Virus record (IMG/VR): IMGVR_UViG_3300028194_000576
Coordinates: 1-33,947 of that record
Source: a virus
Length of the DNA: 33,947 nucleotides
Reading direction: 5' to 3' (one strand)
Positions 1 through 33,947 of the stretch are shown here, piece by piece (positions within the stretch are counted from its first letter, which is position 1; the number at the start of each line of letters is the position of its first letter). The notes under the pieces were generated by a model that did not search any database, was not told where the DNA came from, and saw only the letters and a list, made by a program, of their open reading frames with translations. A program made the position numbers and the translations under genes.

Positions 1-220
1 CTTTCCCTTTATGCGAGTGAACGCCAGTAAGCCCCATTTTCTTAGCATCAGCCAAAGCCTTGTCCTTAGAATCAAAATAGTGTTTATCGACATCTGGAGA
101 ACCATAACTAGAATATTTCTTTTTTTTAGATTGACTTTCTTTGTCTTTATCTCCGCAATGCATTGCTTCAGAGATATCAACTTCGATACCGTTTTCTGTA
201 TACTCAAAATTATTTTTCAT
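1..220 (-). CDS. Partial protein downstream of portal, runs off left edge
   Basis: The reading frame starts at ATG 220 and stays open to the window edge, giving about 73 codons. The start overlaps the portal stop codon by 11 nt, so the two are probably translationally coupled in a head operon. The visible part has an acidic N-terminus, a Lys-rich linker (KKKK near residue 33), and a segment reading DVDKHYFDSKDKALADAKK followed by a GVHSH motif. Phage proteins next to portals often carry such an Ala/Lys helix plus His motif, but I do not recognise a named family. By position it could be a prohead protease, scaffold or other head protein; that is inference only. Confidence 0.7.
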   Translation of the reverse strand, partial: MKNNFEYTENGIEVDISEAMHCGDKDKESQSKKKKYSSYGSPDVDKHYFDSKDKALADAKKMGLTGVHSHKGK

Positions 221-2180
221 GGCTATGATATAGAATTGCTGCTGGATAAGTCTCTAATGAATGTTCAGATGATATATCTAAAACCTCCCGTAAAGTATCT
301 AAATCCTCTATTTTATTAAAATCTTTTACACATGATTCAAGGGTTTCGTCCCAAGATTCTTTATTCTGTGAACAAACTATAGATTCGCAGAGGTTAGAGA
401 GCATCTCTTCTTGAGCTTGACTAAGCTCTTCGACTTTTAAATGAGAAGACATTTTTGCCTTAGAGTCATGTATAAAACTGTCTATAGAATAGATTGTATC
501 TTGAATATTAGCCCTAGAGTAAGTAGCGTTAGCTAGAGGAATACCAGTGGTCCCCTCTGGCCTACCGCTTTCTTTTCTTGGGCCTGATGAACTGCCTGAA
601 GGGTCGAATACAGGAACTCCACCGACTAGAGGGTTAAAGTGACCCTTTTCACGCTCTTCAAGGAATTCTTTTTGAGCTGGCTCTAATTTATCGGGGTCTG
701 GGAACTTTCCATTGTGGAACATTTCCATCCCTTGTCTAGGAGTAATGATACCCAGCTCCATAAGCCGAGTAGAAGCCCTCATTAGTTGTACTTCGTCCCT
801 CATATCGATATCTTTCATTTTCGCTTCAGGCCAAGAGCGGAAACCTAAATCTTTAGCAATCCTTTTTATCTCTTTGTTTAAGAAATCATTTAAAAATCCA
901 TGACGCGACTCCTGTAGCCTATCAATAAATATTTGAGCTTTTACTTGGGTAGCATTGAACTTCTCTTCTCCAACTACAATATTTTGCAAACCTTGTTTAA
1001 TATCCTCATTGAGAATCTGATACTTCTCAGGGCCGAGAACTAAATTTAACTCAGGGATAATAAATTCAGCTTTTGTGGTATAGTCAGAAACTAAAACCCT
1101 ACCCACACTTTCATTTTTGAATAGGTTCTGCATAGCAGTCATATTGTTTGGGTTAACCCCTCCCTTTTCTGGATCTGCGCCCATAGTAATAAGCAGAATA
1201 ACATTCTCTACTGTGCGAGTAATGGATTGATCCATTTTCTTCAATTCAAGCTTTGCATTAATATCGTCTAGCACAGGGAATCCAAATGGTATGGCAAAAG
1301 GCTCATAATCTTGTTTCTTGTAGAAAGAGAAAGAAAGTCTCTGAGGATCTAGGTCTATGCTAATACCGTTGTTGTTAAAGGAGCCTGTCCTAATAGACTC
1401 TTTTATTTCATCATCTAAAGCGTTAAATATATCTATATCCTCTTCTGTTTGTGGATTGGCTAGTCGAGCAAGCTCATATTCAGATAAGACCTTCTGATAT
1501 ACTCCTCCATAAGTAAAAGTCGTTGCCCTCTTAGCTATGACATCATATGGATTAAGCAAAATATATTTCAAAGGGATTTTATTAGTAGAAGTCCCAATCG
1601 TACCTACTTGATTAATAAGTCTAGCATAATCATCAGCTTTAAATTTTCCGTCTACACGGTAAAGGAAAACATTACCACTACGATAATACTCTCTAAAATA
1701 TTGATCTTTAAGGGCTATAATGTTAACTTTTTTAAACCACTCGTAAAAGAACTCTCTGCTTTTTTTAGAGCCACCTTCTAAGTAGATATCAGTGTTGGTG
1801 AACTCTGACATAATATCTATTGCGTTTCGGAATACAGCTACGTTGCAATAAGCTTTTTGACAAAGTTCTATAGCATCTCTGCAGGTAACTCCTTCAGAAG
1901 AGTATTCGTAAGGCAGTAGCCCTGAACGGATACTTGAATATCGATTGTGCAAATTAGTGTAAGCGGCACGATTAGTCCTAGAGCCTGAGAAGTCGCTAGT
2001 TGATGCCCCTTGTCGTCTAGCCTCAGATGTATTACTATAAGAAGCATCTGAAGTGTAAAACGGCTCGCCTAGTAATTCAGGGGAAGCCTCTTCTGTATTA
2101 TCACCTGCTTGTGAAGGGTGGTCTGAAATATTGAATTTCTTCCAATATTCGGAGCGCTTAATATATTTTCTTTTAGACAT
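210..2180 (-). CDS. Phage portal protein
   Basis: Predicted 656-aa portal protein, forming the dodecameric ring through which DNA enters and leaves the capsid. The start is ATG 2180; a TTG nine nt upstream gives no better context. Portal-like features include an early segment CRDAIELCQKAYCNVAVFRNA (roughly residues 100-120) followed by IDIMSEFTNTDIYLEGG, then YFREYYRSGNVFLYR, and a long alpha-helical stretch before a proline-rich, disordered C-terminal region. It lies directly downstream of the large terminase gene (50 bp gap), the usual portal-terminase pairing. The first ~75 residues are Ser/Thr-rich and probably disordered. The family call rests on pattern and context, not on a search. Confidence 0.85.
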   Translation of the reverse strand: MSKRKYIKRSEYWKKFNISDHPSQAGDNTEEASPELLGEPFYTSDASYSNTSEARRQGASTSDFSGSRTNRAAYTNLHNRYSSIRSGLLPYEYSSEGVTCRDAIELCQKAYCNVAVFRNAIDIMSEFTNTDIYLEGGSKKSREFFYEWFKKVNIIALKDQYFREYYRSGNVFLYRVDGKFKADDYARLINQVGTIGTSTNKIPLKYILLNPYDVIAKRATTFTYGGVYQKVLSEYELARLANPQTEEDIDIFNALDDEIKESIRTGSFNNNGISIDLDPQRLSFSFYKKQDYEPFAIPFGFPVLDDINAKLELKKMDQSITRTVENVILLITMGADPEKGGVNPNNMTAMQNLFKNESVGRVLVSDYTTKAEFIIPELNLVLGPEKYQILNEDIKQGLQNIVVGEEKFNATQVKAQIFIDRLQESRHGFLNDFLNKEIKRIAKDLGFRSWPEAKMKDIDMRDEVQLMRASTRLMELGIITPRQGMEMFHNGKFPDPDKLEPAQKEFLEEREKGHFNPLVGGVPVFDPSGSSSGPRKESGRPEGTTGIPLANATYSRANIQDTIYSIDSFIHDSKAKMSSHLKVEELSQAQEEMLSNLCESIVCSQNKESWDETLESCVKDFNKIEDLDTLREVLDISSEHSLETYPAAILYHSHEK

Positions 2181-2229
2181 GAGATACAAATTATCTTACA
2201 CCTCAAAGTTAACTTTCAACTTTTAAAAG

Positions 2230-4095
2230 TTAAGAAATAAACATTGGAGTAAAGGTGCTTTGTTGATCTGATATGTCATCTGATTCCATATCGAAAACAA
2301 CATTCATCATCCAATTACCCAATACCAAAGCTGAGTAGGAGTCTTTACGGGCTTTATCTGCGCCACTTTGCTTTCGTAGGTTGGGAGGGAGATCAAAACT
2401 CTGTGTCCCTTGTGCAGAGGTCGTAATTTGAACCATAGCGCACTGGACTTTGATCAAATCCATCATATCTCTTTGATGTTCTACGAAGTCGATCATCCTA
2501 GCCCCTTTTGGCCCTTTTTCATTTGTATCGTTCCTTATGAATTTTAATTGATCGATTGGAACTCTAGACTTTCTTTGATTGTTGTAGTCATCATTCATTG
2601 CTGCACCAGCGAAGAATATACGTTTGTGATCGAAAGCTGATTGTAGGGATTCGTTAGCTAATCTAATCCAAGCAGATGTAGGCTTCCTCAAGAAAACAAA
2701 CTTTTTATCTGATTTGTTATATTGATTCTTAAGCCTTCTTAAGTTCTTGTTGTAATCTTTTGATTTGTCTAAATCAGCCTCTATGACTCCTACATTTAAA
2801 TTCTTCCTTTTGAATATCTCACTTTCATTACAAGAGTTGATAAACTGCACTCCACCGTTGTAATCTCCTACCACAGCTGATATATTGAAGTGTGTAAGTA
2901 CATAAGCCATATATTTTATATGAGTTTTAAGGCTAGCTCCTGATAAAGCGTAGCTGTGAACTATCGTCCCTTTCCTAGTTTGCTTGTTTATTTTTATAAG
3001 CATCATCGCAAAATCATCAGAGCTTTCACTTTCAGACCACGATGGGTCGAAAGCCAAGATGTATTCGTCTTTAGGATTGCCCACTACTTCTACAGATTGC
3101 CCTTCGCCATCTGGGACCGTGCAAGCCGCCATTTTACTAACCTTAAAGTATCCAGAACTGTCATCAGTAAAGACAGCCCCAAACTCTCGGTCAAACTGAG
3201 ATTGGCTCATTGTTGATTTAGATTGGTTGATTAAGCTTTGATCATAAAGTTGTTCTGGCGCACAATCATAACTAAAATGCATTATCGTTCTATGCGCTCC
3301 ATCTTGATTTTTTTCGTTTAATATTAAAGCTTCGTATTTTTGATATATCTTATAAAGATATTCAAATTTATAAGAGGCAGAAGATAAACCAATAATCTTG
3401 TTGTTTGGCCACCGTTTTCTTTCTTCTTCCTTCATTTTCCCCTGCTCTATCATCTTAGTCTCTAGATCGTAGACTTCCTGTCTTTCAGTAGGATTCTCCA
3501 CAACAGACAAGAAGGGTATGATAACCTCGTTGTAAATCTTTTCGGGCATCAACAATAATTCGTCAATAATCATCCGTTGGAAACGAAAACCCCTCAACTT
3601 TTCTCCGTCACCCAAAGGTAACGCTCTTATGCTGCTTCTCCCTATCTCCATAACCCATTCGTCATTCATCTTAGATGTGCGAGTTATACACTGAGAGAAG
3701 AATGCAGCTTTAGGGCTTTTTGCGATATCTTCTATCTTTTTAAAAATCATTTTAGACTGTCGAAAAGACTTCGAGATGATACCTATCTGAACACCTTGAT
3801 TAAAAATAGCGTCTAAGAGCGCGAAAACGCCTGTAGAGAAGCTTTTGGACATTCCGCGACTCCAGATCCCCAAAAAGTAATCGGACTCCATCATGGACTT
3901 GATAGCCATATGCTGGAAAGGGAATAATTTTACCCCTGTAAGCAATTCACAAGCAAAAGAAGGATTCTCTCTAAAAAATTTATAAAGAAGTATCTTAGCT
4001 TCCGCTTCTTCTAAATACCCCTCTTTTTCTAGAATGAGTTTGTTTATATCCTTGTACTCTCTGTGGAGCTTCTGTTTTCCTGTTTCCCAAGCCAT
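2230..4095 (-). CDS. Terminase large subunit (ATPase and RuvC-like nuclease)
   Basis: Predicted 621-aa DNA-packaging motor and headful nuclease. The N-terminal ATPase has a Walker A-like SRGMSKS (about 79-85), a Walker B RMIIDE (about 174-179) with the catalytic Glu, and a coupling motif GLSSAS (about 236-241). The C-terminal RNase H-like nuclease has its first acidic residue in ILAFDPSW (D350), the second in VVGDYNGG (D411), and a third cluster in RMIDFVEHQRDMMD (about 533-546). The Walker A lacks the usual GKT/GKS spacing in its classic form, as in many phage terminases. The first 101 nt overlap the 3' end of the ERCC4 nuclease gene in another frame. The start used gives a plausible N-terminal helix; an internal start would remove it. 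Confidence 0.93.
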   Translation of the reverse strand: MAWETGKQKLHREYKDINKLILEKEGYLEEAEAKILLYKFFRENPSFACELLTGVKLFPFQHMAIKSMMESDYFLGIWSRGMSKSFSTGVFALLDAIFNQGVQIGIISKSFRQSKMIFKKIEDIAKSPKAAFFSQCITRTSKMNDEWVMEIGRSSIRALPLGDGEKLRGFRFQRMIIDELLLMPEKIYNEVIIPFLSVVENPTERQEVYDLETKMIEQGKMKEEERKRWPNNKIIGLSSASYKFEYLYKIYQKYEALILNEKNQDGAHRTIMHFSYDCAPEQLYDQSLINQSKSTMSQSQFDREFGAVFTDDSSGYFKVSKMAACTVPDGEGQSVEVVGNPKDEYILAFDPSWSESESSDDFAMMLIKINKQTRKGTIVHSYALSGASLKTHIKYMAYVLTHFNISAVVGDYNGGVQFINSCNESEIFKRKNLNVGVIEADLDKSKDYNKNLRRLKNQYNKSDKKFVFLRKPTSAWIRLANESLQSAFDHKRIFFAGAAMNDDYNNQRKSRVPIDQLKFIRNDTNEKGPKGARMIDFVEHQRDMMDLIKVQCAMVQITTSAQGTQSFDLPPNLRKQSGADKARKDSYSALVLGNWMMNVVFDMESDDISDQQSTFTPMFIS

Positions 4096-5011
4096 CTTTT
4101 TTAATTTCTTTGTCCCAAAAATATTGAAGGTCTACTTCCCAGAGCTTCTTTCCTAAAACAAGGATTTTGGGTATAAGCTCCTCGCTTTTCTCTCTAGAGC
4201 CACTAAACACAAATTGACAGCAATCAGTATACTCAGATTGTATAGAACGCATCTGATGATAAACATAATCTAGTTTAAACTTCTTGAAGCCTTTTTTATT
4301 GGTGGCCCACATATCATCGAAGGCTGTTTCTGTAACTATATAAAGATAACAACCAATAGATCTGCACCTTTCTAACTCTTTTATAAAACGCGAATAGCCA
4401 TTTGTAATAGTAGAGCAAAAATCCTGGTAAGACTTCCTATCCACAAATGTATAGTCGTATAGATCACCCCCTACGGCATAGTCGCCCACATCCAATTTCA
4501 ATGAGTCAGAATTGATAAAAGATAATGGCTGTTGTTCCCTAGTGTCAATTAGTATAGGTGTATCACTATAATCTTTTTGAAAATCTTTTGGTAAAGACGC
4601 TGATAGCATGGGGAGCATATCGATATGCTGACAGGTTTCACGATAACTGCCGAACATCTGTTTGCAGATGTCGATGTCGGGCAGACCACCCGTTAGTAGG
4701 TAAGTGGACGGCGGACCTGCTTGAATGCCCTTGGCTCCCAGCTTTTCTTTTAAAGACTTTTTTATAAATTCTCTAACCTCTTCTCGCGGAGCCTGATCGC
4801 ACCACTTTTTCATATTAGATATATTGATGAAGTCAGTAGCGAAATACTGATCGTAATTTTTATACTCTATCGGTTGATTAGTTAACTTATCAAAACGTGG
4901 GTAATATTTTACATAATAGTCACCCACAAATAGATCATGAGCTTTTACATGAGTATGTAAACTTCTTCGGCTTTTGAACTCCTTGCCGCATTCCTGACAT
5001 TTAAATTGCAT
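3995..5011 (-). CDS. C2H2 zinc finger fused to ERCC4/XPF-type nuclease
   Basis: A 338-aa protein. Residues 5-25 form a textbook C2H2 finger (C5-x2-C8-x12-H21-x3-H25). After a ~125-residue linker, an XPF/ERCC4 nuclease core follows: ILIDTREQQPL (D156, R158, E159), VGDYAVGG (D177), and FVDRKSYQD (DRK-x3-D, residues 191-197), matching the family GDx(n)ERKx3D signature with Asp replacing Glu. ERCC4 nucleases cut branched or forked DNA near junctions. Placement between the terminase and the putative small terminase suggests a role in clearing branches before packaging, analogous to T4 endonuclease VII; that is inference. The last 33 codons overlap the terminase start, an unusually long overlap, so the C-terminal basic tail (SRKRGVFRR) may be dispensable. 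Confidence 0.88.
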   Translation of the reverse strand: MQFKCQECGKEFKSRRSLHTHVKAHDLFVGDYYVKYYPRFDKLTNQPIEYKNYDQYFATDFINISNMKKWCDQAPREEVREFIKKSLKEKLGAKGIQAGPPSTYLLTGGLPDIDICKQMFGSYRETCQHIDMLPMLSASLPKDFQKDYSDTPILIDTREQQPLSFINSDSLKLDVGDYAVGGDLYDYTFVDRKSYQDFCSTITNGYSRFIKELERCRSIGCYLYIVTETAFDDMWATNKKGFKKFKLDYVYHQMRSIQSEYTDCCQFVFSGSREKSEELIPKILVLGKKLWEVDLQYFWDKEIKKDGLGNRKTEAPQRVQGYKQTHSRKRGVFRRSGS

Positions 5012-6053
5012 CTTCTTGACTTATCCCTAAAACTCTAGCTTTCCATTCCGCCATTCCTTCAAGCCTTTCAGCTTCTTTTTTGATTGATTCTTTTTGCATC
5101 TCAGCTATTCGGACCATCGTCTCTCTTTCTTCCTGCTCTTGGAATAATTGCACAATAGCGAGAAAAGATGCGTTTTCCTTATGCATTTTCTTCATGCGCT
5201 CTCCCCTGTCGCCTTGAAGCTTCTTTGTAAGGTTCTCGATGCGGGTTTCGCATTGATGATACTCGCTACTCTTTGTCTTGATGATCTCCGCTAAGCGGAT
5301 AGACATTTCTTGCTGCTCGTCTGCCTCATCGAACATGCTGTTCAATTTATTAAGATGAGCGCTAATAACTTCTAAATTTATAACTTCTTTGCAGACGTTT
5401 AGATAAAGATTTAATTCGTCAGCGGTTAAGTCGGGCTTATCCCATGTTAGTCTAACGAATTCATGTTCGAACAACACTCTATCCTCTTCATTCAGAAAAT
5501 TGTTGATAATTTTTAGAAATCTAGAGTTGGAAAGGTTTATCTTTAACCTATCTATACAAATTTGTTTCTGCCTATTGAGTTTTTGCTCGTTTAATACTAG
5601 CCCTGTAGCATCATTTATTTTTTTTATGATTCTCGAAGGCGATTTTGGAGAAATATACGAATTCAAAGCTCCAGAATCTTGAGATGGTAAAATATCTGGG
5701 TTAACCTCTCTAATTTTTTCCAGAACCACACGTTGCTCAGAACTTAGAGGTTTCACATTCCTAGACGGGAAAACTATCTTAGCTATCTCCAATGAAGATA
5801 ATCCCTCTTCCGCTTGCTGCAGAATGAATTCTCCCTGCTCTTTTGTTAAATTTATAACTTCAGCAGGTATTCTACTAGTTGTTTTGAACTTTATAGAGTT
5901 CTCTACTAAAAACTTACGAACAGCACGGCCTTCCTTAGATCTGCCGTCTAAAGATTCATCACCAAAACATTTTTTGGTCAAATCAATAAGATCTGGCATA
6001 TCATGAGAATTAACCCTTAAAAACTCTTTTTGATCTTTATTCAGCTCCATCAC
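5001..6053 (-). CDS. Coiled-coil protein with two HTH-like repeats, possible small terminase
   Basis: A 350-aa protein of no family I can name. Two N-terminal units look like a duplication: residues ~3-50 (LNKDQKEFL ... GRAVRKFLVE) and ~68-117 (LTKEQGEFI ... EQRVVLEKIRE), each with helix-turn-helix-like spacing (LTKEQ...LSSLEIAKIVF). The C-terminal half (~220-335) is Glu/Lys/Gln-rich and predicted coiled coil. Small terminase subunits combine an N-terminal HTH with an oligomerising helical region, and the gene is two positions upstream of the large subunit, so a TerS-like role is a reasonable inference. It overlaps the sigma-like gene upstream by 17 nt and the ERCC4 gene downstream by 11 nt. 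It could alternatively be a transcription factor. Confidence 0.75.
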   Translation of the reverse strand: MMELNKDQKEFLRVNSHDMPDLIDLTKKCFGDESLDGRSKEGRAVRKFLVENSIKFKTTSRIPAEVINLTKEQGEFILQQAEEGLSSLEIAKIVFPSRNVKPLSSEQRVVLEKIREVNPDILPSQDSGALNSYISPKSPSRIIKKINDATGLVLNEQKLNRQKQICIDRLKINLSNSRFLKIINNFLNEEDRVLFEHEFVRLTWDKPDLTADELNLYLNVCKEVINLEVISAHLNKLNSMFDEADEQQEMSIRLAEIIKTKSSEYHQCETRIENLTKKLQGDRGERMKKMHKENASFLAIVQLFQEQEERETMVRIAEMQKESIKKEAERLEGMAEWKARVLGISQEDAI

Positions 6054-6711
6054 CTATAATATCTTGCTCCTTTAGTATCTCTATAGCTACTTGTAGGAAT
6101 TTCTTCTTAAGATTCTTCACTTGCCTATAACCAAGCTTTCTCTTTTGCGGGGAGATCTTATATCCCATAAATTTAGCAACATCTTCCTCGCTACTACTTT
6201 CAAAATACAACATCCGATAAGCTATGTAATGATTATCCTTCAAACGGGCTTCCATTTCGAAATTTAGCTTTTCAAGCGATGATGAGAAGTCGAAGTCTAA
6301 ATATTGTTTATTGGTGACTTCTTTTACAAAGTCTTCAGTAGAAAGCGGGATTTTTAATTCTAGTCCTGCTTTTTTAGATTTTTCCCACTTTCGACAAATA
6401 GGACAGTTTGATGAGTCGTGAGATTGTTCTTGATGATTTTGACAAGGGTTAACATAATTCCCGTAGTGATTCCTTACTAGGTTTCTTATCTGATTTGATA
6501 TTATCCTCCCTATCCACGGTTCAAGAGGCCGCTCTTGATCCCACATGTCCCACTTCTTAGCAATGTGGACTTTTATGATTTGCTCTACATCTTCGAAGTC
6601 AAACCACCTGACAGCATTTAGCCGCCATTTATATTGCTGTTTCTTTATCGCTAGATCAATTACTTCAGAGAAGTCTTCATATGTATAATTACTTCCCTTT
6701 TTTCTTTTCAT
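6037..6711 (-). CDS. Sigma-70-like factor with internal zinc knuckle
   Basis: A 224-aa predicted sigma-like factor, counted from ATG 6711; upstream ATGs exist at 6777 and 6723 but lie inside the previous gene. Residues ~35-85 resemble sigma region 2 (FDFEDVEQIIKVHIAKKWD ... EPWIGRIISNQIRNLVRNHY). Residues ~160-212 resemble region 4, with an HTH (SSEEDVAKFMGYKIS ... YRQVKNLKKKFL). Between them sits C90-x2-H93 ... C103-x2-C106, a probable zinc site. T4-like phages encode a late sigma (gp55), and a role in late transcription would fit this gene's place in the packaging block; the function is inferred. It overlaps its neighbours on both sides, indicating one operon. Confidence 0.72.
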   Translation of the reverse strand: MKRKKGSNYTYEDFSEVIDLAIKKQQYKWRLNAVRWFDFEDVEQIIKVHIAKKWDMWDQERPLEPWIGRIISNQIRNLVRNHYGNYVNPCQNHQEQSHDSSNCPICRKWEKSKKAGLELKIPLSTEDFVKEVTNKQYLDFDFSSSLEKLNFEMEARLKDNHYIAYRMLYFESSSEEDVAKFMGYKISPQKRKLGYRQVKNLKKKFLQVAIEILKEQDIIGDGAE

Positions 6712-7033
6712 CAATAAAGTCATTAACAGATTTAGGTTCACGCCTCCTACTCGTAGGGTTAGGAGTTGGCTCACCAATTAATGACCCTAGTGTTCTACTA
6801 GAAATATTAGATACTTCCAAATCTACTTGAAAATCAGTAATCTCAGGAACAAACTCAGCATCCGTCTCGTCAGACGAGATCACTGAAGATTTTGTTGTTT
6901 CTGCGACAGAAGTGTTTGTCAAAACAGTAGAAGCTTTAGAATTCAAAGGCTGGCCGCACTTCGTGCAGAAGTTGGGCTTTGCATTAGCGTAAGAAATTTT
7001 AGTTCCGCAACTTTGACAAAATATGTGAGCCAT
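6689..7033 (-). CDS. Zinc-ribbon protein, first gene of the packaging operon
   Basis: A 114-aa protein. Residues 6-27 hold two knuckles, FCQSCG and FCTKCGQPL, typical of a zinc ribbon. The remainder is Ser/Thr/Val-rich and then basic (PTSRRREPK ... KKKGK), likely disordered. Zinc ribbons of this type occur in nucleic-acid- and RNA polymerase-associated proteins. Being the promoter-proximal gene next to a sigma-like factor makes a transcription-related role plausible but unproven. A TTGAAA-N16-TAAAAT promoter ends 7 nt before the ATG, so the mRNA is probably leaderless. Confidence 0.8.
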   Translation of the reverse strand: MAHIFCQSCGTKISYANAKPNFCTKCGQPLNSKASTVLTNTSVAETTKSSVISSDETDAEFVPEITDFQVDLEVSNISSRTLGSLIGEPTPNPTSRRREPKSVNDFIDEKKKGK

Positions 7034-7040
7034 ACTATAT

Positions 7041-7068
7041 ATTTTACTGTTTATGAATTAATTTTCAA
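7041..7068 (-). promoter_or_regulatory. Promoter of packaging operon, leaderless type
   Basis: On the minus strand TTGAAA (7063-7068), a 16-bp spacer, then TAAAAT (7041-7046), with 7 nt to the ATG at 7033. The layout matches the plus-strand leaderless promoters. Confidence 0.6.
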
Positions 7069-7152
7069 AAAAAACAAGTTTTGATGCATCCTTTTGTTTA
7101 TAAGCTGTTCGCCGCTTCCGCGTTGACGCATTTTCCTGTTTATATATTATTA

Positions 7153-7869
7153 TTACACTTTCTTCCAATTTTCTAACTTGGAAATGATAAATTTTAAAAT
7201 TTTACTTCTAACAATGTCTTTATTAGTGAATTGAAAAGTATCAATTCCATTAGCTCTAGAATCATCATCAGAAAAAATATCAACCATATTTTTAAAACCT
7301 GTCTTACCATCAATATCGCTTTGCATAAAGTCCCCACATATAATTAACTTAGTATTTTCACCAATACGAGTAATCAGAGTAGTCAACTCCTTAAATGTAA
7401 AGTTCTGCGCTTCGTCAGCGACAATAAGCTTGTCTTCCCAGTTCGCTCCCCTTAAAAAGTTTATAGGTATAGCATTTACGCGCTCTTTCTGTTTAAGATA
7501 GGCTGTATCGCCTTCATGTATGATTTCTTCAAGTTTATCATAAAGAGGTAGCGTAAAAAGATTGAATTTCTCAGACATATCTCCAGGAAGACTACCTAGA
7601 CCTTTATCAGCGCTTTCTACAATACTACGAACATAAAGAAGATCTTTATCTGAATCTTCCGACATTAATCTAAGGCAACCATATAAAGACATATAAGTCT
7701 TACTGGACCCAGCAGGACCAGAAACAAACATGATTTTTACCTCTGGATCTAGTAGTTTATCTAGAAATTTGCGTTGATTTGCGGTAAATTTAAATTTCCT
7801 CTCTTTAAACTTTATTGAAAAAAAGCTGTGAGGTTCCAACTGAATATTAGACAGTTTCTTAACTCCCAT
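7153..7869 (-). CDS. phoH: PhoH-like ATPase
   Basis: A 238-aa P-loop ATPase of the PhoH family, common in marine phages. It has Walker A GPAGSSKT (51-58), Walker B LIVADEAQN (~148-156) and a sensor-like IICGDFMQSD (~177-186). The motif order and length match the stand-alone PhoH domain, which resembles the N-terminal half of superfamily 1 helicases. The function of phage PhoH is unsettled; RNA or phosphate-stress roles have been proposed. It starts at ATG 7869 and lies between the tail-tube-like gene and a 119-bp intergenic region that contains the packaging promoter. Confidence 0.93.
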   Translation of the reverse strand: MGVKKLSNIQLEPHSFFSIKFKERKFKFTANQRKFLDKLLDPEVKIMFVSGPAGSSKTYMSLYGCLRLMSEDSDKDLLYVRSIVESADKGLGSLPGDMSEKFNLFTLPLYDKLEEIIHEGDTAYLKQKERVNAIPINFLRGANWEDKLIVADEAQNFTFKELTTLITRIGENTKLIICGDFMQSDIDGKTGFKNMVDIFSDDDSRANGIDTFQFTNKDIVRSKILKFIISKLENWKKV

Positions 7870-7892
7870 ATGTAATATACATTACACTGAAT

Positions 7893-8753
7893 TTACAGTT
7901 TTATCTGTTTAATTGTCGCAGTTGTTTGAATTGCCGCTCCACCTTGAGCGGAATATGATTCAGTCAAAACTCTCGCCCCAACGGGGAACTTAATCAAATC
8001 AGCAATAGGGGTAGAAGTCCCTATACCAACACCTCCCTGTATTTTTAAATCAACATTTAATTGACTAGCCAATTTTTCACCACTAAAATTTATTAAGCTC
8101 TTCAATCCTGTAGATGATACCGACATCTCCTCTTCAACCCCGTCCAGCAACATAGAAGACGCATTCACAGAACCTAAACCGTAAATTGGGGTGCGGTTGT
8201 ATGATCTCTTGAAATTTATTTGAGATTGAACTTGTCCCAACAAATCGTCGGTATCACCAATAGAACACGTATGACCATAAACAATACCATCACTATCTAA
8301 TGGTGGCTCCTGACCACTATACGGATTACTGTCACCAGTTATACCCCCTCCCACAGCAGGATCTAATGAAACAAAACTAGCACTCAAAATCACTGGCTCA
8401 AATGGACTTATGCTCAACGACACATCTTTAACATAACACTGGTTGTATATGCCACTACCCAACTTCATATTCACAAAATTGTCTTGGTTAGCATCTAATA
8501 AAAAATCCAGCCCCGAAAGCATCCCCGATTGCAATAAACAACTAACCGAGATATCTGCAGATAATGCGTTATTAAATGTAAACTGATCAGAAGAATCAAC
8601 ACTCTTACCCAATTTACGCCTAGCACTAGCAGAAGTGCTATAGCTCACGTTCAATTGCGTAGCTGGTACATAGTCGTTGACTTCATTCGGCGCACTCGCC
8701 CCAGCCCCGACTTGACCTATGTAAACTGGAAATTCACTGTATGGTAGACTCAT
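7893..8753 (-). CDS. Putative tail-tube-like structural protein
   Basis: A 286-aa protein that is beta-rich, Ser/Gly-rich and poor in charged clusters. Examples are LNVSYSTSASARRKLGKSVDSS near the start and VSLSISPFEPVILSASFVSLD in the middle. The pattern of alternating hydrophobic strands, a conserved-looking N-terminal segment with FPVYIG, and a length near 290 aa fit tail-tube or other virion proteins assembled in many copies. I see no enzyme motif. It is the first minus-strand gene left of a ~300-bp divergent intergenic region. The structural call is an inference from composition and neighbours; it could be another decoration or capsid protein. Confidence 0.6.
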   Translation of the reverse strand: MSLPYSEFPVYIGQVGAGASAPNEVNDYVPATQLNVSYSTSASARRKLGKSVDSSDQFTFNNALSADISVSCLLQSGMLSGLDFLLDANQDNFVNMKLGSGIYNQCYVKDVSLSISPFEPVILSASFVSLDPAVGGGITGDSNPYSGQEPPLDSDGIVYGHTCSIGDTDDLLGQVQSQINFKRSYNRTPIYGLGSVNASSMLLDGVEEEMSVSSTGLKSLINFSGEKLASQLNVDLKIQGGVGIGTSTPIADLIKFPVGARVLTESYSAQGGAAIQTTATIKQIKL

Positions 8754-9053
8754 TGTTTGTTATTACACTAATTTTGTACCCCGTTATAATTATAGGGGGG
8801 TGTATTTTTTTTTAAACAGCTAATATCAATAATAAAAACGTCAGCGACTGGTCCAATAATGGGTGGGGGTTTGGCCATTGAGAAATTGAAGTCGGACTCC
8901 CCCCGCGATTTTGCTACGCAAACGCTAACTAAATTTTTCAGAAATGGGGTGGGGTCTCTGGGGGTGGCTTGTCAAGTATTAAATTAAAATATATTTAAAA
9001 AATAATAGTAAAAAAAGCTTTTAGTTTAGTCGATACTGTGTTAAAATCTACCC
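8754..9053. promoter_or_regulatory. Divergent intergenic region between late and small-gene blocks
   Basis: About 300 bp with no convincing ORF. It contains a dyad CCCC-gttataattata-GGGG (about 8780-8799) followed by a T9 run, a G-rich stretch (GGGGTGGGGTCTCTGGGGG, near 8945-8967), and a GTCAAG box at 8971-8976 that recurs upstream of later plus-strand units. The plus-strand promoter is at 9010-9047. I see no clear -35/-10 pair for the minus-strand tail-tube gene. Confidence 0.5.
9010..9053 (+). promoter_or_regulatory. Leaderless promoter of the 9054 gene
   Basis: TAAAAT at 9042-9047 is followed by exactly 6 nt and the ATG at 9054. The -35 region is occupied by AAAAAAGCTTTT (9011-9022), a motif shared with two later promoters (9321-9335 and 10533-10547). 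Confidence 0.6.
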
Positions 9054-9308
9054 ATGAAGCAACAAAAAGAAATGCAGCCAACTCCATCACCCTTTAGCGA
9101 AGAGGCAATGCCTTTTAACTACGCCAACGAAGATGGTGGAGGTATGAACAAGAGTCTATTCTTTCAGATCATGGATGAGGTTTTTGCTGGCAGTATGTAT
9201 AAAGACATCGAAGACAAGTATGGTTCAGAGATCGTCAAGGAATATCTTAAGTATGGGGATGACAATGATCACTTTGACTTTTTTAAGTTCGGTTGGATAA
9301 GTAAATAA
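9054..9308 (+). CDS. Hypothetical 84-aa acidic protein
   Basis: No family recognised. It has a Pro/Gln-rich N-terminus, a Gly-rich turn (EDGGG), then a helical acidic region ending in HFDFFKFGW. It is the first gene of the plus-strand small-gene block. Its predicted transcription start coincides with the ATG, so it should be translated from a leaderless mRNA. Confidence 0.7.
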   Translation: MKQQKEMQPTPSPFSEEAMPFNYANEDGGGMNKSLFFQIMDEVFAGSMYKDIEDKYGSEIVKEYLKYGDDNDHFDFFKFGWISK

Positions 9309-9320
9309 ATTAAAATAATA

Positions 9321-9366
9321 GCAGAAAAAGCTTTTTTAAAATCAATTTTTAATGTATACTACTCAC
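9321..9366 (+). promoter_or_regulatory. Leaderless promoter of the 9367 gene
   Basis: GCAGAAAAAGCTTTT (9321-9335) lies upstream of TATACT (9355-9360), which is followed by exactly 6 nt and the ATG. Confidence 0.6.
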
Positions 9367-9531
9367 ATGAAAGCAAACAACACAGGCCGCACTCACCACG
9401 AAAGAGTTTTAGATGCTCGCGAGTCACTTTGGAATAACACAATGAAGTGCCAAGAACAGCGCGAAGCCAACCCTATCGACTGGAAAGCTAGTGCAGAGGC
9501 TGGCAAAGCAGTCTTTAAAAACACAAAATAA
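9367..9531 (+). CDS. Hypothetical 54-aa protein
   Basis: A short basic helical protein (begins MKANNTGRTHHERVLDARES) with no recognised family. Support comes from a well-formed promoter placed 6 nt before its ATG, sensible amino-acid composition, and its fit between two equally organised genes. The stop is TAA at 9529-9531. Confidence 0.65.
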   Translation: MKANNTGRTHHERVLDARESLWNNTMKCQEQREANPIDWKASAEAGKAVFKNTK

Positions 9532-9540
9532 ATCTTTACA

Positions 9541-9564
9541 CTAGCCCCAACTCTATACTAGAAT
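9541..9564 (+). promoter_or_regulatory. Leaderless promoter of the 9571 gene
   Basis: TAGAAT (9559-9564) is 6 nt before the ATG. A -35-like TTACAC lies 17 bp upstream. The -35 begins about 10 bp after the previous stop codon. Confidence 0.55.
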
Positions 9565-9570
9565 ACTCCC

Positions 9571-9759
9571 ATGACTGACACAGATACCACCACTGACTTT
9601 GACAGATTCAACAATGAGCGCAACGCAGCAAACGCGATGCGGGATGAGCTTTGCTTCATCACTGGTCTTCTCAATTTGGATAGCCCCGAAGTATCAGACA
9701 GAATCCAAAAGGCTCTTGATAAGCACAAGCAAGAGAGAGATCAAGTATGGGGATTCTAA
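9571..9759 (+). CDS. Hypothetical 62-aa protein
   Basis: Acidic, helical, no known family. It starts with a Thr/Asp-rich segment (MTDTDTTTDFDRF) and ends in a charged helix (KALDKHKQERDQVWGF). The promoter lies 6 nt from the start. Its stop is 26 nt before the next start. Confidence 0.65.
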   Translation: MTDTDTTTDFDRFNNERNAANAMRDELCFITGLLNLDSPEVSDRIQKALDKHKQERDQVWGF

Positions 9760-9785
9760 TCCCACCACCACCAAACACTAACACT

Positions 9786-10010
9786 ATGAACCTACATAAC
9801 TTCAAAGACCAAGATACCAAAGGCAAAGCCATTCTCATTCTCACTTACCCTTTCGCCATCGGCATTCACTTGGGTGAATGGCTTAGGATGCGGAAGCTCC
9901 AGCGCATGATCAGAAAGTGGATCGGTGCAGCTTGCAAGAATCCACAAGGGGTCGAGGCTGAGATGGTCAAGGAGTGGAGCGATGAACTTCGCTGGATCTA
10001 CGGGAAGTAA
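9786..10010 (+). CDS. Small basic protein with one possible membrane helix
   Basis: 74 aa from ATG 9786; a longer frame from 9747 would overlap the previous gene and adds a Pro-rich stretch. Residues ~13-30 (AILILTYPFAIGIHLGEWL) form a hydrophobic helix followed by a strongly basic segment (RMRKLQRMIRKW), a topology seen in small phage membrane proteins. No family recognised. Probably co-transcribed with the 9571 gene. Confidence 0.65.
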   Translation: MNLHNFKDQDTKGKAILILTYPFAIGIHLGEWLRMRKLQRMIRKWIGAACKNPQGVEAEMVKEWSDELRWIYGK

Positions 10011-10021
10011 ACAAAAACAAG

Positions 10022-10261
10022 ATGACTAAAGAAACACAACAAGCAAAAGAAAAGAGAATCCATGATTGGGCCACTGGCTCTATGCAGTTAGAGTTTGACG
10101 GTGAGAACTACTTTAAGCTAAACCCTTGGAGAGAGATGAGGGTTGATGGTAAGAAAGTCCCTAACCCAGACTATGGCAAGAAAATGATTATCCCTCGCGA
10201 TAAGATAGACGCAGACATGGAGTTTGCTTTCGGAAGTTTCGCTCAGTATGGGTGCGACTAA
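10022..10261 (+). CDS. Hypothetical 79-aa protein
   Basis: Soluble, charged and aromatic-rich (DGENYFKLNPWREMRVDGKK), with no recognised family. It starts 11 nt after the previous stop without an SD sequence, so it is likely the last gene of the 9571 unit. It is followed by a 317-bp non-coding region. Confidence 0.65.
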   Translation: MTKETQQAKEKRIHDWATGSMQLEFDGENYFKLNPWREMRVDGKKVPNPDYGKKMIIPRDKIDADMEFAFGSFAQYGCD

Positions 10262-10330
10262 GCTCCGTCAAGTGAGTATAAACACGGTTAAGCGATCCGT
10301 AAGACGTTAAATAAGAAGTGATCGTGGGTC

Positions 10331-10363
10331 TGGCATAGCCCTCGCAGAAATATGCCACTTTTT
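10331..10363 (+). terminator. Candidate hairpin/terminator
   Basis: TGGCATA (10331-10337) pairs perfectly with TATGCCA (10351-10357), and a short T-rich run follows. It lies downstream of the 10022 gene. It could alternatively be part of a small RNA in 10262-10380. Confidence 0.4.
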
Positions 10364-10380
10364 ACTTGACACGAATAAAA

Positions 10381-10470
10381 CGCTCTAACTCACTGAGCGA
10401 TAGGCAGTTACAGGGCAGCGCCCCGCCCCGACCCGTAACTCATTGAGTATCAACGACTTACGAGGGTTTT
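10381..10470 (+). repeat. Double-hairpin element copy 1
   Basis: First of six ~95-bp intergenic elements. Two imperfect 27-nt hairpins (arms of the GTAACTC/GAGTTAC type) flank a GC-rich core (GCAGCGCCCCGCCCCGACCC), with A-rich left and T-rich right ends. This copy has mismatched arms (GTAACTC against GACTTAC in the second hairpin). A GTCAAG box follows at 10495-10500. Confidence 0.8.
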
Positions 10471-10532
10471 CTCCCTACTCTATAGCTCGCCTATGTCAAG
10501 ACTTTTTAAATAAAAAAAAAGATTAAATATAT

Positions 10533-10572
10533 GCAGAAAAAGCTTTTAATAATCTGCCGATTAGAGTAAAAT
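10533..10572 (+). promoter_or_regulatory. Leaderless promoter of the 10579 gene
   Basis: GCAGAAAAAGCTTTT (10533-10547) sits upstream of TAAAAT (10567-10572), which is exactly 6 nt before the ATG. Confidence 0.6.
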
Positions 10573-10578
10573 ATCCCC

Positions 10579-10863
10579 ATGATAGACCAAGACAACATCA
10601 CTAGCCTGATCGGGAAACAGTTTGTTTACTACACTTCCAATAATGGAAATGCTCGCATGTACATCCTCAAAAGCATTGACCGCATTGGTGACGGGTTCGC
10701 AGTGTGCAAGGTCGTTGACAAGAGTCACGATAGCAAGACTGGTAACAAGCAAGTTTTCAAGACTCTCCGCTTCAGATGTATTGATCGCCAAGGTATGCGT
10801 CGTTTCCAGCCCAAGGTCTTAGTAAATCATTCGGAGACGGTGCCACCAGTCGTCGAAAAATAA
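10579..10863 (+). CDS. Hypothetical 94-aa protein
   Basis: Beta-rich, basic small domain: an FVYYTSNNGNARMYILKSI strand pair, then FAVCKVVDKSH, then a basic stretch (KTLRFRCIDRQGMRRF). The pattern is reminiscent of small SH3-like or OB-like nucleic-acid-binding folds, but I recognise no family. It has its own leaderless promoter and a stop 59 nt before the next start. Confidence 0.7.
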   Translation: MIDQDNITSLIGKQFVYYTSNNGNARMYILKSIDRIGDGFAVCKVVDKSHDSKTGNKQVFKTLRFRCIDRQGMRRFQPKVLVNHSETVPPVVEK

Positions 10864-10886
10864 ATTAAAAAAGATGCGATTAGTGC

Positions 10887-10915
10887 TTGCACCCAACCCA
10901 CAATTCAACTAAAAT
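10887..10915 (+). promoter_or_regulatory. Leaderless promoter of the 10922 gene
   Basis: TTGCAC (10887-10892), a 17-bp spacer, TAAAAT (10910-10915), then 6 nt to the ATG. One of the best matches to a sigma70 consensus in the window. Confidence 0.75.
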
Positions 10916-10921
10916 TCCCAC

Positions 10922-11080
10922 ATGAGCGACACCAACAACTGGACAGTAAGAATGTATAAAGCAGAACTAAAAGGCATGGAAGAAGGTCTGATCAAAATCA
11001 AGTCCTACGGTCTTTGCACCCTCGATGCAAAAAAGTTAATTGCTGAAAAGAAAAAACAAATCCTAAAAGCCTCTAAGTAA
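10922..11080 (+). CDS. Hypothetical 52-aa basic protein
   Basis: Short Lys-rich protein, beginning MSDTNNWTVRMYKAELKGME and ending in a helix (AEKKKQILKASK). No family recognised. The coding call rests on the strong promoter with a 6-nt gap, intact frame and immediate coupling (1 nt) to the next gene. Confidence 0.65.
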   Translation: MSDTNNWTVRMYKAELKGMEEGLIKIKSYGLCTLDAKKLIAEKKKQILKASK

Positions 11081-11081
11081 T

Positions 11082-11216
11082 ATGAACACAATCCTCACCA
11101 TCGCAGGGGTCATCTTCACGCTTGTCATCGCTGGCAACTTGGAGATGATCGACCACTCCGAAGATCTCGAAAAAGAAATCAAAAATAGCATTGACCTCAA
11201 CCACCTATTCAACTAA
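11082..11216 (+). CDS. 44-aa single-pass membrane protein
   Basis: The N-terminal hydrophobic helix (TILTIAGVIFTLVIAGNL) is followed by an acidic tail, predicting a membrane anchor with a cytoplasmic or periplasmic acidic end. It starts 1 nt after the previous stop. Its 3' end contains the whole promoter of the next gene, and its TAA stop is the first three bases of that promoter's -10 box. The function is unknown. Confidence 0.65.
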   Translation: MNTILTIAGVIFTLVIAGNLEMIDHSEDLEKEIKNSIDLNHLFN

Positions 11217-11219
11217 AAT
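11191..11219 (+). promoter_or_regulatory. Leaderless promoter embedded in the preceding gene
   Basis: TTGACC (11191-11196), a 17-bp spacer, TAAAAT (11214-11219), then 6 nt to the ATG at 11226. The -10 box overlaps the stop codon (11214-11216) of the upstream gene. Confidence 0.75.
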
Positions 11220-11225
11220 TCCGTT

Positions 11226-11648
11226 ATGCAAACAACACTAGACACCATCCAGCAAATCCTCTCTTCTAACCTCACACCAGTAGCCTTTGCCATTATCGGC
11301 ATCATTGCTCTGATCTCCGCTTTCGTTATCTTCTGGGATAACCTGTCTGACAAGCAGAAGCTTCGCAACTTCTACAAGATGCCCCCTTCTGAGTTGGAGC
11401 AGCTTCTCACGAATAGCATTGTGACTTATGTAAACTCTGGAGCCTCCACCGTCAAGGTGAGTGGAATCAGAAACTTCCTAGTGGAAAGCATAGAGACAGA
11501 TGCGTTCTCCGCTATGAATAAGCGTTACCTTGTAGCTGCTACCCGTGACCTCGATGACGGAGGGGAGCGCAAGTTTCGCACCCTCCAAGTCGCTGGGATC
11601 TCAAATGTCAGAAGCCGTTGGGTAGCCATGTTCAGATTCTTTTTGTAA
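11226..11648 (+). CDS. 140-aa single-pass membrane protein
   Basis: Residues ~17-37 form a clear transmembrane helix (PVAFAIIGIIALISAFVIFW), followed by a cytoplasmic-looking domain of ~100 aa. That domain contains KLRNFYKMPPSELEQLL and a basic C-terminus (GERKFRTLQVAGISNVRSRW). No family recognised. It is preceded by an excellent leaderless promoter and followed by a strong GC-rich terminator, so it can be expressed as a single-gene unit. Membrane remodelling or host takeover are possible roles but unsupported. Confidence 0.75.
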   Translation: MQTTLDTIQQILSSNLTPVAFAIIGIIALISAFVIFWDNLSDKQKLRNFYKMPPSELEQLLTNSIVTYVNSGASTVKVSGIRNFLVESIETDAFSAMNKRYLVAATRDLDDGGERKFRTLQVAGISNVRSRWVAMFRFFL

Positions 11649-11667
11649 TTGTGTGTTGTGTGTATAG

Positions 11668-11698
11668 CCCGTCCCCTGTGGTGGGGGGCGGGTTCTTC
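11668..11698 (+). terminator. Rho-independent terminator
   Basis: CCCGTCCCC (11668-11676) pairs with GGGGGCGGG (11684-11692, one G-T wobble), followed by a T-rich TTCTTCT. The same stem recurs at 13615. Confidence 0.75.
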
Positions 11699-11712
11699 TA
11701 TGTAAAAAAAAG

Positions 11713-11901
11713 ATGCCAAATCAAAAAATAAACTTGACAACTGCAGATCGCGAAGAGTATGACCGCGCCATGCAGCGCTTGGCGATACTCGCAGAGGCCA
11801 GCACTCGCGACCCATTGCCAGAAGACTTCAAAAAACGCTCTAAGTCACTGAGTATCAACGAGTTACGGGCCGCGCCCCGCCCCCGCTCTGTAACTAACTG
11901 A
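11713..11901 (+). CDS. Hypothetical 62-aa protein whose 3' end is the double-hairpin element
   Basis: The frame starts at ATG 11713, just after the upstream terminator and an A8 run, with no promoter of the usual kind. Residues 1-41 look like a normal acidic helical protein (LTTADREEYDRAMQRLAILA). Residues ~42-62 are encoded by the repeat element (RSKSLSINELRAAPRPRS) and look like translated repeat. Either the original stop was lost when the element arrived, or the gene is a decaying remnant. The coding status is moderately uncertain. Confidence 0.45.
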   Translation: MPNQKINLTTADREEYDRAMQRLAILAEASTRDPLPEDFKKRSKSLSINELRAAPRPRSVTN

Positions 11902-11926
11902 TTAGTAGTGACTTACGAGGCTTTTC
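11831..11926 (+). repeat. Double-hairpin element copy 2
   Basis: Same architecture as the copy at 10381: A-rich end, first hairpin, GC core (GGGCCGCGCCCCGCCCCC), second hairpin, T-rich end. It supplies the last ~21 codons and the stop of the 11713 frame. A GTCAAG box follows at 11950-11955. Confidence 0.85.
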
Positions 11927-11998
11927 TCCCTACTGTGCAAACTTCTTATGTCAAGCCTTTTGTTAGGAAATAAATAAAAAAATAAATCAAAATAGTTA

Positions 11999-12027
11999 TT
12001 GCTAAAAACTAATTGTGCGACTACTAT
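11999..12027 (+). promoter_or_regulatory. Leaderless promoter of the 12034 gene
   Basis: TTGCTA (11999-12004), a 17-bp spacer, TACTAT (12022-12027), then 6 nt to the ATG. Confidence 0.7.
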
Positions 12028-12033
12028 TCCCTC

Positions 12034-12267
12034 ATGGCTACACTAACACCAGACCAGTTGTATGAATTCGCTTATCAGGCAGGACTCCGAGGACAGGAGA
12101 GCATGACTTGCCCAAGCTCTTACCGTGGGTGGGTAATCCCAGAAATTTTCTCAAACGGAGAAATCCCTCATAGGCTTTGGAGGGTGGCCTATGCCGAAGG
12201 CTTGGAGCAGTATGGCACTTACATGGTGCAAGGGGCAGAGGACGCAGCCCAAGACTGGCAGGACTAA
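12034..12267 (+). CDS. Hypothetical 77-aa protein
   Basis: The start is set at ATG 12034 because the promoter's -10 box lies 6 nt upstream; the longer TTG frame from 12013 would begin inside the promoter. The protein is acidic, with aromatic-rich segments (YEFAYQAGLRGQESM, RLWRVAYAEGLEQYGTYM). Short helical domains with AYxxG(L/F) repeats like this occur in several phage small proteins, but no function is known. Its TAA stop runs directly into the next double-hairpin element. Confidence 0.7.
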   Translation: MATLTPDQLYEFAYQAGLRGQESMTCPSSYRGWVIPEIFSNGEIPHRLWRVAYAEGLEQYGTYMVQGAEDAAQDWQD

Positions 12268-12362
12268 AACCCTCGTAACTCGTTGTGTATCAGCGAGTTA
12301 CGGGCCACGCGCCGCCCCTGCCCTGTAACTCATTGATTAGCAGTGAGTTACGGGGTTTTTTT
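12266..12362 (+). repeat. Double-hairpin element copy 3 (best-formed)
   Basis: First hairpin 12275-12301 (GTAACTCGTTG / CAGCGAGTTAC, 11 bp with one G-T pair). GC core GGGCCACGCGCCGCCCCTG. Second hairpin 12325-12351 (GTAACTCATTG / CAGTGAGTTAC). Flanked by AAAACCC on the left and GGGG plus T7 on the right. The outer arms can also pair with each other to give one long hairpin. Confidence 0.9.
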
Positions 12363-12401
12363 ATGACCTGATAAATCGCGGCAAGTCAAGCCTTTTATTG
12401 C

Positions 12402-12459
12402 GCTATTTGGCCTAAAATATCCTGACCTACGCTATTTGTCGCAAAATATGCTGAGCTGC
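12402..12459 (+). repeat. Two tandem copies of the 29-bp bipartite repeat
   Basis: Units at 12402-12430 and 12431-12459, each with TATTTG near the left end and TGACCT or TGAGCT near the right. They lie about 40 bp upstream of the -35 box of the ParB-like gene, a position suited to an operator or activator site. Confidence 0.75.
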
Positions 12460-12500
12460 ATTTTAAAATAAAAAAAAATCAAAAAAATAGAAGAAAAGTG

Positions 12501-12528
12501 TTGCACAGGAATCAAATCTAGTTATACT
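12501..12528 (+). promoter_or_regulatory. Promoter of the ParB-like gene
   Basis: TTGCAC (12501-12506), a 16-bp spacer, TATACT (12523-12528). Unlike the others it leaves a ~58-nt leader before ATG 12593. Confidence 0.7.
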
Positions 12529-12592
12529 GTGGATGTCGCTGATGAACCACTGATTCGGGGGCATTTAACAATAACCTAAAAGTAACAACGTT

Positions 12593-13600
12593 ATGACTAA
12601 GAAAAATAAAACAAAGTTCTATAAGAACTCCCACAAGCCAGTAACAAAATACCAGCTTGAAGCAAAGCCTTTGTCTGAAGCCCCAGAGCTTCAAGAGGTA
12701 GGCATCTACAAGATAGCGCGAATTAAAAAGGAAAACATCGGAGTCGATGAAGCCTTCCAAAGAGCGTTAAACAAAAATCAAATTAGAAACATCCAAGAGA
12801 ATTGGGATGATGATGATTGCGATTTGCCTAACATCTACCTGCATAAATACAAAGGTAAATACTACCCTCAAATCACTGATGGTCAGCATAGAATTTGCGC
12901 CTCGCCTCATGATACTATTGATTGTAGAGTAGTTAATACACTAGCATCAATCACAAGGTGCTTGCGAGCCAATGACCCAAAGACAAAAAGTCAATGGGAA
13001 GTAAACGCTAGGTTCTGGGGTCATGCTGAAGCGATCACTAGGCTTAACGAAAGTGATCCTGATAACATTCATGGGATAATCAAACTTTTCAAAAAGCTCG
13101 GTTATAATCCATTGAATCCAACAAAGGAGAAAGCTCTTGATCTTGGCTCTAATGTCGCCGCCCTTCATGGTCAGATCTTAGCGGCTATTAATATGATGTT
13201 AAGAAATAGACTGTTAAGTTCAACAGAGAAAGCTGCTATCACCAAAAAAGTCATGGAAGACACCGTGAAAATCGTTGATCATGTCTTCAGAGACGAGATC
13301 GCAAACCAAAAGGCATTTGGAGCGCAACTGTGGTCTGGATTACCTCAATTTCTCTTAGACTCTATAAAGGATAGAGGCTTAGGAGGAGACTATGATATCG
13401 ATAAGATTAAAGCGGTAATATCGAAAGGCATTTGGGGTATTAACGGCAATCACCCAAGGAGAGGCGAGTTAAAAACTCTTGCTCAGTTTGAATTAGCCGT
13501 TCTAAAATATCAAGCAAAAAGTATAAAAGGAGTATCTGGCAGAAAAGCTAACTGCTGGCAGAGACTCTTCTTTGATATGCACAAACTGTATAATAAGTAA
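12593..13600 (+). CDS. ParB/sulfiredoxin-fold protein
   Basis: A 335-aa protein. Residues ~40-115 carry a ParB/Srx-like core: a KIKKENIGVDEAFQRAL-type lead-in, NQIRNIQENWD, then YYPQITDGQHRICA with the hallmark DGQHR at 96-100. This fold occurs in partition proteins, DndB-like proteins and phage ParB-like nucleases, and binds nucleotides. The C-terminal ~200 residues are helical and unlike the HTH of classical ParB, so plasmid partition is unlikely. It may act as a regulator or nuclease; that is inference. A lone leaderful promoter with two upstream bipartite repeats and a downstream GAAA-loop terminator make it a separately controlled unit. Confidence 0.8.
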   Translation: MTKKNKTKFYKNSHKPVTKYQLEAKPLSEAPELQEVGIYKIARIKKENIGVDEAFQRALNKNQIRNIQENWDDDDCDLPNIYLHKYKGKYYPQITDGQHRICASPHDTIDCRVVNTLASITRCLRANDPKTKSQWEVNARFWGHAEAITRLNESDPDNIHGIIKLFKKLGYNPLNPTKEKALDLGSNVAALHGQILAAINMMLRNRLLSSTEKAAITKKVMEDTVKIVDHVFRDEIANQKAFGAQLWSGLPQFLLDSIKDRGLGGDYDIDKIKAVISKGIWGINGNHPRRGELKTLAQFELAVLKYQAKSIKGVSGRKANCWQRLFFDMHKLYNK

Positions 13601-13614
13601 AGCACTAAATTCAG

Positions 13615-13645
13615 CCCGTCCCCGAAAGGGGGCGGGTTTCTTTTT
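13615..13645 (+). terminator. Rho-independent terminator
   Basis: CCCGTCCCC (13615-13623), GAAA tetraloop, GGGGGCGGG (13628-13636), then TTTCTTTTT. It lies directly downstream of the ParB-like gene. Confidence 0.9.
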
Positions 13646-13648
13646 AAT

Positions 13649-13744
13649 AAAACCTTTCTAAGTCGTTGACTATCAGCGAGTTACGGGCCAGCCGCCGCCG
13701 CCGCCCTGTAACTCCTTGAGTAGCAGTGACTTACAGAGGTTTTT
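13649..13744 (+). repeat. Double-hairpin element copy 4
   Basis: Follows a complete terminator by only 4 nt, so this element is not needed simply for termination. The core is GGGCCAGCCGCCGCCGCCG. A GTCAAG box follows at 13768-13773. Confidence 0.85.
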
Positions 13745-13782
13745 CCTTACTCGGTGGATTGGGGCAAGTCAAGCTTTTTATT

Positions 13783-13811
13783 CCTATTTGTTGCGAAATG
13801 TCCTGACCTAC
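13783..13811 (+). repeat. 29-bp bipartite repeat
   Basis: CCTATTTG ... CTGACCTAC, same orientation and spacing as the 12402 pair, and ~30 bp upstream of the next -35 box. Confidence 0.7.
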
Positions 13812-13841
13812 AAAAAAAGACAAAAAAACTTTAAAAAGGTA

Positions 13842-13869
13842 TTGCGCACAAACTGTTTTCTGTCATAAT
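13842..13869 (+). promoter_or_regulatory. Promoter of the DUF932 gene
   Basis: TTGCGC (13842-13847), a 16-bp spacer, CATAAT (13864-13869). The predicted start point is near 13876, about 39 nt before the ATG. Confidence 0.65.
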
Positions 13870-13877
13870 TCCCCTGT

Positions 13878-13894
13878 CGAGAGATAGTCTCTCG
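13878..13894 (+). promoter_or_regulatory. 5'-terminal leader hairpin
   Basis: Perfect inverted repeat CGAGAGA-tag-TCTCTCG followed by TTTTTA, lying at the very 5' end of the predicted mRNA. It could stabilise the transcript against 5' decay or act as an attenuator. Confidence 0.6.
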
Positions 13895-13914
13895 TTTTTA
13901 ACCTAACTACTATT

Positions 13915-14679
13915 ATGCTTATCTACGCAAAAAACAAAGTCGATTCGGAGCAACTTGCTGGAGTTCAAACCCCAGAGGGGACAGCTTCCCATACTCCAAT
14001 CCCGCATCACCACTTGGTGAAGATGACCCGTGAAACTCTTGACCGCGCAGGTCTTGAGGTTACCGAGGAGGAACACGCTCTTGCCCGTGGTGGCCTTCGC
14101 TACTTCGGAGGGTTCGCCCTCAAGGGTCAGGATGTCACTGGCGATGATCGTCGCATTGTCTTGGGCCTTCGGAATGCTCATGACAAGTCTTTCGCCGCTT
14201 CTATTGCTGCGGGTAATCAGATGATGGTTTGCGAAAACCTTTGCTTCTCTTCGGATGTCAAGCTTGCTCGCCGTCACACCACCCACATTTTGGGTGACCT
14301 TCCCCGTGTTCTGGCTTCAGCCGTTGCCCGTGTCACTTCTCACTGGCAGGATATGGGCAAGCGCATTAACGCTTACCAGCAGGCGGAGGTTCGTGATGCC
14401 GCTTCTATGATTGTTGACTTGGTAGATGCCAAGGCTTTCCCTGCTCGCGACATTTACAAAGCCGTTGAGGAATTCCGCAACCCTCGCCATGAGGAATTCA
14501 AGGGCGGTTCTCTCTGGACCCTCTATAATTCCATCACTGAGAATCTCAAGGGTGGCGATCTCACCAAGCTTGCAGACCGTACTATGCGGATGCAATCCAT
14601 TTTTGACAAGTTCGCCAACCACACTCCAGAGATTATCTCTCAAGAGGATAAGGAGTCGGCCCTAGTTTTACCTGCATAG
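13915..14679 (+). CDS. DUF932-family phage/plasmid protein
   Basis: A 254-aa protein. The segment VLGLRNAHDKSFAASIAAGNQMMVCENLCFSSDVKLARRHT (about 82-122) matches the DUF932 signature (GxRNSHDxS ... VCxNLxF ... KHT), a family common in phages, plasmids and integrative elements with no settled function. Other regions are helical. Codon choice is biased toward CGT, CTT and GGT, and GC content is higher than in neighbours, hinting at strong expression. A 5' hairpin leader, no SD, and a GC-rich hairpin after the stop frame the gene. It is the only large gene in the block besides the ParB-like and GP88-like genes. Confidence 0.85.
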   Translation: MLIYAKNKVDSEQLAGVQTPEGTASHTPIPHHHLVKMTRETLDRAGLEVTEEEHALARGGLRYFGGFALKGQDVTGDDRRIVLGLRNAHDKSFAASIAAGNQMMVCENLCFSSDVKLARRHTTHILGDLPRVLASAVARVTSHWQDMGKRINAYQQAEVRDAASMIVDLVDAKAFPARDIYKAVEEFRNPRHEEFKGGSLWTLYNSITENLKGGDLTKLADRTMRMQSIFDKFANHTPEIISQEDKESALVLPA

Positions 14680-14686
14680 CCATAAC

Positions 14687-14704
14687 GCCCCCCGAAAGGG
14701 GGGC
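14687..14704 (+). terminator. GC hairpin without U-tract (partial terminator or processing site)
   Basis: GCCCCCC-GAAA-GGGGGGC, perfect, immediately after the DUF932 gene but followed by AACCTTATC rather than Ts. It may lower read-through into the small gene at 14714 or protect the upstream 3' end. Confidence 0.7.
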
Positions 14705-14713
14705 AACCTTATC

Positions 14714-14827
14714 ATGAAAGATCAAGACAGAACCTTTACCGAAAATGTCGTTTTTACTTGTGTGATTATACTTTCTGGACTAGTCACCGCTTTCGGCCTC
14801 ATCCAACTTATCAGGATGGCTCTATAA
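14714..14827 (+). CDS. 37-aa single-pass membrane peptide
   Basis: Begins MKDQDRTFTENVVF and continues as a hydrophobic helix (CVIILSGLVTAFGLIQLI) ending RMAL. It has no promoter of its own and starts 9 nt after a GC hairpin, so it depends on read-through from the DUF932 promoter. A full terminator follows at 14848. No family recognised. Confidence 0.6.
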   Translation: MKDQDRTFTENVVFTCVIILSGLVTAFGLIQLIRMAL

Positions 14828-14847
14828 TTTGTTGGTAGACATAAGCA

Positions 14848-14885
14848 AAGCCTCGTCCCTTTCATGTTGGGGGCGGGGCTTTTTC
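14848..14885 (+). terminator. Rho-independent terminator
   Basis: AAAGCCTCGTCCC pairs with the GGGGCGGGGCTTT side (two G-T wobbles) across a short loop, ending in TTTTTCC. Confidence 0.8.
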
Positions 14886-14889
14886 CTTT

Positions 14890-14977
14890 GTAACTCGTTG
14901 TGTATCAATGACTTACAGGCGAGCCGCCGCCGCTGCCCCGTAACTCCCTATCAATCAACGACTTAGAGAGGTTTTTT
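14890..14977 (+). repeat. Double-hairpin element copy 5
   Basis: It again follows a complete terminator within ~5 nt. The core is GCGAGCCGCCGCCGCTGCCC. The right hairpin is imperfect (GTAACTCC / GACTTAG). A GTCAAG box follows at 14981-14986. Confidence 0.8.
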
Positions 14978-15021
14978 CGTGTCAAGCATTAAAAAATAAT
15001 AAAAAAACATTTAAAATACAC

Positions 15022-15049
15022 TTGCACCCAAACCCAAACCTGTCAAAAT
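15022..15049 (+). promoter_or_regulatory. Promoter of the 15059 operon
   Basis: TTGCAC (15022-15027), a 16-bp spacer, CAAAAT (15044-15049), with 9 nt to the ATG. The predicted leader is 0-3 nt. Confidence 0.65.
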
Positions 15050-15058
15050 ACTTTTGTT

Positions 15059-15409
15059 ATGGGATTAGACCAATATGCACACCGAAGGGACTCTAATGGT
15101 GAGTCAACTGAGCTTTCTTACTGGCGCAAACATAATGCTTTGCAAGGTTGGATGGAAAAACTTTGGGCGATCAGGACGGGTAAATCAGAAAATGATCTTA
15201 ATTGTCATGAGCTTGAAATCACTACGCAAGATCTAGATCACCTATGGACTTCGATCACCAATCAGACACTACCGAAAACCCAAGGATTTTTCTTTGGTGA
15301 TGATAGTAGTCAAGACGCAAGTAAACGAGGAAACGATCTAGAATTTGTATGTAAAGCTAGAGAGGCTATCGAAGCAGGGGACAAAGTCTTCTACTCTTGC
15401 TCATGGTAA
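15059..15409 (+). CDS. Conserved phage protein with MGLDQYA N-terminus
   Basis: A 116-aa protein. The opening MGLDQYAHRR followed by ELSYWRKHNALQGWMEKLW is a widespread pattern in phage genomes, cyanophages included: MGLDxY...YWRKxxxLxxW, with a later Asp/Gly-rich FFFGDDSS and VFYSCSW. These are sometimes labelled phosphoglycerate kinase-like without support; the function is unknown. The conserved Trp/His/Arg residues suggest a small binding domain. It is the first gene of an operon that runs to 17137. Confidence 0.75.
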   Translation: MGLDQYAHRRDSNGESTELSYWRKHNALQGWMEKLWAIRTGKSENDLNCHELEITTQDLDHLWTSITNQTLPKTQGFFFGDDSSQDASKRGNDLEFVCKAREAIEAGDKVFYSCSW

Positions 15410-15423
15410 AACAAAAAACAATT

Positions 15424-16128
15424 ATGAAACTACTAAATCAAGGCAATGCCAAAACACTAAAGGGAGAGGTTTTAGGATATCGCACTTTCGGTCTCCACCT
15501 TTCCCCCTCTAACAAATCAGGATTCAACGTCTGCCAATGGTCAAGCGCAGGTTGTCGTGCTGCTTGTTTAGATACTGCGGGGCGCGGTTGTATGTCAAAC
15601 GTGCAAACCGCTAGAATAAACAAAACTAAAAGATTCTTTAAGGACAACTTTGGTTTTATGTCAGACCTTAGGGTTGAAATCAGCAAGGCGATCATTAGCG
15701 CAGCTAAAAAGCAAATGATTCCATGCTTTCGCCTTAATCTAACCTCAGATATTCCTTGGGAGAATGTCCGCAAGGGTAGCAAAACAAATCTGATTGAAGA
15801 GTTCCCAAATGTGAATTTCTACGATTACACTAAAGGGTTTTATAGAATGAGGGCTTGGCTTGATGGCAAAATGCCTGACAACTACCATCTTACCTTTTCT
15901 CGTAGTGAGGAGACTAGTGATAATAAAATGAAAACAATCCTTGAGTTAGGGGGCAACGTCGCCGTCGTTTTTCGTGGTTCTCTCCCTAAAACTTATCTAG
16001 GTTACCCCGTTGTCAATGGTGATGAGAATGATCTGCGCTTTAAAGATCCTAAAGGCGTGATCGTCGGATTGGTCGAGAAAGGTCTTGCTAAAAAAGACGA
16101 AACAGGTTTTGTTGTTGAGCCGAAATGA
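15424..16128 (+). CDS. GP88-family protein (mycobacteriophage gene product 88-like)
   Basis: 234 aa from ATG 15424. Upstream ATGs at 15397 and 15403 overlap the previous gene. The N-terminal part has GLHLSPSNKSGFNVC and a Cys cluster C37-x6-C44-x3-C48-x7-C56 in SAGCRAACLDTAGRGC. Further motifs are FRLNLTSDIPWENV, FYDYTKGF, HLTFSRSEE and NVAVVFRG. Together these recall the Pfam GP88 family, whose function is unknown. The regular spacing of strand-ending motifs suggests a barrel-like fold, and the cysteines could bind zinc or an Fe-S cluster; both points are inference. It is the largest gene of its operon, coupled by ATGA to a 22-aa peptide gene. Confidence 0.75.
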   Translation: MKLLNQGNAKTLKGEVLGYRTFGLHLSPSNKSGFNVCQWSSAGCRAACLDTAGRGCMSNVQTARINKTKRFFKDNFGFMSDLRVEISKAIISAAKKQMIPCFRLNLTSDIPWENVRKGSKTNLIEEFPNVNFYDYTKGFYRMRAWLDGKMPDNYHLTFSRSEETSDNKMKTILELGGNVAVVFRGSLPKTYLGYPVVNGDENDLRFKDPKGVIVGLVEKGLAKKDETGFVVEPK

Positions 16129-16193
16129 GTATAGAATTCATAATCACTTTTTGTTTATGCTTAATATGTTTAATAACTTACAGAACAAGATGA
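16125..16193 (+). CDS. 22-aa membrane peptide with ATGA coupling on both sides
   Basis: The start ATG (16125) shares ATGA with the stop of the GP88-like gene, and its TGA stop (16191-16193) shares ATGA with the next start at 16190. The peptide starts MSIEFIITFCLC and is almost entirely one hydrophobic helix ending in TYRTR. The double stop-start overlap is hard to explain without translation of this frame. Confidence 0.6.
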   Translation: MSIEFIITFCLCLICLITYRTR

Positions 16194-16456
16194 AATCAAA
16201 AGACTACCACGCCCTCAAAGATGAGTTTCTCCGCAAATCGGTTGAAAATAAAGAGATAATAAAACAATCCTCGCAAGGAAACTTTGGGATGTACGATGTA
16301 CTCCCCGCAAACATTGCTCGCACAGTGAGCGAAGCTTGCGATGAATTCTTTAAATCAAGAAACATTAGATACGGTTCTGCATGGTTCCATGATAGAAACG
16401 ACAGAAAGAAAAAAATACAACAAGCAAAAGATGAACAACGAAACACCAACAATTAA
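16190..16456 (+). CDS. Hypothetical 88-aa basic protein
   Basis: Starts at ATG 16190 (MKSKDYHALKDEFLRK), coupled to the 22-aa peptide gene. Helical and highly charged, with a motif GMYDVLPANIARTVSEACDEFF and a Lys/Arg-rich C-terminus. No family recognised. The 3' end overlaps the next gene by 26 nt. Confidence 0.65.
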   Translation: MKSKDYHALKDEFLRKSVENKEIIKQSSQGNFGMYDVLPANIARTVSEACDEFFKSRNIRYGSAWFHDRNDRKKKIQQAKDEQRNTNN

Positions 16457-16676
16457 ATTGACAGGGGTATTCCCTAAAACATTTAGAGTAACTAAGTGTG
16501 AAAGCGGAAGGAATGATTGCAACTTTGAATATTCTGACGAAAAGAAACAAGTGTTTTTTGAAGTGTGCTTACATGGAGCGTTTTCACTGCATGAACATTT
16601 CACAGATTTAGGTTATACAGAATTGGCCCCAAAAGTAGAATTCCCAACTTGGCATCCTAACCACAAGAAAAGCTAA
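16431..16676 (+). CDS. Hypothetical 81-aa protein
   Basis: Starts at ATG 16431 (MNNETPTIKLTGVFPKTFR), inside the tail of the previous gene. Probably a small beta domain with Cys/His residues (KCESGRNDC, EVCLHGAFSLHEHF) that might bind a metal. No family recognised. Confidence 0.65.
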   Translation: MNNETPTIKLTGVFPKTFRVTKCESGRNDCNFEYSDEKKQVFFEVCLHGAFSLHEHFTDLGYTELAPKVEFPTWHPNHKKS

Positions 16677-16680
16677 AATT

Positions 16681-16971
16681 ATGATTAAAAAACACACAAT
16701 GCCGTGCATTCACATGAATGGATCGGATGAGGATAGACTACGCAGACAATACAATGATTTGTTTTGCGCTGTAAGCGACGCTCAAGTTAAACTGCTTTAT
16801 GATACAGACTTCCATGAGAGAGATTACTACCCTCTTGGGAATGAAGCTTGGGATAAAGCTTATCAAGAAAGAGAAGAGGTTAAGGAAGCAATGACTAAGG
16901 TTTACCAGTATGCCAAGCAACATATGCATTACCTCGACTATGGAAAGGAGCCGTTGCCAGATGAAGATTAA
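16681..16971 (+). CDS. Hypothetical 96-aa protein
   Basis: Helical and acidic. It begins with Cys/His residues (HTMPCIHMNG) followed by DEDRLRRQYNDLFCAVSDAQVKL and a long charged helix. Four nt separate it from the previous stop, with no SD. No family recognised. Confidence 0.65.
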   Translation: MIKKHTMPCIHMNGSDEDRLRRQYNDLFCAVSDAQVKLLYDTDFHERDYYPLGNEAWDKAYQEREEVKEAMTKVYQYAKQHMHYLDYGKEPLPDED

Positions 16972-17137
16972 AAACTACTTGGTGATAATGGAGGAAGTGA
17001 ACCGCTTGCAGTTTGAAGTTGAAGCCTCTTCGGAGGCTGCGGCTATCGACTTGGTTTACTTTGGGGAGGCTGGAGATCCTACCGATCAAAAGGTAATGGA
17101 GTTTAACTGTCTCTCTGTAAAAGAATACATTAAATAA
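16961..17137 (+). CDS. Hypothetical 58-aa protein, last gene of the plus block
   Basis: Starts at ATG 16961 (MKIKNYLVIMEEVNRLQFEV), overlapping the previous gene by 11 nt. A beta-alpha pattern (YLVIMEEVNRLQFEVEASS, then EAAAIDLVYFGE) is typical of tiny phage proteins of unknown function; the minus-strand 18049 protein has a similar strand followed by an AxSxDEA helix. The TAA stop (17135-17137) runs directly into double-hairpin element 6. Confidence 0.65.
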   Translation: MKIKNYLVIMEEVNRLQFEVEASSEAAAIDLVYFGEAGDPTDQKVMEFNCLSVKEYIK

Positions 17138-17230
17138 AAACCCCGTAACTCGTTGACTATCAGCGAGTTACAGGGCGGGGGCGGCAGCTGGCCCGTAACT
17201 CACTATCAATCAGTCACTTACAGCGTTTTT
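17136..17230 (-). repeat. Double-hairpin element copy 6, inverted
   Basis: The GC core reads GGGCGGGGGCGGCAGCTGGCC on the plus strand, the reverse complement of the other five cores, so this copy is flipped. It has perfect first-hairpin arms (GTAACTCG / CGAGTTAC) and lies at the end of the plus-strand block, facing the convergent minus-strand operon. Confidence 0.85.
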
Positions 17231-17275
17231 ATCTGCGAGTATCTGACATAAAGAAAATCTGCGATTGGGCGGGAG

Positions 17276-17333
17276 GGTTATTTATTGGGGTTTATTTAGA
17301 TCTGGCTTATTTGGGGTCTATATCACGACCTAG
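17276..17333 (+). repeat. 29-bp bipartite repeats (two adjacent)
   Basis: Units at 17276-17304 and 17305-17333 (GCTTATTTGGGG ... CACGACCTAG). Distances from ATTT to GAYCT are 19 and 18 bp. Confidence 0.7.
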
Positions 17334-17370
17334 GGTTCGATCTCTTATTTGTATCTTACGCTATAGTTCT

Positions 17371-17391
17371 ACTACCACCTTCGGTGGTAGT
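17371..17391. other. Perfect 9-bp hairpin
   Basis: ACTACCACC-ttc-GGTGGTAGT, with no T-run on either side. Possible structural element or binding site inside the repeat cluster. Confidence 0.6.
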
Positions 17392-17414
17392 CAAGGAAAA
17401 AATCGCGGCTAATC

Positions 17415-17517
17415 GCTTATTTAGAATGTTTCGGTTGACCTGTGTTTATTTGGGGCTTTTCTCTTGACCTGCGGCTAATCGCCTATTTGTTTATTTGCGG
17501 CTTATATCACGACCTAG
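17415..17517 (+). repeat. 29-bp bipartite repeats (three)
   Basis: Units at 17415-17443, 17444-17472 (directly adjacent) and 17489-17517, each with (T)TATTT and GACCT spaced 18 bp apart. Confidence 0.7.
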
Positions 17518-17551
17518 CTTTTCTTTTATTTATTTGTTTTTATTGGCGGGG

Positions 17552-17677
17552 CTAACCGTCAGACCAATAATCGTCGATCTCCTCATCACGATGACTGGTC
17601 CTACCACCGTTCTTAAGCGCACTATAAAGCAACAAAAAGAATAATACGATTGTCATAAAGATCTCAAATCCGTTCAT
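17552..17677 (-). CDS. 41-aa single-pass membrane protein
   Basis: Starts MNGFEIFMTIVLFFLLLYSA, a clear transmembrane helix, followed by an acidic tail with DEEIDDYWSDG and a TAG stop at 17552-17554. No family recognised. It is the most promoter-distal gene of the minus-strand operon, separated from the next gene upstream by 184 bp containing only weak ORFs. Confidence 0.6.
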   Translation of the reverse strand: MNGFEIFMTIVLFFLLLYSALKNGGRTSHRDEEIDDYWSDG

Positions 17678-17861
17678 AAGTATTTTAAATGATTAAAAAA
17701 GGTATTTAAATAATTAAAAAGGCGTAGGAGCTGGTAATTTTCTCAAATCTAAGTTTTCCTGATACCTACAATGATTTCTTTTATATAATCCCCTATGATA
17801 ATCTATATGCAGTATGTATACAAACGTAGGGTGGTGAATAGTGTTATGTAATTACAAATGA

Positions 17862-18044
17862 TTACTTAAATAAATCGTAATGGGAAGGTGGATCGTTCTG
17901 ATCGGTAGGTTTGTTGTGAACTATACGTTGATTTATCTGACGTAGTAGTTCCCTAGCTTGTGGTTCTCTGTCTTGTAAGAGGGTTTCAATCTCGGAGACG
18001 AGGTCTAATATATCAAACAATAAGTTTTGGCTATCTGAGTTCAT
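17862..18044 (-). CDS. Hypothetical 60-aa protein
   Basis: An amphipathic helical N-terminus (LLFDILDLVSEIETLLQDRE) followed by a polar tail (PTDQNDPPSHYDLFK). No family recognised. Four nt from the preceding gene, so part of the 20325-17552 operon. Confidence 0.65.
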   Translation of the reverse strand: MNSDSQNLLFDILDLVSEIETLLQDREPQARELLRQINQRIVHNKPTDQNDPPSHYDLFK

Positions 18045-18048
18045 AGGT

Positions 18049-18291
18049 TTAGTAATCGTAGTCTACTGATCCTTCTCCATAGCCAGTATGTTCCCCTAGC
18101 TCTTCGAATGTAAAGCCACCCATATCTGTAAGCTCAGTTAAACACCGCATATATGTATTCCTCTTCCCTTTGGAAATATACTGATCACCTTGCTGCTCTG
18201 TAGACGAAGTGATGTCTTTAGCGACCTTGTTGTAAGCCTCATCTATAGAGTCAGCGTCAACTATCGTACTAAAAGAAACTTTAATCTTCAT
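18049..18291 (-). CDS. Hypothetical 80-aa protein
   Basis: Opens with a strand (KIKVSFSTIVDADSIDEAYNK) like other small phage proteins, then a helix and a Gly/Tyr-rich acidic C-terminus (GEHTGYGEGSVDYDY). No family recognised. The start overlaps the previous stop by 11 nt. Confidence 0.65.
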   Translation of the reverse strand: MKIKVSFSTIVDADSIDEAYNKVAKDITSSTEQQGDQYISKGKRNTYMRCLTELTDMGGFTFEELGEHTGYGEGSVDYDY

Positions 18292-18586
18292 TGATTAGAA
18301 TCTTAATGGCTCCCCGAAATCCCTTGAGAGTAACAACATCTCCTGCTTGGGTGTGATGCTTTAACTTGGTGATAGATATTCTTTTATCTCCCCTAGTCTT
18401 AGCCTTATAGAATGTAACTTTTGCTTCGGTTCCATCAGGATACTTGCCCGAAACCAAATGCTTTTGCCCACATTCTGCCTCTGAATAATCAAAAGAGAAC
18501 TTCTTAGCTAACTCACAAACTGATTTGTTTGCGTCGATAATACTCTTATTGAGCATTGTATCTGTTATGTTTATCTTTGCTTTCAT
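18281..18586 (-). CDS. Hypothetical 101-aa protein
   Basis: An alpha+beta pattern with a beta-rich C-terminal half (DGTEAKVTFYKAKTRGDKR, QAGDVVTLKGFRGAIKIL). Basic overall, so nucleic-acid binding is possible, but I recognise no family. The start is ATG 18586. Confidence 0.65.
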   Translation of the reverse strand: MKAKINITDTMLNKSIIDANKSVCELAKKFSFDYSEAECGQKHLVSGKYPDGTEAKVTFYKAKTRGDKRISITKLKHHTQAGDVVTLKGFRGAIKILINED

Positions 18587-18592
18587 AATATA

Positions 18593-18850
18593 CTAATTAA
18601 TTTTGTGTTGGTATGTAATTGCTTTGATCTCTAAGCCATCTAACTCTTGGCCAATCAAATCTTTATCTTCTGTTAACTCCCCCATCTCAAAGTATCTAGC
18701 TATAGTGCCATCTAACGAAGCTAGATCGAAGTCATTGGGATCTTCTGGGTCAAAGTGCTTAATATCCTCTGAGAACTTATCATCCCCAAGCCAACACACA
18801 GTTTTCTGCTGGTCAACTTCATCTCTTACTATAAATATCTTACTCTTCAT
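18593..18850 (-). CDS. Hypothetical 85-aa acidic protein
   Basis: Acidic (FDPEDPNDFDLASLDG) with flanking strands, no recognised family. It overlaps the upstream metalloprotease gene by 4 nt (ATGA type). Confidence 0.65.
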   Translation of the reverse strand: MKSKIFIVRDEVDQQKTVCWLGDDKFSEDIKHFDPEDPNDFDLASLDGTIARYFEMGELTEDKDLIGQELDGLEIKAITYQHKIN

Positions 18851-19167
18851 TGTGTTTGAATAAACTTTTTGTATTCTTTCTTTACTATAGGCATAACCAT
18901 ATGCTCAACAAGTCTAACCAATGCCTCCTCTGTATTGTCATCATCGAGAATGTGAGATACTCCGCTGATGCTAAGGGCTGCGTGGTGAACTTCATGAATC
19001 AAAGTATCCAGCTGCTCTTCCTCTGTCAACCCCTTCCTGATATAAATAATCTTCTCATCGAAGTGCATCGCACCATAGTCTTCAGTGTCTTTAAAAACAA
19101 TCTTAAACTCCATGCCCCCAACCAAGATCTTGGGAGGGAGCTTATATATTCTTTTCCTCTTTGCCAT
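18847..19167 (-). CDS. Small zinc metalloprotease-like protein (HExxH)
   Basis: A 106-aa protein with a zinc-binding HEVHH (58-62) preceded by EQLDTLI and followed ~20 residues later by EEALVRLVEHM, whose Glu could be the third ligand. The basic N-terminus (MAKRKRIYKLPPK) is followed by a beta-hairpin (MHFDEKIIYIRKGL), the layout of ImmA/IrrE or SprT-like minimal domains found in phages. The substrate is unknown; cleavage of a host or phage regulator is possible. It overlaps the RuvB-like gene by 1 nt. Confidence 0.78.
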   Translation of the reverse strand: MAKRKRIYKLPPKILVGGMEFKIVFKDTEDYGAMHFDEKIIYIRKGLTEEEQLDTLIHEVHHAALSISGVSHILDDDNTEEALVRLVEHMVMPIVKKEYKKFIQTQ

Positions 19168-20084
19168 TAACCTATTCTTTCTAATGCTTTTACACCTTTA
19201 CCAGTGATTTCTCTCTTGCCATCTATCTTCATGAATCCATTCTTGAGTAGGTGGATCTCTGCCTCTTTCTGCAAAGCAGTTCTTGACATCCCAGTAACAG
19301 CGCAGAGCATTTGTAAGGTGCAAGCTCCTCGATCTTTAAGGATTCTCATAACCTGGAGTTCGGTAGCGTTGATACCAAATGGCATGATACCCAGTAGACC
19401 ACACAACTTACTCCAATCCTTTTTATTAAATGAGGCTTTGTTGTGGACTTCTGAATATGCCTTGATCTCCAAAGCTCTTTTAACTGCAGATCTAGCATTA
19501 CCCCTAACAGTCTGAGAGATCTTATTGATTAAACCCTTTTCGAATGATAACCAATCAAGTTTCTTTTGGATGATAGCCCCAAGCTCGACACCATCATATG
19601 GTTCGAAGTCTAGCTGGGTGAGACGATCCTTAAAAGGAGGAAACAATTTATCCAGTTCAGTAGTAGCAAATAGGAATGTCTGCTTAGAGAAATCAAACAA
19701 AAAGCTAGATTCCCCAAATTCAAACCTCTTAGTCTTAGCATCCTCGACATTGAAGATAGTAAGAAAAGCATTTTCTAAATCTTTAGGTAGGGCATGAGCC
19801 TCATCCAAAAGAACTGTGATCTCTCTGTCTAAGACAGCGGGTATAAATATCTGATCGAAGAACTGCTCAGCATTTCTGATCGTGGAACAATTAATCTCTA
19901 TACATGGCTTACCCAGAGACTTCGCAAATGATTTCGCAAATTCTGTCTTACCAAGCCCCTTCGCACCATTGAACAAAAGAAAAGGGAGAGTTCCTGTAGC
20001 TTTCTGGGCCTGAGTATAAAACTCTAAACGAGTTTTGATTGTCTCCTGACCAATTAAACCTTCGAACATTTCACTTTTAGTCAT
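19167..20084 (-). CDS. RuvB-like AAA+ ATPase
   Basis: 305 aa from ATG 20084, 5 nt after the previous stop. Walker A GAKGLGKT (40-47), Walker B VLLDEAHALP (91-100), sensor 1 TFLFATTE (~136-143), an arginine-finger region FPPFKDRLTQLDFEPY (~148-163) and sensor 2 GNARSAVKRA. All parallel RuvB (LRDRF ... LEFY; GTPRIANRLL). The C-terminal ~70 residues form a winged helix ending KREITGKGVKAL, also as in RuvB. It therefore resembles a Holliday-junction branch-migration motor rather than a clamp loader. No RuvA or RuvC homologue is visible, so it may use another DNA-binding partner such as the AT-hook protein upstream. Confidence 0.85.
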   Translation of the reverse strand: MTKSEMFEGLIGQETIKTRLEFYTQAQKATGTLPFLLFNGAKGLGKTEFAKSFAKSLGKPCIEINCSTIRNAEQFFDQIFIPAVLDREITVLLDEAHALPKDLENAFLTIFNVEDAKTKRFEFGESSFLFDFSKQTFLFATTELDKLFPPFKDRLTQLDFEPYDGVELGAIIQKKLDWLSFEKGLINKISQTVRGNARSAVKRALEIKAYSEVHNKASFNKKDWSKLCGLLGIMPFGINATELQVMRILKDRGACTLQMLCAVTGMSRTALQKEAEIHLLKNGFMKIDGKREITGKGVKALERIG

Positions 20085-20088
20085 AGGA

Positions 20089-20325
20089 TCAGTCGTTGAA
20101 GGTGTTAATGGAGAACTGAATCTTCTCTTCAGGCTCCTTTGGGGGCTTAGCTGCCTCATCGATGGGGTATTCAAACATATCAAGCTCCTCTAATTGGTCG
20201 AGGTGCTTCTTCGATACCATGATATTGGCGTTTTTGCCTAACTGACTAACCAAATGCTTTAGATTCATCTTTACAAATGATGATGAGCCTTTGGGCCGTC
20301 CTCTTCTCTTGGGTGTTTCGTTCAT
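20089..20325 (-). CDS. AT-hook protein, first gene of operon
   Basis: 78 aa from ATG 20325, chosen because a TTGCAT-N16-TAGAAT promoter ends 8 nt upstream. The N-terminal KRRGRPKGSSS is a classical AT-hook (RGRP core) that binds the minor groove of AT-rich DNA. The remainder is helical and acidic. Its position directly before the RuvB-like motor suggests a DNA-loading partner, which is inference. Confidence 0.72.
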   Translation of the reverse strand: MNETPKRRGRPKGSSSFVKMNLKHLVSQLGKNANIMVSKKHLDQLEELDMFEYPIDEAAKPPKEPEEKIQFSINTFND

Positions 20326-20333
20326 ACGCAAGC

Positions 20334-20361
20334 ATTCTATAGGATATCGAACCCCATGCAA
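20334..20361 (-). promoter_or_regulatory. Promoter of the AT-hook/RuvB-like operon
   Basis: On the minus strand TTGCAT (20356-20361), a 16-bp spacer, TAGAAT (20334-20339), then 8 nt to ATG 20325. It belongs to the same class as the plus-strand block promoters. Confidence 0.7.
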
Positions 20362-20405
20362 GCCTTTTTTTGCCTTTTTTTTGAATTTAAATTCTTATTA
20401 TAGCT

Positions 20406-21020
20406 TCAAATATCCCAGCAGAGCCTCTCTATTCTATCTTCAAGATATTGTTTAGCCCAGACTAACATCTCTGGGGAAGGAGTGTGTTCATCGTTGTGGG
20501 GATTTCTATATTCTTGGTCTTTGAATCTGGGATCTTTTCCTGCTGCTATACGGACTGCTATAGCTTCGCTAAAATCATCAAACCTACCAAGGGCGAGAAG
20601 CTTGCCATTACGGGTGATATTCGACATATACTTATTTCTTCTTTTATCCCAACAAACCCCAGTTACCCCGCTAGTATTATTTTTTTGTTTATTTTTGTTA
20701 GTGTTGTTCTGCTGATTTGTAGCTAGCCTAAGATTCGACATTTTATTGTTTAATGGATTCATATCTATATGGTCAACCTGCTTTTCTTCTGGGTCTATCC
20801 CTGTATTGAGAAAATAAATAACCCTACTATTCTTGTATTTGCGATATCTAAACGTAATCCGCAAGTATCCTTTACCATCAGGATACCCAGGTTCTTTGCC
20901 TTTTGTAAAGTTCTTCCCCATATTAACTCTCCAAACAAGCCCAGTTTTTGATTCTTCACTGTAAGCAATATAATCTCCTATGTCTTTGGGGATTGGGATG
21001 AATTTTCTTTTATTCTTCAT
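20406..21020 (-). CDS. HNH homing-type endonuclease with AP2 domain
   Basis: A 204-aa protein. The HNH core includes EKQVDHIDMNPLNNKMSNLRLATNQQNN, with DH at 83-84 and conserved Asn residues at ~92-106. The C-terminal AP2-type DNA-binding domain (SGVTGVCWDKRRNKYMSNI ... LGRFDDFSEAIAVR) spans ~117-157. This two-domain layout is typical of free-standing phage HNH homing nucleases that spread into phage genomes. It is separated by 1 nt from a small membrane protein gene and heads an island rich in nucleases. Confidence 0.9.
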   Translation of the reverse strand: MKNKRKFIPIPKDIGDYIAYSEESKTGLVWRVNMGKNFTKGKEPGYPDGKGYLRITFRYRKYKNSRVIYFLNTGIDPEEKQVDHIDMNPLNNKMSNLRLATNQQNNTNKNKQKNNTSGVTGVCWDKRRNKYMSNITRNGKLLALGRFDDFSEAIAVRIAAGKDPRFKDQEYRNPHNDEHTPSPEMLVWAKQYLEDRIERLCWDI

Positions 21021-21021
21021 T

Positions 21022-21180
21022 TTACCAATGCCTGATCGTATTCGCGATTATAAAACCGCAGGTTGTAATATGCAGCAACCACCAGAATGTTCTGATGATA
21101 GCCGCAAAATCTGATTCTTTTTGTTCCACAGAGATCTTTTCGCCCATCGTTTTGCACCACAATCTCCAAATTCTTTTCAT
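21022..21180 (-). CDS. 52-aa membrane protein
   Basis: Begins MKRIWRLWCKTMGEK and has a helix AAIIRTFWWLLHITTCGF extending into IIANTI, ending RHW. The stop (21022-21024) is 1 nt before the HNH start. A TATAAT sits 10 nt before the ATG, although no clear -35 box is seen. No family recognised. Confidence 0.6.
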   Translation of the reverse strand: MKRIWRLWCKTMGEKISVEQKESDFAAIIRTFWWLLHITTCGFIIANTIRHW

Positions 21181-21279
21181 GTTTTTACTAATTATAAAGA
21201 AAAAATAAACTTTTTATTAAATTAAAAATCTTTTTAAAACTTTTTTATTATTTTTTTTTAATTTAAAATATTGCACATG

Positions 21280-21308
21280 CCTTATTTGGCTAAATATCAC
21301 TCGATCTG
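21280..21308 (+). repeat. 29-bp bipartite repeat spanning a stop codon
   Basis: CCTTATTTGGC ... CTCGATCTG. It encodes the last residues (PQIE) and stop of the 21297 gene. Confidence 0.75.
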
Positions 21309-21812
21309 GGGCTTTTTCAGAACATTGTAGCATTTACATGAATCTTTTAAGTCTCTTATTTTGATCATAGCGATTACATCTTGATTACCTGCTCTTTTAT
21401 AACGTAAATAAGGGTCACTAGGACAATAGTTTAATAACTTAAATTTGTCACACTTATGCTCTGCGAATTTCAAAAGGTCAGTTCTTGTAAAAATCAACCA
21501 AGAATTTTCTAATTCTTTAGCAATCCACACGCATTTTTCAGAATATAACCAACCTTGGCCACCCTCTACGTTTTTGAACTCGACCCACATGATATCATCT
21601 TGAGCTTTAGAGTCCTTTCTGTTTTTTTTACTCCTAGATTTTACGTTAACAGTACTATTATTAATGTGAAAATCAAAACCATGAAGTTTATTTTCTTTTG
21701 GGGTAGCTTCTCTAATTTTATAACCCTTACTTTCGAAGAGTTTTTTAAAATTATCTTCAGCTTTTGAACCCCTTCGATTGCTTTCTGTATTTTTATATTC
21801 GTTATAACTCAT
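21297..21812 (-). CDS. PD-(D/E)XK-like nuclease, paralogue A
   Basis: A 171-aa protein. It has HGFDFHINNSTVNVKSRSK, resembling the D-x(n)-(D/E/N)xK core with the Asp at FDF and the Lys in VNVK. Further along come WVEFKNVEGGQGWLYSE and ENSWLIFTRTDLLKFAEHKCD. The same order (DF ... TVDLKG ... EFTNVNGKTGW ... NLAKKKCD) is present in the 30993 gene, so the two are paralogues. Small restriction-like nucleases of this kind are often mobile in phages. The second acidic position is Asn in this copy, so activity is uncertain. It ends in the repeat at 21280. Confidence 0.7.
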   Translation of the reverse strand: MSYNEYKNTESNRRGSKAEDNFKKLFESKGYKIREATPKENKLHGFDFHINNSTVNVKSRSKKNRKDSKAQDDIMWVEFKNVEGGQGWLYSEKCVWIAKELENSWLIFTRTDLLKFAEHKCDKFKLLNYCPSDPYLRYKRAGNQDVIAMIKIRDLKDSCKCYNVLKKPQIE

Positions 21813-21830
21813 AATATATTAATTGGTGCG

Positions 21831-21859
21831 CCTTATTTGGCTAAATGTCACTCGATCTG
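21831..21859 (+). repeat. 29-bp bipartite repeat spanning a stop codon
   Basis: Nearly identical to the copy at 21280 (one change in the centre). It encodes the C-terminal PQIE of the 21848 gene and lies in the 35-bp gap before the next downstream start. Confidence 0.75.
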
Positions 21860-22786
21860 GGGGTTTTGCCTCAAGTAATTAATACAGCCTTCTAAAGTCC
21901 TTTTGCTATACTCTGTCTTAGGAAAATAAAAACCTTTTTTAAATATATGCACAAGGTATCTTAATGGACATCCACTACAAATCCGCCCTTCAAAGGGGCC
22001 ATTTTCAAATCTAGCTTTAGATTTTTTATTTTTACCCTTTCTGAAACTAACTACCTCATTCCAACCTTCTTCATGAGGTTTCTCTTTAAGAGATTTACTT
22101 AAAACATTGGTAAAACTACTCTTATTTAAGAAAAATGAGGCCACCTCCTCCATCTTTGTTAAATACCTCCTTAAATAACACATATCTTTATGAGATAAAT
22201 TAAAATATTCTGTCCTGTAGCCATTGATTAAAATCCTCTTTGAACGAAAGGCGTAATGCAAAATCATTTCCTGTAAAATTGTCAGGCATTTTGAAGAAGA
22301 CACTAAGCAGGTGAGGTTTATATGTTCTCTTAATGACTCCCCGTATTTACTCAAGGCCCAGTAGCTAGTAGTATCATTACTTTTCTGAAGTTGTGCCATT
22401 CTTTTATCGGGATCTTTAGAAAACCCTATCTTGATAACTTCACCGTTACCATATTTTACATGACCGTCATCTAAGAAACAATAGATACTCCCTAAATCTA
22501 ACATATTGTTCTGAAGTCTGTAGCAGCAACTGTGAAAGTCTTTAAGAAATTTCTCGAAAGATTTTTCTCTTGAGTTAAAAACATAATCTTCTAATTTACA
22601 AATATCCTTTAGGGGATAAGCTGTGAGTCTACCACCCCCTCTACTAAATAGAATTAGTTGCTCGATTATATAGTTCTTCCCAATCTCATTTAACCTTTGG
22701 CCTTTCTTCTTGCTGCCCTTTAAATTAAAAATAGGGTATTGGGAATTTTTATCCCAAATAAGGAGATCATTAGGGGTAATGTGCAT
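21848..22786 (-). CDS. T5orf172/GIY-YIG-like protein A
   Basis: A 312-aa protein. The middle (about 118-205) matches the T5orf172-type GIY-YIG variant: GSIYCFLDDGHVKYG, GEVIKIGFSKDPDKRMAQLQ, then EMILHYAFRSKRILINGYRTEYFNLS with the late Glu/His and EYF. These domains are nuclease-like and often mobile. The N-terminal PNDLLIWDKNSQYPIF and C-terminal helical regions have no recognised family. It is a paralogue of the adjacent 22802 gene. Confidence 0.8.
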   Translation of the reverse strand: MHITPNDLLIWDKNSQYPIFNLKGSKKKGQRLNEIGKNYIIEQLILFSRGGGRLTAYPLKDICKLEDYVFNSREKSFEKFLKDFHSCCYRLQNNMLDLGSIYCFLDDGHVKYGNGEVIKIGFSKDPDKRMAQLQKSNDTTSYWALSKYGESLREHINLTCLVSSSKCLTILQEMILHYAFRSKRILINGYRTEYFNLSHKDMCYLRRYLTKMEEVASFFLNKSSFTNVLSKSLKEKPHEEGWNEVVSFRKGKNKKSKARFENGPFEGRICSGCPLRYLVHIFKKGFYFPKTEYSKRTLEGCINYLRQNPQIE

Positions 22787-22801
22787 AAAGGTTTGTACTA
22801 A

Positions 22802-24088
22802 TTAGAGTAATTCATTTTTTTCGACCACTGAAATTATGTCATCGCGAGATATAATATCTTTCTCATCCAGAGATTCTAAATGTTTTTTCTTTAACTGCTT
22901 ATTTTTATGTTTCTTTTTAAACTCTTGTTCGAATTTATTCAACATACTTTCTATCAACCTTTCGTATTTTAGTTTGCGACCTCCATATCGCTTCATTGCT
23001 CCACCCCTACCATATGGGCCATACCTCCACTTCCTGTCCTTGTCTACAGAAAACGCTACAATATTGTCTTTCATATATTGTAAGTAAGACCAATCCTCGA
23101 TATTTTGGACAATCTCCCCTTTATAAGGCCCGTTATTTAAAACCCCTTGCCCGATCTCGTTTTCTATAATTAAAGTGTCTATCTTCCATTCGTTCTTTAC
23201 CTCTAAACATGGATCTACCATATCAGAAGGATCTATCCAAGATGATTCAAGCTCATCAAAAATACCTAATTGTTCGAATCTCATTCTGTCAACAAACTTC
23301 TTCTTCGATTTGTCAAATAAATGCTTGATTAATTCATCTGGCAAATTTCTGTGGCACTTAAATCCCATGTAATCTGCATAATTATGTATATATTTAATCT
23401 TACTGAGATTTAAGTAAAAATATTCAGACCTTTCAGGACTATTTGGTTTATTCTTCCTTTTACTTCTAAAACGATAATGTAGAATCATTTCATCCAATTG
23501 AGTCATACCTTCAAAAAACGAAAGTAGTTTTAAAACTGGAGACGGGTGGTTACTCGCCTGATACCTCCAATAATTTGTTTTACGATGTCCTCCTGTAACC
23601 AGTTTTTTAATACGACCTTTTGGGTTTTTAGACACTCCTATTTTCACAAGGGGACTATTTAAAGGAGGAAAATATTTATACTGTCCATAACGACATTTTT
23701 TATTTGAAAACTCTAAAAAACTACTCAGATCTAGAACTAAATATAAATTATTAGGATCTCTCGCACCAGAAAAAAGATAATTGTAATCTTCTCTGAACTT
23801 TTTTATATCCTCCAGAGTTTTGAGGCCGTCGAATATAACCCGCTCTATAAATTTATATTCTTCGACAGTCCCTTTATACATAAAAGACGGCGTATTGTGA
23901 TCAAACCTATCTTTATACAAGCTTAATAAAGTACCTTTTGGGATATCCCAAATGTTTTTCCCTTTATATGCACCCTTTCTTAAAATTTCACCTTTACCCA
24001 AAGAGGAAAGACGAAACATATCTTTTGTATTCTTCTTATAACCTTTTTGTTTAGGTAGGTACGATGAATCTGGTTTAAAATATTGCAT
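22802..24088 (-). CDS. T5orf172/GIY-YIG-like protein B
   Basis: A 428-aa paralogue of the 21848 protein. The core reads DPNNLYLVLDLSSFLEFSN, SPLVKIGVSKNPKGRIKKL, then LDEMILHYRFRSKRKN with SEYFYLNLSK. The N-terminal half has basic GILRKGAYKGKNIWDIPKG-like strand-turn motifs (GxxKGKxIW), and a second copy, VLNNGPYKGEIVQNIEDWSYLQYM, lies in the C-terminal half. Such repeated motifs resemble the small NUMOD-like DNA-binding modules of homing nucleases. The gene starts 13 nt before the 3' end of the tRNA-Met. Confidence 0.78.
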   Translation of the reverse strand: MQYFKPDSSYLPKQKGYKKNTKDMFRLSSLGKGEILRKGAYKGKNIWDIPKGTLLSLYKDRFDHNTPSFMYKGTVEEYKFIERVIFDGLKTLEDIKKFREDYNYLFSGARDPNNLYLVLDLSSFLEFSNKKCRYGQYKYFPPLNSPLVKIGVSKNPKGRIKKLVTGGHRKTNYWRYQASNHPSPVLKLLSFFEGMTQLDEMILHYRFRSKRKNKPNSPERSEYFYLNLSKIKYIHNYADYMGFKCHRNLPDELIKHLFDKSKKKFVDRMRFEQLGIFDELESSWIDPSDMVDPCLEVKNEWKIDTLIIENEIGQGVLNNGPYKGEIVQNIEDWSYLQYMKDNIVAFSVDKDRKWRYGPYGRGGAMKRYGGRKLKYERLIESMLNKFEQEFKKKHKNKQLKKKHLESLDEKDIISRDDIISVVEKNELL

Positions 24089-24100
24089 TTTTATTAAGTT

Positions 24101-24176
24101 TGGTGCGCCTGACTGGAATCGAACCAGTGACCAAGGGTTTATGAGACCCCTGCTCTAACCGCTGAGCTACAAGCGC
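24101..24176 (-). tRNA. tRNA-Met (CAT anticodon; possible tRNA-Ile2)
   Basis: A 76-nt cloverleaf on the minus strand: acceptor GCGCTTG pairs with CAGGCGC. The D-arm has GCTC/GAGC with loop AGCGGTTA. The anticodon arm GGGGT-CTCATAA-ACCCT places CAT at positions 34-36. The T-arm is ACTGG-TTCGATT-CCAGT, with discriminator A and encoded CCA. The G1-C72 pair excludes an initiator tRNA. CAT could be elongator Met or the lysidine-modified Ile; sequence alone does not decide. Confidence 0.95.
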
Positions 24177-24187
24177 ATTAAAAATCA

Positions 24188-24400
24188 TCATTTATATTTC
24201 TCAGTCCAAGAAGGCTCTTTGTCTTTTGGTTCTACTCTAAGAGACTCTTCATATTGCCTTTCTATCATTTGATTCTGGACCTGCCTTTCTCTCCAAGAGG
24301 GAGGATTAAGTACTTGAGAGTTTATCTTGCTGTCCCGTTCAACAAACCATTGAGCAGGATGGAACATCCTAAAATTAAGTATACTTTTAAGTATCTTCAT
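24188..24400 (-). CDS. Hypothetical 70-aa protein
   Basis: Starts at ATG 24400 (MKILKSILNFRMFHPAQWF). Rich in Gln, Glu and Trp (SWRERQVQNQMIERQYEES). No family recognised. It overlaps the previous gene by 14 nt. Confidence 0.6.
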   Translation of the reverse strand: MKILKSILNFRMFHPAQWFVERDSKINSQVLNPPSWRERQVQNQMIERQYEESLRVEPKDKEPSWTEKYK

Positions 24401-24593
24401 CTGTATCAATGACTGCGTTAATACTTACTTGAGAGTAGCCCATAGACTTAAGCATAGGGACAACCATAGTGTCCATGAAATCTGAAAGGGTCATGTCATC
24501 CATTGGATGCTCAAGACTCAAAGTGCTTTGCATGAATTTAGGATCTCTCTTGGAAGACCAGTTATCTGTCGTTGGTTCGTATGTTAATCTCAT
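24387..24593 (-). CDS. Hypothetical 68-aa protein
   Basis: Met- and Asp-rich (MDDMTLSDFMDTMVVPMLKSM), ending in the acidic DTDEDT. No family recognised. The start ATG 24593 follows a T-run on the plus strand, with no SD. Confidence 0.6.
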   Translation of the reverse strand: MRLTYEPTTDNWSSKRDPKFMQSTLSLEHPMDDMTLSDFMDTMVVPMLKSMGYSQVSINAVIDTDEDT

Positions 24594-24606
24594 TTTTTTT
24601 TATTAG

Positions 24607-24756
24607 TTAAAATGGTTTTTTTTCTTTAATATATTTAGCTAAACTCTTGTTTCCTTTACTGTCGTATTCGAACCACCACTCTTCAGTGTAACCAGCGAAC
24701 CTGATGATTCTATAGATAACACGACCTAAATGGTCTAAGCGTAGATTCTCAAACAT
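24607..24756 (-). CDS. 49-aa hypothetical protein
   Basis: Begins MFENLRLDHLGRVIYRIIRF and has an aromatic centre (GYTEEWWFEYDSKGNKSLAKY). It fits the gap between 24593 and 24759 with a 2-nt spacing to the upstream gene. Similar small proteins with EEWWFEYD-type segments occur in phages, but no function is known. Confidence 0.65.
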   Translation of the reverse strand: MFENLRLDHLGRVIYRIIRFAGYTEEWWFEYDSKGNKSLAKYIKEKKPF

Positions 24757-24758
24757 AG

Positions 24759-25196
24759 TTATTCTAGTATCATTTCCCCAGAAAAGATTTTGCGACTTAT
24801 CTCCTCACTATCCCCTTCGATCCTTTCCCCATTAGAGTAGTAAGCACTAAACTCCCGATATTTTTTGCCATTACTCCAAATGAGAGACATCTGCTTCTGA
24901 CCATTATCATACCAAGAATCAAAAGGACCGTGAAGTTTACCGTTCAAAATTCCAGCTTTCGCAAGCATATTACCATTGCCATGCCACCTGACAGAAGTTC
25001 CAGTAAATAATTTATCTGCGCCCATGTCCGATGACGTATAAAATGTATTTGTAAAAGTGTCAACAAATAATTCTTCAGCATTCACTCTCGGACCATCTGG
25101 ATAATCTGCCCCTCTATTTAGATACGTCTCTACTCCAAATTTTAGGAGAAGACTTATTACAAAAAGGGATATTGATATTTTTATTAATTGATTCAT
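24759..25196 (-). CDS. MORN-like repeat protein with N-terminal membrane anchor
   Basis: A 145-aa protein. Residues ~4-20 are a hydrophobic anchor (LIKISISLFVISLLLKF). The C-terminal half has repeats with the YwqK/MORN-variant pattern: SVRWHGNGNMLAKAGILNGKLHG, SWYDNGQKQMSLIWSNGK, AYYSNGERIEG. These resemble MORN_2 or toxin-antitoxin-associated repeats that fold as beta-hairpins. It is probably secreted or membrane-tethered; the role is unknown. It overlaps the neighbouring gene by 4 nt. Confidence 0.75.
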   Translation of the reverse strand: MNQLIKISISLFVISLLLKFGVETYLNRGADYPDGPRVNAEELFVDTFTNTFYTSSDMGADKLFTGTSVRWHGNGNMLAKAGILNGKLHGPFDSWYDNGQKQMSLIWSNGKKYREFSAYYSNGERIEGDSEEISRKIFSGEMILE

Positions 25197-25486
25197 GATT
25201 TTTTGCGGCTTTCTGCTCTCTTCGCTAGGATCTCTTCTCTATTGTCCTGATAGTATTTTTTATTGTAGTCGCTAACTCTGTTTTTAAACGCCCAATATTC
25301 ATCTGGCGCTGCATGTTTATTTAGCTCCATCTTACGTAAGTAACTATATTTGGTTTCTTCGTAATATTTGTTTTGATATTCTTTTTTCTGCTCCTTGTTC
25401 TCCTGATAATACTCTTGAGCCTTCTCTTTATTCTTGAGGTAACGCTCTCTACGCTTCTCTGGGTTGTATAAAATCTTTTTAATCAT
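25193..25486 (-). CDS. Lys/Tyr-rich coiled-coil protein
   Basis: 97 aa from ATG 25486 (MIKKILYNPEKRRERYLKN). The central region repeats YYQENKEQKKEYQNKYYEE-type units, predicting a charged coiled coil. A widespread type of phage protein often found near homing or DNA-binding genes; the function is unknown. Confidence 0.65.
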   Translation of the reverse strand: MIKKILYNPEKRRERYLKNKEKAQEYYQENKEQKKEYQNKYYEETKYSYLRKMELNKHAAPDEYWAFKNRVSDYNKKYYQDNREEILAKRAESRKKS

Positions 25487-25490
25487 GTTT

Positions 25491-26018
25491 TTATACTGGT
25501 GAATACCAATTTGGAGCATCCCTCTTAGTCCACTTAGCGAAGCGAGACTTGTCATAGTTGTAATACTCTCTGTATTTCTCAACAATAGAGAGATTCTCAA
25601 ACTGGGGATGGGTGCGACACCTCTGATCTTGACTAATAGCTACAGCAAATTCTGTAAGAGGTCCATATGGGACAGTTGACCTGTGCATATTAAGCATACA
25701 CCACTGAATAAATTGGGCAGAGAAGTGTTCTTTTTCTGTTCTGAATCTTTTCTCTCTAGCCATCGCCATACCATGACGAATTAACCATCTCATATTCTGT
25801 TTTGTTTTTACAGCCCAGATACTACATGGGTGCTTAACATACGAATGTTTGCGAGGATTACCTTTTTGGCTTCTTGGGCAATCAGGTTCAGCCAAGGTCT
25901 CAAGCGTAAAGCAGTTAGCTAACATCTGAGCAGTCTCAACAACCATCTTAGATACATGTTTGTCGCAGAGGTTTTGCGCTGCCTTGTATGGGTCTTTATC
26001 TGTAACGAATATGTTCAT
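25491..26018 (-). CDS. Conserved phage protein of unknown function (MNIFVTDxDP family)
   Basis: A 175-aa protein starting MNIFVTDKDPYKAAQNLC, then DKHVSKMVVETAQMLANC, a pattern seen in many marine phages. Later come KHPCSIWAVKTKQNMRWLIRHG and a Cys/His-rich C-terminal half. The conserved Asp, His, Lys and Glu residues suggest an enzyme or a DNA-binding role, but I cannot name one. The promoter TTGACT-N16-TATTAT ends 9 nt upstream, so it is the first gene of an operon. Confidence 0.75.
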   Translation of the reverse strand: MNIFVTDKDPYKAAQNLCDKHVSKMVVETAQMLANCFTLETLAEPDCPRSQKGNPRKHSYVKHPCSIWAVKTKQNMRWLIRHGMAMAREKRFRTEKEHFSAQFIQWCMLNMHRSTVPYGPLTEFAVAISQDQRCRTHPQFENLSIVEKYREYYNYDKSRFAKWTKRDAPNWYSPV

Positions 26019-26027
26019 TGCTCAGCC

Positions 26028-26055
26028 ATAATATAGATTCACTCTTTTGAGTCAA
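26028..26055 (-). promoter_or_regulatory. Leaderless-type promoter of the 26018 operon
   Basis: Minus-strand TTGACT (26050-26055), a 16-bp spacer, TATTAT (26028-26033), then 9 nt to the ATG. Confidence 0.7.
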
Positions 26056-26076
26056 GGCTATTTTTAAGAAAGATTT

Positions 26077-26856
26077 TTACTCATCTAATCTCCAATCACA
26101 CTCCCAATTAATCAATTCTTCCTTTGTTTTTCTGAGATATTCTGGTCTAAAACTAAGGTCATTTGTCGTTATGGATGTCCTCTCATCATCATTCGTAAAG
26201 GTGTCGTTATTATTATGTATTCTATAACAATAGACTTTCTCATTTAAAAAATAACATTTATCCTTACCAGCCATTTCAGCCATAGGTATATTTAAAATTA
26301 TATCTTCTGGAAACTTAAACCAGAGACCATTCCTGTATCTTAGGTCTTTATTTTTAATATTTTTGTATAGAAAAAACTTATGAGATCTAAAATGAGTTAT
26401 ACAAAACCTTTGATTTCTTAAAGATTTTGACCAATCTATTGGCGTTAAATGGTCTGGAGCCGCTAATCTATAGAAACTTTTTTCTGAAAAAATAAACCCT
26501 CCATAAGATAACCAATAACCTTGATCATATATTTTCTTTAAAAAAGACAAGGCATATTCACTACCTAAATAATCGTCTCCATCTAAAGTGACAACAACAT
26601 CTTCATCGTCAGGTTTTGCATGATGAATAAAATTATATGTCTTATTGTATACAGCACCCATATTTTTCTTATTTTTAATAATTTTTATTCTAGGGTCACT
26701 ATTAGCTACTTCTGTAGCTACTTCTACAGAATTATCAGTGCTAGCATCATCAAAAATATACATTTCCCAAACGCTTTGCTTTTGAGATAAAACACTTTTA
26801 ATACACTCTTTTATAAACGCTTCACAATTGAAGCAGGTAGTGACAATCTTAATCAT
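26077..26856 (-). CDS. Family 2 glycosyltransferase, copy 1
   Basis: A 259-aa GT-A enzyme. The N-terminal strand IVTTCFNCEAFIKECIKSVLSQ is followed by WEMYIFDDASTDNS and the metal-binding DGDD (92-95, VTLDGDDYLG). The C-terminal half, including WYRLAAPDHL-like and FRSHKFFLYKNIKNKD segments, is shared almost throughout with the 28239 copy. It predicts transfer of an activated sugar, perhaps to cell-surface polysaccharide or virion glycans. The gene pair flanks a GT32 and a sulfotransferase gene. Confidence 0.9.
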   Translation of the reverse strand: MIKIVTTCFNCEAFIKECIKSVLSQKQSVWEMYIFDDASTDNSVEVATEVANSDPRIKIIKNKKNMGAVYNKTYNFIHHAKPDDEDVVVTLDGDDYLGSEYALSFLKKIYDQGYWLSYGGFIFSEKSFYRLAAPDHLTPIDWSKSLRNQRFCITHFRSHKFFLYKNIKNKDLRYRNGLWFKFPEDIILNIPMAEMAGKDKCYFLNEKVYCYRIHNNNDTFTNDDERTSITTNDLSFRPEYLRKTKEELINWECDWRLDE

Positions 26857-26873
26857 AAAAAGGCGTTAAGGAA

Positions 26874-27593
26874 TTACCAGTTGTGGGTCCAAGGAGTTAC
26901 CGCAAAACTATCGGGGTAAGCTTTTTTAACGTCCTCGATACTATTCCAATTTAAATTAGATGCGTAATTTTCGCATTCTTCAATACCCCATGCTTTAGGA
27001 TATATTAGATTATGTGCTAATTCTGTGTGGTTTGGCCTATGTGTTTTAACCGCCAAATTAAGACGGTCTGGACCCGCGATTTGTTCTACGGATAAGAAAG
27101 GTGTTCGCGACGAGATATGATTATCAATATCGAGAAAGGAATCATAGCTCACCTTTAACCAAAAAGCATCTCCTTTAGGTGAATACATCCATGCATTAGG
27201 TAAAGGTTGTTTGGGGTTATTGTGTTTGCCCAGAACAATACAATTACTTAACAGATAAAGTAAAGGAGTCATGTCTTTTAAACAAATAAAATCCATATCC
27301 GCATACATACCCCCGTATTTATGAAGGTATAGTGGGCGACAAAGATCAGATTTGACTACCCCTTTCCCGACCTTGTTAAAGGTATCCCAGAACATTGGGT
27401 AATCATCCCTAACTAATCTTTCGTTATCTTCATCAGTCCAGAACTTGTATTCCCATTCAGTATTCATGTTCTTCCATGATTCCTGCCACGACTCCTTATA
27501 AATATGGCGAGGAACGTCATAGTCCTTCCAAGTCTGGTGTATAATCATGTTCTCTTCAATATTCATCACCATAAGATTTAAATTTATCATCAT
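26874..27593 (-). CDS. Family 32-type glycosyltransferase (DXD)
   Basis: A 239-aa protein. The IIHQTWKDYDVPRH start and WEYKFWTDEDNERLV lead into KSDLCRPLYLHKYGGMYADMDF, with DxD at 99-101, the hallmark of GT32 mannosyl/galactosyl transferases (Och1-like). The first ~15 residues are Met-rich and several ATGs (10, 16) could be the true start. A TTGACA appears ~30 bp upstream but no good -10. Acts with the flanking GT2 enzymes. Confidence 0.85.
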   Translation of the reverse strand: MMINLNLMVMNIEENMIIHQTWKDYDVPRHIYKESWQESWKNMNTEWEYKFWTDEDNERLVRDDYPMFWDTFNKVGKGVVKSDLCRPLYLHKYGGMYADMDFICLKDMTPLLYLLSNCIVLGKHNNPKQPLPNAWMYSPKGDAFWLKVSYDSFLDIDNHISSRTPFLSVEQIAGPDRLNLAVKTHRPNHTELAHNLIYPKAWGIEECENYASNLNWNSIEDVKKAYPDSFAVTPWTHNW

Positions 27594-27656
27594 ACCACAT
27601 TAAAACTGCGATTTTCATGTCAATACTATTTATTCAATATGTTTTCTAAAAAAAAA

Positions 27657-28232
27657 TTATGCCCGATTATAACAAATGTCAACAAAATCTCCCGATACTT
27701 TTAAATTAATACCCAAAAAATCGAAAATACTTTGAACTCCAGACTTACTATTCAAACAATTTATATCAAAAATTTTAAAATTATCCATTTTTTCTTGAAG
27801 CTTTTTAGATCTACTATGATACTCCTCACAATATAATCTACAAGCTTTTTTTTTGTTATCGATATTGTATTTGGGAAAACACTGATCCCAAGTATCATCT
27901 TTATGCCACTTGTAACCCAAGTGATTCATCCAATGATTTCTACCTACAGTTTTAATCATGTAACTATGAACTGTCTCATCAATATTTCTCTGAAGGCAAA
28001 CAAAACGGATATTTTCACAAATCTCATTCATATCTTCGACCAAATTAAGATACCAAAAAGCAACATCCCCATCTAACTTCGAACTTTTTAGTAAATCTAA
28101 TCGATCTTTAGCTCGTCCATCCCCCCAACTAACAACTGGAGCTAGTTCGTGGGTGACATTTAATCCAACTTTTTGTAAAAGTCTGGATAATGAAACGGTT
28201 CCACACCTCCCTGTTCCTAAACCAATAATCAT
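27657..28232 (-). CDS. PAPS-dependent sulfotransferase-like protein
   Basis: A 191-aa protein. The 5'-phosphosulfate-binding loop GTGRCGTVSLSRLL (6-19) and the 3'-phosphate motif VCLQRNIDETVHSYM (78-92, with Arg82 and Ser90) match the sulfotransferase family 1/3 fold. The size is near the minimal core. Sulfate is transferred from PAPS to a hydroxyl or amine, here possibly on sugars built by the neighbouring glycosyltransferases. Phage sulfotransferases are uncommon, and PAPS must come from the host. Confidence 0.85.
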   Translation of the reverse strand: MIIGLGTGRCGTVSLSRLLQKVGLNVTHELAPVVSWGDGRAKDRLDLLKSSKLDGDVAFWYLNLVEDMNEICENIRFVCLQRNIDETVHSYMIKTVGRNHWMNHLGYKWHKDDTWDQCFPKYNIDNKKKACRLYCEEYHSRSKKLQEKMDNFKIFDINCLNSKSGVQSIFDFLGINLKVSGDFVDICYNRA

Positions 28233-28238
28233 AAAAAA

Positions 28239-29009
28239 TTAACTCCAATCACATTCCCAATTAATCAATTGCTCCTTTGTTTTCCTAGGGTATTCTGGTC
28301 TAAAACTAAGGTCATTTGTTGTTATCAACGTTCTCTCCTCATCATTAGTGAAGGTATCGTTATCTTTATGTATGCGATACCAATATATCTTCTCTTTTAG
28401 AAAATAACATTTATCTTTGCCAGCCATTTCAGCCATAGGAATATATAAAATTATATCCTGTGGAAACTTAAAGAGTTCACCATCTTTATGTCTTAAGTCT
28501 TTATCTCTGACATTTTTTAACAGAAAATACTTACAAGATCTTAGGGCGCTTATGCAAAATGTTTGATCTCTCAATGACTTCTCCCAATCTATTTCTGTTA
28601 AATGTTCTGGAGCCGCTAATTTATAAAAATTTTTTTCTGACGCGACAAAACCTCCATAAGACAACCAATAACCTTTGGAGTATATCTCCTTCAAAAGGCA
28701 TAAGGCATATTTACTACTAAGATAATCGTCTCCATCTAAGCTAACAATAACATCTTCATCATGAAGATCTGCGTAATGATGAAAATTACTTGTCTTATTA
28801 AAGACTGCACCCATATTTTTATCATTTTTAATAATTTTTATTCTAGGGTCACCATTAGCTACTTTTGTAGCTACTTCTACAGACTTGTCCGTACTCGCAT
28901 CATCAGTGATATACATCTCCCAATCAGTTTGCTTTTGGGATAAGACGCTTTCAATACACTGACCAATAAAAGACTCGCAATTATAACAAGTAGTTATTAT
29001 CTTAAACAT
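28239..29009 (-). CDS. Family 2 glycosyltransferase, copy 2
   Basis: A 256-aa paralogue of the 26077 gene with the same order of motifs (ITTCYNCESFIGQCIESVLSQ, WEMYITDDASTDKS, SLDGDDYLSS) and a nearly identical C-terminal EERTLITTNDLSFRPEYPRK. The changes are spread along the protein, so duplication is not very recent. It overlaps the upstream gene by 8 nt. Confidence 0.9.
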   Translation of the reverse strand: MFKIITTCYNCESFIGQCIESVLSQKQTDWEMYITDDASTDKSVEVATKVANGDPRIKIIKNDKNMGAVFNKTSNFHHYADLHDEDVIVSLDGDDYLSSKYALCLLKEIYSKGYWLSYGGFVASEKNFYKLAAPEHLTEIDWEKSLRDQTFCISALRSCKYFLLKNVRDKDLRHKDGELFKFPQDIILYIPMAEMAGKDKCYFLKEKIYWYRIHKDNDTFTNDEERTLITTNDLSFRPEYPRKTKEQLINWECDWS

Positions 29010-29220
29010 CCTCTTTCAATATCTTTTCTATATCGTATTCACAAAACCTTAAACCAAGCACAACGCAATCCCATAAATAAGGTTCTAAACTTGCAGAGGC
29101 GTTTAGTTCCTCTTTTAAACTATTATAAATTCTTTTTTTTTCTTTATTACAATCTATATCGATCTGACGTATCCTTTCAGCAGCCTCTTGAACTGATTTT
29201 AGTTTTTCTTCAACGCTCAT
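29002..29220 (-). CDS. Hypothetical 72-aa protein
   Basis: The start is set at ATG 29220 because the previous gene ends at 29210 with an overlap. Coiled-coil-like (MSVEEKLKSVQEAAERIRQI) with a C-terminal acidic helix. No family recognised. Confidence 0.6.
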   Translation of the reverse strand: MSVEEKLKSVQEAAERIRQIDIDCNKEKKRIYNSLKEELNASASLEPYLWDCVVLGLRFCEYDIEKILKEDV

Positions 29221-29371
29221 TTCTTTTTCTTCTTTTGGGATGAGCCTTCTCTTCTTCTGGACGAACTTGGAAATCAGCAAATTTCGTGTCTTTAGACCAG
29301 CCAAAAAGCTTTTTTAATCTTTCTCTTTGTTCTGGGTTGACATCAAAATCAAATTCGGGTTTTGGTTTCAT
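29210..29371 (-). CDS. Hypothetical 53-aa protein
   Basis: Starts MKPKPEFDFDVNPEQRERLK and ends in a highly basic tail (HPKRRKRNER), TGA at 29210-29212. Its ATG is 2 nt from the 29-bp repeat at 29373 and 3 nt from the stop of the upstream gene. Confidence 0.6.
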   Translation of the reverse strand: MKPKPEFDFDVNPEQRERLKKLFGWSKDTKFADFQVRPEEEKAHPKRRKRNER

Positions 29372-29372
29372 A

Positions 29373-29401
29373 GCTTATTTGGTTTTATTCTGTTCGATCT
29401 G
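29373..29401 (+). repeat. 29-bp bipartite repeat spanning a stop codon
   Basis: GCTTATTTGGTTTTATTCTG ... TTCGATCTG. It encodes the C-terminal SQIEQNKTK and stop of the DUF1599-like gene, as in the 21280 and 21831 copies. Confidence 0.7.
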
Positions 29402-29716
29402 GGATCTTTCTTCCATCAGCATCGCCTTAGCTAATATCGCATAATTTACGATATCATCGCAAGCATCTTCTACTGATTCATTAGTGACTTTTAGTTCTTT
29501 GTCATTGGTGAATGAGCGGATTCTCTGAATCTTATCGATCACACGCAACAACAGCCCTTGGACTGGGTGGATGTCAAGGATAGATGACGCATTGAAATTG
29601 GCGAAAGGATCTGTAGATGATTTGCCGCCAGTATAATCACTGTTTTTTTGTTCCATTATCCCACGACAAGATTTACATGTCTCGTCATGCAGCTCTAGTA
29701 ACTCTTTTGTATTCAT
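29375..29716 (-). CDS. DUF1599/nucleotide-modification-associated protein
   Basis: A 113-aa all-helical protein. CRGIMEQKNSDYTGGKSSTDPFANFNAS is the characteristic 'KNxDYxG...DPFxNF' signature of the DUF1599/Nmad1 group, MazG-related proteins linked to phage base-modification or nucleotide pools. The C-terminal helix with EDACDDIVNYAILAKAM supplies the acidic residues for metal binding. It is next to a MazG-like gene, suggesting shared nucleotide metabolism. The family assignment is from memory. Confidence 0.72.
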   Translation of the reverse strand: MNTKELLELHDETCKSCRGIMEQKNSDYTGGKSSTDPFANFNASSILDIHPVQGLLLRVIDKIQRIRSFTNDKELKVTNESVEDACDDIVNYAILAKAMLMEERSQIEQNKTK

Positions 29717-29717
29717 T

Positions 29718-30029
29718 TTATTTCTCTTTTACAAACTTACCATCAACCATTTTACCCTTCCGATCTTTGATCTCGTCATAGGCCAGACTCAAACAATAAG
29801 TAGGATCTAGCTTAAGCATCTTGGATGCGATAATAATCGTCACCAACATATCACCTATGCCATCTGCCACCTCTGGATTATCAAATGCCGATTCAGTAAC
29901 CGCATCTATTGTTTCATCCAACTCTTCTTGAGTCTTATCTAACTGGGCCAAAGGATCAGCAGCATCAAAGATGCCACGCTCATCTGCCCAAACTACTACC
30001 TTCGCTACTAGCGTTTCAAAATTCTCCAT
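29718..30029 (-). CDS. MazG-like nucleotide pyrophosphohydrolase
   Basis: 103 aa from ATG 30029 (MENFETLVAKVVVWADERGI). It has the MazG-type helical arrangement with KTQEELDET and VADGIGDMLVTIIIASKML, where the Glu and Asp residues coordinate Mg. The C-terminal LAYDEIKDRKGKMVDGKF is common in phage MazG proteins. It hydrolyses non-canonical or alarmone nucleotides in related enzymes. It overlaps the small membrane gene by 14 nt. Confidence 0.88.
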   Translation of the reverse strand: MENFETLVAKVVVWADERGIFDAADPLAQLDKTQEELDETIDAVTESAFDNPEVADGIGDMLVTIIIASKMLKLDPTYCLSLAYDEIKDRKGKMVDGKFVKEK

Positions 30030-30282
30030 TGTTTTTTTCTTTTTTATTTTGCTCCATTCTTTGGATATGTCTACCCCAGATATCATCTGGTATTTCATTT
30101 AATGATTCTAAATGCTTCTGCAAATGCGATCTCATTCTTATATTATAGAACTCAATCGGGAAAGTTATAAGGGTTTTTATAAAAACACTTATACAGCTAA
30201 CTACGGCTAGCATCACACCAAAAGTTAGGCCGACGAAAACACTAAAGAATAAACATTCTATTTTTAGATAATTAATTTTCAT
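30016..30282 (-). CDS. Small membrane protein with hydrophobic N-terminal half
   Basis: 88 aa from ATG 30282 (MKINYLKIECLFFSVFVG). Residues ~8-42 contain one long or two short transmembrane helices (VFVGLTFGVMLAVVSCISVF), followed by a basic amphipathic tail (RSHLQKHLESLNEIP). No family recognised. Confidence 0.65.
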   Translation of the reverse strand: MKINYLKIECLFFSVFVGLTFGVMLAVVSCISVFIKTLITFPIEFYNIRMRSHLQKHLESLNEIPDDIWGRHIQRMEQNKKEKNNGEF

Positions 30283-30295
30283 TTTACAGGAGATA

Positions 30296-30535
30296 TTAAA
30301 CCTGTCTGTTTTGACTCTCAAGGTGTTCTTCTTTGAAATATTTTCGAAGACATTCGAGTTTATCGTCAGCGTCCACCAAAAGCTCTAAGGCTTGCCTAGA
30401 ATTCTTCCAGTAATCATCTGTAGAATGATCGCCTATACCTGCTGAGTGATCAGAAAGTAAATCAAGAGAAAGTAAGGCTTTCTTTCTTTCAGCAATAGCT
30501 TCCGTCCAAAGCATTTCATATAATTGTTGTCTCAT
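30296..30535 (-). CDS. Hypothetical 79-aa protein
   Basis: Helical (MRQQLYEMLWTEAIAERKK) with an acidic middle (SDHSAGIGDHSTDDYW) and C-terminal helix. No family recognised. It is preceded by a ~90-bp gap that faces the divergent plus-strand gene at 30628. Confidence 0.65.
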   Translation of the reverse strand: MRQQLYEMLWTEAIAERKKALLSLDLLSDHSAGIGDHSTDDYWKNSRQALELLVDADDKLECLRKYFKEEHLESQNRQV

Positions 30536-30627
30536 TTTTTTTCTTTTTACTGCTCATCAAACGTTTCCCGCCTATTTAAGACTTAAAATCGTCAAATAAT
30601 AATATAAGCGCTACCCAGGCGGTTGCA

Positions 30628-31002
30628 ATGAATATCTATAAGAGCTTGGGGATTACCTTAGGCAATACTAAGCCACGGTCAAGAGTTTTTTTCAAGATTA
30701 ATAAAAAAAGTGTAAATCTAAGTATGCCTCAACAATTATTAAGCGAAATACACTCCAGCGCATCAGTATCATCAGGAGACTGGGCGAACTTTAGAGCTGA
30801 AGTCACAGGCATGTATCTCTTAAGTGGCCAAGCTAACAAGGAATGGGACTCTCAACACTTAATTAGAGAATATAACAAAAATATAAATGACAGATACGAA
30901 AGTTGGACTGGCACTTCCCCCGTTACGACTGGACTATTTATTGAACCTTACAATGATGGGCTGAGTTATATAGGGACAGGCAATTTCCGAAATTATCCTT
31001 GA
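30628..31002 (+). CDS. Orphan plus-strand hypothetical protein
   Basis: A 124-aa protein, mixed alpha/beta, with MPQQLLSEIHSSASVSSGDW and a C-terminal FIEPYNDGLSYIGTGNFRNYP. No family recognised. It is the only plus-strand gene in the right half of the window and ends 10 nt inside the 30993 minus-strand gene. The upstream region contains TATAAG (about 30602) but no clear -35. Confidence 0.6.
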   Translation: MNIYKSLGITLGNTKPRSRVFFKINKKSVNLSMPQQLLSEIHSSASVSSGDWANFRAEVTGMYLLSGQANKEWDSQHLIREYNKNINDRYESWTGTSPVTTGLFIEPYNDGLSYIGTGNFRNYP

Positions 31003-31532
31003 ACCTTTTCAATTGGTATGTCGTATTCTTGGTAAGGCAGGAACCAATTTTCACAATCAGCCAAGACATCTGCCAAAGTAACCATAGACATCCAATCTTT
31101 CCTGCCGTTACGCTGATAACCTTTATACAAGGAATCGCTGACCTTTGTGACTTTATCGTGCATATCACATTTCTTCTTGGCTAAATTATAAAGATCAATA
31201 TTTTTGACATGAAGGAAAAAAGCCCCTACATCAAAAGCTATCCAAACAGGAGTACCTTTCTCATTACACCAACCAGTCTTACCATTTACATTAGTAAACT
31301 CTAAAAGGATTCTTCCTTCTCGCGTAGAGTTTTTAATCCCTTTTAGATCTACAGTTTCTCCATCAACAATAAAATCAACATGGCCAATATCTTGCATCTT
31401 ACCAGTCTTTTTGATTGTTAGACCTGCCGATAAGCATGAATGATGGTAACGTTTAGTGGATTCGTCCATGAGCTTTTTAGTATGCGCGACATGACTAGAG
31501 CCTGAGAGACCTTTAGCTTTATTAGAAATCAT
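30993..31532 (-). CDS. PD-(D/E)XK-like nuclease, paralogue B
   Basis: A 179-aa protein. GHVDFIVDGETVDLKGIK contains D-x5-ExVxLK-like residues of a PD-(D/E)XK nuclease core, followed by LLEFTNVNGKTGWCNEK, FFLHVKNIDLYNLAKKKCD and CENWFLPYQEYD. The layout matches the 21297 protein, with a more canonical Asp-Lys pair. Likely a mobile or restriction-type nuclease. It is convergent with the orphan plus gene. Confidence 0.75.
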   Translation of the reverse strand: MISNKAKGLSGSSHVAHTKKLMDESTKRYHHSCLSAGLTIKKTGKMQDIGHVDFIVDGETVDLKGIKNSTREGRILLEFTNVNGKTGWCNEKGTPVWIAFDVGAFFLHVKNIDLYNLAKKKCDMHDKVTKVSDSLYKGYQRNGRKDWMSMVTLADVLADCENWFLPYQEYDIPIEKVQG

Positions 31533-31574
31533 ATATATATCATATAAAAGTAATTAAAAATTGCAATAAAAAAT

Positions 31575-31609
31575 AAAAAAACCCCCTACCTTTTATAGGT
31601 AGGAGGTTT
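31575..31609 (-). terminator. Rho-independent terminator
   Basis: On the minus strand AAACCTCCTACCT-ATAAA-AGGTAGGGGGTTT (one mismatch) is followed by a T-rich run. It ends the operon that includes the 31628 gene. Confidence 0.75.
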
Positions 31610-31627
31610 GATCTAGGAGAAACTAGA

Positions 31628-31807
31628 CTATTTCTGCTTAGCTTTACCGATATTTAAAGCAGCCCAATCGACTAATGTATAAATCTTAGCCCAAATTCCC
31701 GATTTCGGGGTTGGGGTTGCAGCGGTGATGGCTGAAGCTAGAGCTATAGCAGCTGTAACAACGCCAAACCAAGGGTTATCTTGAACCAGTTGAATAATTA
31801 CGTCCAT
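31628..31807 (-). CDS. 59-aa holin-like small membrane protein
   Basis: Begins MDVIIQLVQDNPWFGVVTAA and continues as a hydrophobic helix (IALASAITAATPTPKSG), then KIYTLVDWAALNIGKAKQK. The 'NPW...AATPTPK...Y...LDLLALNIGKAK' layout is shared by small phage and prophage membrane proteins near lysis genes. A holin or lysis accessory role is an inference from topology. It is followed by the terminator at 31575. Confidence 0.7.
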   Translation of the reverse strand: MDVIIQLVQDNPWFGVVTAAIALASAITAATPTPKSGIWAKIYTLVDWAALNIGKAKQK

Positions 31808-31833
31808 ACTGTTATTTACACCATCTAGTGTGA

Positions 31834-32070
31834 TTATGAAGCGATTTGTTTTGTGGCGTAACCTTGATATTGATCAGCAGGATCTAATTCCCAACCTTTA
31901 ACGCCAAATTTATGCGCTCCAGTTTCAGCACTCATAAGGTCATGTATATCTGGAGAATCCAACCTATGGCAGCAGGAATCAACAGGATTGTCTTCTTCAT
32001 TTAAGACAGCGATCATCAATTCTTTGTATCCATTAGGGCCAATTATACGGCTATCATATCTGTGGCTCAT
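31834..32070 (-). CDS. Hypothetical 78-aa protein
   Basis: Has a Cys/His segment (VDSCCHRLDSPDIHDLM) and a C-terminal KGWELDPADQYQGYATKQ. No family recognised. It overlaps the upstream gene by 4 nt. Confidence 0.6.
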   Translation of the reverse strand: MSHRYDSRIIGPNGYKELMIAVLNEEDNPVDSCCHRLDSPDIHDLMSAETGAHKFGVKGWELDPADQYQGYATKQIAS

Positions 32071-32495
32071 TCTGCACTTATAACAATATAATCGTGAAAC
32101 TTCTTATAGCTATCAGCATACTCCACACAGGATTTAAAATCCCCTGCATGGTCTACATAAGAAGAATCGATGACAAAATACTTACCTTCTGGGACAGGAG
32201 ATGGTTCTGAACCCTTAGCTAAATGAGTAGAGGAGATCCTCCAACCCTCGCCGTCACTCTTAACGATTGTTTTAAACCTTACTGCATCAGCGGGATGAGC
32301 ATCTTCGCCATACCAACTAAGCATTTTATCCAGTTGCCACTTAGTAAGAATCACATGGGCATCTACTTTCTCTGGGGGGACGACCTTGACAGTCTCTTGA
32401 ATTTCTATCTTTGGCTCTTTATAACCATGCCAAGCAGCCAAACCTAAAGCTGAAGCAAATAGGGATAGAGCTGTTATTTGTAACGTATTTCTCAT
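32067..32495 (-). CDS. Exported or membrane-anchored protein
   Basis: A 142-aa protein. Residues ~7-22 are a hydrophobic signal or anchor (ITALSLFASALGLAAW) after a short basic start. The rest is a mixed domain (KWQLDKMLSWYGEDAHPADAV ... GKYFVIDSS) with no family I recognise. Next to a holin-like gene it might belong to a lysis module such as a spanin, which is speculative. Confidence 0.65.
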   Translation of the reverse strand: MRNTLQITALSLFASALGLAAWHGYKEPKIEIQETVKVVPPEKVDAHVILTKWQLDKMLSWYGEDAHPADAVRFKTIVKSDGEGWRISSTHLAKGSEPSPVPEGKYFVIDSSYVDHAGDFKSCVEYADSYKKFHDYIVISAE

Positions 32496-32515
32496 AACCG
32501 CTACATTATAACCTC

Positions 32516-32725
32516 TTAAAGTTCTTTGGCAAGCACATTATTTACTTCCCTCCTAATAATTACAATCGGGTCGTTATAAAAATTAGCGTCCCGAACCCTA
32601 ATTTCATTTAAAACCCAGTAATCTAAAGCTTCTTTTTCGTTGTTAAACTCTGGAGTGTTTGGCAAAGGCTCGTATATAAAACCCCTATCTTTAGCGATTA
32701 TATGAACCTGCTTATAGTTCTTCAT
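32516..32725 (-). CDS. Hypothetical 69-aa protein
   Basis: Starts MKNYKQVHIIAKDRGFIYE, with alternating strands and helices. No family recognised. It lies 3 nt after the beta-propeller gene stop, so it is co-transcribed. Confidence 0.6.
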   Translation of the reverse strand: MKNYKQVHIIAKDRGFIYEPLPNTPEFNNEKEALDYWVLNEIRVRDANFYNDPIVIIRREVNNVLAKEL

Positions 32726-32728
32726 TTT

Positions 32729-33947
32729 TTAAAACTCAAGCTTAATAGCCCTAGAAGTTCCAGCTAAACCAAGGTAAACATCATTACCTTTAACCAGAGC
32801 AGCAGTTGAATACCCTGTGCCTAGACTCATTATACCAGATCCAGCTTTAACTGTTGGATGACCATCCATAAATTCAGATTCATAATCTTTCCACTGGATC
32901 TCGTAAGTCTCTGGATTTATCCGAAAACACTTCGTATCAGCCCAAAATGCACTATAAATCCAACCATCAGGAGCGAGATAGCCATGAAAGTTCTTGTTTT
33001 TGTTCGCAACTTCTAAATAATCCTCTGGTAAATCGACTTCTTCGTAAGTGTCGTCAGAACAATTAATAATTAAAATCTTTTTACCCTGCCTTGGTAAACA
33101 AAATACTTTATCAACAGACTCTACATAAGTCGCGCCAACGTATTTATGAGTCCACCCTGATACCCCCGAAGTCGCTGGAGGGCCATCCAAGTAAGAGAAA
33201 ACGCCGAACTTATCAATTTTAGCTATACTAGTCCCTAAGACTTGAGGCATGTAGATCTCACCTTTCTTATCCACAGCAGCGCCCCAAATATGATTGCAAA
33301 ATGTATATCTACTAGGTTTCTGCGGGGTGATAGAAGCTACCTCACCAGTATTAGTGTTATAGGACAAAATGTTTAGAGTCTTTGTGTAAGATGGCATATA
33401 AATTATACCATCATTACCTTCTGCCCCAGAACGGACTTGAGGAATGTTCGTGAATTTATTCTCCAAGGTTATAGAGCTAGTCTTTCTATCTAACTTAGCA
33501 ATAGAATTGGAGTAGGCTGGCAAAAAATAAGTATAACCGTCAGAAGCTTTAACAGTCCCGATAAAACCTTTATACCCCACCTCATTTCTTTTTATGGAAT
33601 CTGCAGCCGTATCTGTTTCGATATGCATGTCCGATTTATAACCTAAAGAATGTATTATCCCGCTATCATCTAAAGCCATTGTGCGGGTCTTGGTGAGATT
33701 ACCGACTATTTCGTTATCTAAATATTTAAAAATTGGCCAAGAATTATTTAAGGAAGACTTAATACCAGCGCTAGACGATCCGATACCAGCGCTAGACGAT
33801 CCGATACCAACGCTAGACGATCCGATACCAACGCTAGACGATCCGATACCAGCGCTAGACGATCCGATACCAGCGCTAGACGATCCGATACCAACGCTAG
33901 ACGATCCGATACCAACGCTAGACGATCCGATACCAACGCTAGACTCA
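32729..33947 (-). CDS. Beta-propeller protein with repeat stalk, partial at right edge
   Basis: The frame extends beyond ATG 33679 to the window edge, so the true start lies outside (at least 405 residues visible). The N-terminal visible part is a GIGSSSA/GIGSSSV heptad repeat from 21-bp units, then KSSLNNSWPIFKYLDNEIVG. The C-terminal ~300 residues show six similar blades: GYTYFLPAYSNSIAKLDRKT, GIIYMPSYTKTLNILSYN, GEIYMPQVLGTSIAKIDKFG, KVFCLPRQGKKILIIN, GWIYSAFWADTKCFRINPET, DVYLGLAGTSRAIKLEF. That predicts a six-bladed beta-propeller (NHL/SMP-30/Vgb-like). A stalk-plus-propeller layout suits a tail fibre or adhesion protein. The specificity is unknown. Confidence 0.8.
   Translation of the reverse strand, partial: ESSVGIGSSSVGIGSSSVGIGSSSAGIGSSSAGIGSSSVGIGSSSVGIGSSSAGIGSSSAGIKSSLNNSWPIFKYLDNEIVGNLTKTRTMALDDSGIIHSLGYKSDMHIETDTAADSIKRNEVGYKGFIGTVKASDGYTYFLPAYSNSIAKLDRKTSSITLENKFTNIPQVRSGAEGNDGIIYMPSYTKTLNILSYNTNTGEVASITPQKPSRYTFCNHIWGAAVDKKGEIYMPQVLGTSIAKIDKFGVFSYLDGPPATSGVSGWTHKYVGATYVESVDKVFCLPRQGKKILIINCSDDTYEEVDLPEDYLEVANKNKNFHGYLAPDGWIYSAFWADTKCFRINPETYEIQWKDYESEFMDGHPTVKAGSGIMSLGTGYSTAALVKGNDVYLGLAGTSRAIKLEF
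33762..33947 (-). repeat. 21-bp tandem repeat, ~9 copies
   Basis: Unit GATACCAGCGCTAGACGATC plus one base, differing only at one G/A position (Ala versus Val codon). Reading left to right the copies are A,A,V,V,A,A,V,V,V, indicating an 84-bp higher-order unit of four copies. In frame it encodes GIGSSS(A/V). Confidence 0.95.

Follow-up and report, generated by a model that had tools for sequence, protein, structure and literature searches.

The window, by which we mean the whole stretch of DNA analysed, is a 33,947-bp sequence with a GC content of 38% from an IMG/VR virus record. It is probably a fragment of a longer phage genome, because its near relatives are as long as 89-91 kb. The terminase matched 234 stretches of the viral collection, and its identity to the terminases of the best 80 is 84-100%. 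There was no DNA-level similarity to phage records over the first 25 kb of the window, the matches of its proteins to phage proteins are distant, and a search of the window for known RNA families found none except one tRNA. The source is a little-known, widespread and uncultivated group of marine phages. The genes are arranged in the following blocks:

210-8753, minus strand: terminase, PhoH, a sigma-like protein and others
9054-17137, plus strand: small genes mostly without a known family, DUF932 and GP88
17862-33679, minus strand: a relative of AAA/RuvB-like clamp loaders, HNH, glycosyltransferases and one tRNA

The plus-strand block (9054..17137) has minus-strand genes on either side, an equivalent cluster is present in relatives, and its small genes are presumably expressed early. 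Seven genes of this block had been predicted to carry a TANNNT hexamer exactly 6 nt before the ATG, and all seven do, each at its predicted position. The original prediction also placed a TTGNNN or TTACAC -35 element at four genes, which we find at 9571, 10922, 11226 and 12034, each 17 bp from the -10 hexamer, and AAAAAGCTTTT at three genes (9054, 9367 and 10579), where it occupies the -35 position. Together the seven -35 elements in the window comprise three TTG, one TTACAC and three TTTTNN; these last three, likewise 17 bp from the -10, lie directly 3' of AAAAAGC. On this reading one annotated gene start would move from 9352 to 9367. The predicted promoters are as follows:

9019..9053, plus strand: promoter of gene 9054; -35 TTTTAG (9019-9024) after AAAAAAAGC, 17-bp spacer, -10 at 9042-9047 (TAAAAT-ctaccc-ATG)
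9332..9366, plus strand: promoter of gene 9367; -35 TTTTTT after AGAAAAAGC, 17 bp, -10 at 9355-9360 (TATACT-actcac-ATG)
9536..9570, plus strand: promoter of gene 9571; -35 TTACAC, 17 bp, -10 at 9559-9564 (TAGAAT-actccc-ATG)
10544..10578, plus strand: promoter of gene 10579; -35 TTTTAA after AGAAAAAGC, 17 bp, -10 at 10567-10572 (TAAAAT-atcccc-ATG)
10887..10921, plus strand: promoter of gene 10922; -35 TTGCAC, 17 bp, -10 at 10910-10915 (TAAAAT-tcccac-ATG)
11191..11225, plus strand: promoter of gene 11226; -35 TTGACC, 17 bp, -10 at 11214-11219 (TAAAAT-tccgtt-ATG)
11999..12033, plus strand: promoter of gene 12034; -35 TTGCTA, 17 bp, -10 at 12022-12027 (TACTAT-tccctc-ATG)

TANNNT is common in AT-rich DNA, and such hexamers chosen after the fact might in principle account for the pattern by chance. 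A generic sigma70 consensus scan of the region, which recovers only two of the seven promoters, stays at the shuffled level and shows no enrichment (14 sites versus 14.3 in shuffles); this result was also counted against a leaderless reading of the genes. The fixed distance behaves differently. When the 19 plus-strand starts of the window were dinucleotide-shuffled 3,000 times, the 6-nt spacing seen at 7/19 starts occurred at most 4 times, and the best count over any distance from 0 to 24 never exceeded 5. Among relatives, TANNNT stands at 6 nt in 68/308 non-redundant early-strand starts (counted over the loci collected, after removal of near-identical upstream regions), whereas distances 8-35 average 5.96 (Poisson p ~6e-47). 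The 68 is an undercount, as some longest-ORF starts fall on an in-frame ATG within the N6, for example TATACT-ATGCCC-ATG in L012. With a TTG required 23 bp upstream, 27 starts remain at distance 6 versus 0-4 at any other distance. The terminase-bearing strand of the relatives has no comparable peak (18/271 at 6 nt, equal to 5 nt). On the early strand the peak is located where a promoter is expected, because the pattern is frequent after upstream gaps (22/48 genes with gaps of 21-60 nt and 34/122 with longer ones) and rare inside operons (6/91).

Orthologues conserve the spacing as well. The TANNNT-N6-ATG arrangement of gene 9054 is kept in three relatives (L004, L017 and L022) despite different N-terminal codons. 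There are few exceptions to it among the orthologues of 9367, 10579, 11226 and 12034, in which the -35, the spacer and, in some cases, the earliest codons vary: some relatives of 9367 carry TTGCAC in the same register, and the orthologues of 10579, most of which keep the N6, have either TTTTAA or TTGTGT as the -35. The gap at gene 12034 is 5 nt in one relative (L045), and the promoter is absent from another (L042). A chance origin is accordingly refuted by the comparison with relatives and can be considered vanishingly improbable. The TANNNT-N6-ATG pattern is real and far beyond chance, and since the consensus scan is unenriched, its signal therefore lies in fixed distance and conservation and not in hexamer strength.

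In a composite of the 68 promoters from relatives, an A-tract spans -44 to -38, position -34 is T in 93%, -33 is G or T, TANNNT occupies -12 to -7, and G is absent from -6 and -5. The -35 is TTG in 46 and TTT in 16, at 16-18 bp; the distance from TTG to the -10 is 16 bp in 18 cases and 17 bp in 27, and TG precedes the -10 in 24/68. C occupies -1 in 57/68 (84%), compared with 60/240 (25%) of other early genes (p 1e-18). Sigma70 polymerase prefers to initiate at C(-1)A(+1), 7 nt past the -10.

The AAAAAGCTTTT and TTGNNN forms proposed as two promoter subclasses both exist, but their division into separate classes is weak, because a single register (A-tract, then a -35 of TTG or TTT, 16-17 bp, TANNNT) is common to both and orthologues swap forms. 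As a refinement of the main explanation and not an exclusive rival to it, the AAAAAGCTTTT promoters could form a class of their own in which AAAAGCTTTT is bound by an activator or repressor of the phage that takes the place of sigma region 4, as at the MotA-dependent middle promoters of T4. This idea draws on the fact that AAAAGCTTTT is a perfect palindrome found in 9/16 TTT-type and 0/46 TTG-type promoters and nearly missing from late starts. It is nonetheless unlikely, as AAAAGCTTTT occupies the ordinary -35 register, AAAGC-TTTT and AAAGC-TTGC interchange among orthologues, and no regulator was identified.

Signals for conventional translation initiation were sought in the same genes. The mean Shine-Dalgarno duplex energy of the seven equals that of shuffled sequences, and none reaches -4.4 kcal/mol or below; more broadly, early and promoter-proximal genes showed no excess of Shine-Dalgarno complementarity over shuffles in any early class. 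The sole weak excess was found in late operon-internal genes (14 vs 7.2). The first part of the coding sequence is rich in CA (3.16 vs 2.21 CA per 27 nt, p 1e-5), and CA repeats are reported to aid leaderless translation.

Because the spacing is conserved, the -35 spacing is canonical, C(-1)A(+1) is preferred and no Shine-Dalgarno signal is seen, the predicted leaderless mRNAs of the seven genes are strongly supported. We consider it very likely that these sigma70-type promoters initiate at the A of the ATG. Each gene would have its own promoter, built of an A-tract, a -35 of TTGNNN or degenerate TTTTNN, a spacer of 16-17 bp and TANNNT, with initiation 7 nt past the -10 at C(-1)A(+1). The host RNA polymerase would transcribe the genes early in infection, each mRNA would open with 5'-AUG and continue in an A/CA-rich stretch poor in G, and host ribosomes would initiate at this terminal AUG with no Shine-Dalgarno sequence involved.

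Because a bacterial promoter may shift its start site by 1-3 nt, there is a small chance of leaders 1-2 nt long. If the same promoters started 1-3 nt before the ATG, the genes would have a tiny leader lacking a Shine-Dalgarno sequence. Distances 5 and 7 are modestly raised in the early strand of relatives (18 and 12, vs a background of ~6), and the same phage has other promoters with short gaps of 7-9 nt, yet the peak is sharp at 6 and C(-1)A(+1) is preferred, which together put initiation on the A, and we judge this version improbable. A different view would take TANNNT-N6 as a translation signal, such as an unstructured AT-rich ribosome-binding region, with the promoters further upstream. 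A phage with little or no use of Shine-Dalgarno sequences does need some other start signal; however, the block is linked to a -35 at 16-17 bp and to an A-tract, and it is rare in operon-internal genes although these too need translation, which makes such a role very unlikely.

The leaderless reading was accompanied by the suggestion of a genome-wide strategy, and this broader reach is unsupported: in 90-kb relatives nearly all members of the class fall within one 6-8 kb cluster of small genes. In the two examined (G642 and G643) the cluster is divergent from the late operon, and N6 promoters with a -35 occur 12 times within 79,907-87,236 and twice elsewhere in the first, and 10 times within 37,605-43,332 and nowhere else in the second. 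The window holds one extra N6 case, on the minus strand at 31532, with TTG at 16 bp. The minus-strand promoters at 7033, 20325 and 26018, for which gaps of 7-9 nt had been given, measure 7, 8 and 9 nt. Within the cluster itself, two plus-strand genes have predicted leaders of roughly 40-60 nt:

12501..12592, plus strand: leadered promoter of gene 12593; TTGCAC, 16 bp, TATACT at 12523-12528
13842..13914, plus strand: leadered promoter of DUF932 gene 13915; TTGCGC, 16 bp, CATAAT at 13864-13869

The 5' leader of gene 12593 is about 60 nt long and contains a conserved GATGTCGCTGATGAACnACTGATTCGGGGGCAT; a structured RNA was considered there and rejected, as the fold is not significant (z -1.3). The leader of gene 13915 has a conserved hairpin, CGAGAGATAGTCTCTCG, followed by TTTTT. 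The ordinary leaders of these two cluster genes were counted against the leaderless reading.

Late genes use a different motif, GTGTAA(T/C)A, which in most cases lies 8-15 nt upstream of the ATG. It lies within 22 nt of the start in 38/234 non-redundant late-strand genes versus 1/261 early ones, and even relatives with a terminase identity of just 40-66% retain it. Instances in the window, and a possible reader, are:

8763..8768, minus strand: GTGTAA with a 9-nt gap to the ATG of 7893-8753
7882..7887, minus strand: GTGTAA with a 12-nt gap to the ATG of the PhoH gene (7153-7869)
2196..2201, minus strand: GTGTAA with a 15-nt gap to the ATG of 210-2180
6037..6723, minus strand: phage sigma-like protein with sigma70 region 2 only (PHROG 1740, E 1e-5)

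The minus-strand site at 7033 also resembles this motif. The match of the sigma-like protein (6037-6723) to Pfam Sigma70_r2 has an E of 2e-4, under the curated cut-off. GTGTAA(T/C)A is probably a late promoter, with this protein as its candidate reader. Late transcription in T4 relies on a short promoter motif close to the start site and on the phage sigma-like protein gp55. Both phages have a short motif near late-gene starts and encode a sigma-like protein, although the T4 sequence (TATAAATA) differs from GTGTAA(T/C)A and the pairing of motif and protein here is a candidate one. Tentatively, the phage lineage may make little or no use of Shine-Dalgarno sequences, with host-type promoters expressing fully leaderless genes early and GTGTAA(T/C)A serving the late genes through the phage sigma, a scheme that is less likely than not to be right. 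If it is true, late transcription would start 0-7 nt before the ATG and most first genes of transcripts would be leaderless or nearly so.

Leaderless initiation was first discovered in lambda (PMC3160421), and the authors of the AR9 study describe leaderless transcripts as frequent in phages. TANNNT about 12 bp before the ATG is a published mark of leaderless genes (Zheng 2011, PMC3160421; for Deinococcus-Thermus, PMC12340547), and TANNNT-led leaderless genes also occur in Mycobacterium tuberculosis (PMC3898074). The bacterial genes and the phage set share the position of the first T, some 12 bp ahead of the start codon, and the lack of a Shine-Dalgarno sequence; the phage set adds a conserved -35 and A-tract and is restricted to one cluster. 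In Thermus phage phiYS40, according to the account of Sevostyanova 2007 in PMC3594737, middle and late transcripts are leaderless. A switch of translation to leaderless mRNA of the phiYS40 type would involve a change in IF2/IF3 levels during infection. The likeness is that a temporal class of phage genes is expressed as leaderless mRNA there and would be here; the difference is that phiYS40 does so for middle and late genes, whereas here it would be a presumed early cluster with -35/-10 promoters. Lambda cI transcribed from PRM likewise yields a phage mRNA starting at AUG, as predicted here, but is a single gene, in contrast to a cluster in which most promoters would be leaderless. Our literature searches of open papers found no account of this promoter class in these phages. 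Leaderless phage genes are already known, and this cluster is a strongly conserved and unusually clean new example.

Scans of bacterial and archaeal genomes with the DUF932 and terminase proteins matched only two metagenome bins. When the search was widened, the order to which the Flavobacteriaceae bin belongs yielded one further match, and the phylum of the other bin yielded only the match already known. TANNNT stands at 6 nt in 10/128 and 6/129 of the two bins' own genes, which do not clearly use the N6 pattern, a point against the leaderless reading. The -7 motif of Bacteroidota, TAnnTTTG, differs from the phage promoters. Given this mismatch, and because the bin contigs carrying the relatives may be mis-binned, we name no host.

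The reading proposed here predicts, to the base, the 5' starts of dozens of transcripts in this phage group. It also predicts a host that must translate leaderless mRNA efficiently, which is itself a clue to that host's identity. The leaderless early genes, lying beside leadered neighbours, would provide a natural comparison set.

The start codon of gene 9367 is likely the ATG at 9367 rather than a second in-frame ATG at 9352, since comparison with relatives favours the former; were translation to begin at 9352, the -10 box would fall within the coding sequence. Beyond the predicted leaderless genes, the following elements were found in the window:

12532-12564, plus strand: block GATGTCGCTGATGAACnACTGATTCGGGGGCAT in the leader of gene 12593, kept in relatives.
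13878-13894, plus strand: conserved hairpin CGAGAGATAGTCTCTCG, then TTTTT, in the leader of the DUF932 gene (13915).
10386-10470, 11841-11925, 12276-12360, ~13660-13745, 14890-14975 and 17140-17230: GTAACTC...GAGTTAC double-hairpin repeats, 3' of plus-strand genes.
8763-8768, 7882-7887, 2196-2201 and 31816-31821, minus strand: motif GTGTAA(T/C)A, also present in relatives.

The leader of gene 12593 had no match in Rfam, and its predicted fold was not significant. The hairpin of the DUF932 leader carries paired changes in a single relative, locus L039 (TGAGAG...CTCTCA), and may act as an attenuator. The double-hairpin repeats are GC-rich at their centres. A T-run closes at least one of them, which is terminator-like.

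Near the record end, a short unit, TCTAGCG.TGGTATCGGATCG, occurs in tandem copies inside an open frame (33748-33936, minus strand).

In the window and in relatives, GTGTAA(T/C)A lies mostly 8-15 nt upstream of genes on the terminase-bearing late strand and is nearly missing from the presumed early strand. It is kept even where the terminase identity of relatives is only 40-66%. This distribution points to GTGTAA(T/C)A as a probable phage late promoter.
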